NCBI GenBank assembly: GCA_032433765.1
Contig: JAVIAB010000051.1
Span: forward strand, 85,629,493-85,693,492
Length of the DNA stretch: 64,000 bases
Source: Megaustenia siamemsis
Taxonomy: Eukaryota; Mollusca; Gastropoda; Stylommatophora; Ariophantidae
Direction: 5' to 3'
Below, piece by piece: positions 1 through 64,000 of this stretch. The notes under the pieces were generated by a model. That model ran no database searches, was not told where the DNA came from, and saw only the letters and a program-made list of their open reading frames with translations. Made by a program: the position numbers and the translations under genes. Each line of letters starts with the position of its first letter. Position 1 is the stretch's first letter.

Positions 1-2780
1 GTGTTTCTCCAGACTTGAATTATTTCCTTCGGTTTTTCCAGTCTACGGAGGCACGACAATGGAGAATCCAGACATAAAGGAGACAGAACTGTTTACCCAG
101 AGAGCCCCAATAGTGATTTTTTCGTTGAGAACGGGTCTCTGCACTCGCAATGCTTACATGACATGTTTTTTTGTCTGTTTATTTAACTGTGAGTCTGTTT
201 GGATGTGTGCCTGTCTGTCTGATTACCTCTATATATTGTCTGTCAGTCTGTTTGCTTGTCTGCATGTTTGCTGGTCGAATCTCTGCCTGTCTGTCGATTA
301 AAAAAAGAAAAGAGAACAACAACGTCCCCTGCATTATTCCATTTCTGGGGTTTTTCCTGGGGTTCTTTTCGACTGGGCAATAAAGGTTGCTAGCCCAGTG
401 CAGTCGATACGAGTGCTCTGTGTTCTTGTCTAAGTTTTTATTGTTCCCTGTTTGTACATATTTGTCTGTTCACTTTATTCTTGTACCTTCCAGCGTTTGG
501 AAAAAAAATGTATTGCACATGTAGATATTTGCTGTTTACGTCATACATGTTCACTTACGCGACGTTTGACAGATTGATCTCTTGGGAGATATTTTCTCTC
601 CTCTTTATTTGAGCCCATCTACATATTCATGTTTTGTTGTGGGATGTTGCTTGTTGGTAGAGACTTGTGGAATGTTGTCTGTTAACTGAAACAATATATG
701 TGACTTAACCACTAACCATCTACTTATTTCGGTCTTGTTGTGGGATGTTGCCTGTTGACAGAGACTTGTTGGTAGAAACTTATGGGATGTTTCCTGTTGC
801 TAGAGACTTGCGGGATGTTGCCTGTTGATAAAGGCGTTATTTGTGAGTAAGTTATTAATCATCTTTGTATACCTGTCATGTTGTGAGATGCAGTATATTT
901 GTACATGTGTTATATATGGCTAAACTATTAACCTTCTATTTGTTCATGTCTTATAATGTCATAAATGGAAGTGTGTTGATTCTAAATCAGGAGTTTGCCG
1001 GCATTAATCACAGCGAGGTCCAATGTTGTCTTTTCTTTAATTAAGAGATAAATTAAAACTCTGACCTTTAAGTACCTTGTGGCCATTGAGTGAACTGAAC
1101 ATGTGGCCTTTATTCTTCAGCCCTAAAACAAATTCCCGACCTTAATCACAAACGAGAGATGAGCCGTTTCGCAAGAGATATATAAATAGCAAATTTGTTG
1201 GTAAAATAGTTACATACGACCAAACCATTCACGCTCTATTTTGTGCACGAGAATACTGGACTCTTACTGTCAGTGGAAGTGAGATGAGATATTATCTGAG
1301 CATCCTCAAAACCGAAACTTCTTTTATCAAATTGTTAGTTCTGTGAGGTGTTACAGGTAAAGTGTGTAGCTTTCTTTGGTCATCGCTTGACGTGTTGTCA
1401 TGTTTAATTTCATTAATTTGAGTTAGCATTTTCGATTATCTACTTTTTTTTTAACTGTTGTTGCTTTGCCACGTAACATGTTTCCATCTTGTGTTTCATT
1501 CCTATCATGTCTATATCATGTCTACATCTTTTCTTTCATTCATGTATTGTATAATCATTTCTTTTAAAAAAAATTGTATATAAAAAACGTACAAAAAAAA
1601 AAACATCCGTTTTTAAATGAGAGCAACAAAAGACATTTTTATTTAGAAAAACTTCTTTGAGTTTGTTCTAGGATTTCTAGTCGTGGCTCCCATGCTGACG
1701 TCATATTACCGAAACTAAGAAACAAACTACTGGTATTATCTTCGGCGCTACTCGTTCCACGCGCTGAGATCCTTCAGTGTGACTAGGACAGATTCCTGAC
1801 TACTAATCCACGCTGTTCTTGTACGCCATCACGTTGATAATTACAAACTCGTTCTCTCTCCCAACTCCCGAAAATGTTTCCACAGAGCTGTGTCCCTGTA
1901 AGTGAAGATGTCATTACAAATGACAACCAAAGCTAATATGTTGTCGCTTTTTGGTTACAGAAACACATCATACTAAACTCCACATTTTACACTTTTGTTT
2001 CGCGTAAGCAACTTAATTTTCCGTTCGTTTCACCGCCTGGTGCGTCACTCTCAATTTGAACCGTCAGTGTGAACCGTCATCAAACGATATTCTTTTTTTA
2101 CATGTTTTGTATCATCTTGATTTTGGTGAAATATAAAACATTTTTCAATTATCTAAACATTTAAAAATAATCTGTAACATGTTAGGTAAATATAAATATG
2201 TAGATTGATTTTTAAAACATGAAAAACGTTATCTCTGACATCTGTTCCGTTACATTGATAAACAGCTTCCGTACGGAAAGAGTTAATACGGTCGTTTCAT
2301 AAAGTATTCCCATATTAACATTGACTGACATTATAATTCTGTTTCTTTATTTCATATTAGAACGCATGACATCCAGTTTGTCGTCTCATTGCGGCTGGAA
2401 ATTTCATCGCGTCAGCAAGCACGCGGCCTGTGTTCTAGCCAGCTACCCCTCCAGCTCATCCAGAACAATGTCTCACACATCACAGCTCAATTCATTACTG
2501 AAATGTCGCTGACTTTTTTAACTGGCAGGTGATGTTTCCTACTGTTATGATTTTGTGTGGGTTTATTGAAGCAGTTACGTCTTCTCAACTAAGAGAGTCT
2601 CCGAGTTAATGACAGCGTCCAGCACAGCTGTCTAAACAACAGGTAAGTTGTACCTTATTGACATGTCTTTCATTAACAACTATTAGAGTTTAAAATCATC
2701 TTTCGTGCTTGATAACTCTATATTTTGGCTACTTAATTGAACTTCTGGCGTCGTGTTTATTCATCACTGAGATGTATACG
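1..2780. other. AT-rich DNA without a recognisable gene
   Basis: No convincing coding region on either strand; the short open frames at 59-383 come from a TCTG-rich low-complexity stretch (about 165-300). At about 635-835 there is an irregular short repeat built on the phrase GGGATGTTGCCTGTTG and GAGACTTG. The rest is unique-looking AT-rich sequence, possibly intergenic or intronic. I see no promoter or exon I could defend. Confidence 0.5.
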
Positions 2781-2796
2781 ATGTCTTGTATAATAT

Positions 2797-2875
2797 ACAC
2801 ACGCGCGCACACACACACGCACACATACACACACACACAGATACACACATACGTGGGAGCGCGCGAGCACACACA
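2797..2875. repeat. CA-rich microsatellite
   Basis: Interrupted (CA)n / (CACG)n tract. The small open frame across it only translates the repeat. Confidence 0.85.
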
Positions 2876-3029
2876 CTCACATCCTGTTATATCTTTACCA
2901 AAGCAGAATGTAGTCGATCATCGACTGTTTGGCTGAACAACTTCTCGTACCACTGATTCTGATGACGTTTGAATGGCTGTTTTGACAGCAGATCAACAAA
3001 GCCAGTTTAAGTCGTTGGGTTAATTTTAT

Positions 3030-3500
3030 TCCAGATAATGAAGCAATCATGATCACAGAGCACTCTTTGTGTTGCTGATGCCCTCCACAACCATCTATCT
3101 CTTGAGGTCTCGCATATAAACTTGTCTTCTCCAGTCACGTGGCTCCATATCCTCAATGTCTCCAATATTTCATGTCTGTCTTCCTAACACTTCGTTTTCA
3201 ATTATTTTAAATTGTCAGCAGGTTTTCAATCCCCTCTTATCAAAAGTTTTGATGACGTCATTCTGCTCATTTCACTTTCGTTTAGAACTTTTCAGTTCCT
3301 GACTGTAGTTGTCATGCACTACTTCCTAGTTTGCTTTCTTCATAGTTTCTAGAACACTGTTAGTAAGAACCCTAACTCTCTCATCAGAAATGGTGTTTCA
3401 AATTGTTTATACGTTGTCCACGATTGACAGCCATAATACAATATGAGTCCTGTCTATTATTCTACATCTTTCTTTTTCACTGTCTCTCGTTTCCAAGATG
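3030..3500 (-). pseudogene. Decayed LINE reverse transcriptase, C-terminal part
   Basis: Read on the minus strand, the stretch near 3420-3465 translates as LILYYGCQSWTTYKQFE, which matches the Y-G-C-x-S-W-T motif downstream of the RT domain in many non-LTR retrotransposons. Further along, broken by stops, come phrases resembling the C-terminal region rich in R-x-W-R-R-Q (near 3105-3140). Stops and frameshifts make it a relic. The clade cannot be set from this piece. Confidence 0.5.
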
Positions 3501-4340
3501 GTGGAACTAGTCCACGTTTTCTCGATCGTTGCAGAAAGTGCATTTGGGGTCTGATTAATTTCGGTTCTCCATTGCACTTTTCTGTGTTAAAGTCAAAATG
3601 ATGATCTACTCAACACATCTGCGCCGATGAAGCGGAGTAGTACGCACGGCAATATTCTTTTTGACAAATCAAGTGTTGTGAATGCGACCTTCCACCGTCT
3701 CTAGAGTTGATCTGCGCTTTACGTCACATTCAGTGCTGTTCATGACCGTTGTTGGAATTGCTTGACGCAAGTTATTTACATGTTACAACTCATTAACGTG
3801 AAGTGCTTCGTCAAGTCAGCCGCAGTTTTATCTCTTTAGGGAATTTGCACCGTGTTTCGTTCGTTGTAGGCTGCTTTCACTAGAATAATCATGAACCTAA
3901 GGGCGCTGCCATTGTTGTGTGTGCTACGTCATCATATTGGCTCATCGTATATCCCAAGACCGGCCATACGCTAATCTGACGGTCTGTTGTTTGATGTGCG
4001 ACGGGAATAATCTGACGACTAACTGTGTTTTATATGTTCGGATTTGAAGTCAAAAACGATGTCTTAACATCATCAAGCGCTATACATTTTTAAAAATATG
4101 ACGATCACCATTTTCAGGAGAACGTGAACTTTTGGTCACTATAGTGGATAGGCGGCAGGAACCATTAAAGGTTATGTATGAAAGTGTTCCTTGTTGCAGT
4201 TTCCTCATATTCCAGGTCCGGCTTGTTGCAGGAGCTATTGAGTTAGGTGCTCTGTGCACACCGTGAGCTGTGTGTTTCATCCGTTTTGATCGTGTTTCGC
4301 TATTCCGATTGTTTACGATCAGTGATGATATCGTATGTAA
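3501..4340. other. No recognisable feature
   Basis: Mixed-composition DNA with no motif I can assign. Short open frames on both strands (for example 4080-4280 minus) resemble no family I know. Confidence 0.4.
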
Positions 4341-4341
4341 G

Positions 4342-4545
4342 GGAAGTTTCCCTCTATAATAATATTCATTTATTATTCTTTGTCTCCGGTTTAAACCACT
4401 GGAAACTACTATTCGTGCTGTTTCGTCCTAAATGTTTGTCTGCAACGCAAGTATTCAGCCCTACCCTATCCGGGAGATGCTTGTCTTAATATGAAAAATA
4501 TAGATACACAATGTATTTCTGAGCTGTGATCGCAGTGTTATGCTA
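4342..4545 (+). repeat. Dispersed repeat R, copy 1
   Basis: Near-identical to 14338-14531: starts GGAAGTTTCCCTCTATAATA, contains TATTCAGCCCTACCCTATCC and ends near GAGCTGTGATCGC. The first about 50 bases also occur at 14565-14620 and, reversed, at 22370-22430, where they are continuous with the tail of SINE-C. It may be part of a larger element carrying that tail. Confidence 0.7.
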
Positions 4546-4584
4546 TAGTCATGAGAACACCGGCGTGAAAGACACTTCCACGAT

Positions 4585-4775
4585 AGCTAATTTTTTAGTT
4601 AGCCGAGTGGCAGTGTTCCCTAGCGTTTGGCTTTTCGTGGGAAGGCGCTTTGCCACTGAGTACGGGTTCAATCCTGTTTCGGTCCATATATTGTTCTTTG
4701 TTTTTTTTCTGTTGTTGATTTTTTGTCATTTTTGTCCGAGTGCTGTAAACATACCTCTGCCTCTGAATTGATTCC
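4585..4775 (+). mobile_element. SINE-C, tRNA-derived (Leu/Ser-like head)
   Basis: The head contains TTAGCCGAGTGGCAGTG (A-box-like, typical of tRNA-Leu/Ser type genes), a long variable-arm-like region and GGTTCAATCC (B box). The body then reads towards CCTCTGAATTGATTC. The same unit is present in reverse at 22366-22610 and, split, at 13905-14310. The acceptor stem does not pair, so this is a SINE rather than a functional tRNA gene. Confidence 0.75.
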
Positions 4776-5710
4776 ATGATATCGTATGACAGGGAACAGT
4801 TGGCTGTGTTCACTTTCTGTGCGGTTTTGCCTTATGTCTTTTGGCGTGTGTTGAGACTGCTACGATGGGGACTACAGCTACCTTTCTTTGTTTGGGAGAT
4901 GATTCCACTGTCTCGGGCGGTTGAGCAATTATGGATCTTAATTCGTTTGCTGTGATACCGGGGCCTTCCATAACCAAAGAACCAAATATTTTTCTCATTA
5001 AAAGACAAAATAGGATGTTTCTTTTAGATTTGTAATATTCTGAAAAATTGACGGAGGGTCTTTCGTTCTCTATTTTCAATGTTTGAGAATAAGCGGTAAA
5101 GCACTGGCTCTTTAACTGGACATAGAGAACATGAGGTCCAGCCCTATCGGATACAATATATATCTTGTCATGAATGTCATGAACACATGTTTTTTTCTTC
5201 TAGAAATAGAAAGAGCCCGGCGTTGTACAAACCAGTGTACCCAGACATTCTTTGAAGAACTTTATACAAGTGGACAACACACTAGATTCAGTATACATCA
5301 TCCTCAAGGCGTGAGGAGAATTGTTCTTTCACTGTGAATGTTATTGTTTGTATCTTGAATGTATTAGAAGAAAACAAAACTGGTGTTAGAACTGAGATAG
5401 CTTTCTGTTATGGTTGTGAGACTGCAGGTGTCTGTGGTGGTGCTAGGGGAGGACGAAGGGGAGGTGGATAAACAAGGACTTGGGATCAAACCTAGTACGG
5501 TCAGGTAAGGGTTAGATTACAATACCGGTGTTTCATTAAATGAAACCTGAGTACAAGGAGTCGAAAGAAAGGTTATAAGAGTGACTAATACTTTAAATCG
5601 AATCTCGCACTCCCACTACCAATTCAAACCACGTCATTTATTTCACTTGCATGTGGCACAGGACAGAGTATGTTTGAGCTCACATACTAATGGTAATAAT
5701 TTTTTTCCAG
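4776..5710. other. No recognisable feature
   Basis: No family or repeat recognised. Short open frames (4810-5079 minus, 5131-5337 plus) are low-complexity or resemble nothing known. Confidence 0.4.
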
Positions 5711-5878
5711 TTGATGAGTAATCGACATTTCAAGTCGGGCCTCACTTCTGAGACCAGTGTTGGTGGACGCAAAGAGAAATCACAAATAAAAATGCCAACT
5801 GTTGAAGCCAGAAATTGAACTCAGACACTCTCTGTCTCGAGATCGGCGTCTTGCCTCGAGACCAACCAGTCCCCCATT
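5711..5878 (-). mobile_element. SINE-B copy (minus strand)
   Basis: On the minus strand it reads GGTTGGTCTCGAGGCAAGACGCC, then a B-box-like GAGTTCAATTTC, then TTTTTATTTGTGATTTCTCTTTG and a tail ending ATGTCGATTACTCATCAAC. The same order and wording appear on the plus strand at 9195-9362, which defines the family. The B box points to a tRNA-derived SINE. Confidence 0.65.
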
Positions 5879-5929
5879 ACAGTTAGCATTGTCATTATTT
5901 TACTATTAAGTAAAAAAAAAAAAACTGAA

Positions 5930-6235
5930 TCTAGAGTACAGTCATCTTTAGTCTTGTTAGCTGTCCAGGGAACTTTCAACATTCTTATGAGAAATGTCAT
6001 CTATGTGGTATCTAATCGTCTTGTCATTTGTTTGTCTGCTGTCCATGATTCGCTTTTATAGGTCAGAATTAGCTCTATATAACCAATGAACTCTCTTTTT
6101 CACTTCTATTGACATAGAGTTGTTGCATAAGACGCTTTTCATTTTCTGAAATCCTATTTTGGCCTGAGCTATTATGCTTTTTATTTCTGTGGTGTATCTT
6201 CCATCTGATGTTATTATCTTCTGTATATAGGCACT
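5930..6235 (-). pseudogene. LINE-G fragment, RT C-terminal region
   Basis: The minus-strand translation contains SDGRYTTEIKSIIAQAKIGF, then MSIEVKKRVH and a GFLRR-type region. It matches the 58.6-59.6 kb copies of the family I call LINE-G (non-LTR retrotransposon with a (GAT)n 3' tail). Both ends are truncated and it carries stops. Confidence 0.7.
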
Positions 6236-6685
6236 TGCAAATAATATAAAATTTAGTTTTAAAAAATAAAACATAAAAATATGCAGACACAAAATATAAC
6301 TAAACGAAAATTGAAAGCACCAAAATTGCAAGCATAAACGTCATCAAACCGTGCGCATATTATAATAGTCGTTTGTTGCGCACAAATATGTAAAATGCGA
6401 AGAGGATAAATGTTCAAATACCATCCATTGAAGCATGTATGGCCTCAAAATGTGGGTTTATTTAACGGATACGACGGTACGACAACCGTTTTTGGGAATG
6501 CAAAAAATAATTTTTAAAATGACTTCAAATTAGGCAAACATTTTTACCTGACGGTTGTTATAAGGAAGGTTGTTTAGAAATAAAATAATCGTACATATGG
6601 CTCCCATCCTCCAACATAAATGGGTGTTAAATCGACACGAAATGCTTGCGCAAAATAAAAGGATGGAAATGGCAGAACAAAAAAT
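6236..6685. other. AT-rich DNA, no feature recognised
   Basis: A low-GC stretch between two LINE relics. Nothing identifiable on either strand. Confidence 0.4.
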
Positions 6686-6689
6686 CACT

Positions 6690-6985
6690 AATTTAGAATT
6701 ATTGAAAAGTACCAGTGAAATACCAGTGAATAAAGGGATACAGCGAAGACGATGGCGCTGGACAGGACACACACTATGGAAACCAACTGAAAGTATTACA
6801 CAGCATTCCCTTTTTTAGAATCCCCAGGGAAAAAGACAAAGTGGAAGATCAAGGAATTCTTGGAGAGGACAGATAGAAGCAGAGATGAAGATGATGGGGA
6901 AGACATGGAACGATCTTAAAAGAATGGTAAGAAACAGAACGACTTGGAAAGTGTTTGTTGAAGACCTTTGCTCCACAGGGTGCTG
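6690..6985 (+). pseudogene. LINE C-terminal fragment (R-R-R-W-x-W-x-G-H type)
   Basis: The plus strand encodes IQRRRWRWTGHTLWKP, and after a break come segments like GKRQSGRSRNSWRGQ and WNDLKRMVRNRTTWK ending DLCSTGC. This is the characteristic carboxyl end of a jockey/CR1-like or related LINE ORF2. A stop at 6817 and a frame change show it is dead. Its family differs from LINE-G and from the RTE at 28 kb. Confidence 0.7.
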
Positions 6986-7315
6986 AAAGTTAGAAGAAGA
7001 ATCAACAGGAAAAGAACTTTAAAACACATTCTTTATTCCTACACTGTGTTAACAATGACATGCATGGACATCAACAGGAAAATACTGTAGAAAAAATAAT
7101 CGAAACTGCGAAACTGGAATGTAATAGAACAAATACCAAAAGTAATAAAAATAAAAACACAATAATTTTTTTAATGTGTTGGATTACAACTAGTGCTAAG
7201 TTACATACAAATATTAAATTGATCGGTCATGCAAACAGCTGACCAGTACAATACACCACAGGAAGCGCTGTTCTTAACAAACAGGTAAGGGAATAATGGG
7301 CAGATCTTGAAATAA
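6986..7315. other. A-rich spacer before the 21-bp minisatellite
   Basis: AT-rich, no recognisable gene. Confidence 0.4.
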
Positions 7316-8283
7316 ATGGAGCTGTTCATGAAACCAGTGGAACAGATCATAAGACCAATGGAACAGATCATGAAATCAATGGAACAGATCATGAAACCAA
7401 TGGAACAGATCATGAAAGCAATGGAACAGATCATGAAAGCAATGGAACAGATGATGAAACCAATGGAACAGATCATGAAACCAATGGAACAGATCATGAA
7501 ACCAATGGAACAGATCATGAAAGCAATGGAACAGATGATGAAACCAATGGAACAGATGATGAAACCAATGGAACAGATCATGAAACCAATGGAACAGATC
7601 ATGAAACCAATGGAACAGATCATGAAAGCAATGGAACAGATCATGAAAGCAATGGAACAGATGATAAAACCAATGGAACAGATGATGAAACCAATGGAAC
7701 AGATCATGAAACCAATGGAACAGATGATGAAACCAATGGAACAGATCATGAAACCAATGGAACAGATGATGAAACCAATGGAACAGATGATGAAACAAAT
7801 GGAACAGATCATGAAACCAATGGAACAGATGATGAAACCAGTGGAACAGATAATGAAACCAATGGAACAGATGATGAAACCAATGGAACAGATGATGAAA
7901 CCAATGGAACAGATTATGAAACCACTGGAGCAGATCATGAAACCAATGGAACAGATGATGAAACCAATGGAACAGATGATGAAACCAGTGGAACAGATCA
8001 TGAAACCAATGGAACAGATCATGAAACCAATGGAACAGATCATGAAACCAATGGAATAGACGATGAAACCAATGGAACAGATCATGAAACCACTGGCGCA
8101 GATGATGAAACCAGTGGAACAGATCATGAAACCAATGGAACAGATGATGAAACCAGTGGAACAGATCATGAAACCAATGGAACAGATCATGAAACCAATG
8201 GAACAGATCATGAAACCAATGGAATAGACGATGAAACCAATGGAACAGATCATGAAACCACTGGAGCAGATCATGAAACCAAT
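7316..8283. repeat. 21-bp minisatellite, about 46 units
   Basis: Units read ATGAAACCAATGGAACAGATC with common GATC/GATG and CCA/GCA variants. Because 21 is a multiple of three, the array is open in several frames on both strands: 247 codons on plus (heptad M-E-Q-I-M-K-P) and 357 codons on minus (I-C-S-I-G-F-M). I see no start context, flanking exon or bias towards silent changes, so I take these frames as by-products of the repeat. A repetitive coiled-coil-like protein is not excluded. Confidence 0.85.
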
Positions 8284-9190
8284 GAATTAATTAAAACGCT
8301 GATACCATTCTCTTCTCCTTTTCTTCCTCATTTGCATTTCAGCGTCGTGGAGTGATATCATTTGTGGTTTGATATGTTTCCTAGTGTTTCTAATATTCCT
8401 TCAATCCATTTTTTCTCCTGGCCAGCACTTGGGTCAGGTGTTCATTCAACTTTTATTAAAGGCTTGTTATGTTGTGTGTTGATTTTTATCTTTCTGTCTG
8501 ATTTGGTAGTGGTTATTTTTTCTTATTGTTCTTGAGTCTAGTCCACGTCTGGTTGATGCCACTAAAAATACAATTTATTATGGAAACTGCTCAGCTTTGT
8601 TCCGATCACTTTCTTTTTTTTCTTCTGTGAGACACGAGAGAATAAGAGAAAAAGAGAGATCTTAATGGAATTGTTGTAGTATTAGAACAACAGTACCGTG
8701 TGAAAGGTCGATATATGGTATACAGGTAGCAGTATGAGAAAGTTTACCTGCTCTGTCAGTCAAGAGACCATATGATGACCGACCGTTGCAGCCACATTTC
8801 GGTGTCGAGGCCAACTTTTCTGCGCTCACTTAACCTACCTACAGCGGTTGCTGTTTATTATGTTCTCTAATTTCGTTCTTTCGTGACTGGCTCAGCTTTT
8901 GGCGTTGTTCGAATGTTACCTAGTGCGGGTGCCCTCCAGGCAGTGGATGTTTATTGGTTGTTGTCAGGCGTTGTAATAGAGGGCGGTTCAGAGGTCAAAC
9001 AAGCGCACTGCTTTCACACACTACCAGACTGGTACATTCTTACTTTATCTTCCTTGTTGCTTTTAATTTTTGGGTTTTTTTTTTATTCTCCTTGGCAAAG
9101 CACAGTCCGTTGAACCAAAATACAGCAACTGTTTGCTATGTTAAATAACAAATATTATTACACAATTTGTAGTGAAAACTAAACCAATTA
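8284..9190. other. No recognisable feature
   Basis: AT-rich. Open frames at 8883-9148 show no known motif. Confidence 0.4.
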
Positions 9191-9194
9191 AGTC

Positions 9195-9362
9195 TCTGGT
9201 CTGAATGGTTTGTAACTGGTTGGTATCGAGGCAGGACGCCGGCTTCGAGACAAAGAGGTTGTGAGTTTAAATCCCGCCTACACCAGTTAAGATTTTTATT
9301 TCTGATTTCTCTTTGGGACATCCCTCCAGCCCCGGCTTGAAACGTCAATTACTCATAAAGGG
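9195..9362 (+). mobile_element. SINE-B copy (plus strand)
   Basis: Contains GGTATCGAGGCAGGACGCC, a B-box-like GTGAGTTTAAATCCC, TTTTATTTCTGATTTCTCTTTG and the tail AACGTCAATTACTCATAAA, matching the reversed copy at 5711-5878. Likely tRNA-derived. Confidence 0.65.
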
Positions 9363-9900
9363 AAAAATATGAGAACCTCCGAAGACGGCGTTATCTGCCT
9401 GTGCAGCGAGGGACCCATGAGCACACGGCTTCTAGGGAAAAACGGATTAACACGCACAATTCAGTTCATAGTCTGTAGCGACTTCGCCAGATGTACAAGA
9501 TGGCGAACGCAAAAAAAAAATAATAAAAAAAATAATAAAAAGAATGAAAACTACCTACCCCAAGACTAGGGATGAGAGGACGCTAGATCAAGGTAGACTA
9601 CCTAGCTGTCCAGAAAGCGGGTCCTGTCTACTATAATTGCCGGAAGCTTGGCTTAAAAGCTTGGCTTAATCATTTACCCATAATTCTATGTGACTAAATC
9701 GCTACAAATGAACCATTGTGATGTTTATGTTATGTTCTGGAAGTTCTGATAACATTGACTTCGCTTGCTAACATGTGTTCAGTGTAGTTTTCTGTTAATC
9801 AGAGTAGTTAACAATGATCGTTAGTATGAACTGTTACAGAAAAGTGTTAATCGCTGTAGTAAAAGTGCATTTTACACATCAAATACGGTGCGATTTGTCA
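9363..9900. other. No recognisable feature; A-rich tract at 9508-9545
   Basis: One interrupted poly-A stretch with AATAAA-like spacing. No gene recognised. Confidence 0.4.
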
Positions 9901-9904
9901 AGGA

Positions 9905-10615
9905 TACCTTCATCATCATCATCATCATCATCATCAAGTACCGGGCCTACTGGCGTAGGTGATCATGTCTCTCAACAACTTCCGATCTCGGCAGCTGTTT
10001 ATCTTTTCTGTTGTTGACCTTCTGCCAAGCCATTCACTTAGTCTATCTGGTATCTTTTCTCTTTGCTTCCCTCTATCTCTTCATCCCTTGATTTTCCCAG
10101 TTATTACAATATATTCCAGTTGTTCTCTTCCCATTACATGGCCAAAAAATGATGATTGTTTCTTCCTAATATTGGAAATTAGCTCTCTTTTTGCTTTGGC
10201 CTCTTTCAGAACGTTTTATTACTCTTTTTAGCTGTCCATGGTATTCTCAACATTCTTCTGTAAAATCACATTTCTATAGACTCCAGTGATTTTCTTGTCT
10301 GTTGTCCTATTGCCCATGATTCACATCCATATGTTAAGACTGGCTCTACATAAAAGAACTCTTTTTCTTGTTTCTGTTGTCAAAAATGGATTTCATAGTG
10401 TCTTCCTTATTTTTTTGGAAAGCTGTTTTTGCCTGAGCCATTCTGCATCTCACCTCTTTTGTACATCTTCCGTCTGAGGTTAACAAAGTTACCAAATATT
10501 TAAATTCGTTTACCTGTTTTACTATTGTTCCACTTGTCTTTATTTTGTACTGAGGTGATGTCTTTTTCTTTGTTGTTACCATTACTTCTGTCTTTTTGCT
10601 ATTAAGGCTATTCAA
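9905..10615 (-). pseudogene. LINE-G copy, 5'-truncated, with (GAT)n tail
   Basis: On the minus strand the piece runs from an RT C-terminal region (LTSDGRCTKEVRCRMAQAKT, around 10430-10490) to a 3' end that finishes as (GAT)n at 9907-9936. The 3' sequence just before the tail, with the phrase CTACTGGCGTAGGTGATCA on plus, matches the LINE-G ends at 18.75 kb and 58.75 kb. Frames are broken in several places. Confidence 0.75.
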
Positions 10616-12170
10616 TCATGAATCAAAAGGATACCTTAAGAGACACTAAAAGGTCATGGGTATCATGCCGTGCAAAGGGTTTGTACGCGTTAGCCAGGAG
10701 ATCTCGTAACATATTCTTAGTATTTCCAGAAGCTCGGAGCACCTATGGGCGTGTCCAGAGTGCAGTGGTAATGATCCTAATATACATAACAAAACACAAA
10801 AGTAAAATGCAAATGTTATGATGTTTCACAGTTGCGAACAAGACAAGACTAAATAGAGAACCAACATTCCAACCGAAAGGTGTTCTCCTGGGACGAAAAA
10901 ACAAAGACAACAGAAAACAAAACCTGAATAATTAGCATAAATCTAAATAGTGACCGAGTCATCTAACGCCATTGTAAGTACATAAGTCTGTCTTAAGCCT
11001 TGGATACGTCAGTAGCCGAGTGCTCACGCGCTGGTTTGGCGTTAAATGAGCGAGGAAGAGGCGGGTGAGAATGGAACCAGCTGAGAAAGGAATAAGTATC
11101 GAGCTCACTGAATTTGGGAAAAGTAATAAACAGCTAGGAGGTGCATTACCCACTCGCCACCAAATGTTGCGGCCTAGTACAATGAAGTACCATTTGACTA
11201 CACCAAAACAAATCCCAGAGGACAGAACTAGCTTAACATCTATCTACATCAGTGAAACAGGTAGACGTTGGAAGTGATCATTTTTGAGAAACGTCGCTGG
11301 TAATGCTGGTGCCACTATGACAGTCCACTTCTAATCTCTTGAACATAGTAACCCACAAGACATCACAGTTATTGTTATTATCTCATGCTTCTCGGATTAC
11401 CGTAGTCCGTTCTCCACTGAGAACAGTCCCACAGACATAGGACGCATTGATTCCTTAAAAGGCTTCCATGAGTAAAGATGGATCTCTATTTATTCTCAAA
11501 TGAAATATCACCTTCCTGTTTTCTACGTTTTAGTGATAATATAATCTAGTGTCTGTAGAAGCTGTAATGATTTAGTCACTTCCCTATCATTTTCAGGCGT
11601 GGCTGGATGCTGTTAGGATATAAATATGTTGGTTCCTGCATGTCTTTTATTCCGTCCAATCATTTCTCTTGTTCTCTGTCCTGGTGTTTGAGACAAAAAG
11701 CCTCTAATTTTATAGTTAACACCAAATTCGGTATGTTTACCTTCGCATTTATGTTTGTTTTCTTAGGAAATTGTGATTTGAACAAAAATAAGGTTAAATA
11801 AATCATCTTCGCCTGATTTACTGCGTAATTCGATTATATTTCTTCGTCATTTTATTTTCATACATTTCTTTTTACATGCGCAATAAATTGCAGAAGAGTG
11901 GAATCCTTAATGAAATAATGGAGCCCGATTTATCATCTGAATGAATTATTTAATTTAAAAAAATTGTAACATTTTATTTTTATCTTTCAAGCTTTTGTTG
12001 CAAGCTAAAATAATTTGTATGCTTCTGGGATTTGTTGTTTTTTTCGCCCCAGTGTGGATTCTGAGACACATGTGAATAATTGTGTTTACAATGTTAATAC
12101 GCGTAGATCTACCTTTTTTTTTTTTAGTATTTATGAATAGATGTACCTTGGTTTTGTAAGTATTAAAGCA
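10616..12170. other. No recognisable feature
   Basis: About 1.5 kb with no family I recognise. Around 11005-11070 the phrase TAGCCGAGTGCTC looks A-box-like, but no matching B box follows at a sensible distance, so I do not call a SINE. Confidence 0.4.
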
Positions 12171-12458
12171 TTACTTACTAGTAAAAAAAAGTAAGTAAAG
12201 TACCCCCATCACGCCAAGTGGCGTATAGGGAAATATGGTGTTAGTGACCCTATATTTTACAGACCTTCAGCACATGATTTTTGGGATAATGTGGTCGGTA
12301 TTACACCCGTGCTGCTTTACTTTCCCAGAAAAAAACATCCGGTACCCATTTAAGGCTGGGGTAACTCGAAAGCCGTCGGTTGGGATCGAACCCTACCCCT
12401 TGTCCTTTGTAGTCCAGTTCACTAATCACTGAGCTATCGCGGCTCGTTACTTACTAGT
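12171..12458 (-). mobile_element. SINE-A, full length, with 12-bp TSD
   Basis: Minus-strand copy of the commonest SINE here. Head GAGCCGCGATAGCTCAGTGG (A box TAGCTCAGTGG), B box GGTTCGATCCC, central core with ATGGGTACCGGAT, and a tail that ends CGCCACTTGGCGTGA...TACTTTACTT. Both flanks carry the same 12 bases, TTACTTACTAGT (12171-12182 and 12447-12458), so the element itself is 12183-12446. The A and B boxes are RNA polymerase III promoter elements. Confidence 0.9.
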
Positions 12459-12479
12459 GCTGCACGTGATATGGAAATA

Positions 12480-13890
12480 TGTTAACATCAAATGAAGAAA
12501 TAAAGTCACAACGGACTGAACACTTGAAGGAAATCATTAATCGCCCAGTACCAAGACATTGAATAGATTTGACAACCAACACTCCAGTCTCACAGTTAGA
12601 TATCAACTTAGATGACGTCACCTTGAATGAAGTAGAGATGGCTATAAGGTTCATGGCTAACAACAAGGCTGCAGGGGTAGATGATATAACATCCGAGGTG
12701 CTAAAAATAATGGATAACTATAACGTAAAACACCCGCAGAAAATGAATACCGCAATATGGAAAGAAGGAAAGGTATATCTATCTATCTATTGTCTTTTCG
12801 AGCCGATGACGGCACATAGGGCAGAACCACAATCTCAAAAACAGAAACCTTGCGTGCCAAAATGGCACATATAAATGTATATACACAGTGGAAAAAGGGT
12901 GTTATTGTTAAAATTCCCAAGATGGGCAATCTCAACTGAACAACGGTGTCTCTCTCATGTGCAGTTCATACAGAGGCAGGATTGAGTGAAAGGTTCCAGA
13001 TTGATACCAGAATTAAACAAGGATGTATGTTATCTCCTTTGTTATTTGGAATTGCCACCAACTTTATTATGTAGAAGTTCTGAACAGGTAACACGGGCAT
13101 TTGAAAAAAAACACTTGGATCACAGTTGGAGGACCTTGATTTTGTGGGTGACATAGTTCTTATCAATATCATTGTGAACATGAAGCAAGAAATACAAATA
13201 TTCTGTCATCAATGGTTTGGAAAATGGGGCTTGAGATCAACCAAGAAATGTCAATAGTAAGGAAAAATCGTATTCACAGAAGAAAAAATATACCTTGACG
13301 GAAAAGCAGTGAAAGAAGTAGATCATTTTGTATATCTTATAAGCTGCATTGATCAAGAAGGAGACACAGAAATACTTCAGAATAGTAAAGGCAGCAATGA
13401 CTCTCAGAAACCTTGATAAAATATGGAAATCTAAATTACTAGGCACAAAAACAAAGCTCATAATATTCCAGTCAAATGTATTAGCCACCCTTACCTGCGA
13501 GAGCTGGAAAAAACCTAGAGAAATAGAAAATAAACTGGTTGCGTTTTATAACAAATGCTAAGGAAAACAGTTAAATACTTCGTATACCAAGGAATCAGTT
13601 CAAGACGTGTGCTGAAATAAGAGAAATGAGAATTTCCACAAATCTGAACTACTATTCAAGAGAAGAATATGGCCATATATTGGCCAAGTGATTTGACGAG
13701 ACAGCAAAAGAATCTTAAAGCAAGCCCTCGAATGGGAACCAGAGGTTAAAGAAAAGGAGGTCGACCTAGAGAAACACTAAAAACATTAAAACATGAGGCA
13801 ACAACAGTAGGCATCAGCTCCCTCGCCAAGATTGAACAAATTGCCTAAAACAGAGCGTGTGGCGAGACACAATGCAGGCAATGTTTGACA
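12480..13890 (+). pseudogene. Decayed RTE-type LINE, RT and C-terminal region
   Basis: The segment TLNEVEMAIRFMANNKAAG (about 12623-12680) aligns with residues 480-510 of the intact RTE protein at 28.3 kb. Later pieces match its KQGC...SPLLFGI region (13015-13060), its ALEDLDF-A-D region with the catalytic motif damaged (13120-13160), and its C-terminal GRP-rich tail (13740-13870). Stops, frameshifts and an internal deletion of the RT core around 12950 mark it as dead. It is interrupted at about 12775-12890 by a short insert. Confidence 0.8.
12773..12890 (-). mobile_element. Short insert with an RTE-like 3' tail
   Basis: On the minus strand the insert ends TGCCCTATGTGCCGTCATCGG, CTCGAAAAGACAATAGATAG and a short (ATAG)n. 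That closely matches the 3' end of the full-length RTE at 31285-31324 (CGCCCTATGGGCCGG, then GGCTCGAAAGGTCAATAGATA). It could be a severely 5'-truncated RTE or a SINE that borrows the RTE tail. Confidence 0.55.
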
Positions 13891-13904
13891 GCTGAAAGTG
13901 AATC

Positions 13905-14310
13905 AATTCAGAGGAAGAGCTATGTTTACAGCACTCAGAAACATTGACAAATAATCAACAACAGAAAAAAATATGGACCAAAGCACGATCGAGGGAGCCG
14001 CGATAGCTCAGTGGTTAGTGAACTGGATGACAAAGGACAAGAGGTAGGGTTCGATCCCAACCGACGGCTTCCAGGTCCACCCAGCCTTTAATGGGTACCG
14101 GATTTTTCCTGGGAAAGTAAAGCGGCATGGGCGTAATACTGACCTCATTACCCCAAAAATCATGTGCCGAAGGTCTGTTAAATGTATGGTCACTAACACC
14201 ATATTCCCTATACGCCACTTGGCGTGACGGGGCACTTTACTTTTTTTTTTAATTTAAAAGCAGGATCGAACCCGTATTCAGTGGCACAGCGCCTTCAAAT
14301 CAATATTTGA
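13905..14310 (-). mobile_element. SINE-C copy split by a SINE-A
   Basis: The 3' part (13905-13992: CAGAGGAAGAGCTATGTTTA, ATGGACCAAAG) and the head part (from 14258: CAGGATCGAACCCGTATTCA) are the two halves of a minus-strand SINE-C, as shown by the unbroken copy at 22366-22610. The SINE-A at 13993-14257 sits between them. Confidence 0.75.
13993..14257 (+). mobile_element. SINE-A inserted in SINE-C
   Basis: Full SINE-A with A box TAGCTCAGTGGTTAG, B box GGTTCGATCCC, the GGGTACCGG core and a T-rich end. It is flanked by AAGCACGATCGA (13981-13992) and AAGCAGGATCGA (14258-14269), a 12-bp TSD with one mismatch, both derived from the B-box region of SINE-C. Confidence 0.88.
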
Positions 14311-14337
14311 TTCACTGATTATCGCCTCGGAAGTTTC

Positions 14338-14625
14338 CCTCTATAATAATGTTCATTTATTATTATTTTTCTCCAGCCTAAACCACTGGAAACTACTATT
14401 CGTGCTGTTTCGTCCTAAATGTTTATTTGCAACGCAAGTATTCAGCCCTACCCTATCCGGGAGATACTTGTCTTAACAGGAAAAAAATACAGATACACTA
14501 CGTATTTCCGAGCTGTGATCGCGGCCTTATGCTACTTCCCCTGAATTGATTCGCTGATTATCGCCTCGGAAGTTTCCCTCTATAATAATATTCATTTATT
14601 ATTATTTGTCTCCAGCCTTGACAGT
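14338..14625 (+). repeat. Dispersed repeat R, copy 2 plus a partial third copy
   Basis: 14338-14531 matches 4342-4545 almost base for base. 14565-14620 repeats the first about 50 bases after a SINE-C-tail-like piece (CTGAATTGATTCGCTGATTA). Confidence 0.7.
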
Positions 14626-14678
14626 TGAAAGATCATCAGACACAAGAGTCTAGAATTTATTTTCTACCGGTCTTCTGC

Positions 14679-14950
<272 letters not shown>

Positions 14951-15104
14951 CTGTAATATTGAGTTTCAGTCAACATTATCAGAAAATCGCTTGATTGTGC
15001 CTAGATATTGATCTACATATTATCAGTTTTTATGTATTTTTTTTTTGCAGAGTGTGATTTTGATACTCCAATCTGTGTGTTTTATGTTTTCCATGTTGTG
15101 CTAG

Positions 15105-15180
15105 ATATCATCAACAACATCATCAAAATCATCATCAATTGCCATAGTTACTGGTGTTGGTGGTCATGTAAAGAAAATCA
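15105..15180 (-). pseudogene. LINE-G 3' end remnant
   Basis: A degenerate (ATC)n followed by TGGTGTTGGTGGTCATGT. This is the order seen at the LINE-G ends at 9.9 and 18.7 kb. Confidence 0.45.
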
Positions 15181-15182
15181 AT

Positions 15183-15268
15183 CACAATTTACTCCTCTGT
15201 GTAGCGTATTTACAATTTACTCCTCTGTGTAGCGTATTTACAATTTACTCCTCTGTGTAGCGTAATTG
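15183..15268. repeat. 28-bp tandem repeat, three units
   Basis: Unit ACAATTTACTCCTCTGTGTA plus GCGTATTT, three near-perfect copies. Confidence 0.9.
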
Positions 15269-15514
15269 GAATATGACTGTAGGCCCACATTTTGTAGACA
15301 TATGGGCACGTTTATATCACGTGATGCGTACAACACTAGAGCAAGATCCTCACCATCCTCCCTTCCAAAGGGAGACTGACTGAACATTAGAAGTTGTGTC
15401 CCTCGCGAATCTGACGCCGCCCATTGTCCACATTGAACTATTTCACTAAAAACTGCTGTACCGCGCAATTCCAAATATAATAAAATGTGCCTTCATTTTA
15501 GCATATCTAATCTT
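15269..15514. other. No recognisable feature
   Basis: Unique-looking, non-coding. Confidence 0.35.
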
Positions 15515-15550
15515 TCTCTGTCTCTCTCTCTCTCCCTCTCTCTCTCTCTC

Positions 15551-15585
<35 letters not shown>
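15515..15585. repeat. (CT)n followed by (TA)n microsatellite
   Basis: Adjacent dinucleotide tracts. Confidence 0.95.
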
Positions 15586-15587
<2 letters not shown>

Positions 15588-15751
15588 AGGCTTTATCGTC
15601 TTGACAGACGGATAGTTGCAAGCAATCACAAGTCAGTAATTGGTAAAAATTGTAGTGTCCTATGCTGCTTTAATGAACGGCTTTTCTCGTGGCTGAATCT
15701 GCCAATATTGGAAAGAGATCCATCCGCAGAACGAACAAGATGTTTTAGTGG

Positions 15752-15880
15752 TAAAAAAAAGTGAAGTACCCCCGTCACGCCAAGTGGCGTATAGGGAATA
15801 TGGTGTTAGTGACCATACATTTTACGGACCTTCGACACATGATTTTTGGGTCGGTTTGAATGTGGTCGGTATTACGTTTT
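15752..15880 (-). mobile_element. SINE-A, 3' part only
   Basis: Carries the SINE-A tail (GTCACGCCAAGTGGCGTATA on plus) up to GTGGTCGGTATTACG and stops before the core and head. This is the usual 5' truncation. Confidence 0.8.
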
Positions 15881-15944
15881 TATTACGGTATTATTATCAT
15901 CAGTTTCGTTCATTGATTGAGAATATTGGCAAGGAAATTCTGCA

Positions 15945-16085
15945 AACATCCTTATAAACATTAAACATCCTTATAAACATTTAACATCCTTATAAACATT
16001 AAACATCCTTATAAACATTTAACATCCTTATAAACATTAAACATCCTTATAAACATTAAACATCCTTATAAACATTAAATATCCT
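15945..16085. repeat. About 20-bp minisatellite, seven units
   Basis: Units CATCCTTATAAACATTAAA / CATCCTTATAAACATTTAA alternate imperfectly. Confidence 0.92.
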
Positions 16086-17278
16086 TATCATATACATATA
16101 TGCTATAGTAGTTGGATGTTATTATTATCTTTGATATTATTGTTCATGGACAGCACATTACATTGATCACAAACGTTAATCATGACATAGTTCTCTCATT
16201 TATTATAATCATAATCAGTTTATTGATCTCTATTCTTGGCACATGATACATACTAGTGGTTGATGCACTTTTCTTAAATTAATGTTCGTTAATTCTGGAC
16301 ACTCATGAGACTATCGTCGGTGACTACTTGAAATGTCCATAAGTGCATATCTTGCATTCAATCTCTCTATCACTTACTTACGTTTATCAGAAATGTGAAA
16401 CACAACTTGAAAACTCTCAAACACTTCACAACTAAGATTCATATGTTCATTGCTATCATTACTACTCTCTATCAACTTACTTAATAACTTCTCAACTTAC
16501 GTAAAACTACAACTTGAAGATTCTTAACTTCCTAACTAACTGGCTCAACTTTATAATCTTAACGTATTAGATCTGACTTCTATCTCTATAAACTTCTAGT
16601 TCTTCCTGTTCTGATTCTTGTTCTAATTGTTGTTCTAATTGTTGTTCTAAATGTCCTAAACATATTGTGTTGAAGTTTAAATACTCCAACCTCACACTTT
16701 GTGTGACATATCTTCAGCCAGTCAAACCATCGCAGAGTGACAACTTGCAACCCTTTTAGCCAATAAATTCTCACTACGACGATTCCACCGCCAAATTTCC
16801 ATTTCAGAACTGTGACTCAAAGTTCAACTAATGCCCAAGGCTTGACCGTTCCATGACTTCAGTCTCAAAATTGTCAAAACAAACTATTTGTGACCATCAC
16901 CATCGTGACCTGACCTGTCCTGGTAGCTGTTTACCGGACAGTAAAGTCATGCAGTCAAATCATGCGCGTATTGTCATGCGCTTATTTTATCCCCATTTCC
17001 AAAACAACCTGCGTGGTGGAAATTTGCATTTCTATGATGTCCAGTATAATTCTACCTTACCTTCCTCCCCACTTTCTGTGTGCCCATACCCGCTATAAAC
17101 TTGGCCTATCTCCATTTCTACAACATGTTATTCTGGCTGGAAATTTTTCATACCTTAAATTTATGTCCTAACTACTGATGGTCGCTACCATATGTTACTG
17201 CTATTGTCCATTAAGGAAGCGAGTAACGACTAAGTTACCTGCTCCCATGCTTTTACTAGCTTACTCTATTACATATAT
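16086..17278. other. AT-rich DNA without a recognised gene
   Basis: No motif I can assign on either strand. A short TTGTTCTAA repeat lies near 16610-16650. The open frames at 16586-17171 are unremarkable. Confidence 0.4.
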
Positions 17279-17280
17279 AC

Positions 17281-17322
17281 AGAGAGAGAGAAAGAAAGAG
17301 AAAGAAAGAGAGAGAGAGAGAG
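17281..17322. repeat. GA-rich microsatellite
   Basis: (GA)n/(GAAA)n tract. Confidence 0.9.
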
Positions 17323-17409
17323 TTTGTGGAACAAACACATTTAAATGAATACTGCGTCGGTTGACGTCTTTGAGAAATAACGCACACAAGACGACAACTC
17401 AACGCCAGT

Positions 17410-18260
17410 TGTCAGTAATATTGCTGGATTAAGAAAGTGGTCGAGGTGAACTAAGCCTATGTCAGTAATATTGCTGGATTGAGAAAGTGGTCGAGGTGAT
17501 CTAAGCCTATGTCAGTAATATTGCTGGATTGAGAAAGTGATCGAGGTGATCTAAGCCTATGTCAGTAATATTGCTGGATTGAGAAAGTGGTCGAGGTGAT
17601 CTAGCCTATGTCAGTAATATTGCTGGATTGAGAAAGTGATCGAGGTGATCTAAGCCTATGTCAGTAATATTGCTGGATTGAGAAAGTGATCGAGGTGATC
17701 TAAGCCTATGTCAGTAATATTGCTGGATTAAGAAAGTGATCGAGGTGATCTAAGCCTATGTCAGTAATATTGCTGGATTGAGAAAGTGATCGAGGTGATC
17801 TAAGCCTATGTCAGTAATATTGCTGGATTGAGAAAGTGGCCGAGGTGATCTAAGCCTATGTCAGTAATATTGCTGGATTGAGAAAGTGATCGAGGTGATC
17901 TAAGCCTATGTCAGTAATATTGCTGGATTGAGAAAGTGGTCGAGGTGATCTAAGCCTATGTCAGTAATATTGCTGGATTGAGAAAGTGGCCGAGGTGATC
18001 TAAGCCTATGTCAGTAATATTGCTGGATTGAGAAAGTGGTCGAGGTGATCTAAGCCTATGTCAGTAATATTGCTGGATTGAGAAAGTGGCCGAGGTGATC
18101 TAAGCCTATGTCAGTAATATTGCTGGATTGAGAAAGTGATCGAGGTGATCTAAGCCTATGTCAGTAATATTGCTGGATTGAGAAAGTGGTCGAGGTGATC
18201 TAAGCCTATGTCAGTAATATTGCTGGATTGAGAAAGTGGTCGAGGTGATCTAAGCCTATC
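17410..18260. repeat. 50-bp satellite, about 17 units
   Basis: Unit TCAGTAATATTGCTGGATTG, then AGAAAGTGRYCGAGGTGATC, then TAAGCCTATG. Units are more than 95% alike by eye, differing mainly at AGTGAT/AGTGGT/AGTGGC, with one unit missing an A. No stop-free frame is maintained. Confidence 0.97.
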
Positions 18261-18734
18261 CGGTCAGATAGCTCAAAGAGTGGTCTTACCTTTTCTGGAT
18301 TGAGAGCAAAATGCTGACAAGCCGCCGACAACACTGGATATTTGGTGCTTGGTCTTGAGCTCCATAGAATCACCCCGCCCTGGGCAGACCCGCGGAAAAT
18401 CAGCGCTGTCACAGTTAACGGGTGTCAAGTGAGAGCTGACAGTAATAAAACAGCTACAGACAGTGAGAAATTCTTAGGCTTTACAGAAGATTTTTTACAA
18501 AATTAGAAGAAATGAGCAGATTATGACCCTAATTTTGGTTTATGAAAGATTGTCAATTGTGTGATTATTATTGCGATATATTTGTGGCCGCTTCAAAAAC
18601 AATAACTACAAGATTTCTTTCTGACCTCTCTCATGACCTCTTTATTATTCTTTTTGTTGCCCATGATATACACTTTTTTTGCAGAAATCACATTTTTTTT
18701 TAGTCTACAAATATGTCTCCCTGTTTGTTTATTG
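18261..18734. other. No recognisable feature
   Basis: Non-repetitive flank of the satellite. The 68-codon minus frame at 18206-18412 overlaps the satellite edge and has no known motif. Confidence 0.35.
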
Positions 18735-19440
18735 ATCATTCATGATCATCATCAAGTACCATGCCTGCTAGCATAGGTGATCATTTTTGCTCCAAAACTC
18801 TCGGTATCGACAGTTATTTATCATTTCTGTTGTTGACTTTCTGCCAAACCACTCTCTTATCAAGCTGTCTGGTATATTTTCACTTTGATCCCTCCATCTC
18901 TTCGTCCCTTATTTTCCCAGTTGTCTCAAATTATTCCAGCTGTTCCCTTCTCATTACATGGCCAAAACAATTATTATTGTTTCTTCCTTATAGTGGATCT
19001 ATTAGCTCTCGGCCATTCATGATTATACAAATAAATTACGACGGTGGTTTTCTGTTGTCTTCCGTCGATTTGTTTACGGTTGGCTCCTATAGCCTGTGAC
19101 TAAAAAAGTCTCAACTACAAGGTAGTGGGTCATTTCATCCATGATACACTTTTATATAAAAGGATTGGCTCTATGAAACTATAGAGAACTCTTTTTCTTA
19201 CTATAGTTGACAAAGGCAGTTTGTCCAACATATTTCTTTTTGTTTCCTGGAAAACTCCCTTTGCATATTCTACATCTAATCTTGGTTTATGCGTCTTTCA
19301 TTCGAAGTTATTTTCGTGCCCAGGTATTTGAAAACAGTGACTGTTTTTTAAAGCTGTCTCATTTATTTTGATGATGCAGTTTGAAGGAGACTTTCCCCTG
19401 GAGATGACCAAAACTTCTATTTTTGTGGTTGACTAATTCA
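18735..19440 (-). pseudogene. LINE-G copy, 5'-truncated
   Basis: Same layout as the copy at 9.9 kb: short (ATC)n at 18740-18752, then CTAGCATAGGTGATCA, then on the minus strand the decayed RT C-terminal region. Many stops. Confidence 0.7.
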
Positions 19441-19880
19441 TTTACTCAAACTCTATTTTACTATCTCAACCCCCCCCCCCCACACACACACACACTTCCA
19501 CCACCACCCCCCAATGATGGTTTGGACAAACAAACGATTTTCCTTCACCACTTGAGAATACAACTCAACAACAAACATCAATAAGATTACAGCCTGTAGT
19601 CTGTATGTTAGCAAACGCCATCTAAAGAAGTAAGCCATTTTGTAAGCCAGCTTTCTGAGGGATGAAAGGGAAAACAGGAAAAAAAACCCAACTAATGTAA
19701 CGTTTTGAGCTTTGCGAGCAGGGACGATTGTCGATGGTTTGACGTCAGCCGCCTGTAACTCCTATAGCTGAAAACGTCACACTAGTTGGGGTGTTTTGAA
19801 GTTTCCATTTGAGCTTTCAACTCGGGTACTACAATAGATGGCAATGATTTGGCCCAAGTTTGAGAAAAGAGAATGAAACT
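19441..19880. other. Poly-C/CA tract and unique DNA
   Basis: Homopolymer C followed by (CA)n at about 19470-19500; otherwise nothing recognised. Confidence 0.5.
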
Positions 19881-20070
19881 ATTATCTATATTTAAGATGT
19901 TAAGTTGTGTTGTGTTATCTTACGTTATGCTACATTAAGTTGGGTTAAACTATTAACTATATTTGAGATGTTGAGTTGTGTTGTGTTATTTTATCTTACG
20001 TTATGTTACATTAAGTTGGGTTAAACTATTAACTATATTTAAGATGTTAAGTTGTGTTGTGTTATTGAGT
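19880..20070. repeat. About 75-bp tandem repeat flanking the RNase H relic, left side
   Basis: Units contain ACTATTAACTATATTTAAG, TTGTGTTGTGTTATCTTACG and TACATTAAGTTGGGTT. The same units resume at 20755-20870 on the other side of the LINE relic. Confidence 0.85.
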
Positions 20071-20750
20071 TATTGAGTTATTTGCGGGTCATCATCATTG
20101 CACTCCGAACATGTCCATAGGTGCTCAGATCCCCTCCTCAGCAATTCCCTCAGTGCCCAACGAATGACGACTCCAGTTCTATGTTGGTTGATAAGTCTTC
20201 TTACACGGCCACTAAGTTTCTCATTTCTGGCCGTGCCCATCTTAACTCCCATTTCCATCATTTGAAGAAGTGACGTTGATCTGTGTTTGTCGAAGTCCTG
20301 TGCTCTTCCCACATCTCGAAGGGCATTTATGATGTCCGCCCGATCCATCGGTTGCCCGTCCTCAACGACAGCGCAGCTAGCCAACCTGTCCGCTCTCTCA
20401 TTTCCCCGTACTCCCGCATGTCCAGGGACATAGACAAAGGTGACCTTACGTATTTTGGATTTCTGCAACGACTCTACCCATTGCATGCGTACAAAGCCCG
20501 CCTCCACTTTTTTATCATGTTCATCGAATCACTCTGTATACATGCGTGGATGTAGTCTTGTGACTCTAACCATTTGAATGCCTTGGTCACTGCCATCACC
20601 TCCATTGTCATGCTACTCGTGGTCATAGCGTATGCACGACTGTCTTCCTTGGCTATTCTGCCTGCCGAGCGTGCTGTAAATGCCCATGCACTTCTTTCGT
20701 GTCGTCTTACAGATCCGTCTGTATAGATGACTGCATCTTTCTCATCGGTA
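20070..20750 (-). pseudogene. LINE 3' region with RNase H domain
   Basis: On the minus strand an RNase H fold is readable. The first catalytic Asp is in VIYTDGSVRRHE (about 20715-20745), the Glu in MTMEVMAVTKAFKW, the next Asp in IQSDSMNM, and the distal motif is VPGHAGVRGNERADRLA with the last Asp. Such a domain at the ORF2 end is known for I-, R1- or LOA-type LINEs. The frame is lost at a poly-A run near 20500, between the SDSMNM and VEAGFVRMQ parts. After a tail region resembling LWTCSECNDDDPQ the element ends GATGATGACCCGCAAATAAC. Other tails of this family lie at 20875, 49500, 53750 and 54540. Confidence 0.82.
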
Positions 20751-20754
20751 TTAT

Positions 20755-20870
20755 GTGTTGTGTTATGTAATCTTACGTTATGTTACATTAAGTTGGGTTA
20801 AACTATTAACTATATTTAAGATGTTAAGTTGTGTTATGTTATCTTACGTTATGTTACATTAAGTTGGTTT
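20755..20870. repeat. About 75-bp tandem repeat, right side
   Basis: Continuation of the units at 19880-20070. Confidence 0.85.
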
Positions 20871-20874
20871 ATGA

Positions 20875-21020
20875 TCATCTTCACTGCACTCCGGACATAC
20901 TCATAGGTGCTCAATCTTTTCCTTAAAAAACTCTGAATTCCCATAACCCTGATCCATAAGCACGAACTGTCTTGCACATTGTTCTGTGATTAATTGTGGA
21001 TGCATCTGTACACAATTGTT
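20875..21020 (-). pseudogene. 3' end of the RNase H LINE family
   Basis: CATCTTCACTGCACTCCGGA and CATAGGTGCTCA match the ends at 20085 and 53760 (same orientation). Confidence 0.6.
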
Positions 21021-22365
21021 CTTGGGCAGCAGTTGCTTGGTCTATCTTTATTTGCCAAGGGGTTTTAACGTGAGCAGAGTGCACACAGGAAGTAAGTTGC
21101 AGATATTGGAGGCTGGGCATTGGATTTTACTAACCAAGACCGGGTGAGAGTAAAGTAGTAAAGAAACCACGGATTCGAAGATCAAAATGAGTGCAACTAA
21201 TAGTGTGATTGGAACCAGAGATTTGTTTGTCAAAAGACTTTAGACTTTAAACTCTAGAACGAAATGGCGTCACTGCAGGACATTCCCATATTTGCTCAGC
21301 CCCTGTTCCAGTAACCATAAAGTGTTAATTATAATCGTTCATACTGTCCTAGTGAACGTTTTGCGTTCTGAGAAAAGGCTCGCAGCTCATGGTGCACACT
21401 TCTGAGTCGCTTTAACAGTCATCGCGGGCAGTACGACCTTCATGCGGCTCGGGCCAAATCCGTGCAGACTTCATAATCAGTGAGCGTGCTACAGGAATCG
21501 CTGTCCCAACATATGAAGTCAAGCCTCCACTTCGGTGAAACCCTCAACCGAACTCAGTTCCGCTGGTGGCAAACTTACAGTCGAACACAGATGACACATC
21601 CCGTCTAGGGCAAAACCGGAGTCAGTCGCCTGCCACAACCATGGTGACTTTGTGGTCAGGTTAATGCGGTCGGACTACCGCTGTCTCCGCAATAAAAAAA
21701 TCCAGATTAGAAAGAATCAGTTGAAAAAAACTGCAGCAAAAAATGCCATCAGTCCCAAACCTGATTTTACTAGGCGGCACTTGGTACTCTGCACCAGCTG
21801 GAAGCCATAAGGATGAAAGAACACTCAGGGCACATAGATAATGACATTTACTTTAAAGGTAAAAACTGTATGTCTTGCACGCTCACAAAAGGGAAACAGA
21901 ACAATACCACAGCAGGTTTACGTGAAGTTTACATATAACGAAGCAGCTGCGTGATGGACAATGCCGTCCCTTGTTACAGTAGGCATTCCGAGGCCTTTTT
22001 ATAATAATGTAGACCTATGTAGAAACAAAAATCTTGACGGTAATAGCGCAATACTGGGATCTGCCATGTAGATATAGAGGACCGGAGAATATAGGCCGCT
22101 TGTCATGTACAGTCGTCACAAGGTGTTCAAATCGGAGTGTTTATTTCACTCCTGATAGAACAAACTTTCTGGAAAGAACAATGATATATAATTGTGCTAA
22201 ATTCGCTATATTTTAACACTTATTATTTGTAATATAACATACTAATTATTACATTTATTATCATTGTAACTGAGAGCGGAAATGAGTAATCTCCTCATAT
22301 ATTAAGGTAGTTCTCATATTTTTATATTACTGGTATGGAAAGGCGACCTACGTGATACCAGGACG
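21021..22365. other. No recognisable feature
   Basis: About 1.3 kb of moderate-GC, non-repetitive DNA without a known domain in any frame longer than 60 codons. Confidence 0.4.
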
Positions 22366-22610
22366 GGAGACAAATAATAATCAATGAATATTATTATAGA
22401 GGGAAACTTCCGAGGCGATAATCAGCGAATCAGTTCAGAGGAAGAGGTATGTTTACAGCACTCGGATAAAATGACAAATAATCAACAATAGAAAAAAATA
22501 TGGACCAAGGCAGGATCGAACCAGTACTCAGTAGCATAGCGCCTTGCCACGAAAAGCCAAACTCTAGGGAACACTGCCACTCAGCTAACTGATACAGGAC
22601 ATCGTCTACA
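22366..22610 (-). mobile_element. SINE-C, long copy
   Basis: The best complete SINE-C. On minus it begins TTAGCTGAGTGGCAGTGTTC, keeps the CGTGGCAAGGCGCTATGCTA arm and a B box GGTTCGATCC, then a body with TGTCATTTTATCCGAGTGCT and a tail TTCGCTGATTATCGCCTCGG followed by GAAGTTTCCCTCTATAATA. Confidence 0.78.
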
Positions 22611-22794
22611 AAGTGAAGCACTGGCCATGAAAACATGGCCTCTAACACATTATACCGTAGAGGATTAGCAGAGCCTAGAGGGAAACTTGACTATTTAATT
22701 GTGTATACATTATCGTTCTTATATGTCGCAGTTCGTGAACGCATTGTGATGAAAGTTTCAATCTTCTGATCATGGAGGTAATTTACTACGGGAG
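22611..22794. other. Spacer, no feature
   Basis: Unique sequence. Confidence 0.35.
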
Positions 22795-23195
22795 GCGTTC
22801 AAAAGATAATGCACCTTATGTTTTCTCAGCTAATAATAAACTATAGACACATACATTTTACACACTTTACAAATGGTATGTGTCGATTCTGTGCACCAAG
22901 TTGCACTACAATCAGCCAAATTATACGACTGTACTAAACCGTTGAAATAGAGCATGTTAGCAACTTGCGTTATAAGCAAAAAATTGTGATGGAATTTCTC
23001 TAATAAGAGAAGGAAACTGTTGTGAACATTCACAAACGCCTGTGTGATGTGTATGTAAGGTTTGCAGTCGACAGGAGCACAGTAAGCTGCTGGGTTCAGC
23101 AAGCATCAAACCGCAAGCTTTCATAAAGACATTGAAGGTGTGATTCTTGTACATGGTATGCAAAAAACGAGAGAAAATCAATTCAAAAACTTTCG
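22795..23195 (+). pseudogene. Mariner-like transposon relic (N-terminal helix-turn-helix)
   Basis: The plus strand near 23015-23105 encodes IHKRLCDVYVRFAVDRSTVS and CWVQQASNRKL. This resembles the DNA-binding helix-turn-helix of mariner transposases, where a start like QRVVIEFLxxEG precedes IHxRLxxVYG...STVRRWV. An upstream KQKIVMEFL-like piece lies near 22975-23000 in another frame. A terminal-repeat-like GGGAGGCGTTCAAAAGATAATG lies at 22791-22812. No DDD catalytic part is present, and the 45-bp satellite begins where the gene should continue. Confidence 0.65.
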
Positions 23196-26100
23196 CAAAC
23201 TAATGTATACACAGTTCACAAAGTGACAATGTCCAGGCTCACTAATGATGTATACACAGTTCACAAAGTGACAATGTCCAGGCTCACTAATGATGTATAC
23301 ACAGTTCACAAAGTGACAATGTGCAGGCTCACTAATGATGTATACAAAGTTCACAAAGTGACGACGTCCAGGCTCATTAATGATGTATACACAGTTCACA
23401 AAGTGACAATGTCCAGGCTCACTAATGATGTATACAAAGTTCACAAAGTGACGGCGTCCAGGCTCACTAATAAAGTATACACAGTTCACAAAGTGACAAT
23501 GTCCAGGCTCACTAATGATGTATACAAAGTTCACAAAGTGACGACGTCCAGGCTCACTAATAATGTATTCACAATTCACAAAGTGGCAATGTCCACGCTC
23601 ACTAATGATGTATATACAGTCCACAAAGTGACAACGTCCAGGTTCACTAATGATGTATGCAAAGTTCACAAAGTGACAATGTCCAGGCTCACTAATGATG
23701 TAAACACAGTTCACAAAGTAACAATATTCAGGCTAACTAATGATGTATACACAGTTCACAAAGTGACAACGACATGGCTCACTAATGATGTATACACAGT
23801 TCACAAAGTGATAACGTCAAGGCTCACTAATGATGTATACACAGTTCACAAAGTGACGACGTCCAGGCTCACTAATGATTTATACACAGTTCACAAAGTG
23901 AAGACGTCCAGGCTCACTAATGATGTATGCAAAGTTCACAAAGTGATAACGTCCAGGCTCACTAATGATGTATACACAGTTCACAAAGCGACGACGTCCA
24001 GGCTCACTAATGATGTATACACAGTTCACAAAGTGAAGACGTCCAGCCTCACTAATGATGTATACACAGTTCACAAAGTGACAAAGTCCAGGCTCAGTAA
24101 TGATGAATACACAGTTCACAAAGTGACGACGTCCAGGCTCTTTAATGATGTATACACTGTTCACAAAGAGACGGCGTCCAGGCTCACTAATGATGTATAC
24201 ACAGTTCACAAAGTGACGACGTCTAGGCTCATTAATGATGTATACACAGTTCACAAAGTGACGACGTCCAGGCTCACTAATGATGTATACACAATACACA
24301 AAATGACGACGTCCAGGCTCACTAATGATGTATACACAGTTCACAAAGAGACAAAGTCCAGGCTCACTAATGATGTATACACAGTTCACAAAGTACTGAC
24401 GTCAAGGCTCACTAATGATGAATACACAGTTCACAAAGTGACGACGTCTAGGCTCACTAATGATGTATACACAGGTCATAAAGTAATGGCGTCTAGGCTT
24501 ACTAATGATGAATACACAGTTCACAAAGTGACGACGTCCAGGCTCACTAATGATGTATACACAGTTCACAAAGTGACGACGTCCAGGCTCACAAATGATG
24601 TATACACAGTTCACAAAGTGACGACGTCCAGGCTCATTAATGATGTATACAAAGTTCACAAAGTGACGACGTACAGGCTCACTAATGATGTAAACACAGT
24701 TCACTAAGTAACGACGTCCAGGCTCACTAATGATTTATACACAGTTCACAAAGTAACGACGTCTAGGCTCACTAATGATGTATGCACAGTTCACAAAGTG
24801 ACGACGTCCAGGCTCACTAATAATGTATACACAGTTCACAAAGTAACAACGTCCAGGCTCACTAATGATGTATACACAGTTCACAAAGTGACAACGTCCA
24901 GGCTCACTAATGATGTATACAAAATTCACAAAGTGACAATGTCCAGGCTCATTAATGATGTATACACAGTTCACAAAGTGACAATGTCCAGACACACTAA
25001 TAATGTATTCACAGTTCACAAAGTGACGACGTCAAGGCTCACTAATAATGTATACACAGTTCACAAAGTGACAATGTCCAGGCTCACTAATGATGTATAC
25101 ACAGTTCACAAAGTGACAATGTGCAGGCTCACTAATGATGTATACAAAGTTCACAAAGTGACGACGTCCAGGCTCATTAATGATGTATACACAGTTCACA
25201 AAGTGACAATGTCCAGGCTCACTAATGATGTATACAAAGTTCACAAAGTGACGGCGTCCAGGCTCACTAATAAAGTATACACAGTTCACAAAGTGACAAT
25301 GTCCAGGCTCACTAATGATGTATACAAAGTTCACAAAGTGACGACGTCCAGGCTCACTAATAATGTATTCACAATTCACAAAGTGGCAATGTCCACGCTC
25401 ACTAATGATGTATATACAGTCCACAAAGTGACAACGTCCAGGTTCACTAATGATGTATGCAAAGTTCACAAAGTGACAATGTCCAGGCTCACTAATGATG
25501 TATACACAGTTCACAAAGTGACGACGTCTAGGGTCACTAATGATGTATACACAGTTCACAAAGTGACGACGTCTAGGCTCACTAATAATGTATACACTGT
25601 TCACAAAGTGACAACGTCCAGGCTCACTAATGATGTATACACAGTTCACAAAGTGACGACGTCTAGGATCATTAATGATGTATACACAGTTCACAAAGTG
25701 ACGACGTCCAGGCTCACTAATGATGTATACACAATACACAAAATGACGACGTCCAGGCTCACTAATGATGTATACACAGTTCACAAAGAGACAAAGTCCA
25801 GGCTCACTAATGATGTATACACAGTTCACAAAGTACTGACGTCAAGGCTCACTAATGATGAATACACAGTTCACAAAGTGACGACGTCTAGGCTCACTAA
25901 TGATGTATACACAGTTCATAAAGTAATGGCGTCTAGGCTCACTAATGATGAATACACAGTTCACAAAGTGACGACGTCCAGGCTCACTAATGATGTATAC
26001 ACAGTTCACAAAGTGACGACGTCCAGGCGCACTAATGATGTATACACAGTTCACAAAGTGACGACGTCCAGGCTCATTAATGATGTATACAAAGTTCACA

Positions 26101-27290
26101 AAGTGACGACGTACAGGCTCACTAATGATGTAAACACAGTTCACTAAGTAACGACGTCCAGGCTCACTAATGATTTATACACAGTTCACAAAGTAACGAC
26201 GTCTAGGCTCGCTAATGATGTATGCACAGTTCACAAAGTGACGACGTCCAGGCTCACTAATAATGTATACACAGTTCACAAAGTAACAACGTCCAGGCTC
26301 ACTAATGATGTATACACAGTTCACAAAGTGACAACGTCCAGGCTCACTAATGATGTATACAAAATTCACAAAGTGACAATGTCCAGGCTCATTAATGATG
26401 TATACACAGTTCACAAAGTGACAATGTCCAGACACACTAATAATGTATTCACAGTTCACAAAGTGACGACGTCAAGGCTCACTAATAATGTATACACAGT
26501 TCACAAAGTGACAATGTCCAGGCTCACTAATAATGGATACACAGTTCACAAAGTGACAATGACCAGGCTCACTAATGATGTATACAAAGTTCACAAAGTG
26601 ACAATGTCCAGGCTCATTAATGATGTATACACAGTTTTCAAAGTGACGACGTCCAGGCTCACTAATGATGTATACAGAGTTCACAAAGTGAAGACGTCCA
26701 GGCTCACTAATGATGTATACAGAGTTCACAAAGTGAAGACGTCCAGGCTCACTAATGATGTATGCACAGTTCACAAAGTGACGACGTCTAGGGTCACTAA
26801 TGATGTATACACAGTTCACAAAGTGACGACGTCTAGGGTCACTAATGATGTATACACAGTTCACAAAGTGACGACGTCTAGGGTCACTAATGATGTATAC
26901 ACAGTTCACAAAGTAACGACGTCCAGGCGCACTAATGATGTATACACAGTTCACAAAGTGACGACGTCTAGGGTCACTAATGATGTATACACATTTCACA
27001 AAGTGACGACGTCTAGGTTCACTAATAATGTATACACTGTTCACAAAGTGACAACGTCCAGGCTCACTAATGATGTATACACAGTTCACAAAGTGACGAC
27101 GTCTAGGATCATTAATGATGTATACACAGTTCACAAAGTGACGACGTCCAGGCTCACTAATGATGTATACACAATACATAAAGTTACGACGTCCAGGCTC
27201 ACTAATGATGTATACACGGTTCACAAAGTAACGACGTCTAGGCTCACTAATGATGTATACACAGTTCACAAAGTGACGACGTCCAGGCCT
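23196..27290. repeat. 45-bp satellite, about 91 units, with higher-order structure
   Basis: Unit GTATACACAGTTCACAAAGT, then GACGACGTCCAGGCTCACTAATGAT in pieces (45 bases, 15 codons). Large blocks recur: 24121-24720 with 25561-26160 (offset 1440, 32 units) and 23260-23690 with 25060-25490 (offset 1800, 40 units), so the array grew by block duplication. Open frames of 379-494 codons on plus (T-V-H-K-V-T-T-S-R-L-T-N-D-V-Y) and up to 265 codons on minus arise because the unit lacks stops. Variants such as ACAATG/ACGACG/AAGACG change amino acids freely, which argues against coding. Confidence 0.95.
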
Positions 27291-28035
27291 GTATTCGCTC
27301 CCCCCTCCCCACCCTTACCTGCCATTTTTTCGATCCCTCAATCTACTTCCCTTGGGCCGACCCGACCAGGGCGATGAATCACTGATGCTATTTATATCTT
27401 TTGCACATTATCGATACAAATGTTACTCTCGCTGGTAATTAGTAGTTACTTCCCCCCTTCTTCCAGCACATTTTGTGAGGTGAGCAAAGATTGCAGATGT
27501 CAATGTCCAGAAACGAACAAACCCACTTGTAAAAAAATTATAACTGATAATCTGATAATTGTGTACGTTAGGGTAGTGGTTGGTGAAGCAAATAATGACG
27601 TTTTTAAGGAAATGAAAATGAAGAAATAACAATTGAGAACAATTCAAACAAGATAAATGACATGTTAAAAGCACAGAAAGAGACACACACATTTGTTGAC
27701 AGTCATCTTAGTGGGGACAGTTCTAGATTAACTAGGCCGGAAAAGAAAACATGCTATAGTGGCCTAACAACGTGAAGAGATAGACAGCTGGACCTGGTTT
27801 TCTAGAGGCAAGACGTGACATTATTGAAGCATTGACAGTTAGCAACTTTGTTTTTTTAAAAACAATTGTTAAGTACATATCACTCCACCCGTGACAAAGA
27901 CGGGCCGAAGGTGCAAATATCTAACGTATGCTGTAGACTAGCGATACAATCCACCCACAGCCGCCTAATTAGTAAACGCTAAAGAGGAGAGAAGAGATGA
28001 ACAAATGATCCTGTGAATGCTGTGACGCTAAAAGG
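27291..28035. other. No recognisable feature
   Basis: Unique flank after the satellite. The 69-89-codon frames at 27420-27692 match nothing I know. Confidence 0.4.
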
Positions 28036-28039
28036 CAAA

Positions 28040-28154
28040 GTAAAATAGTGATCCGTAATGGCTAGTCATCAATGCGCTGCAGCACAAGATGCTGGTAATT
28101 CACTGAACACAATAGGCCGAGTTTGATTCCAATTGACTGCTTCTAGGTTCACCC
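28040..28154 (+). mobile_element. Old SINE-A-related element, 5' part (split by the RTE)
   Basis: GTTTGATTCCAATTGACTGC and TTCTAGGTTCACCC correspond to the SINE-A segment GTTCGATCCCAACCGACGGC, TTCCAGGTCCACCC. The other half follows the RTE at 31325. Confidence 0.6.
28144..28154. repeat. RTE target-site duplication, left copy
   Basis: TAGGTTCACCC, identical to 31325-31335. Confidence 0.8.
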
Positions 28155-31100
28155 GTTATATATCCGTTTCCGGTTGTTTCCAACATGGAGGAATTATTTT
28201 TCTCCGGCTTGGTATAGAAACGTTGATCAGAGGTTTAACAAGCCGCTATCGTAAAAACGATGTTGTTAATGAAACGTAGACCTGATACAGAATGTGTAAA
28301 TTAGCAGTAGATAGTAGTGATAGTTTTTTCGGCCCTAAAACAACAACAAAAATAGGATTCTGGAATGTGCGAACAATGGCCGCTCCGACGAAACATGCAC
28401 AGGTCGCGAGCGAGATGGACAGATACGATCTAGATATTTTAGGATTAAGCGAAATGCGCTGGCCTGGAACAGGTAGGAGATCTATTGATAATAAAATAGT
28501 AGTTTTTTCTGGAAGGGAAGATGGAAAACACCGTGAAGGAGTAGGCATAATGATGACAGACAAAGCTGCAAGAAGTTTATTAGAATGGGAACCGGTAAAT
28601 AGCCGTCTGATACGAACACGATACAAAACAAAACATGGAAGACTTTCAATTATTCAATGTTATGCGCCTACTAACGAAGCTGATGATGAAGTTAAGGATG
28701 ATTTTTATAACCAACTGCAACAACTTATAAACAAAATACCAAAACACGATCTTTTAATTGTAATGGGAGACTTCAACGCCAAAGTAGGACAAGATAACGC
28801 AGGAGTGGAACATGTGATGGGGAGAGAAGGCTGTAATACAACAAGTCAGAATGGAGAAAGATTAATAGAATTATGTTTAATAGAAAATTTAGTTATAGGT
28901 GGGACATTATTTCCACATAAAAATATCCACAAAACAACATGGATATCTCCTGATGATAGAACATCAAATCAAATTGACCACCTATGTATTAAACAACAAT
29001 TCAGATCATCATTAATAGATGTAAGAGCATACAGAGGTGCTGATGTTAATAGTGACCACAACCTGTGCATTGGGAAAATAAGATTAAAATTTAGAAACCA
29101 ACAGAAGAGGTCAATTACACATAAAATTGATAGTCATAAACTGAAAGATGAAGCAATAAAGGAAAAGTTTAACATAGAGCTAAGTAATTGTTATTCAGCA
29201 CTTGGTGAAATAGACTTAGATATCAATGAAATGTGGGACTCACAGAGCAAAATACTAATGACAGCAGCAGAAGCAAGTGCTGGACTGAAGAAAATGGAAA
29301 AACGAGCTTGGATCTCAGACACCACATGGAAATACATCAAAGAAAGAAGAGAAGCGAAGAGAGCCATGACTAATGTAAAGACAGATCTTGGAAAGGTTCT
29401 GGCAAAAGCAACATACAAAGAATTAGACAACAAAGTGAAAAGTTCGGCAAGAAGAGATACAAGAGCTTATATAGACAACTTGGCAGAGAAAGCAGAGACA
29501 GCTGCAATTACAGGAGACAGCAGAACTCTTTATACTGTACAAAAGATGCTGACAAACACCTATACATCCAGTGGAACACCAATTCTAGACAAATCTGGAT
29601 TAATGCTAACAACAAGCGCAGACATAAAAGCCCGTTGGGCGGAACACTTCAAAGAAATTCTTAACCGTCCACTACCTCACAGTTTAATAGATTTTGAAGC
29701 TGAAACACCAGCAGCAGAATTAGATGTAAATTTAGATGACTTCACCTTGAGTGAAATAGAAACCACCTTAAAGCTAATGACCAATAACAAGGCTGCTGGA
29801 GAGGATAAGTTAACAGCTGAGATCCTCAAGGCAATTGATAGCCATAATTTAATACATCTCCAAAAAATGTTCAACATCATTTGGAAAACAGAGAAGACGC
29901 CTCATAAATGGAAAAAAGGAATCATTGTTAAGATCCCAAAAAAGGGCAATCTTAGAGATTGTAACAATTGGAGAGGCGTGACACTTTTGTCAGTTGCCTC
30001 AAAATTATTCTGTAAAATCATCCTAAATAGAATAAAGGATTCAATAGATACAGTAATGCGTGAAGAACAGGCTGGGTTTAGAAAAGGGAGAAGCTGTCTT
30101 GACCACATTTTCACTCTACGACTTATATTGGAGGAACACATTGAAAAGCAAAAACCTTTTGTACTTAACTTCATCGACTTCAAAAAAGCATTTGATAGTA
30201 TTCATAGAGATTCTTTGTGGAAAATTCTGAAGCAATATGGCTTACCATCAAAAATCATAAATATTATCAAAGACATGTATGATGGTTACACATGTGCAGT
30301 TCGAACAGAGGAAGGACTGAGCGAATGTTTCCCAATAGAAACTGGGGTTAAACAAGGATGTATTTTATCGCCCTTGTTATTTGGAATTGTTATGGACTTC
30401 ATAATGAAGAAATGCTGCACTGGTAATAAAGGCATCGAATGGATACAAGGAGACCATTTGGAGGACCTCGACTTTGCTGATGACATAGTTCTCATCAGCA
30501 ATCAGATAAAAACGATGCAGGAAAACACAAATGAACTATCATCAATAGCCAGCAAAATTGGGCTTGAGGTCAATCATGAAAAGACTAAAGTCATGAAAAG
30601 TTTAATTCCAACAAGTGACAAAATATACATGGAAAACAAACCAGTAGAAGAGATCGATCACTTCATCTATCTTGGAAGTCACATTGATCGAGAAGGGGAT
30701 ACGAGCAAAGAAATTAGAATCAGACTGGCTAAAGCAGCAATGTCTTTCAGAAGCCTTGAAAAGTTGTGGAAATCAAAACTCATTAGCACAAACACAAAAC
30801 TTAGGCTATTCAAATCAAATGTACTATCAACCCTTACATATGCGTGTGAAAGCTGGAAAACAACAAGAGATATAGAAACAAAGTTGAACGCATTCGAAAA
30901 TAAATGTCTAAGGAAAATACTTGGTATAGAATGGAACGAATTCAAAACAAACGAGGAAATTAGAGAAATCGCCAATCAACCACTAATATCTTCAGTAATA
31001 AAGAAAAGACGATGGTCATACGTTGGACATGTGATGAGAAGAGATAATAATCGAATAGCAAAGCAAGCCCTCAAATGGGAAACAACAGGTAAAAGAAAAA

Positions 31101-31324
31101 GAGGAAGACCCAGGGAGACACTGAGAAGAACATTGATGAGAGAGGCAAGAGCAGCAGGAATCGGCTCCCTCAATGAGATAGAACTGCTTGCACAGAACAG
31201 AGACAGATGGCGAGATTTGATAAAATATCTTTAAAAGAAAACTGCTAGAACAAAAATTCATATAGGAGAAGGTGTATCTTGGTCTACGCCCTATGGGCCG
31301 GTTACGGCTCGAAAGGTCAATAGA
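28155..31324 (+). mobile_element. Full-length RTE-type non-LTR retrotransposon
   Basis: A 3170-bp insertion bounded by the 11-bp repeat TAGGTTCACCC. It has a short 5' leader of about 137 bases, one uninterrupted ORF of 980 codons, and a short 3' end (CTATGGGCCGG, GGCTCGAAAGGTCAATAGATA) with no poly-A. A single ORF with endonuclease plus RT, a short 3' UTR and a simple-repeat tail are standard for RTE elements. The uninterrupted ORF and perfect TSD suggest a young, possibly active copy. Confidence 0.88.
28292..31234 (+). CDS. RTE ORF: AP-endonuclease plus reverse transcriptase
   Basis: A 980-residue polyprotein that should nick genomic DNA and prime reverse transcription of its own RNA at the nick. 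The AP-endonuclease domain (about 18-262) has all the usual residues: N25 in FWNVRTM, E54 in LSEMRW, Tyr in CYAPT, D160 and N162 in GDFNA, H256 in SDH. The RT domain (about 500-760) has GVTLLSVASKLFCKIILNRI, EEQAGFRKGRSC, motif A D629 in FIDFKKAFD, GVKQGCILSPLLF and the catalytic FADD at 728-731. The C-terminal part has YACESW, a WSYVGHVMRR motif and a basic GKRKRGRPRE segment. Length and domain order fit RTE ORFs, often mis-annotated as craniofacial development protein 2-like. The first ATG fits the leader, but a downstream start near M29 (codon 29, in VRTMAAPT) would cut into the endonuclease and is unlikely. Confidence 0.92.
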   Translation: MCKLAVDSSDSFFGPKTTTKIGFWNVRTMAAPTKHAQVASEMDRYDLDILGLSEMRWPGTGRRSIDNKIVVFSGREDGKHREGVGIMMTDKAARSLLEWEPVNSRLIRTRYKTKHGRLSIIQCYAPTNEADDEVKDDFYNQLQQLINKIPKHDLLIVMGDFNAKVGQDNAGVEHVMGREGCNTTSQNGERLIELCLIENLVIGGTLFPHKNIHKTTWISPDDRTSNQIDHLCIKQQFRSSLIDVRAYRGADVNSDHNLCIGKIRLKFRNQQKRSITHKIDSHKLKDEAIKEKFNIELSNCYSALGEIDLDINEMWDSQSKILMTAAEASAGLKKMEKRAWISDTTWKYIKERREAKRAMTNVKTDLGKVLAKATYKELDNKVKSSARRDTRAYIDNLAEKAETAAITGDSRTLYTVQKMLTNTYTSSGTPILDKSGLMLTTSADIKARWAEHFKEILNRPLPHSLIDFEAETPAAELDVNLDDFTLSEIETTLKLMTNNKAAGEDKLTAEILKAIDSHNLIHLQKMFNIIWKTEKTPHKWKKGIIVKIPKKGNLRDCNNWRGVTLLSVASKLFCKIILNRIKDSIDTVMREEQAGFRKGRSCLDHIFTLRLILEEHIEKQKPFVLNFIDFKKAFDSIHRDSLWKILKQYGLPSKIINIIKDMYDGYTCAVRTEEGLSECFPIETGVKQGCILSPLLFGIVMDFIMKKCCTGNKGIEWIQGDHLEDLDFADDIVLISNQIKTMQENTNELSSIASKIGLEVNHEKTKVMKSLIPTSDKIYMENKPVEEIDHFIYLGSHIDREGDTSKEIRIRLAKAAMSFRSLEKLWKSKLISTNTKLRLFKSNVLSTLTYACESWKTTRDIETKLNAFENKCLRKILGIEWNEFKTNEEIREIANQPLISSVIKKRRWSYVGHVMRRDNNRIAKQALKWETTGKRKRGRPRETLRRTLMREARAAGIGSLNEIELLAQNRDRWRDLIKYL

Positions 31325-31435
31325 TAGGTTCACCCAGCAATTAAAGGGTACCGGATTTGTCCTTGAAAAGAAATACGGAACTGGCGTAATGCTGACTGCA
31401 TTGCTTTCAAAGACGTGCCGATGGTAAAACAAAAA
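31325..31435 (+). mobile_element. Old SINE-A-related element, 3' part
   Basis: TAGGTTCACCCAGCAATTAA, AGGGTACCGGATTTGTCCTTG, GGCGTAATGCTGAC and CGTGCCGATGG follow the SINE-A core closely. It continues the piece at 28040-28154. Confidence 0.7.
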
Positions 31436-31624
31436 CGTGATCATTACCATTATATATTTTCTGTACACAACACTTAGAGCATTGGTGGAGTTCTATTGTT
31501 CTTGTTTGTGTAGATCAGATCACAGCAGTATGAAATGGTTGAATCAGATATAAGCCAACGTTGATTGTGCTCGATTGTAAACAAATATCATTATTCATGT
31601 TTACGTGTTTTATAGTATATAACA
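31436..31624. other. Spacer, no feature
   Basis: Unique AT-rich DNA. Confidence 0.35.
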
Positions 31625-31870
31625 TCCAAGTAATCTGTAATTCTTATTTATATGTCAAGTAATCTGTAATTCTTATTTCTAAGTCAAGTAATCTGTAATT
31701 CTTATTTATAAGTCAAGTAATCTGTAATTCTTATTTATAAGTCAAGTAATCTGTAATTCTTATTTATAAGTCAAGTAATCTGTAATTCTTATTTATAAGT
31801 CAAGTAATCTGTAATTCTTATTTATAAGTCAAGTAATCTGTAATTCTTATTTATAAGAGTCAAGTAATAT
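31625..31870. repeat. 29-bp minisatellite, about 8 units
   Basis: Unit TCAAGTAATCTGTAATTCTT plus ATTTATAAG. Confidence 0.96.
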
Positions 31871-32324
31871 GTAGGTGGTCTCTAATTCTGGGAAAGTGGA
31901 GAGAAAAATCGTTCATTAAAATAAACCAAAACAGAAATTCAATTATTTGTTTTTTTAGTAAGGACATCGCGACGCTTATTTTTGAGGGAATATAAAGTCA
32001 CTATCTCACATACCATTAGAAAATGAAGGCAGTCGCGAATGGTTCAGATTTGTGAATTGAACAAAATACTTAATCAGACGCTAGTATAAAGGACTCAAAT
32101 TGCTGAGTTTGTTTAATGTAAAATACATGTGGTTCCTTATCCACATTTAAGTGATTTCATTGCTTTATTGATCTAAGCCTTTTCATAAACTTTTTATTGA
32201 CTATTTCCTGTATCCTTTCGTCATAATTGCAACCTTTATTCCATATTTTTATATCATGTTCCTTACTTTAAAAAAATATTCTTTAACTGCATACTTTCAA
32301 TTAATTTTTGTTGGCTCTATATTA
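31871..32324. other. No recognisable feature
   Basis: AT-rich spacer between two minisatellites. Confidence 0.35.
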
Positions 32325-32865
32325 ACATTTTGTGTCTCGTCTACAAGCCATATGGTCCTAGTTCAGGTCATAAATGTAGACTGTGTCTCGTCTACAAGCC
32401 GTATTGTCCTAGTTCAGGTCATAAATGTAGACTGTGTCTCGTCTACCATAAGCCATATGGTCCTAGTTCAGGTCATAAATGTAGACTGTGTCTCGTCTAC
32501 AAGCCGTATGGTCCTAGTTCAGGTCACAAATGTAGACCGTGTCTCGTCTACCACAAGCCGTATGGTCCTAGTTCAGGTCATAAATGTAGACTGTGTCTCG
32601 TCTACAGGCCGTATTGTCCTAGTTCAGGTCATAAATGTAGACTGTATCTCGTTTACCACAAGCCGTATGGTCCTAGTTCAGGTCATAAATGTAGACTGTG
32701 TCTCGTCTACCACAAGCCGTTTGGTCCTAGTTCAGGTCATAAATGTAGACTGTTGTCTCGTCTACGACAAACCGTATGGTCCTAGTTCAGGTCATAAATG
32801 TAGACTGTGTCTCGTCTACCACAAGCCGTATGGTCCTAGTTCAGGTCATAAATGTAGTAAGCTTT
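32325..32865. repeat. 51/54-bp minisatellite, about 10 units
   Basis: Unit TGTGTCTCGTCTACAAGCCG, TATGGTCCTAGTTCAGGTCA, TAAATGTAGAC. A 3-base CCA/CAT insertion makes some units 54. The frame stays open (210 codons) because unit lengths are multiples of three. One unit (about 32750) has an extra T that shifts the frame, so I do not call a gene. Confidence 0.93.
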
Positions 32866-34125
32866 ATTTTGAACCACGTGACATTTAGACTATTTAAAAC
32901 TCAGAGAAAGTAAACATTCCCACCGTGATATTGACCACTTGTTGCATAACAGTGACAATGATTGTATGAAGATATGAACATTCTCTCTACTTTCCCTAAA
33001 GGTCAATAGAACTTGGTATACCTTGCGCATCCTTATATATTCTTCCTCGCTGGCTTTCACTCAAAGAATTAGGTACAATGAAGAAATCACAATGTCTACA
33101 ATGATATCAACTTTGATGGAGAATGCATGTCTTTTACATCAAATTTCTTCTTCTTCTTCTACCTCTTTCCATCATCATTTGCCTCTTTCGAGTTTTGAAG
33201 ATATGTTTTTTAATTCATCATCAAATTTGTACGTTAAAAATAAAGCTTTTATTTGTAGCATACCGTCGTTAGCGATTACACGTCATCATTGTTAATCTAC
33301 TTCGATGATTTTATCTGCGCTTCTTGATTATACTTCTTACTTCATTTCACACCAGTCTTGAAACCTCAGCCCATACACACGAAGACAACGCGTCAGGTAA
33401 AACACATTCTTTAACTGCTTCCAATCTATGTTTTAGAAAATGAGTTTTAGGTTCATTTGTACCGTTCTGTTTTCGTTTTCTTCCTTCATCTAGTTATTGA
33501 ATATCATCTCCCACTCCCCGCACTGTTTATTCTGGTGAAATATGTTCAGTTCTACGGTAAACATGACCACGTGACAAAAGTTTACATTTGTGAAGGTACG
33601 AGTTCACGACAAATGGCATATCTCAGGTAGAGACATGTCTATCACGATCTAGCTGGATGATAATAACAAAGGAGGCTGTACTCTCATGCCTACACTCTCA
33701 TGCCTACACTCTCATGTAACTTAAAAGGTCAAAGGTTGTCTTTCTAGTAGTACAACAACTTGGATAAGTAGTTTTTTTCAAAATGTTTGTTCTTTCTTAG
33801 TCTTTTATATATATGCAATAATTATCTTTGAGAAGAAGCTCCAAATTTGTACGCTTATTTTATTTCGAAGCTTTACATGCTATGTTCTGTTGTCAGTGAT
33901 GTTATCACATTCAACTATACGAATATGCGCTCTATTCCTACATAGCCACCCAAAGTAGTAACAGATGGTTGTGTGTTTGTTGTGTGTTTGTTGTGTGTTT
34001 CTAGGAAATCATTTCTCACTATTCTCCACTTGCGTTATCCAGAATGCATTGACATAAAGATACTTTCCGGTTCTATTTCGTGAGCTCCGCAGCATTTTCA
34101 AACTGACATGGTAAGGCATAGAAAT
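32866..34125. other. No recognisable feature
   Basis: AT-rich. Small repeats TACACTCTCATGCC (33690-33715) and TTGTGTGTTTG (33970-34002) only. Confidence 0.4.
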
Positions 34126-34129
34126 GATA

Positions 34130-34540
34130 AAAGACACTTTTGTAGTGTCGAGATAACTATCAAACACACACACAGACAAACATTATTGTATTGTTCCAAT
34201 GTTGGGATAACTATCAAACACACACACAGACAAACATTATTGTATTGTTCCAGTGTTGAGATAACTATCCAACACACACACAGACAAACATTATTGTACT
34301 GTTCAAATGTTGAGATACCTATCCAACACACACACAAACAAACATTATTTTACTGTTTCAGTGTTGAGAGAACTATCCAACACACACAAGAACAAACATT
34401 ATTTTACTGTTCCAATGTTGAGAGAACTATCCAACACACACACGAACAAACATTATTGTACTGTTCCAGTGTTGAGAGAACTATCCAACACACACACGAA
34501 CGAAAAAATACTATTCCAATGTTGAGATAACTAACCCCGC
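34130..34540. repeat. 54-bp minisatellite with CA core, about 7.5 units
   Basis: Unit AACACACACACAGACAAACA, TTATTGTACTGTTCCAGTGT, TGAGATAACTATCC. It is open in several frames on plus (140 codons), but the content is repeat only. Confidence 0.93.
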
Positions 34541-34792
34541 ACTACCAGGCTACTCACATAGAAATGCTTTAGTTGTATGACGTGCCTACTATATCAACAG
34601 TCACTGTCTCGCCAACTAAATCAGTGTAGTGATCACTAAGTTTAGCACTGTCGACTTTCAGTTTGGTGGTAAGACTAATCATTCAGTCTGTCATGCACTT
34701 TTCTAACATCAGCGATAGTTTTGGAGATTCCTATGCTATTTCAAAGTCGATCTTTACTGCTCAGAATAGTCTCTCGTCAAAGTTATGCAACA
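34541..34792. other. Left flank of the palindromic element
   Basis: Unique DNA; no feature. Confidence 0.4.
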
Positions 34793-34798
34793 TACCGT
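34793..34798. repeat. 6-bp target-site duplication, left
   Basis: TACCGT directly outside the first base of the left inverted arm. The same six bases follow the last base of the right arm at 46237-46242. Confidence 0.8.
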
Positions 34799-34828
34799 AG
34801 TAGTATACAATGTCAATTAGGGACCCCA

Positions 34829-34990
34829 AATGTGCTTCCATCTGCAGCCAAATCGCTGCAGCCGGGTTGTTTTTCCTTATATAAATAGTCTACCTGCAGA
34901 ATGTGCTTCCATCTGCAGCCAAATCGCTGCAGCCGGGTTGTTTTTCCTTATATGAGAGTCTACCGTTTTTCCTTATATGAGAGTCTACCC
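34829..34990. repeat. Subterminal direct repeats of the left arm
   Basis: A unit of about 71 bases beginning ATGTGCTTCCATCTGCAGCC, with CCGGGTTGTTTTTCCTTATAT, occurs twice. A shorter unit TTTTTCCTTATATGAGAGTC then follows. The mirror copy lies at about 46045-46206. Subterminal repeats of this kind often serve as binding sites for the mobilising enzyme or replication proteins; that role is an inference. Confidence 0.85.
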
Positions 34991-35105
34991 GCCCATTTTT
35001 GTTCCGGTCGTGGTGGTGGTGACCTCCCGGTGACCTCTCGGGTGAGCGCTCGTGGTGGTGTGGTGACCTCCCGCGGCGGTGGTGAAGGGGTGGTGGTGGT
35101 ATCAT
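34985..35105. repeat. GGT-rich, GC-rich tract of the left arm
   Basis: GTGGTGGTGACCTCCCGGTG-type sequence with CTCGGGTGAGCGCTCGTGG. The mirror copy (45920-46045) carries an extra CACCCCTTCAC duplication. Confidence 0.8.
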
Positions 35106-35290
35106 AAATCTATTATATTCTTTGTACTTTCAATGGTTCCGTAACTTTCATAAATCTATTCTTTCTTTATACTCTCAGTCAATAAAAACAGTGACAAGTT
35201 TATTTATTGTTTTTAAAAAACTTCCTTTAGAATTAAAGGTAACAGCTTAGGCCGTTACACACGCTACACGCCAAATACGAAACACTGTGT

Positions 35291-35490
35291 TTAACGTTAA
35301 GCGAGAGATCAAAGAGTTCCCGGTAGGCGCGCCGCAAGGGGCCGCAAGATCAAAGAGTTCACGGTAGACGCGAGGCGACCTCGCGCAGCGCGCTAGGTGC
35401 CGCAAGATCAAAGAAGCCGGTAGATGCGCAGCGAAGACGCGCAGCGAAGACGCGCAGCAAGCGTTTAACGTTAAGCGCGATCAAAGAATC
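35291..35490. promoter_or_regulatory. GC island with four GATCAAAG sites and two TTAACGTTAA palindromes (left arm)
   Basis: GATCAAAG occurs at 35307, 35348, 35406 and 35479. TTAACGTTAA lies at 35291 and 35465, bracketing the cluster. Between them is CpG-rich GACGCGCAGCGAA repeat. GATCAAAG is the core recognised by TCF/LEF (HMG-box) proteins, so a host-signal-responsive control region is possible but unproven. The mirror cluster is at about 45535-45735. Confidence 0.5.
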
Positions 35491-35577
35491 CGCCTCCCGT
35501 GAGTACTTACTTCCCGTTAGACGGTAAGTGTTCATCAGGAGTGTCATTTAACAGGGGAATTTCACGATACCGATGTT

Positions 35578-35800
35578 TTAATGTGAGATGCTTGGGGGTA
35601 ATTAATATCTTTGCGCCGTTTCGTGTTCAAAGACCGTGTTTCGCTGTGAAAAGTTTTGATTGAATGTTTGAGTGCCAGACTGGCCAGGGCTACGGACTTT
35701 TTATCATCTGAAGATTAGAATACCACTTATCAGGGGCATTTTACTGGGTGGTTGTTTTAATGTGAGATGTTTAGGGGAAATTAACACTGACAAGTTTATT
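35578..35800. repeat. Short internal duplication in the left arm
   Basis: TTAATGTGAGATGCTTGGGG at 35578 and TTAATGTGAGATGTTTAGGG at 35757 share about 30 bases of context. The mirror is at 45240-45450. Confidence 0.6.
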
Positions 35801-36039
35801 TATTTATTTAATGTTTTATTCGTATATATACCACAATAGATAACACAGGGGTAGACAATAATGTAGTCTTTAACTATTGTACATTATAGACAAGTATAAT
35901 ACATAAGAAACAAAGTAGTTTATTTACAAGAAGTAATACATAATACTGTTAAATTGCTAAAGGGGAGGTGGTCACGTTGTCAGAATGGACCTGTCGCTTG
36001 ATGGGGTGAGGTAGTAAGTTGGAAGTTGTAGTAGTAGGT

Positions 36040-36165
36040 TAGAAGTTGGCGTGTATTAGAGGAAGTTGGTTGTGGAGGTAGTTGGTAGTAGAAGTTGTAG
36101 TAGTGAAAGTTGTAGTTGTAGACGTAGTCGGTGTAGAAGTTGTAGTAGTGAAAGTTGTAGTAGAG
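36040..36165. repeat. GTAGAAGTTGTAGTAG-type repeat, left arm
   Basis: Low-complexity GAAGTTGTAGTAGTGAAAGT units. The mirror is at 44865-44995. Confidence 0.8.
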
Positions 36166-36534
36166 CAGGGGACGACGTTCAAATTAACAGACGACGACTT
36201 TTATTCGACTGACTCAACAACCAAAGACCAAAACGTTACTCCGAAACCAACGAAAGCTTAGACTTTGGAGTTCTATATCTTTAGCACTCCAACGAATAAC
36301 AGACAACAGTAATGGTGAACCTTACAGATAAGAAAACTTAGTTCCAAACCCCAAAATTTCGTCTCATAACTAAAAAGTTGAATTCAAAACATTAAAAATC
36401 TAGGTCCAAAGTCAAAAAAAAAAAAGTTGGACACGGTAGGGCAAAAGGGCATATTCTTTCCAACCAATACTCCCTATTCTTCTACACATCTGCATCTCGA
36501 AGCCTTCGAATTTATATTCAATGTTTGGCTACTG

Positions 36535-36833
36535 ACAATGTAGCAGTCATTTCGTTGTAATGGTCATCTCGTTTTAACAGACACGTATGTCATGTCGTTG
36601 TAACAGACACGTATGTCATGTCATTTTATCAGAGACGTATGGATGTAATTGTCGTTGTAATAGCCATGTCGTTGTATCAGTCATGTCGATGTAGTAGACA
36701 CGTATGTCATGTCAATGTAACAGTCATGTCAATGTAACAGTCATGTCAATGTAACAGTCATTTCGTTGTAATAGTCATCTCGTTGTAACAGTCACGTATG
36801 TCATGTCGTTTTATCAGAGACGTATGGTATGTC
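36535..36833. repeat. Irregular GTCATGTCGTTGTAACA repeat, left arm
   Basis: Units of about 17 bases (CAGTCATGTCAATGTAA, GACACGTATGTCATGTCG) abut the 31-bp array. The mirror is at 44196-44490. Confidence 0.85.
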
Positions 36834-37412
36834 GTGATGGACGAATGTAGGTTGTCGACTGTGCCATGATGGCTCATGTAGGTTGTCGACTGGGCCATGA
36901 TGGATCATGTAGGTTGTCGACTGGGCCATGATGGATCATGTAGGTTGTCGACTGTGCCATGATGGATCATGTAGATTGTCGACTGTGTCGAGATGGACGA
37001 ATGTAGGTTGTCGACTGTGCCATGATGGATGAATGTAGGTTGTCGACTGTGCCATGATGGATCATGTAGGTTGTCGACTGTGTCGAGATGGATCATGTAG
37101 GTTGTCAACTGGGCCATGATGGATCATGTAGGTTGTCGACTGTGCCATGATGGATCATGTAGATTGTCGACTGTGTCGAGATGGATGAATGTAGGTTGTC
37201 GACTGTGTCGAGATGGATGAATGTAGGTTGTCGACTGTGTCGAGATGGACGAATGTAGGTTGTCGACTGGGCCATGATGGATCATGTAGGTTGTCGACTG
37301 GGCCATGATGGATCATGTAGGTTGTCGACTGGGCCATGATGGATCATGTAGGTTGTCGACTGTGCCATGATGGATCATGTAGATTGTCGACTGTGTCGAG
37401 ATGGATGAATGT
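36834..37412. repeat. 31-bp minisatellite, left arm, about 18 units
   Basis: Unit ATGTAGGTTGTCGACTGTGC plus CATGATGGATC, alternating with a CGAGATGGACGA form. Each unit carries a GTCGAC palindrome. A unit of 31 shifts the reading frame by one each time. The mirror array is at 43618-44195 with units in the same order. Confidence 0.95.
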
Positions 37413-37513
37413 AATTGGCGAGTATGCTCCAACAAATCACCGCGCCATTTAAACTTCTTTGAACATAATGGACACGGATGTTCACCAGAAGAAACCTCAT
37501 TATGAGAAACCAT
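37313..37513 (-). CDS. Small single C2H2 zinc-finger ORF (left arm copy)
   Basis: A 66-residue frame facing outwards. Residues 14-35 form one classical C2H2 finger: C14 and C17 in CPLC, H30 and H35 after KWRGDLLE, with a basic KKFKWR. I start at the ATG after TTTCTCCAG (MVSHNEV). That TTTCTCCAG could instead be a splice acceptor, making this the last exon of a longer gene. After the finger the frame runs straight into the 31-bp minisatellite, so the C-terminus (ISTQSTIYMIHHG...) is repeat-encoded and ends at the first unit stop. One residue differs from the right-arm copy (I versus T). A DNA-binding role is what the finger suggests; nothing more specific can be said. Confidence 0.5.
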   Translation of the reverse strand: MVSHNEVSSGEHPCPLCSKKFKWRGDLLEHTRQLHSSISTQSTIYMIHHGTVDNLHDPSWPSRQPT

Positions 37514-37543
37514 CTGGAGAAAATCCAATAACCCTTTCGTCAA

Positions 37544-38258
37544 CCATATTTAACATACCTAGTTTAACTTCATCAAACATCAAGCTCAACAATACTTAGC
37601 ATACCTACTTTAAACACCTCGATAAAATTGAATAACCTTTCATCGATAAGCCTTAACGTACTTTAAGAGAAAACAATCCAACTTACTGTGTAAAATAGAA
37701 TCTCAATCCGTTAGAATGAATAGTAACTTTCCTTGAAGCAACCAAACTTATAACACGAAAGCCCTGAAGGGTCTTGTTTAAATATAGCCTGGTAACAAAT
37801 GAATACATTATCCAATCAGCGAGTGATTATGCCAACATCGACTGATATCTGGATTAACCAATTAGAGAAGAGCATTAACATTGGAGGCGGAGCAAAGAAA
37901 TGACTGACATCTGTATTATAACCATTCAGAGAAGAGCATTAGCATGGGAGGCGGAGCAAAGAAATGACTGACATCTGTATTATAACCATTCAGAAAAGAG
38001 CATTACTATGAACGGCAGAGTGATTAACCAATTATAGAAGAGCGTAACTTTGAAAGCGGTTCCAGTTCCATCTTAAGGTAAATGATTTGGTCGGGTTCTC
38101 ATCGAGGATTGTGGGCGTTTCTGGTCCATAGAATGTGTTTGGATAAACTTATGTAGGAGTTTATGTTCCTGGGGGTTGATATTATTCACACATATGATAA
38201 GGCGTATAAGAAACATTCCATGTTTTATAACGCGATGGCTAACCTAGTATACACATGA
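37544..38258. promoter_or_regulatory. Divergent intergenic region of the left arm
   Basis: Separates the outward C2H2 ORF from the inward Bcl-2-like frame, so it is the natural place for their promoters. It holds a twice-repeated about 63-base unit (GAAATGACTGACATCTGTAT, AGAGAAGAGCATTA; 37890-38010). On minus it has a TATATTTAAA box near 37778 upstream of the C2H2 ORF. Upstream exons for either gene may also lie here; I could not place them. Confidence 0.4.
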
Positions 38259-38651
38259 TCGGAGAGAAATGAGCTGTTATTTACTGGAATAATTCAGCGA
38301 GTCGGTGGTCATGATATCTACGCCACGTTTGTAACCATCGTTATCGAAATACTTTCAGATCGAATTCGCAATTTCGGTCGTCTTGTTGTTCTATATACCC
38401 TCGCCTATCGATTAGTTAAGAATCATGTCAAAGACATGTTCGACTCTGATTCCGACATTTGTGTTTTAGAAACGGACTTTGGTACTTGGACCGGTGGTAT
38501 CATCGGAAGAGAATTTGGAGAGTGGTTACTAAAAGAAGGTGGTTTGGAAAATTGTCTAGACCTCTCTAACGAAGAAGCTACAACACTGTGGACTCTACTT
38601 CGCAACAGCCTTTGGTCTTTAAGAGCTTTACCTAGAAATGTTTATCTGTGA
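38259..38651 (+). CDS. Bcl-2-family-like protein, terminal exon (left arm copy)
   Basis: Open frame of 130 codons facing inwards. A BH1-like helix region reads EILSDRIRNFGRLVVLYTLA (N-F-G-R at 38370, in place of the usual N-W-G-R), followed by YRLVKNHVKD, as in BAK/MCL1-type proteins. A BH2-like segment follows: FGEWLLKEGGLENCLDL (Trp at 38523, Gly-Gly, then hydrophobic). Spacing between the two is about right for the family. There is no in-frame ATG before 38436, which lies after BH1, so an upstream exon or a non-ATG start must supply the N-terminus; BH3 and BH4 are not visible. No clear membrane tail follows. AATAAA sits 18 bases after the stop (38669). Bcl-2 proteins control mitochondrial cell death; viral relatives usually block it. 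The identity was read by eye from motifs. Confidence 0.62.
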   Translation, partial: SERNELLFTGIIQRVGGHDIYATFVTIVIEILSDRIRNFGRLVVLYTLAYRLVKNHVKDMFDSDSDICVLETDFGTWTGGIIGREFGEWLLKEGGLENCLDLSNEEATTLWTLLRNSLWSLRALPRNVYL

Positions 38652-38668
38652 GTTTATATATTTTCCCT

Positions 38669-38674
38669 AATAAA
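38669..38674 (+). terminator. Polyadenylation signal for the Bcl-2-like frame, left arm
   Basis: AATAAA within 20 bases of the stop codon. The mirror copy lies at 42355-42360 on minus. Confidence 0.5.
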
Positions 38675-39329
38675 AGTTTGGTAACCCCACAGCATTTGTT
38701 ACTGCCTTACAATATTGTTTACCAGGTCACGACACCCTCTCACACTGATGATGAGGGTTGTCCTGTAGTAGGCCTGTGATTGTAATAAGAATGGTTTGCT
38801 CCAGCTTTGAAATCTGAAATTTTCACAAAAAGAGATGGTGTTACTCAGTTCCCCTATAATGGCGATGTTGAGTTACTAAAAATAGATTTGATCTCTGATG
38901 CAATACCTGATTAGTTACTAAAAATAGAATGTGACCTATGATCCAATAACAGAATACTCATTGCCCTGGTGACCAATTGAGACTGATGGAAAAGTGAATT
39001 CCCAGTCATAGAAAAGTATGTTGTCACGATAGGTGTGTCAATAACAAGGAATAAAAAAATCATTAAAGACATCCTAATTAAGTTGTGAAATTTTGGTGGT
39101 TGAGAGATAAATCTGAAGATAAGCACATCAAACTATAAGAACAAGGAAACAATCGTATATTACACACTCTTAGAGCCAGTGTTAAGTTAACACGTATTTA
39201 GTTAAAATAGAAGGTTATAAATTGAGTAGAGGTAAACTTATACCTTATGGCTCATCTACTTTTTCGAAGAAACTAATTAAAATTAAAATAAGTCAAATAA
39301 AAACAAACAAATATGATCTTTTTATAATG

Positions 39330-39335
39330 TTTATT
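39330..39335 (-). terminator. Possible polyA signal for the central gene
   Basis: AATAAA on minus, about 145 bases beyond the last stop in this region. Confidence 0.3.
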
Positions 39336-39473
39336 TTCACAATAAAACTAGACAACACATGTTACACATTCAAATGTTTTAATAATTGAATAATGATGCT
39401 TTAAATAGTGCAAATATGGATACAAATCATCTAAAAAAGTACACATATAACAACATAGTCATGTGTTTAATGC

Positions 39474-39884
39474 TTAAATTACAAGTTTACGTGGTCTCCC
39501 ACGTGGTTTTTTAAATACACAAGGATCGCAAAATTTAACACAATTTTGTTTATTGTTCTTAATAACATAAGATCCATCAGTTATATTAGTGATCGAACGG
39601 GGGTCAATTGTGAGCTGTGTCTGTGAGAACAGTCGAAAGATCACTCTGTTGATACTGGAAGTCGTCATAAAAGGAAGGAGCAGCGATCGACCACTCACCC
39701 TCATTGGCTGTTTGTTCTCTGTCATAGTCTGAGCGAAATGTAGAAGCTCCATCAGTGGTTGCTTGTATACTGTCACACTCATTGGCCGTTTGTTCTCGGG
39801 CATAGTCTGAGCGAAATGTAGAAGCTCCATCAGTGGTTGCTTGTATACTGTCACACTCAGCTGAGAGAATCGTAGACGCATCAC
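39474..39884 (-). CDS. Overlapping frame ending in an AT-hook
   Basis: A 136-codon frame overlapping the end of the PC4 ORF in another phase. Its last residues, FKKPRGRPRKLVI, contain the AT-hook core R-G-R-P-R-K, which binds AT-rich minor groove. Part of the frame before it is just the alternative reading of a duplicated 78-base unit, so only the last 45 or so residues look meaningful. They could be a C-terminal extension of the PC4 protein reached by splicing or by a single-base frameshift. I cannot decide which. Confidence 0.35.
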   Translation of the reverse strand: MMRLRFSQLSVTVYKQPLMELLHFAQTMPENKRPMSVTVYKQPLMELLHFAQTMTENKQPMRVSGRSLLLPFMTTSSINRVIFRLFSQTQLTIDPRSITNITDGSYVIKNNKQNCVKFCDPCVFKKPRGRPRKLVI

Positions 39885-40305
39885 CTGTGGCTACTCGTAG
39901 TCTGTCACACTCTGAGAGAATCGTAGACTTCAGACCCACAAAAGTCTCAAATTCAGGCTGTGTTAGTGTTATACCGTAACGTGTTGGGAATTTCAACCCC
40001 GTTGTGCCATCGTATTTTCTAAGATGAATTAAAGTCTTTGCTCGATATCTCGAAACTGAGACAGCCTTCAAACCATTCTTCTGTAGAGGTTTTACATACT
40101 CGCCATTACGAGCGGCATAGAAAAAAGCACCATCACAGTCAACATTAACAGCGGAATCACACATATCCATTCTAACGGACTCCATTCTAAAAAGCACACG
40201 ACTTGGTAGCAGGGCTCTGACTTTCTGTATGTAGCAGCACTGAGAACGGCTGCCCTTTATACCCTGTAACAAGGGGGGCGTGGCCAGTCTATTTATAGTA
40301 ACCAA
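39604..40305 (-). CDS. PC4/p15-like single-stranded DNA-binding domain protein
   Basis: A 233-codon frame. Residues about 79-130 match the PC4 (transcriptional coactivator p15) fold: a first strand VSRYRAKTLIHLRKY, a loop, then the signature F-P-T-R-Y-G-I-T-L-T and the helix QPEFETFVGL. PC4 domains bind ssDNA or melted duplex and act in transcription or replication. After the domain come acidic/Thr-rich repeats with a 26-residue unit (ECDSIQATTDGASTFRSDY...) present twice. Several starts are possible. The Met at residue 41 (MESVRMDM) follows a TATAAA at 40256-40261. Alternatively TTGTTACAG, with CAG at 40264-40266, is a splice acceptor in the right phase to join the acidic exon at 41387-41782. 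It faces away from the right arm. Confidence 0.65.
   Translation of the reverse strand: MVTINRLATPPLLQGIKGSRSQCCYIQKVRALLPSRVLFRMESVRMDMCDSAVNVDCDGAFFYAARNGEYVKPLQKNGLKAVSVSRYRAKTLIHLRKYDGTTGLKFPTRYGITLTQPEFETFVGLKSTILSECDRLRVATGDASTILSAECDSIQATTDGASTFRSDYAREQTANECDSIQATTDGASTFRSDYDREQTANEGEWSIAAPSFYDDFQYQQSDLSTVLTDTAHN
39691..39850. repeat. 78-bp direct duplication within the PC4-like gene
   Basis: The unit containing CTGAGCGAAATGTAGAAGCT and CATCAGTGGTTGCTTGTATA is present twice in tandem, with few changes. The length is a multiple of three, so the frame is kept. Confidence 0.85.
40256..40261 (-). promoter_or_regulatory. TATA box candidate upstream of the PC4-like ORF
   Basis: TATAAA on minus, with a TCAGT initiator-like site about 20 bases downstream and the MESVR start codon about 75 bases downstream. 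The TATA-to-initiator gap is shorter than usual. Confidence 0.35.
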
Positions 40306-40319
40306 TGGAATACGTTCTA

Positions 40320-40869
40320 TTTATAGTAACTGATACAATACGTCATTGGACGTGATGAGACATGTTCAGAGAGCGGCCATCTTTGATGAATCATGGGAAG
40401 TTTGTCCCACGAGGCCGATGTATCCATGGAGTCATCAAAACAAATGATGATCCAGAGGGCGGGGCCTACACTGACAAGTTGGAGACAAACTCGAGTATAG
40501 CATGTTATGTTCATTAGAGGGAAGTGTTCTTGTGAACACAGGATTGGGCTTGACAAGTAAAATATCAACTAAACTTTAGTTTCTATTACTTCTGAAATAC
40601 TTTTTAGAATCTTGGCTCTGTGATCAATAGCTAGGATGGGGGAAATAATTTTGCCACATTCTTGTATACGGTTTATGAAGCGCTCCTTGTCTATAGAAAA
40701 CTGCTGTCAAGAATAATTGGGTTCGTCATTTTCATCATCGTGGATTGTTAAAACAATCGTTTCTTCACAAAAATGAACCTAGAAGAAACGAGATAATTTA
40801 GGTTTAAAAGCCAGCAAAAACTTCTAAATGAAAAACACTTTATAATAAAATATCTCTGCACAACTCTGT
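40320..40869. other. Centre region without a gene call
   Basis: The open frame of 83 codons on minus (40317-40568) has no known motif. If the spliced model is right, this is intron. Confidence 0.4.
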
Positions 40870-41215
40870 AGCTCATGTTATTTCTCTTTGTTTCCCTCTG
40901 TCTTTTCACCCCTCACATTTTCAAGTTGGTACAAGTTATTACAGCGGTTCTCATTACAAGTCACAACATCCAAGTATTGGATATCTCTTTCGCTTCTCAC
41001 CTAGTAACCTATTGTCCATGAGTCTCTTGGGTAATTTAAACCTGCTTCTACGTAAAATTTACTCTACTCCACCTCCAGAGGATAACACTTCAAAAGATTT
41101 ACCAGTATTAATATTATTCCACTTGTCTTTTTCTTTGATGTTACAGTTACTTCTTTATGGTATCAAGGATGAGTCCTTTATTTTTTTTCGGTTTCCTTTA
41201 CTATAACGTCAATCA
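40870..41215 (-). pseudogene. LINE-G relic inside the element
   Basis: The phrases TTTGTTTCCCTCTGTCTTTT, CAAGTTATTACAGCGGTTCT and CCATGAGTCTC follow 10070-10330 and 18880-19000, the minus-strand LINE-G copies. It is heavily decayed. It would lie within the proposed intron, so the host of this insertion tolerated it. Confidence 0.55.
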
Positions 41216-41386
41216 TTACTAGCAACTAGTTTCACAATTTTCATTACATGTGGAAATTTACTATTTATCATCATCAATAAAGATAATGTCTCTACTAGTT
41301 GTGTAATAACCCAGTAATAAAGATAACGAAGGCGAAACAGAATATCAAAATCAAAAGGTAAACTCGACTCCAAAGCAATTACTTAC

Positions 41387-41782
41387 CTTGGTAGCTCTAT
41401 CGTTTAGTGTATCACCTTGCTGGCTGCAAGCGTATTGTTCGTTCCACGTTGCGTTAATTTGTTCAAAATAAATATCATGTTCAAAGATTTGTATATCTCT
41501 ATTATCAGTCGAGGAGTGGTTGTTAATTATTTCAGTTGGAATCTCCAGTCTTCCAGCTCCCTGATTTTGAGAGCCGGTGATGTAGGTGTCAGAGGTTTCA
41601 CTAGAGTTTAAAAACCTTTCATGTATATTTGTCTTTTTGAAAATTGAGTCTAAAGTTAAACCATTATTAAAATTACCACTAGGCCATATTGTCGTGGTTT
41701 GCGTGCTCATTGACAAATCACTATCTTCATCACTATCTTCCTCTTCTGAACTTGAGTTTATTCGAAAAAGTAGATGAGCCAT
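41387..41782 (-). CDS. Acidic first exon, start codon in the right arm
   Basis: A 132-codon frame beginning MAHLLFR inside the right TIR and continuing into the unique centre with the acidic run SSSEEEDSDEDSDLS. It ends at CAAG|GTAAGT (intron GT at 41385-41386), a perfect splice donor in phase 0. The mirror position in the left arm has the same first codons but meets a stop after MAHLLFRRN, so only the right-hand side is coding. TATAAAT lies at 41807-41813, rather close to the ATG. No known domain; acidic N-termini are common in transcription activators. It could join the PC4 frame at 40263, which is also phase 0. Confidence 0.5.
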
Positions 41783-42377
41783 AAGGTATAAGTTTACCTC
41801 TACTCAATTTATAACCTTCTATTTTAACTAAATACGTGTTAACTTAACACTGGCTCTAAGAGTGTGTAATATACGATTGTTTCCTTGTTCTTATAGTTTG
41901 ATGTGCTTATCTTCAGATTTATCTCTCAACCACCAAAATTTCACAACTTAATTAGGATGTCTTTAATGATTTTTTATTCCTTGTTATTGACACACCTATC
42001 GTGACAACATACTTTTCTATGACTGGGAATTCACTTTTCCATCAGTCTCAATTGGTCACCAGGGCAATGAGTATTCTGTTATTGGATCATAGGTCACATT
42101 CTATTTTTAGTAACTAATCAGGTATTGCATCAGAGATCAAAATCTATTTTTAGTAACTCAACATCGCCATTATAGGGGAACTGAGTAACACCATCTCTTT
42201 TTGTGAAAATTTCAGATTTCAAAGCTGGAGCAAACCATTCTTATTACAATCACAGGCCTACTACAGGACAACCCTCATCATCAGTGTGAGAGGGTGTCGT
42301 GACCTGGTAAACAATATTGTAAGGCAGTAACAAATGCTGTGGGGTTACCAAACTTTTATTAGGGAAAATATATAAAC

Positions 42378-42770
42378 TCACAGATAAACATTTCTAGGTA
42401 AAGCTCTTAAAGACCAAAGGCTGTTGCGAAGTAGAGTCCACAGTGTTGTAGCTTCTTCGTTAGAGAGGTCTAGACAATTTTCCAAACCACCTTCTTTTAG
42501 TAACCACTCTCCAAATTCTCTTCCGATGATACCACCGGTCCAAGTACCAAAGTCCGTTTCTAAAACACAAATGTCGGAATCAGAGTCGAACATGTCTTTG
42601 ACATGATTCTTAACTAATCGATAGGCGAGGGTATATAGAACAACAAGACGACCGAAATTGCGAATTCGATCTGAAAGTATTTCGATAACGATGGTTACAA
42701 ACGTGGCGTAGATATCATGACCACCGACTCGCTGAATTATTCCAGTAAATAACAGCTCATTTCTCTCCGA
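42378..42770 (-). CDS. Bcl-2-family-like protein, terminal exon (right arm copy)
   Basis: Mirror copy of the left-arm frame. The 71 residues from the internal Met are identical, as is the upstream BH1-like part as far as I compared. Stop at 42378-42380, polyA signal at 42355-42360. Having two intact copies of the same frame, with no drift in the protein, fits either recent insertion or arm-to-arm gene conversion. The upstream boundary is the in-frame stop at 42771-42773, and the same missing N-terminus problem applies. Confidence 0.62.
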   Translation of the reverse strand, partial: SERNELLFTGIIQRVGGHDIYATFVTIVIEILSDRIRNFGRLVVLYTLAYRLVKNHVKDMFDSDSDICVLETDFGTWTGGIIGREFGEWLLKEGGLENCLDLSNEEATTLWTLLRNSLWSLRALPRNVYL

Positions 42771-43515
42771 TCATGTGTATACTAGGTTAGCCATCGCGTT
42801 ATAAAACATGGAATGTTTCTTATACGCCTTATCATATGTGTGAATAATATCAACCCCCAGGAACATAAACTCCTACATAAGTTTATCCAAACACATTCTA
42901 TGGACCAGAAACGCCCACAATCCTCGATGAGAACCCGACCAAATCATTTACCTTAAGATGGAACTGGAACCGCTTTCAAAGTTACGCTCTTCTATAATTG
43001 GTTAATCACTCTGCCGTTCATAGTAATGCTCTTTTCTGAATGGTTATAATACAGATGTCAGTCATTTCTTTGCTCCGCCTCCCATGTTAATGCTCTTCTC
43101 TGAATGGTTATAATACAGATGTCAGTCATTTCTTTGCTCCGCCTCCAATGTTAATTCTCTTCTCTAATTGGTTAATCCAGATATCAGTCGATGTTGGCAT
43201 AATCACTCGCTGATTGGATAATGTATTCATTTGTTACCAGGCTATATTTAAACAAGACCCTTCAGGGCTTTCGTGTTATAAGTTTGGTTGCTTCAAGGAA
43301 AGTTACTATTCATTCTAACGGATTGAGATTCTATTTTACACAGTAAGTTGGATTGTTTTCTCTTAAAGTACGTTAAGGCTTATCGATGAAAGGTTATTCA
43401 ATTTTATCGAGGTGTTTAAAGTAGGTATGCTAAGTATTGTTGAGCTTGATGTTTGATGAAGTTAAACTAGGTATGTTAAATATGGTTGACGAAAGGGTTA
43501 TTGGATTTTCTCCAG
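42771..43515. promoter_or_regulatory. Divergent intergenic region of the right arm
   Basis: Mirror of 37514-38258. Differs by a few bases, including GTTAATGCTC versus GCTAATGCTC and GTTAATTCTC versus GTTAATGCTC in the repeated unit. Confidence 0.4.
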
Positions 43516-43716
43516 ATGGTTTCTCATAATGAGGTTTCTTCTGGTGAACATCCGTGTCCATTATGTTCAAAGAAGTTTAAATGGCGCGGTGATTTGTTGG
43601 AGCATACTCGCCAATTACATTCATCCACCTCGACACAGTCGACAATCTACATGATCCATCATGGCACAGTCGACAACCTACATGATCCATCATGGCCCAG
43701 TCGACAACCTACATGA
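43516..43716 (+). CDS. Small single C2H2 zinc-finger ORF (right arm copy)
   Basis: Mirror of the left-arm ORF with one amino-acid change just after the finger. The cysteines and histidines (C14, C17, H30, H35) are kept. As on the left, the frame is closed inside the 31-bp minisatellite. A longer start using TTG at 43486 is possible only if that codon is read as part of an upstream exon. Confidence 0.5.
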   Translation: MVSHNEVSSGEHPCPLCSKKFKWRGDLLEHTRQLHSSTSTQSTIYMIHHGTVDNLHDPSWPSRQPT

Positions 43717-44195
43717 TCCATCATGGCCCAGTCGACAACCTACATGATCCATCATGGCCCAGTCGACAACCTACATTCGTCCATCTCGACACAGTCGACA
43801 ACCTACATTCATCCATCTCGACACAGTCGACAACCTACATTCATCCATCTCGACACAGTCGACAATCTACATGATCCATCATGGCACAGTCGACAACCTA
43901 CATGATCCATCATGGCCCAGTCGACAACCTACATGATCCATCTCGACACAGTCGACAACCTACATGATCCATCATGGCACAGTCGACAACCTACATTCAT
44001 CCATCATGGCACAGTCGACAACCTACATTCGTCCATCTCGACACAGTCGACAATCTACATGATCCATCATGGCACAGTCGACAACCTACATGATCCATCA
44101 TGGCCCAGTCGACAACCTACATGATCCATCATGGCCCAGTCGACAACCTACATGAGCCATCATGGCACAGTCGACAACCTACATTCGTCCATCAC
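43618..44195. repeat. 31-bp minisatellite, right arm
   Basis: Mirror of the left array. The order of the CATGATGG and TCTCGACA unit types is the same, so the whole array was copied as a block. Confidence 0.95.
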
Positions 44196-44490
44196 GACAT
44201 ACCATACGTCTCTGATAAAACGACATGACATACGTGACTGTTACAACGAGATGACTATTACAACGAAATGACTGTTACATTGACATGACTGTTACATTGA
44301 CATGACTGTTACATTGACATGACATACGTGTCTACTACATCGACATGACTGATACAACGACATGGCTATTACAACGACATACCATACGTCTCTGATAAAA
44401 TGACATGACATACGTGTCTGTTACAACGACATGACATACGTGTCTGTTAAAACGAGATGACCATTACAACGAAATGACTGCTACATTGTC
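44196..44490. repeat. Irregular 17-bp-type repeat, right arm
   Basis: Mirror of 36535-36833 (TGACATGACTGTTACAT units). Confidence 0.85.
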
Positions 44491-45534
44491 AGTAGCCAAA
44501 CATTGAATATAAATTCGAAGGCTTCGAGATGCAGATGTGTAGAAGAATAGGGAGTATTGGTTGGAAAGAATATGCCCTTTTGCCCTACCGTGTCTAACTT
44601 TTTTTTTTTTGACTTTGGACCTAGATTTTTAATGTTTTGAATTCAACTTTTTAGTTATGAGACGAAATTTTGGGGTTTGGAACTAAGTTTTCTTATCTGT
44701 AAGGTTCACCATTACTGTTGTCTGTTATTCGTTGAAGTGCTAAAGATATAGAACTCCAAAGTCTAAGCTTTCGTTGGTTTCGGAGTAACGTTTTGGTCTT
44801 TGGTTGTTGAGTCAGTCGAATAAAAGTCGTCGTCTGTTAATTTGAACGTCGTCCCATGCTCTACTACAACTTTCACTACTACAACTTCTACACCGACTAC
44901 GTCTACAACTACAACTTTCACTACTACAACTTCTACTACCAACTACCTCCACAACCAACTTCCTCTAATACACGCCAACTTCTAACCTACTACTACAACT
45001 TCCAACTTACTACCTCACCCCATCAAGCGACAGGTCCATTCTGACAACGTGACCACCTCCCCTTTAGCAATTTAACAGTATTATGTATTACTTCTTGTAA
45101 ATAAACTACTTTGTTTCTTATGTATTATACTTGTCTATAATGTACAATAGTTAAAGACTACATTATTGTCTACCCCTGTGTTATCTATTGTGGTATATAT
45201 ACGAATAAAACATTAAATAAATAAATAAACTTGTCAGTGTTAATTTCCCCTAAACATCTCACATTAAAACAACCACCCAGTAAAATGCCCCTGATAAGTG
45301 GTATTCTAATCTTCAGATGATAAAAAGTCCGTAGCCCTGGCCAGTCTGGCACTCAAACATTCAATCAAAACTTTTCACAGCGAAACACGGTCTTTGAACA
45401 CGAAACGGCGCAAAGATATTAATTACCCCCAAGCATCTCACATTAAAACATCGGTATCGTGAAATTCCCCTGTTAAATGACACTCCTGATGAACACTTAC
45501 CGTCTAACGGGAAGTAAGTACTCACGGGAGGCGG

Positions 45535-45735
45535 ATTCTTTGATCGCGCTTAACGTTAAACGCTTGCTGCGCGTCTTCGCTGCGCGTCTTCGCTGCGCAT
45601 CTACCGGCTTCTTTGATCTTGCGGCACCTCGCGCGCTGCGCGAGGTCGCCTCGCGTCTACCGTGAACTCTTTGATCTTGCGGCCCCTTGCGGCGCGTCTA
45701 CCGGGAACTCTTTGATCTCTCGCTTAACGTTAAAC
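45535..45735. promoter_or_regulatory. GC island with CTTTGATC sites, right arm
   Basis: Mirror of 35291-35490: four CTTTGATC cores and two TTAACGTTAA palindromes. Confidence 0.5.
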
Positions 45736-46044
45736 ACAGTGTTTCGTATTTGGCGTGTAGCGTGTGTAACGGCCTAAGCTGTTACCTTTAATTCTAAAGG
45801 AAGTTTTTTAAAAACAATAAATAAACTTGTCACTGTTTTTATTGACTGAGAGTATAAAGAAAGAATAGATTTATGAAAGTTACGGAACCATTGAAAGTAC
45901 AAAGAATATAATAGATTTATGATACCACCACCACCCCTTCACCACCCCTTCACCACCGCCGCGGGAGGTCACCACACCACCACGAGCGCTCACCCGAGAG
46001 GTCACCGGGAGGTCACCACCACCACGACCGGAACAAAAATGGGC

Positions 46045-46206
46045 GGGTAGACTCTCATATAAGGAAAAACGGTAGACTCTCATATAAGGAAAAACAACCC
46101 GGCTGCAGCGATTTGGCTGCAGATGGAAGCACATTCTGCAGGTAGACTATTTATATAAGGAAAAACAACCCGGCTGCAGCGATTTGGCTGCAGATGGAAG
46201 CACATT
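46045..46206. repeat. Subterminal direct repeats, right arm
   Basis: Mirror of 34829-34990 (GGCTGCAGATGGAAGCACAT units). Confidence 0.85.
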
Positions 46207-46236
46207 TGGGGTCCCTAATTGACATTGTATACTACT

Positions 46237-46242
46237 TACCGT
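46237..46242. repeat. 6-bp target-site duplication, right
   Basis: TACCGT immediately after the last base of the right arm. Confidence 0.8.
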
Positions 46243-46464
46243 TACAGTCTCTTTTTTCTTGACTTTCATGTCTCATTGTTTTTTCCACGTTGAAGGTAAA
46301 ATTAAACCTAAAGCAGATAATGCATGCAGTTGGTCCACTCTTGCGCTAAGAACCATAACCCAGTATCAGTAAGCGGGAATACTCTAGAACACTATTATTG
46401 ACGCCTTAATGCTTTTCACTTAATAATAATACTTGTTCTTCATATAAAACCCACTCTATCTTGA
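46243..46464. other. Right flank of the palindromic element
   Basis: Unique DNA; no feature. Confidence 0.4.
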
Positions 46465-46465
46465 T

Positions 46466-46795
46466 TACTCAGGAGGTCTCGTTAGCCTAGTTGGGAAAAC
46501 CACCCCCTACTGGACTAGCGACGTTCGGACAACCCGTGTTCGATTCCCACTGGGAGCAGTGTGAGTTGTACTCGTGGTTGGGGGGAAAAAACCCACGGTC
46601 GACCCAGCCGTTTGCAGAAATGGGTACCAGAGTATTACCCTGGGAAGGTGAGGAATGTCGCCTCGCATCGTGAGTTTCGATGCTTGAAGCGACACTATCC
46701 AGAAATCTCCGAACATTTCTGGATAGGCGGCCGAGCACATACGGGTGGAAACTCGCGTGCTAAGACGCCGGTTCAAGTCTCGTACTGTTACCTTT
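46466..46795 (+). mobile_element. SINE-D, composite element with two tRNA-like modules
   Basis: Module one: TCGTTAGCCTAGTTGGG (A box) and GTGTTCGATTCCC (B box). The middle, with CCAGCCGTTTGCAGAAATGG, GTACCAGAGTATTACCCTGG, resembles the SINE-A core (CCAGCC...ATGGGTACC...CCTGGGAAAG). Then comes a perfect hairpin and a second tRNA-like module GGCGGCCGAGCACA ... GGTTCAAGTCTCG with a long variable arm (Leu/Ser-like). A C/T homopolymer follows. It may be one dimeric SINE or a SINE beside a tRNA-like element. Confidence 0.65.
46695..46726. other. Perfect 12-bp hairpin within SINE-D
   Basis: CTATCCAGAAAT - CTCCGAAC - ATTTCTGGATAG: a 12-bp stem and an 8-base loop between the two tRNA-like modules. 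Confidence 0.9.
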
Positions 46796-46812
46796 ACCTG
46801 TTGGTTACTCAA

Positions 46813-46848
46813 CCCCCCCCCCCCCCCCTTTTTTTTTCTTTTCCTGCA
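46813..46848. repeat. Poly-C / poly-T tract
   Basis: Homopolymer run at the end of SINE-D. Confidence 0.9.
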
Positions 46849-46879
46849 TGATATCGAATATTGTCTGAGCATAATTTAT

Positions 46880-48375
46880 TGTTTTTAATTGATGTCGACA
46901 TAAGAGCAAGAAAAGAACACCCTGATCCTACTGAGCTGATAAATGACAAAGACGGACAGCCAATATCAAATAATCAATGTATGCAACAGAGATGGAAAGA
47001 ATATTTTGAAGACCTGTTAAACATACCAGGAAACAGGAGTGCAATGGCTGCACAGAATATTTAATGCAGCATGGCACCAACAACAAACACAGAAGACTGG
47101 CAACAGGCAATCATCATACCAATATGGAAAAATAAAGGTAGCAAAAGAGACTGCAATCAATATAGAGGTATACCTCTTCTCAGCCATGTAGGAAAGCTAT
47201 ACGCAAAAATCTTGGGAAAAAGGCGGAGACCAATAATAGAACTACAGTTAAGCAATTCTCAAATGGGGTTCCGAAAAAACAGAGGATGTACCGACACACT
47301 ATTCACACTAAAACAGCTTGCAGAAAAAACGACATAACACAATCAAAACTCATACATAGCCTTCATTGACCAGGAAAAAGCATTCGACAGAGTAAATAGA
47401 GAACAACTGTGGGAGATAATAACAACATACGGAGTAAGCCAACATCTAACCAACCTTATTATAAGTCTCTACTCCAACATCAGCTGCAGGGTCAGAACAG
47501 CAGCAGGCTACACAGACCACTTCGAAGTTAGATCAGGTGTAAGACAGGGGTGCGTACTATCCCCCTACTGTTTATTACATACATGGACTATATATGCAAG
47601 CTAGCCAACCCATCAGAGACAGAGGAGATCAACGAGCTTTATTTGCAGACGACCAGGCACTAATACATGAAACAATAGAAGACCTACAAGAACACTTAAA
47701 CAAACCCAACATCTCAGGCACAAAATACAACATGAAAATCAACAACAACAAAACAGAAGTCATGAATGTCGCCAAAAATAAACAGAACATCAACATAACT
47801 ATAGAAGGCAGACAACTTAAACAAGTAGAGGAAATCACGTAGGAAGCCTAATGACAAACGATAATTCTTAAACAGCAGAGATAGAATCAAGATGCAACAA
47901 AGCTTGTCAAATCATTGGACAGTTATCACCACTATTGTCCAACAAAGAAATAACTCTGGAGGCAAACCGAGCACTATACAATACAATCTTCATCCCAACG
48001 TTGTGCTACCAATGTCAGACCTGGACACTAGATGCAAGAACAATAAGAAAAATAACCTCTACAGAGATTAAATGTGTTAGAAGAATGACAGGAAACAGTC
48101 TGAGAGATAAGATCATAAATGAAGAACTGAGAAAAAAGCTAGGAATAGCCCCCGTCATAGAATATATAAGGAAACAACAGATAAAATGGGTTGGCCACGT
48201 GACAAGGCAGAAAGAACAAAACAAAACACAACCACCCTTCAACAAACGTTGTGAGAACACCAGACCCAAGGGTCGACCACGAAAAATATGGGTCGATGGA
48301 ATATTAGAAGCACTAGGAAACATAACAGCAGCCGAGGCGAACAGAAGAGCAAAATATATCTCCCCTCGACGCTGA
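46880..48375 (+). pseudogene. Decayed LINE reverse transcriptase
   Basis: RT motifs are readable across several frames: YRGIPLLSHVGKLYAKILGK (47160), SQMGFRKNRGCTDTLFTLKQ (47260), FIDQEKAFDRVNREQLW (47360), GVRQGCVLSPY (47540) and LFADDQALIHE (47635). A longer C-terminal open piece is at 47935-48375, with WVGHVTRQ and PKGRPRKIW. At least three frame changes separate the parts. The catalytic ADD is kept, but the gene cannot be read through. It is a different lineage from the RTE at 28 kb and from LINE-G. Confidence 0.85.
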
Positions 48376-48427
48376 AAGGCAGATGAGGAAGAATTGATGT
48401 CTAAATCTCACAATCGTGCTGTTGTCT

Positions 48428-48435
48428 TTATATAT

Positions 48436-48484
<49 letters not shown>

Positions 48485-48492
48485 TATATAAC
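48428..48492. repeat. (TA)n microsatellite
   Basis: Interrupted by two TACATG/TACATA steps. Confidence 0.95.
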
Positions 48493-48608
48493 TGCGAACA
48501 TCGTGCATTGATAACGTAGAATTGCACTAAAGTGATTGGGGACAAATTAAGTTTTGTTTACCCTGAGTGGACAGCTAAACAAATTAGACAATACAAAGGA
48601 ACTAGACC

Positions 48609-48927
48609 AATGATTCCCAATGTGTGAGCTACAGCTCCCAGTGGGGTACCCAAAAATGCCGTGTGTATACTCAGTGTTTTTAAATCATAAAATTGCATCA
48701 TCAATTTTTCATATGAATGTTATAATTGATTACTTTTCTTTTCTCGTCTTAATATTCATTAGTATGTAAATGAATTGACATATTATAGTGTCGTACATCT
48801 TATATATCTTATCATAGAATCAGAGTTTATCTGACTTATACGATCGTAACTGCCATGAGGCGCCGTCGCTACATGATCAGTAGGAAGAGGGAGCCTCTGG
48901 TGTCAAACGTTTGAGAACCTCTGGGCT
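48609..48927. mobile_element. Possible hAT-type MITE
   Basis: The left end CAATGATTCCCAATGTGTG and the right end, reversed, CAGAGGTTCTCAAACG resemble the CAGTGGTTCTCAA type ends of hAT/Charlie elements. A TSD is not clear (AACTAGAC versus GGCTACAG share four of eight bases). Confidence 0.35.
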
Positions 48928-49484
48928 ACAGTGTCGAGATGGAATAAAAGGCGTACTTTAGCATATCAATAGATACGCTACCTAACAGACACACAGATAT
49001 ACACTCTCACACACTTGCACATTAATCTTCGTTTTTACATAAAACTAGAGGTAGGCTGCTGTCCCTCCTCTTTAGTTTGTGCAAGAGACTCTTTCAACAT
49101 CGCAGATTTCCCCAAAATTCTAATGGCAGATCTAGCAATAGAATCAATGATATGCAAATTTATGTTGCATTGACTTATCTCTTGCGTCTTTTATTTTCTA
49201 ACATTGACTTTATTTTATTCTAGAGTGTTATTGTCACATTTATCTTCCATGTGCTGCGATTGTCGACTATATTTTCCCAGACTTTCTCATCGATAAAGAA
49301 TTCACACAGAAATGCTCTGCAGGCAACTGAACATCTCAAATGTGATCGTCTACCGAGGCTTACCTTGTATGGCTTTCATCTACACAATATGGATTGTGCA
49401 CATGGTTAATGCAGATTATATATTTTTTTATCACTTTAGTCTGGAAGTCTACAACATTATCAGCTTGTTCCATTGTTTTCTCAT
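48928..49484. other. No recognisable feature
   Basis: Unique AT-rich DNA. Confidence 0.35.
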
Positions 49485-49900
49485 TTAGTTCGTTTGTCGT
49501 CGCATTATCCTCATCGCACATCACACATCGTACATCGCACATCTCACATCGTACATCGTACAGCTGCCCATAAGCGCTCAGATCTGCTCCCCAACTTGAA
49601 GCAATAAACTGGTTCACAAGTCCTCCACCGTTCTCCTCGTAGCTCTCCTGAATTTGGGCAACATCCCTCCTAACATGAAGGTCTGGGAGTCGCACCAGAG
49701 CTGCAGAATCACGAACTGCATCAAAATCTTGATCTCGTCTTTCTTTTCGAGCGGACCGTTAGCGATATACGATGGTCCATTATGACGTAGCCCCACTGAC
49801 GTGCACCCTCAACGATCGACTTACCAGAAATAACGGAGCCAGAAACCAGGAATACCGTAGCACCAGCACAGAATTCTTGAACTGGAACATTCGGTTGGCT
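49485..49900 (-). pseudogene. Relic of the RNase H LINE, 3' region
   Basis: The minus frames contain LVNQFIASSWGADLSAYGQL, an equivalent of the LLRRGSEHLWTC tail region at 20.1 kb, and IMDHRISLTVRSKRK further up. It is heavily decayed, with a short (CATCGCA)n-type repeat near 49505-49560. Confidence 0.4.
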
Positions 49901-50688
49901 AGGCACAAAGATCTACTTGAAGGAGTTAAAAGTAGTCGGCGCCGAACAAATTCAACGGTGGCTATTGGTTAAACAGCTCACAATATAATGACGTAAAACA
50001 CATATCGACTTCACGACGGGGGGAGGCCGCATTTACAGCACCCGATTATCCAAAAAAAAAAGTACGCAGCCACGCTCACACACTCTGTAACACCAGAGCG
50101 CATCTGCTAAATGGAACATTTGATTAACTTTAACGCAGTTACCTACATTAGAGAGCCTAAATTTAAATATCTACAAACGCAAATCCTGCAGTGGTCCAAA
50201 AAACACAATCTCTATTCCACCATTTTAAAACTGAAAGTCGTTCTGTCATTTAATTCTTCGAAGGTAGCAATCACTGGGTGAGTGAGATTTTGTCATATTT
50301 TCAAGTTTCATATTCAGGTAAAGTGTCCTAAGAAAGTTGATCTAATATATAATAAAATGACCGTTAATGTTAATGCTATTTAACATAAGACTCTTCGTGT
50401 CAAAATGTCTTGTATATTATATATAAAACTACCTTGCTAACAAAACAGACTGTCCGCCCAAATGACAGAGGTATGGTTGCCTGGAAAACAGACGGAAAAA
50501 GTAATAACAGTGAAGGAGAGCACAGACCACCTCACCTACAGATGATTTGGCCTTGACATATACAAGGTCACCACCCCCTTCGACATGAATATGGCACGAG
50601 TCTACATTTTTGTCTGCTGATCTATGTATTCATTACTTTTTGTTTTCCTCTGCGAAGAGGTGGGCCGTGATCGTATGAAGAAGAATTA
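49901..50688. other. No recognisable feature
   Basis: Unique DNA. Confidence 0.35.
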
Positions 50689-51490
50689 TAGTCCGTTCAG
50701 AAATTCATAATCACACCTGAATTAGTTTTGCGTGATAACCGCTTGTTATTTTAGTTTCAAAATTTGCATGCAATCTTAGAATATTGATGACGCAAACACA
50801 ACAGATTTTGCACATCAGCGAATTCCTTTGATCTTTTATGACGATATCAAACAAAGTTGATTCAAATTTTAGAGTTTACAGTAATCGTGTTAAATTTTCC
50901 AGTTTACTGGAATTCTTGTCAGAGGCATATCTACATAGTGCTTAATTGTGGGTGTTGTTCGTTATGTGTATTTGGAAACATGAATTCGTTTGTTTACAAT
51001 TGCTGATATAGTAAAAAAGTAACCTTTTGCATAGTTATAAATTTGCATTTCAAACTCATTGTAATTTAGATATAAATGTTGGTATTTAAAGTCAACAAAT
51101 TGTCTACTGAGTCTTCACAAAATTAATAAATATACGCCTTCCCTTCGCTAATTAATGCCCAGGCCGTGGTGCGTCATGTCGTTCAATAACAATTCAGTTT
51201 TGTGCACGGGATTTTCCTGAAGTTAGTGTTTCTGCAATAGCCAAACTATTTTACGTGAACGACCGCACCAAATGAATGTATATATCCTAAAATGGTGTCA
51301 AATTCGAACAGGGTGAATTTAATATACCCTAACGAAGAAAACGTTTAAACTAGATCAAATTTCTCAGAGCAAAAAATATTTCTAAACGTCATCAATATTC
51401 TAAGATTAAATACAAAATTTGAAACCAAAATAACAAGCGGTTATCACGCAAAATTAATTCAGGTGTGATTATGAATTTCTGAACGGACTA
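50689..51490. mobile_element. Mariner/Tc1-type MITE with long TIRs (802 bp)
   Basis: The first about 104 bases (TAGTCCGTTCAGAAATTCAT, AATCACACCTGAATTA, GCGTGATAACCGCTTGTTAT) reappear as the reverse complement at the right end with only a few changes. TA dinucleotides flank both ends (50687-50688, 51491-51492), as left by Tc1/mariner transposases. No open frame of note inside, so it is non-autonomous. Confidence 0.82.
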
Positions 51491-51544
51491 TAGCTGAGCC
51501 TTGTGCAGATTCAGTTGGCTTGTATTCAAGGTTGACATTATGGT

Positions 51545-51573
51545 TTCTTTCATTCTTTCTTTCTTTCTTTTTT
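51545..51573. repeat. (TTTC)n microsatellite
   Basis: Short TTTC run followed by T's. Confidence 0.85.
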
Positions 51574-51629
51574 TTAGGGTGTCTTTTTTGGTTTTGGGAT
51601 AAATATCGTTTGTTCCCGATGTAACAGTG

Positions 51630-52190
51630 GAGGTGAAAATGTGTGCATGTTAATGTTAGTCAAATCTCATATCTTTGTGTGTGCACGCCTATGTAAGTCA
51701 TATCTCATATCTTTGTGTGTGCATGTTAATGTTAGTCTTATCTCATATCTTTGTGTGTGCATGTTAATGTTAGTCAAATCTCATATCTTTGTGTGTGCAC
51801 GCCTATGTAAGTCATATCTCATATCTTTGTATGTGCACGCCTATGTAAGTCATATCTCATATCTTTGTATGTGCACGCCTATGTAAGTCATATCTCATAT
51901 CTTTGTATGTGCACGCCTATGTAAGTCATATCTCATATCTTTGTATGTGCACGCCTATGTTAGTCATATCTTATATCTTTGTGTGTATGTCTACGTTAGG
52001 TATGTGTCATATTTTTGTGTGTGCATGTCTATGTCAGTCATATCTCATATCTTTATGTGCTTGTCTATGTTTTTAATGTGTCATATAACTTGATGTGTGT
52101 CGGTGTTAGTCATGTCTCGTATAGCTGTGTACATGTCTGTGTTATTCACATATCTTATGTCTTTGTGTGTGCATGTCTGTGTTAGTCACT
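51630..52190. repeat. About 38-bp minisatellite, about 14 units, decaying to the right
   Basis: Unit CATATCTCATATCTTTGTGT, GTGCACGCCTATGTAAGT, with an alternative GTGCATGTTAATGTTAGT form. It becomes irregular after 51960. Confidence 0.92.
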
Positions 52191-52515
52191 TCTAGTGACT
52201 CGGGCAGATGGTGCTCGTAAACCTGGGAGGGCAGACCATCTAAGGTCAGAATCCCCCTACATAAAAGACAATCTGCTGCCTTGCAGGAAGATTGGGGACA
52301 ATCAAAGGCCAAGGAAAGCGAACCTGAATAAAATGCTGGCTGAAATCGGATGCACTGGGCCACTGGCGCAGAACACAGTGCAACGTATTAACGGGTGTTC
52401 AGTCAGAGTGGATCTGGCAGACTCTAACTGTGATGTTCTGTCTGTGGGGGCGATCAACACACTTAACCCGACAGCTGACTTAATGAGGGAGTCTGGAATC
52501 CTACTCTGATTGAGT
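52191..52515. other. Unassigned moderately GC-rich segment
   Basis: Higher GC than its surroundings and open for 104 codons on plus (52195-52509), but the translation shows no domain I know. It starts TGACTCGGGCAGATGGTGCT and ends at the (GA)n run, the position a transposable-element edge might occupy. It could be part of a LINE 5' region. Confidence 0.35.
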
Positions 52516-52522
52516 CCTGATC

Positions 52523-52524
<2 letters not shown>

Positions 52525-52577
<53 letters not shown>
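52525..52577. repeat. (GA)n microsatellite
   Basis: Pure dinucleotide run. Confidence 0.97.
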
Positions 52578-52580
<3 letters not shown>

Positions 52581-53244
52581 TGTGTAACAATGAGGTGAGT
52601 GAGTGAGTAAATTCACGGGGAGAAAGTGAGAAAATTAACTCAAACATAATAACGGGTTTCCCGTGAATAGTGAGAGAGTTCAGTTAGAGAGGGGCAGATA
52701 ATGTAAAAGAATTGTGATTGGCTGGAGAGGAAAAATATAGTAAAAGTACAAAGTTAGGTAGGAGATTTTACTTATGCGGACGGCCTGAGAGATTTATACT
52801 AGAGATTAGATTTCAGTTACATATTAAGATGATTTTTCAGTGTAGACAATTGGAGTGCGAAAGTGAGGGAGGCACGATTGTAATGAACAGTGCCTCTAGT
52901 ACATTGCGTGTGTGAGCAGCCGAGCGCAAATTAAGTCGCTGGCTTTTAACTGTTGTGTTACTTGACAAATTATCTGATAATAAACTCAAGTCATATTTTA
53001 TGGGTAGACATTTTGAACAGTACTTTTGTTGTCAGTGTTTGTGGTTGGTAAACGGCGTGGTGAAGAACGAACATTCAGGTCGCGGAGAAGACTGAGTCCT
53101 CAGATTGCTGTGGGGACGTTACATCAGAAAATCAGCGCGAAGTACACCACTTGGAAAGGTTATCGAAATGGAAGCGGAGTTCGTTCCTGGTAATTCAAGG
53201 GCTGCCGGCACAGTCCGGTAGAAGTCCAGAGTAAGGTCAAGCGA
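52578..53244. other. No recognisable feature
   Basis: Unique DNA. Confidence 0.35.
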
Positions 53245-53458
53245 AGCCTGTCAGTGCTGACAGTGAGTACATCAGGCGGCCGGATTCGACGGGGCAGTGA
53301 GACAGGCAAGCAGAGCCTGTCAGTGCTGACAGTGAGTACATCAGGTGGCCGGATTCGACGGGGTAGTGAGACAGGCAAGCAGAGCCTGTCAGTGCTGACA
53401 GTGAGTACATCACGCGGCCGGATTCGACGGGGTAGTGAAACAGTCAAGCAGAACACAC
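53245..53458. repeat. 69-bp tandem repeat, three units
   Basis: Unit AGCCTGTCAGTGCTGACAGT, GAGTACATCAGGCGGCCGGA, TTCGACGGGGCAGTGAGACA, GGCAAGCAG. Each unit contains the palindromic CTGTCAGTGCTGACAG. It is open on both strands because 69 is a multiple of three. Confidence 0.93.
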
Positions 53459-53747
53459 AGCTACGGAGGCATAAGGAATCGAGAGAAGTACTTTCAGAAC
53501 ATTTTCAGCCATCGGCTGAGAAGCAGAAAATAGACTTGTATATCTGAACCGTAAAGTGTGTAACACAAAGTTCTACAGTTGTGTGGCTTCCGCTCTGTCA
53601 CAGTTGTTACAGTTATTCGCCTTATAGGGCGGTGCAGACAAGGGAAGGGTACCAATGCCCCCCCCCCTTTCCCAACAAACATGGTTCATTGATACACCGA
53701 TGTCTCAGCAACATCCCGGAGTTCCAAATCTTTTTGTTTATTTGTTG
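53459..53747. other. No recognisable feature
   Basis: Unique DNA with a short poly-C. Confidence 0.35.
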
Positions 53748-53925
53748 TTGGGATCATCATCACTGCACACCGGGCCAATCCATAGGTGCTCCCATATCCC
53801 CCCCCCCTCCAGAATCTAACAAAAATCCGAGGAGATTCCTGGCCCACGAACTCCGTAGCACGATCTGGTAGGTATCTGCTGACAATTGTCCCCGCTAGAG
53901 CGGCCATACTTATGGTCTGATCTTT
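53748..53925 (-). pseudogene. 3' end of the RNase H LINE family
   Basis: ATCATCATCACTGCACACCG and CATAGGTGCTC at the left match 20085-20125. The minus frame ends near SRIFVRFWRGG. Truncated. Confidence 0.55.
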
Positions 53926-54215
53926 TCGATTTTATGTGCCAACTGACCTTTAACGTGCGCTAGTGCACACGGGACATCCTTTTTTGTTAGCGGTTATCCG
54001 AGAGAGCTAGAAAACTGATAACATTATCAAAGAGATTAGGCGAGGGTAACGTCATAAAGAAACCACAGCTTAATTTTTCTTATTCTTTACAAATTGGCAA
54101 ATACTTCTAATTGGCAAGTACTTCTAATTGACAAGTACTTCTAATTGGCAAGTACAGCTTTGAACCCGGGTCCTTCCTGAGGCCAACGTTGTAGAGTTTC
54201 CAGCCCCATCCAAAC
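53926..54215. other. Unassigned segment with an 18-bp tandem repeat
   Basis: AATTGGCAAGTACTTCT is repeated four times at 54090-54155. Just after it, on minus, a GGGTTCAAA lies in a B-box-like position, but no A box was found. Confidence 0.5.
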
Positions 54216-54539
54216 CTTGTTCAATTATTGCATTGTAAACGAGCTCTTCATCTCCTGGACGAGCTTTAATGGGCTCAGCTCACCAAATCCAGGTGAGAGC
54301 TGTATACACATGGTTATGGTTATGGAAGACCCCGGTATCACTGCAAACGAATTAAAATTCATACATAATATATGTATACACATAGAAATAAATAGTGTCA
54401 AATGCACATATAAATATATACAGTGCCACATGCACACGCAGAGAAAATGCAAAGTTATATGCACAGTCACATACATACGAGGACACATATTCCATGGCTT
54501 ATTTATTTTACTAATAATTCTTTCTATATTAAAAAAAAC

Positions 54540-54600
54540 GTTGTTATTGAGTTACTTGCGGGTCATCATCATTGTACTGCGAACATTTCCAGAACTGTAT
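54540..54600 (-). pseudogene. 3' tip of the RNase H LINE family
   Basis: GTTATTGAGTTACTTGCGGG and TCATCATCATTG match 20062-20100. Confidence 0.6.
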
Positions 54601-54744
54601 TACAACTCAAGTCGTAAGATCTCTTGTATGAAGAGTGTTCGTTGAACTTTTGCAATAGATAAACTGGCGCTAATAATTGGCAGACAGATAAATATTCTTC
54701 TTTTCTTCTTTCTTTTTCTTTCTCTCCCTCTCCATTTCTCTCTC

Positions 54745-54745
54745 A

Positions 54746-54819
<74 letters not shown>

Positions 54820-54825
54820 GTTCGT
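54745..54825. repeat. (CT)n microsatellite
   Basis: Dinucleotide run with few interruptions. Confidence 0.97.
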
Positions 54826-54889
54826 GATTGTTTTCTAGGACTGATCCAATGGTGCTGACAAGTTAAACTGAAATATCAAAGCTCGTCTC

Positions 54890-55717
54890 GTGTTCTGTAC
54901 TCGTAAATCGCACAGTCTGACATCTGACCCCTCCCATTTCTGCACAATTACTGTTATCTACATTCATTCAATGCTTGAGATTGCTCCCTTCTTTGTTTTC
55001 CTTCCTAATCCAATTCACATGCCCATTCTGATTCTATCTTCAGTCCAAACTCAAAGGTCTAGACATTTTTCCTCTCTGCCTACATCTGGGAGTTTGGACA
55101 GCTCTTGTAAACCGCTTATTTCAAACTCAGTAACTACATATTCAGCTGGCGTGCATGTTGCCTTAAATTTTCCATATGTCTTGCTTCTATGTAATCTCCC
55201 ATCTCCGGGTCTGCTTGCTAAGTCCACCCCAAAGCCTTCTCTAAAATTATCAACTAAGCCGACATGTTTTCCGCTCACACTAGCACCCTTACTATGCTCT
55301 TCATATATGACTGACAAGTACACCTTTGATTCCTCGTACACCCTTGCTTGTTCTCAGTTACCACGAGTTCTCTTGGAGCCAATGGTGGGGTGTGCTAAAC
55401 ACTCCACCATTGGCTCCTTGCTACCAGCTTTACCGCAGTATTGCAATTATTTGCCTGTTCCCTACACGAGTTCTCTTGTTCCTTTCTCCACAATCATAGA
55501 AGAGTCATGCCATAACACAGCTATTTACTATCTCTTAGTTTGCATTTTATGTCGTGTAGCCCATAATTATGATTCAAAATATTTCACAACTAATTTATCA
55601 TTCTACCCTAGCTTGTCAAATGGTCGTCTGGCAAACAATCGAAGACTCTTCCACGTAAACATTTTATTTATCAACAACATTATCCTTAGAGCATACGATG
55701 ACCTGACTAGAACGTAA
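54890..55717 (+). CDS. Long open frame of unknown nature
   Basis: A 275-codon open frame rich in Ser, Leu, Pro and Thr, without a domain, signal peptide or repeat that I recognise. The opposite strand carries shorter frames (for example 55051-55341, with EESKVYLSVIYEEHSKGASV) of more protein-like composition, rich in charged residues and interrupted by stops. The plus frame may therefore be the shadow of a decayed minus-strand element. Left as hypothetical; I would favour the minus strand as the original coding strand. Confidence 0.25.
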   Translation: MFCTRKSHSLTSDPSHFCTITVIYIHSMLEIAPFFVFLPNPIHMPILILSSVQTQRSRHFSSLPTSGSLDSSCKPLISNSVTTYSAGVHVALNFPYVLLLCNLPSPGLLAKSTPKPSLKLSTKPTCFPLTLAPLLCSSYMTDKYTFDSSYTLACSQLPRVLLEPMVGCAKHSTIGSLLPALPQYCNYLPVPYTSSLVPFSTIIEESCHNTAIYYLLVCILCRVAHNYDSKYFTTNLSFYPSLSNGRLANNRRLFHVNILFINNIILRAYDDLTRT

Positions 55718-55960
55718 TTACAACACTTCTGAACAACACCAGTTCCCGAACATGGCCGAATTCCTTTGAGACCAATAAACCAACTTAAGATCGGTTTCCG
55801 TGATGTATCTAAGCTGTCATAGCAGATATGAGCCGCCATATTTGTTTCTGGCATTCTCTGGAACACAAACATGTTTACTATTGCTGCATTATCATCTTCG
55901 CTTAGCATGTACTTGTTATGATGCTGTCACGCTCTTTAGGTTTCTTTACTGTTACACTTT

Positions 55961-56223
55961 GGGAAACCCCGATAGCTCTGTGGTTAGTGAACTGGACTAC
56001 AAAGGACAAGAGGGAGGGTTCGATCCCAACCGACGGCTTCCGTTTCACCCAGCCTTAAATGGGTACCGGATGTTTTTTCTAGGAAAGTAAAGCGGCATGG
56101 GCGTAATACCGACCACATTACCCCAAAAATCATGTGCCGAGGGTCTGTAAAATTTATGGTCACTAACACCATATTCCCTATACGCCACTTGGCGTGACGG
56201 GGGTACTTTACTTTTTTTTTACG
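55961..56223 (+). mobile_element. SINE-A, full length, with 13-bp TSD
   Basis: A box TAGCTCTGTGGTTAG, B box GGTTCGATCCC, core, tail CGCCACTTGGCGTGA and T-run. Flanked by ACTGTTACACTTT at 55948-55960 and 56224-56236. Confidence 0.9.
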
Positions 56224-56284
56224 ACTGTTACACTTTAGGGTATACATCACTTATGTAAGGTGTCCCTCTACGTCTTAAGCCTTA

Positions 56285-56455
56285 CATATAATATGGTGTT
56301 AGTGTCCATATTTTTCGTTGAGTAACGACATATTATATGTTTGATATTGTCGGTATTACGCCACGCCACTCAATGTTCTCTGAAAAAATATAGTATTCAT
56401 TTAAGGCTGGGTGAACCTAGCAGCCATCGATCAGGATCGAACTCGACCTCTGTAT
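56285..56455 (-). mobile_element. SINE-A relative, old copy
   Basis: TAATATGGTGTTAGTGTCCA, GTCGGTATTACGCC, TTTAAGGCTGGGTGAACCT and GATCGAACTCGACC follow the SINE-A order with many changes. Confidence 0.65.
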
Positions 56456-57178
56456 ATATCGTGTGTGTACATGTTGAACTGAAAGAAATATAGGTAAATA
56501 TGGACCCTCCCACTTGGGTCCTTTGCTGTCTGATTGTATTACGTTTGGCACCTTGCGATCAGATGCATCTGTAATAGTATTTATTAAGCCGTCAGAGCCA
56601 TGAGTACATGATTTGTGTTTGGGAACTCTGAGCACATACTTTGTGACGCCTACTCTCTCCGCCATCTTTGAAATGTCAGGGAACCTTTGAAATTTCCTTG
56701 AGTACAACAGGGTGGAGCTAATGAATTAATTTAATGGAAAAATATATACGTAAAGTCTATCTGCACTGATGTTGATTGTTCTCAATGTCAGAATTTGATT
56801 GTTAATGCCTTCCTGTATTCGGTCCTGCGTCGAGCCTATCCTGTTGTCTCAGTTTCATAATTCAACTATTAAATACCACCTTTCAAAACATAACAATGTC
56901 ATACCACACAGCTTTTTGTGAGCGTGTATCTAAATATGGTAAATGAAGGCCGTAAAGAAGCAGACATATATCCTGGTCGTAGGAGGTAGCTTCTCTCAAC
57001 TGTAAATCTTTCATTTCAATCTGGCTGGTAAATAAAGGGACGTAATTCAAGTGACAGACACAGACATTACAATAGTGACATCAAAGAAAAGTTGTGATCC
57101 CCTACCGTTGTACACCACTCTCCTCCTCTAATTAACGATCGATTGTTAGGCCCGGTTATTCTTGTTGATTTTGTTTCT
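56456..57178. other. No recognisable feature
   Basis: Unique DNA. Confidence 0.35.
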
Positions 57179-57435
57179 CGAGTAAAGTAAAGTACCCCCG
57201 TCACGCCAAGTGGCGTATAGGGAAATATGGTGTTAGTGACCCTATATTTTACAGACCTTCAGCACATGATTTTTGGGGGAATGTGGTCAGTATTACGCCC
57301 GTGCTGCTTTACTTTCTCAGAAAAAATCCGGTACCCATTTAAGGCTGGGTGATCCCGGAAGCCGTCGGTTGGGATCGAACCCTACCCCTTGTCCGTGGTA
57401 GTCCAGTTCACTAACCACTGAGCTATCGCGGCTCC
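57179..57435 (-). mobile_element. SINE-A, full length, with 10-bp TSD
   Basis: A complete minus-strand copy from the T/A-rich tail to GAGCCGCGATAGCTCAGTGG. Flanked by TTTTGTTTCT at 57069-57078 + 100 (57169-57178) and 57436-57445. Confidence 0.88.
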
Positions 57436-57445
57436 TTTTGTTTCT

Positions 57446-58204
57446 TGAAGGTGATAAAAATGACGTCTCCAATAAAGTAAGTCAAGACATCAAAGAGACC
57501 ATAAAAATGACAACAGGAGAAATGTGAGATCTGAATAGACACAAGTCTTCTTTCTACCATTTCTGTTTATCGGAAGATCTTGCAGTGATGTGTAGGTAAC
57601 CATGACTTTGCTAAAAATATATTTTTACGTTTGATTTGTCCTTAATCTTGTTTAGTTACATAGAGATGTGAACAATTTTTTAAAATATTGAAACCATATA
57701 GGGATTATCATCGTCATAGCGTTTGAGTGAATTTGAAGAACGATGCATTCACCCCAGCCCGCCTGAAAGAAGACCTGTCTATTCAATTCTCACATTTCTT
57801 CTGCTGTCATGTCTATGGTCTCTTTGATGTCTTGAAACTTACTTTTTTTCTTGTTCTGCCTCTGTCTTTTCTTCCTGGAACAATTCCTTCCATTATTGAT
57901 TTGTTTCCCAATCCACTGTAATTTTTACCTTGGTCATAGCATTTTAAGATGTCTGTAAGATGTCTGTAAGATGTTTGTAAGTTGTTTATAAGACAGTTCT
58001 TTTTAGTGTATTTTTAATATGTCTTCATTATTTCTTTTTAATATCCAAGGAATTCTAAACATTTTTCTGTAGCATTTTTGTTTGTGTCAAATGAACCGAA
58101 TTTCTTCAATTTTGTTTGCAATATAGTCCATGATTCACAATCATAGTGACTATCTGAAAGATACATGTCTTCAGCAGCAGCTGACGGTAGGTTCGAAACT
58201 TATC
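57446..58204. other. No recognisable gene
   Basis: A small TGTAAGATGTC repeat at 57945-57995; otherwise nothing. Confidence 0.4.
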
Positions 58205-58440
58205 TGTCGTATTACATGTATAAAGAAAATATATAGACTACTCGCATACTTACACTAGTCTCATTAAATGTACACAGGTATAAACAAAAATACATAGACT
58301 ACTCGCAAACTTACACTAGTCTCATTAAATGTACACAGGTATACAAATACATAGACTACTTATACACTTACTCTCATTAGATGTACACAGTTATAAAAAT
58401 ATATAGACTACATGTACACTTATACTAGTCTCATTAACTC
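58205..58440. repeat. About 60-65-bp tandem repeat, four units
   Basis: Unit ATAGACTACTCGCATACTTA, CACTAGTCTCATTAAATGTA, CACAGGTATAAACAAAAATAC, becoming irregular. Confidence 0.9.
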
Positions 58441-58672
58441 AGGTATCAAACAGTTATCAAAGTTCAAGTATCTATAAACAACACACCCTGAAGGTGGCAA
58501 TATGGATAAAGAAACTAACGTTACAGTACGGTGACGTGGGCACGATAATAACATCAGAAATGAGATGCTTCCCACAGAAATAAAAAGCAGAATAACCCAG
58601 GCCAAAATAACAAATCAGATAATGAAAAATATCTCATGCAACAAAAATATGTCAATAGAAGTGAGAAAGAGA

Positions 58673-58679
<7 letters not shown>

Positions 58680-58747
<68 letters not shown>

Positions 58748-59229
58748 GTGCCTTACCGGTTGGCGTAGGCGATCATATCCCTCCACAATCTTCTATCACT
58801 TTCTTTTTATTTTGCCACTTGTAACCAAGTATTCCAACTTTCCTCTTCTCATGATGTGCCCGAAAAATGTTGATTGCTTCTTTCTGATGTTTTTTTAAGA
58901 TCTCCCTTTTTGTGTTGGCCTCTTTGAGAACTTCCTCATTGGTCTTTTTATCTGTCCAAGGAACTTTCAACATTCTTCTGAGAAATCCCATCTCTGTGGC
59001 CTCTAATTGTCTTTTAATTTGTTTGTCTACTGTCCAGGATTCGCTTCCATAGGTCAGAATTTGTTCTATATAGCACAGATGAACTCTCTTTCTCACTTCT
59101 ATTGACATAGATTTGTTGCATAAGATATTTTTCATTTTCTGAAATGCTATTTTGGCCTGAGCTATTCTGCTTTTTATTTCTGTGATGCATCTCCCATCTG
59201 ATGTTATTATTGTGCCCAAGTATTTGAGT
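58680..59229 (-). mobile_element. LINE-G insertion with (GAT)n tail and 14-bp TSD
   Basis: A 5'-truncated copy, opposite in direction to the copy it hit. On minus it reads the RT C-terminal region (SDGRCITEIKSRIAQAKIAF, MSIEVRKRVHLCYIEQILTY, GSESWTVDKQIKRQLEATEM, GFLRRMLKVPWTDKKTNEEV) and ends in a (GAT)n tail at 58680-58746. Flanked by AAAGAGAGTTCATC (58666-58679 and 59230-59243). The frame is open for 178 codons, so this copy is young, but it is missing the endonuclease and most of the RT. Confidence 0.88.
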
Positions 59230-59637
59230 AAAGAGAGTTCATCGGTGCTAAATAGAATCAATTCTGACCTATGGAAGCAAATCATGGACATTAGACAAAC
59301 AAATGACAAGAGGATTAGAGGCGAAAGAGATGGGATTTCTCAGAAGAACGTTGAAAGTTCCCTGGACAGCTAAAAAGACCAATGAGGAAGTTCTCAAAGA
59401 GGCCAACACAAAAAGGGAGCTCTTAAAAAACATCAGAAAGAACCAATCAACATTTTTCGGGCACATCATGAGAAAAGGAAAGTTGGATTACTTGGTTACA
59501 ACTAGCAAAATAAAAGGAAAGAGAGATTGCGGACGATAAAGAGAGAAGATACTAGATAGCTTGGTGTCATGACATGGAAAACAGTCAACAACAGAATTGA
59601 TGATGTACTGTGGATTGAAGATTGTGGAAGGACATGA

Positions 59638-59645
59638 TCGCCTAC
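59638..59645. repeat. 8-bp TSD of the hAT element, left
   Basis: TCGCCTAC, repeated at 62885-62892. Confidence 0.85.
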
Positions 59646-62600
59646 CATGGGCGGATCTAGGGGGGGTCATGGGGGGGCATTGCCCCCCCCCCCCCAAAAA
59701 AAAAAAAAAACGTACTTCTTAGTACATTCATTAATAAAGTGAGAGCAACGTTTGTTTACTTATTATTATTATTTTTAAAGAAGAAAAGAGGTAATATAAA
59801 AAAAAATTCACAAATATATAGGTCTATTTATTCAATCTTTTGATATTGAAATCATGTCCACGGAAAAACAACTAAAAAAATACGATATTTTTTGTGTACG
59901 ATTGTTCTTCTGTGAAGAAAATGTTAATTATTTATCGCTCTGGCGGTGCCAAAATTGCCGTGCTGATTTGATTTTATGACAGCACAAGGGACAAGGGAGT
60001 AGATATGTTTAATGAGTTGTTTGCCGGTGTACATATATTTGTTATATATGCTGTAAAAAGGACTTCATTTAGTTGCGGACTACCTGTTTTATTTTAGTTG
60101 TTATTAATGTCTAAAGGTTTTTAATATATTTTAAAAATGAAACGAATTACAAATTTCTTTCAAAAAGTTTCAAAATCACACGAAACTGAAACTCGATCTG
60201 CTTTTATGCTTCCTGATTTTACACCTACATCTAGGGTCGATATTAGTCCTAGTGAAACGAAGGATAAAAAAATTACTATTACATCAACAACTACTAATAC
60301 AGTTAACAGTGAGCCAGTTTCTGAAAGTGATCTCGTTTCCAACGCTAGTCTGCCTAATACTCGTACAATTACATTTATAAAAAGTGAAGCTGGTCCACTC
60401 AATAGTGATATTAATAATCAGTGTGAGACGGACTTGGGCAATTTAAATTATGGACCAGTGGCAGGACCCAGTATGGATATTAATAGTCAGTGTGAGATGG
60501 ACTTGGGCGATTTAAATTCTGGACCAGTAAGGCCAGTCTTAAGATCTTACCCGCCTTCACTGTGTGGTAAAGTCAACCGTTCTTTTTCTAAAGCTTATTT
60601 GGAACAATATCACTGGCTAGAATATAGTAAACGAAAAGATGCAGCATTTTGTTACGTTTGTCGTGTATTTGACAAATCTTTTGCATGTGAAGAAACATTT
60701 ACTAAATCTGGTTTTAGAAACTGGAAAAAATTAAAAGAAAAACTTGATAAACATGGAAAAAGTAAAAGTCATTTGTTATGCATGGAAAAATATGCAATGC
60801 ATAAATATAGTAATGAAAAAGGAAGTGTCATGTCAATGATTTCAAAATCACATAAGACCGAAGTGGAAAAAAACAAAGAGTACATGGCGAAAGTTGTTGA
60901 TGTTATTATACTTCTTGGAAGACAGGGCATTGCGTTCAGAGGACATGATGAAAAGAAAGAATCTAATAGTAGGGGTAATTTCTTAGAGTTCTGCGAGGTG
61001 TTTGCTAAGTATGATAGTACATTTAAACAAAATTTTACAAAAAACATTTCATTTTGTAGCAAAACTATTGTGAATGAAGTGATTGACATAACTTCAGCTC
61101 TTCTTTTTGAGAAAATAGTTAAAGAGGTTAAAAGATGCGAGTTTTTTGCAATTATGGCTGATGAGGCAAGATGTCAGAAACAGCAACAATTGTCTCTCTG
61201 CGTTCGGTATGTTGACGATGAACTCACTCCACATGAAAGATTCCTTGGTTTCTATGATTGCTCAAGCAAACGAACAGCAATAGATTTAGCTGATTTGATA
61301 ATGACTGTTCTTCGGAAGTTTAGTATTGAAGGATTATCAGTAATAGCGCAAACTTATGATGGTGCCGCAGTAATGTCTGGTGATGTTGGAGGGCTGCAAG
61401 CTAAAATTAGAGAGTTTTATCCTGAAGCTGTTTACTTCCACTGTTATGCACATAAGGTTGCACTTATTGTAACAGACATTTGTAAAAACATAGAATCTTC
61501 AAGACTTTTATTCAATGCTTTGGAATCATTGTATGTACATTTTTCAAAACCGTCAAATCATGATGCTTTAAGAACGGTGTCAGGATTGTTACAGACAAAG
61601 CCTTTTGAAATAATTTCATTAAGTACAACTAGGTGGACATGCAGGTACCAGAATTGTAATCTGTTGATTAAACACTATGATAATGTAGTGGCAGCTTTAA
61701 AAATTGAAATTGACAGAAATGAAGACAAAGACTCCATAGAAGCCATTGGAATTTTGAAATCAATATCAACATTTAATTTCATTGTCAACCTGTTTGTTTT
61801 TCATGAAATCCTGTCTTATACCCACGTATTAAGTCTATGTATGCAGAATGCAAATGTCACTTTAGGACAGGCTGCAGAACTGATAACAAATACTATGCGG
61901 ACAATAGTAGACAAGAGAACTGATGATGAATTTTCTAAGATTTGGAAGAATATTGAAGAATTTTCACTGAAACACGGCATATGCTTAGAAAGTCCTACTG
62001 TATGTAAGAAAAGAAAACATGAAGAAAGTGTGATGCTAAAAGACAGTTTTGTTCTCTCAACTGTTGGAAAACCCCTAGATGGCCCTGAAAGTGTGAGCAA
62101 TAAAGAATACTGGAAGATGAAAGTATATTTTGAAGTTATTGATGTCTTTGCAGCAAGGTTAAAGGAAAGATTTAGTGAAGAATCCTTACAACTCGCATGT
62201 GCTGTTGATGGGCTGTTTTGTTTGGATTATGAAAAGGCAACTCCATTTGTAAAGAAATATGCTGAGTGTTTAGGACTGAATGTTACTATCCTGAAAGCAG
62301 AAATATCAATTGTCAAAACATTAATTAGGAGCAAAGAAGGGGAAGTTTCACAATTCAGCTTTAGCCACTTAAAAGAGGTAGTAAACAAGAACACTTACCC
62401 ACATTTTCATAAAATTCTAAGGGCTGCTATAACCATACCAATAAGCTCATCAGCATGTGAAAGAAGTTTTTCTGCGATGAGCAGGATTAAGACTTGGCTG
62501 AGGTCATCAATGACACAAGATAGACTTCGTAATTTGGCGGTGCTTCACATAGAAAAAACATTGCTTAAAAACACCATCACGAGTGAAGAAGTTATGCAGA

Positions 62601-62884
62601 AATTTGCAGAAAAGCCTAGACGAATTAAACTGATGTAATTGGTGAGTACAGATTTTCTTTTTTTTTTGTGCCGTTTTAATTTTTATAAAATGCATATTTT
62701 ATGCTGTATACTTATTCCCGTTATTATTAGAAAAGTCAAATTGCGTCAAAGGTCTAATGACGATTATACACAAGTGACTCACACCCTTATTGCTGATAGC
62801 GCGAAGATGTCTATGCAAACCTGAAACAAAACAGTAGGCCTATAGCAGTGCCCCCCCAAAATTTTAAGGCTAGATCCGCCTATG
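59646..62884 (+). mobile_element. hAT transposon, apparently complete
   Basis: A 3239-bp element with ends CATGGGCGGATCTAG and, reversed, CATAGGCGGATCTAG (15 bases, one mismatch), flanked by the 8-bp duplication TCGCCTAC. 8-bp TSDs and CA-starting, GGCGGATC-type TIRs are hallmarks of hAT elements. It contains one long ORF without stops and a C/A homopolymer near the left end. It lies in the 3' end of an older LINE-G. Confidence 0.93.
60137..62638 (+). CDS. hAT transposase (ZMYM1/TTF-zinc-finger, DUF4371 type)
   Basis: 833 residues. The N-terminus MKRITNFFQKVSK resembles the PCNA-interaction-like start often seen in this group. A TTF/BED-like zinc finger follows (C172, C175 in CYVCRVF; His residues in KLDKHGKSKSHLL about 205-215). 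The RNase-H-like core has D342 in IMADEARC, D408 in TYDGAAVMSG and a CYAHKVAL motif just after, with STTRW about 498. The C-terminal dimerisation region (about 750-815) reads PISSSACERSFSAMSRIKTW, with the catalytic Glu at 775. All three catalytic residues are present and there is no stop, so the enzyme could be active. It should cut and paste the element through its TIRs in the nucleus. Similar host-annotated proteins are called zinc finger MYM-type protein 1-like. The leader is about 490 bases. Confidence 0.92.
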   Translation: MKRITNFFQKVSKSHETETRSAFMLPDFTPTSRVDISPSETKDKKITITSTTTNTVNSEPVSESDLVSNASLPNTRTITFIKSEAGPLNSDINNQCETDLGNLNYGPVAGPSMDINSQCEMDLGDLNSGPVRPVLRSYPPSLCGKVNRSFSKAYLEQYHWLEYSKRKDAAFCYVCRVFDKSFACEETFTKSGFRNWKKLKEKLDKHGKSKSHLLCMEKYAMHKYSNEKGSVMSMISKSHKTEVEKNKEYMAKVVDVIILLGRQGIAFRGHDEKKESNSRGNFLEFCEVFAKYDSTFKQNFTKNISFCSKTIVNEVIDITSALLFEKIVKEVKRCEFFAIMADEARCQKQQQLSLCVRYVDDELTPHERFLGFYDCSSKRTAIDLADLIMTVLRKFSIEGLSVIAQTYDGAAVMSGDVGGLQAKIREFYPEAVYFHCYAHKVALIVTDICKNIESSRLLFNALESLYVHFSKPSNHDALRTVSGLLQTKPFEIISLSTTRWTCRYQNCNLLIKHYDNVVAALKIEIDRNEDKDSIEAIGILKSISTFNFIVNLFVFHEILSYTHVLSLCMQNANVTLGQAAELITNTMRTIVDKRTDDEFSKIWKNIEEFSLKHGICLESPTVCKKRKHEESVMLKDSFVLSTVGKPLDGPESVSNKEYWKMKVYFEVIDVFAARLKERFSEESLQLACAVDGLFCLDYEKATPFVKKYAECLGLNVTILKAEISIVKTLIRSKEGEVSQFSFSHLKEVVNKNTYPHFHKILRAAITIPISSSACERSFSAMSRIKTWLRSSMTQDRLRNLAVLHIEKTLLKNTITSEEVMQKFAEKPRRIKLM

Positions 62885-62892
62885 TCGCCTAC
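62885..62892. repeat. 8-bp TSD of the hAT element, right
   Basis: TCGCCTAC. Confidence 0.85.
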
Positions 62893-62923
62893 ACCAACCG
62901 GCATGGCACATAATACCTACCTA
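62893..62923 (+). pseudogene. 3' tip of the interrupted LINE-G
   Basis: ACCAACCGGCATGGCACATA continues the sequence cut at 59645. Compare CCGGTAAGGCACATGATG, the reversed form at 58742-58760. Confidence 0.7.
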
Positions 62924-63320
<397 letters not shown>

Positions 63321-63675
63321 TGAATGTATCACGGATATTACTCAGAACAAAACAAGTCCATGTCGGTCCTGACTCCCATAGGTCCTCCAACTGTTAGACT
63401 CTGAACGCTCATTCTACGTCCTGATTGGATTAAACACTGTTCAAATCTCAGCCTGCAAGACACTTCTCGGCCGAATCTATTTGGACCTCTGGTCACAGTT
63501 GCTTACCTTGTACTAATACTTCGTTATTTTCGGAGGTTATGCAGAACAGATAATCTAACTTCCTCTGTGCTTCTGGTATACTTCGAGTTATTTGGACTAA
63601 TTAAAAAAAAATAATATAGATTTTGATTAAAATATCGAAGATATACATTCAGCGCACGCTGAAATATTACTATAT
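63321..63675. other. No recognisable feature
   Basis: Unique DNA. Confidence 0.35.
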
Positions 63676-63679
63676 TTAG

Positions 63680-64000
63680 AACAATCTACCAGAGGTCTAT
63701 ATTTGGAACAATCTACCAGAGATCTATGTTTAGAACATTCTACCAGAGATCTATGTTTAGAACAATCTACCAGAGATCTATGTTTAGAACATTCTACCAG
63801 AGATCTATATTTGGAACAATCTACCAGAGATCTATGTTTAGAACATTCTACCAGAGATCTATGTTTAGAACAATCTACCAGAGATCTATGTTTAGAACAT
63901 TCTACCAGAGATCTATGTTTAGAACAATCTACCAGAGGTCTATGTTTAGAACAATCTACCATAGATTTATGCTTAGAACCATCTACTAGAGATCTATCTT
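63680..64000. repeat. 27-bp minisatellite, about 12 units, continuing past the window
   Basis: Unit TCTATGTTTAGAACAATCTA plus CCAGAGA. ACATTC and ACAATC forms alternate, giving a 54-base second-order period. Open on both strands (9 codons per unit). Confidence 0.95.

What the first reader, a model, noticed from the sequence alone, without database searches (positions are those of the whole stretch)
34793..46242. An 11.4-kb palindromic element with 4.47-kb inverted arms, AG...CT ends and a 6-bp TSD
The two arms are reverse complements to within scattered differences, the ends are AGTAGTATAC/GTATACTACT and TACCGT flanks both sides. AG/CT termini with 6-bp duplication point to a Polinton/Maverick-type integrase, yet none of the usual genes is present and the TIRs take up 78% of the element, far beyond the hundreds of bases usual for Polintons. 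This may be a new non-autonomous family carrying its own cargo.
Basis: partly seen in the sequence, partly recalled or inferred. Interest (0 to 1): 0.92.

Follow-up and report, generated by a model that had tools for sequence, protein, structure and literature searches.

The report
Maverick-ended element with giant inverted arms
An 11.4-kb inserted DNA element in an apparently eukaryotic genome has the ends and target duplication of a virus-like Maverick transposon but no recognised replication, integration or capsid gene, and consists mostly of two near-identical 4.5-kb inverted arms with a Bcl-2-like reading frame around a centre with a PC4-like gene, so it looks like a stripped-down, helper-dependent relative of such a virus.

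Summary
The element is 34799-46236 (11,438 bp), flanked by TACCGT on both sides. Its arms of 4476 and 4482 bp agree in 4458 of 4488 columns and fill 78% of it. No PolB, integrase, ATPase, protease or capsid domain was recognised in the 47 translations scanned. The inner edge of the arms cuts the acidic ORF: the right copy is open for 132 codons, while the left copy stops after nine. This suggests that the right end was copied over the left, replacing part of a larger element. My best account is a helper-dependent Maverick derivative, like a defective viral genome, integrated by enzymes supplied in trans. The key test, a genome search for other copies and full-length relatives, never ran (21 requests unanswered). 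Family membership, copy number and host remain open. New variant of a known kind.

The parts
34793..34798 (.). Left target-site duplication TACCGT
34799..39274 (+). Left inverted arm, 4476 bp
34799..34804 (+). End motif AGTAGT, (AGT)2 of Mavericks
   Evidence: motif from PMC8097293 section 7
34829..34964 (.). Subterminal tandem repeat, period 71, 1.9 copies (mirror 46071-46206)
36845..37406 (.). 31-bp minisatellite, 18.0 copies, also scored as 188-bp units x 3.1 (mirror 43634-44184, 17.6 copies)
37313..37549 (-). C2H2-finger ORF, left copy, running into the minisatellite
   Evidence: the mirror copy was the one scanned
37840..38005 (.). 64-bp tandem repeats, 2.6 copies, with GC-rich and CCAAT-like stretches between the C2H2 and Bcl-2-like ORFs; promoter-like by inspection only (mirror 43024-43189)
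38259..38651 (+). Bcl-2-like ORF, left copy; no ATG in its first 59 codons, closed upstream by TGA at 38256-38258
39275..41754 (.). Unique centre, 2480 bp
39604..40185 (-). PC4-like gene, 193 codons plus stop if it begins at the ATG ending at 40185 (the open frame runs to 40320); TATA-like box at 40261 upstream
41387..41782 (-). Acidic ORF, 132 codons from ATG to a strong splice-donor match (AAG|GTAAGT); its first 28 bp lie in the right arm
39247..39276 (+). Truncated left-arm copy of the start of that ORF: nine codons, then TAA
   Evidence: sequence
41755..46236 (-). Right inverted arm, 4482 bp
42378..42770 (-). Bcl-2-like ORF, right copy, identical to the left
43480..43716 (+). C2H2-finger ORF, right copy
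46231..46236 (+). End motif ACTACT, (ACT)2 of Mavericks
46237..46242 (.). Right target-site duplication TACCGT

Best explanation
A non-autonomous derivative of a Maverick/Polinton-type integrating DNA virus, comparable to a defective viral genome. Shown: Maverick-type ends, a 6-bp duplication, 4.5-kb near-identical arms, accessory-type genes, no recognised core genes. Inferred: during protein-primed replication of a larger linear element, one end (now the right arm) was copied in inverted orientation onto the other side, deleting the left part with the replication, integration and capsid genes. Because both ends kept the terminal origin and integrase site, the product could still be copied and integrated by enzymes of an intact relative. 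The arms now carry two copies of a Bcl-2-like frame and a finger ORF. Both arms also carry the start region of a central unit (acidic exon, PC4), which only the right arm would read correctly, right to left.
For: Ends (AGT)2//(ACT)2 and TSD TACCGT match the Maverick end motif. Bcl-2 PF00452 E 3.3e-6, 28 bits; best PDB sequence matches are Mcl-1 chains, then A1/Bfl-1 and Bax among the 60 of 102 shown; weak TIGR00865, E 0.0032. PC4 PF02229 E 2.9e-7, above its cut-off. No core domain in 47 translations. The arm edge truncates an ORF on the left only, and the one match to AGGTAAG/AGGTGAGT in the element ends that ORF on the right. The 31-bp array shows two substitutions and no indel between the arms, so the arms became alike recently.
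Against: No autonomous relative or second copy was found, because the genome search did not complete (21 attempts). The host is unknown, and the end motif was read for vertebrates. Nothing in IMG/VR, where only close relatives and exact patterns could be found. The Bcl-2 score is below Pfam's gathering cut-off (31.4), its PDB match is only E 0.007, and the frame may be dead. No NCBIfam match for the PC4-like protein, no PDB match, and both structure models failed. The donor pattern is expected about 1.4 times by chance in this much DNA (my estimate), so splicing is weakly supported. Left truncation would follow from any duplication that ends there.
Confidence: 0.55

Rival explanations
1. A long-TIR (foldback-like) cut-and-paste transposon of another superfamily that captured a Bcl-2-like and a PC4-like gene; its 6-bp TSD and AGT repeats resemble Mavericks by coincidence.
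For: No Maverick core gene was recognised, and arms of 4.5 kb lie outside the intact vertebrate Maverick range.
Against: Both the 6-bp TSD and the 6-bp end motif fit Mavericks; each is rare by chance in the window. Accessory-type genes with promoter-like spacers (by inspection) fit a virus better; inference.
Confidence: 0.17
2. A helper-dependent satellite: a lineage in its own right that keeps long arms and accessory genes, has lost its core genes long ago and spreads on other Mavericks or viruses of the host.
For: Ordered layout; the central PC4 frame is open; the arms are nearly identical.
Against: No second copy seen (not searchable). The Bcl-2-like ORF has no ATG near its start and is closed upstream by a stop in both arms. 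The truncated nine-codon copy looks like a recent accident.
Confidence: 0.17
3. Recombination in the chromosome between two Maverick copies in opposite orientation, rather than a replication event, made the palindrome.
For: Gives the same arm structure, with an edge at any place.
Against: Two separate insertions would carry two different TSDs; here both outer flanks are TACCGT, so the palindrome was probably formed before insertion.
Confidence: 0.06
4. Assembly artefact (fold-back read or misjoined haplotypes).
For: Large palindromes are a known assembly hazard (recalled); reads were not available.
Against: The mirror stops exactly at Maverick-type ends and TSDs, the centre is unique, and the arms differ at scattered sites.
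Confidence: 0.03

Closest known systems
Maverick/Polinton elements of vertebrates (PMC8097293; section 7 and passages seen)
   Same: 6-bp end motif (AGT)2//(ACT)2, 6-bp TSD, inverted terminal repeats, accessory regions beside the core genes
   Different: No recognised PolB, integrase, ATPase, protease or capsid genes; arms 4476 bp against 46-1447 bp; length 11.4 kb against 12.7-24.6 kb
Polinton-like viruses of cryptophytes (PMC12220804; passages seen)
   Same: Integrated, TIRs of hundreds to thousands of bases, sometimes 4-6 bp duplications, so kilobase TIRs as such are not new
   Different: Those counted as complete carry capsid and replication genes; none recognised here
Adintoviruses (PMC11071296, PMC8363768; passages seen)
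   Same: Animal-associated adenovirus-like DNA viruses with a retrovirus-like integrase; cell-death-regulator cargo is a recollection that I could not check
   Different: The defining OTU-PolB, hexon and chromodomain integrase were not recognised; 'Bcl' and 'PC4' do not occur in the main text of either paper
Linear viruses with long terminal repeats and their defective genomes (8.4-kb repeats of an entomopoxvirus seen in a passage of PMC8363768; the rest recalled)
   Same: Long inverted ends; defective genomes with one end duplicated at the cost of essential genes are kept going by a helper
   Different: Here integrated in a chromosome with a target duplication; no helper seen
Foldback and other long-TIR transposons (recalled)
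   Same: Inverted repeats make up most of the element
   Different: Ends and TSD fit Mavericks, and it carries virus-like accessory genes

Membership tests
Maverick/Polinton | 6-bp target-site duplication | tested here: met
   TACCGT on both sides; 712 of 2,000,000 random placements
Maverick/Polinton | Conserved end motif (AGT)2//(ACT)2 or (AG)3//(CT)3 | tested here: met
   AGTAGT...ACTACT; motif in PMC8097293 section 7
Maverick/Polinton | Core genes: protein-primed PolB, integrase, ATPase, protease, major and minor capsid | tested here: not met
   No such Pfam domain at E up to 1 in 47 of the 76 stop-to-stop ORFs; the other 29 are 21 mirror copies and 8 minisatellite frames; frames below 50 codons and structural homology were not tested
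Maverick/Polinton | TIR within the range of intact vertebrate elements (46-1447 bp) | tested here: not met
   4476/4482 bp against the range
Maverick/Polinton | Shares termini with full-length elements of the same genome | not tested
   The genome search 'own' gave no answer in 21 requests
Adintovirus | OTU-PolB, hexon and chromodomain integrase (definition seen) | tested here: not met
   by Pfam only
Bcl-2 family (cargo protein) | Bcl-2 domain above the curated score | tested here: inconclusive
   PF00452 E 3.3e-6 but 28 bits under the 31.4 cut-off; best PDB match E 0.007; TIGR00865 17.4 bits against 283; model all-helical but mean pLDDT 39.3
PC4/p15 family (cargo protein) | PC4 domain above the curated score | tested here: met
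   PF02229 30.3 bits against 25, E 2.9e-7; no PDB sequence match at E up to 1, no NCBIfam match

The most novel reading that the evidence does not exclude
A satellite of Maverick-type viruses inside a eukaryotic genome: a separate lineage whose 4.5-kb inverted arms carry duplicated cell-death and finger genes, kept nearly identical by replication, and which spreads by parasitising the replication, integration and capsid machinery of intact Mavericks, as virophages and satellites do with their helpers.
Probability: 0.17. Interest if true: 0.85.

Novelty: new variant of a known kind. Interest (0 to 1): 0.55.

Why it matters
If the reading is right, Mavericks, whose status as transposons or endogenous viruses is debated, give rise to palindromic defective genomes that re-enter chromosomes, as replicating viruses would. 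That would be sequence evidence for active linear-genome replication and a route to non-autonomous families. It would also be a Maverick-type element with two copies of a Bcl-2-like frame. A whole-genome search with 200 terminal bases would decide between one accident and a family.

Tried and rejected
Protein relatives: none at E 1e-3 for the PC4-like ORF (1058 candidates) or the Bcl-2-like ORF (7 candidates). IMG/VR: for the PC4-like, Bcl-2-like and acidic ORFs 3, 6 and 46 stretches matched a pattern but none was confirmed as a relative, and two terminal patterns had no exact match. The tool says that records of the window's own or a very near genome may be left out. RNA families: 0 at gathering score in the window; tRNAs: 0. 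Structure models from single sequences were too poor to use (mean pLDDT 31.5 and 39.3), so no fold search was made. PHROGs gave only matches at E 0.028 or worse. No part of the element matches the rest of the window at E 1e-5. A host name was not obtained.

Pfam coverage: 47 translations of the 76 stop-to-stop ORFs of 50 codons or more (8, 30). By my reading of the coordinates the other 29 are 21 mirror copies of scanned frames and 8 minisatellite frames. Besides Bcl-2, PC4 and the zinc-finger families there were only weak matches below cut-off, which I take as chance: DUF3439 0.34, PTP-NADK 0.1, Rad50_zn_hook 0.11, PVL_ORF50 0.19, SACS 0.038, Microp_apicomplexa_21 0.088, WIV_2 0.091, DNA_ligase_IV 0.17 (mostly flank), Sua5_yciO_yrdC 0.18.

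Papers: answered searches were 15, 16, 26, 31 and 60. 'polinton' with 'Bcl-2' listed 3 papers; I read passages of PMC6431247 only, where Bcl-2 belongs to planarian Gypsy elements. Two of 'polinton', 'Bcl2', 'PC4' gave 161 papers, 20 listed, of which two held polinton with Bcl2: PMC6431247 and PMC11252502, the latter seen as a listing entry only. The paper that proposed adintoviruses is not held, so whether Bcl-2 or PC4 cargo is already printed for them was not checked. Searches and look-up failed by time-out. PMC8097293: section 7 and passages seen; PMC11071296, PMC8363768, PMC12220804, PMC2836005 and PMC11071308: passages only; PMC10812802: no passage held the terms.
Full report
Observation. 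The element occupies 34799-46236 (11,438 bp). Its arms are 34799-39274 and 41755-46236. They align at 99.376% identity over 4488 columns, with 4458 identical columns; the differences are 10 isolated substitutions, an 11-bp indel, one complex indel and two 1-bp indels. Both outer flanks are TACCGT. At this spacing equal 6-bp flanks occurred in 712 of 2,000,000 random placements. The mirror ends at the TSDs and the centre of 2480 bp is unique, so an artefact of assembly is unlikely, although reads were not available.

Termini. The ends read AGTAGT...ACTACT. PMC8097293 (section 7) gives 5'-(AGT)2//(ACT)2-3' as the commonest end motif of vertebrate Mavericks, and describes 134 elements with TIRs and 6-bp TSDs as intact. 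AGTAGT starts at 34 of 128,000 positions of the window on both strands. Motif and TSD together are good evidence that a Maverick-type integrase inserted the element. The same section gives TIRs of 46-1447 bp and lengths of 12,723-24,620 bp, so both values here lie outside that range. Against making too much of arm length: polinton-like viruses of cryptophytes are described with TIRs of hundreds to thousands of bases (PMC12220804 passage). The host of the window is unknown and need not be a vertebrate.

Genes. Each arm carries an ORF (38259-38651 +, 42378-42770 -) with a Bcl-2 match: PF00452 E 3.3e-6, 28 bits, under the 31.4-bit cut-off. The best PDB sequence matches are Mcl-1 chains at E 0.007, followed by A1/Bfl-1 and Bax among the 60 of 102 shown, and the NCBIfam bcl-2 model matches at E 0.0032, far below its cut-off. 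The ORF has no ATG in its first 59 codons and is closed upstream by TGA at 38256-38258; no arm difference falls in it or in that stop, so both copies are the same. It may be an exon of a spliced gene or a dead gene. A C2H2-finger ORF (43480-43716 and mirror) points outward (PF00096 E 0.0092, PF05605 E 0.00013, both below cut-off). The centre holds a PC4-like gene on the minus strand (39604-40185 from its likely ATG; PF02229 30.3 bits against a cut-off of 25, E 2.9e-7) with a TATA-like box at 40261; it had no match in NCBIfam or the PDB. An acidic ORF of 132 codons (22 D+E, 8 K+R) ends in a strong splice-donor match. PolB, integrase, ATPase, protease or capsid domains were not recognised in 47 translations.

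How the arms arose. The inner arm edge lies 28 bp inside the acidic ORF. On the right the ORF is open for 132 codons; on the left the copy stops after nine. The simplest history is that the right end is the original and was copied, inverted, to the left, ending inside this ORF and displacing whatever lay there. Both outer flanks carry the same TSD, so the palindrome probably existed before insertion. Terminal enlargements of this sort are known from linear viruses (recalled). The 31-bp minisatellite shows two substitutions and no indel between the arms, which points to a recent event or to continued equalisation during replication. All of this paragraph beyond the sequence facts is inference.

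How it would work. An intact relative would supply the polymerase, which starts at the terminal repeats, and the integrase, which recognises the AGTAGT ends; the element itself supplies only ends and cargo. The Bcl-2-like product, if made, would be expected to act on cell death, and the PC4-like protein to bind DNA or act in transcription; these roles rest on family resemblance only. On the right the arm start region would read the central unit leftward; the same region in the left arm would fire toward it, giving antisense RNA. None of this was tested.

What could not be done. The decisive search of the host genome never ran: the same request was sent 21 times and never answered. Copy number, empty site, relatives and host remain unknown. 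The claim of a family is therefore not supported; the claim that it works like a non-autonomous Maverick is moderately supported.

Novelty. Mavericks with accessory genes are known. In the passages that I read I met no Maverick-ended element made mostly of 4.5-kb arms and lacking core genes, but six paper searches timed out and the paper that proposed adintoviruses is not held, so no claim of absence from print is made. I rate it a new variant of a known kind.

Noticed in passing
28286-31234 (+): A 982-codon open frame with endonuclease and reverse transcriptase domains (PF00078 E 1.6e-37): a non-LTR-type retrotransposon frame without a stop.
   Followed up: partly
60125-62638 (+): An 837-codon open frame with DUF4371 and hAT dimerisation domains: a hAT-type transposase frame without a stop.
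   Followed up: partly
23203-27288: A 4-kb array of 45-bp repeats that is open on the plus strand as long frames (523, 479 and 409 codons).
   Followed up: no
7201-8355: A repeat array that is open in several frames on both strands.
   Followed up: no
37840-38005 and 43024-43189: 64-bp tandem repeats with GC-box-like and CCAAT-like stretches between the outward finger ORF and the inward Bcl-2-like ORF, resembling a two-way promoter by inspection.
   Followed up: partly
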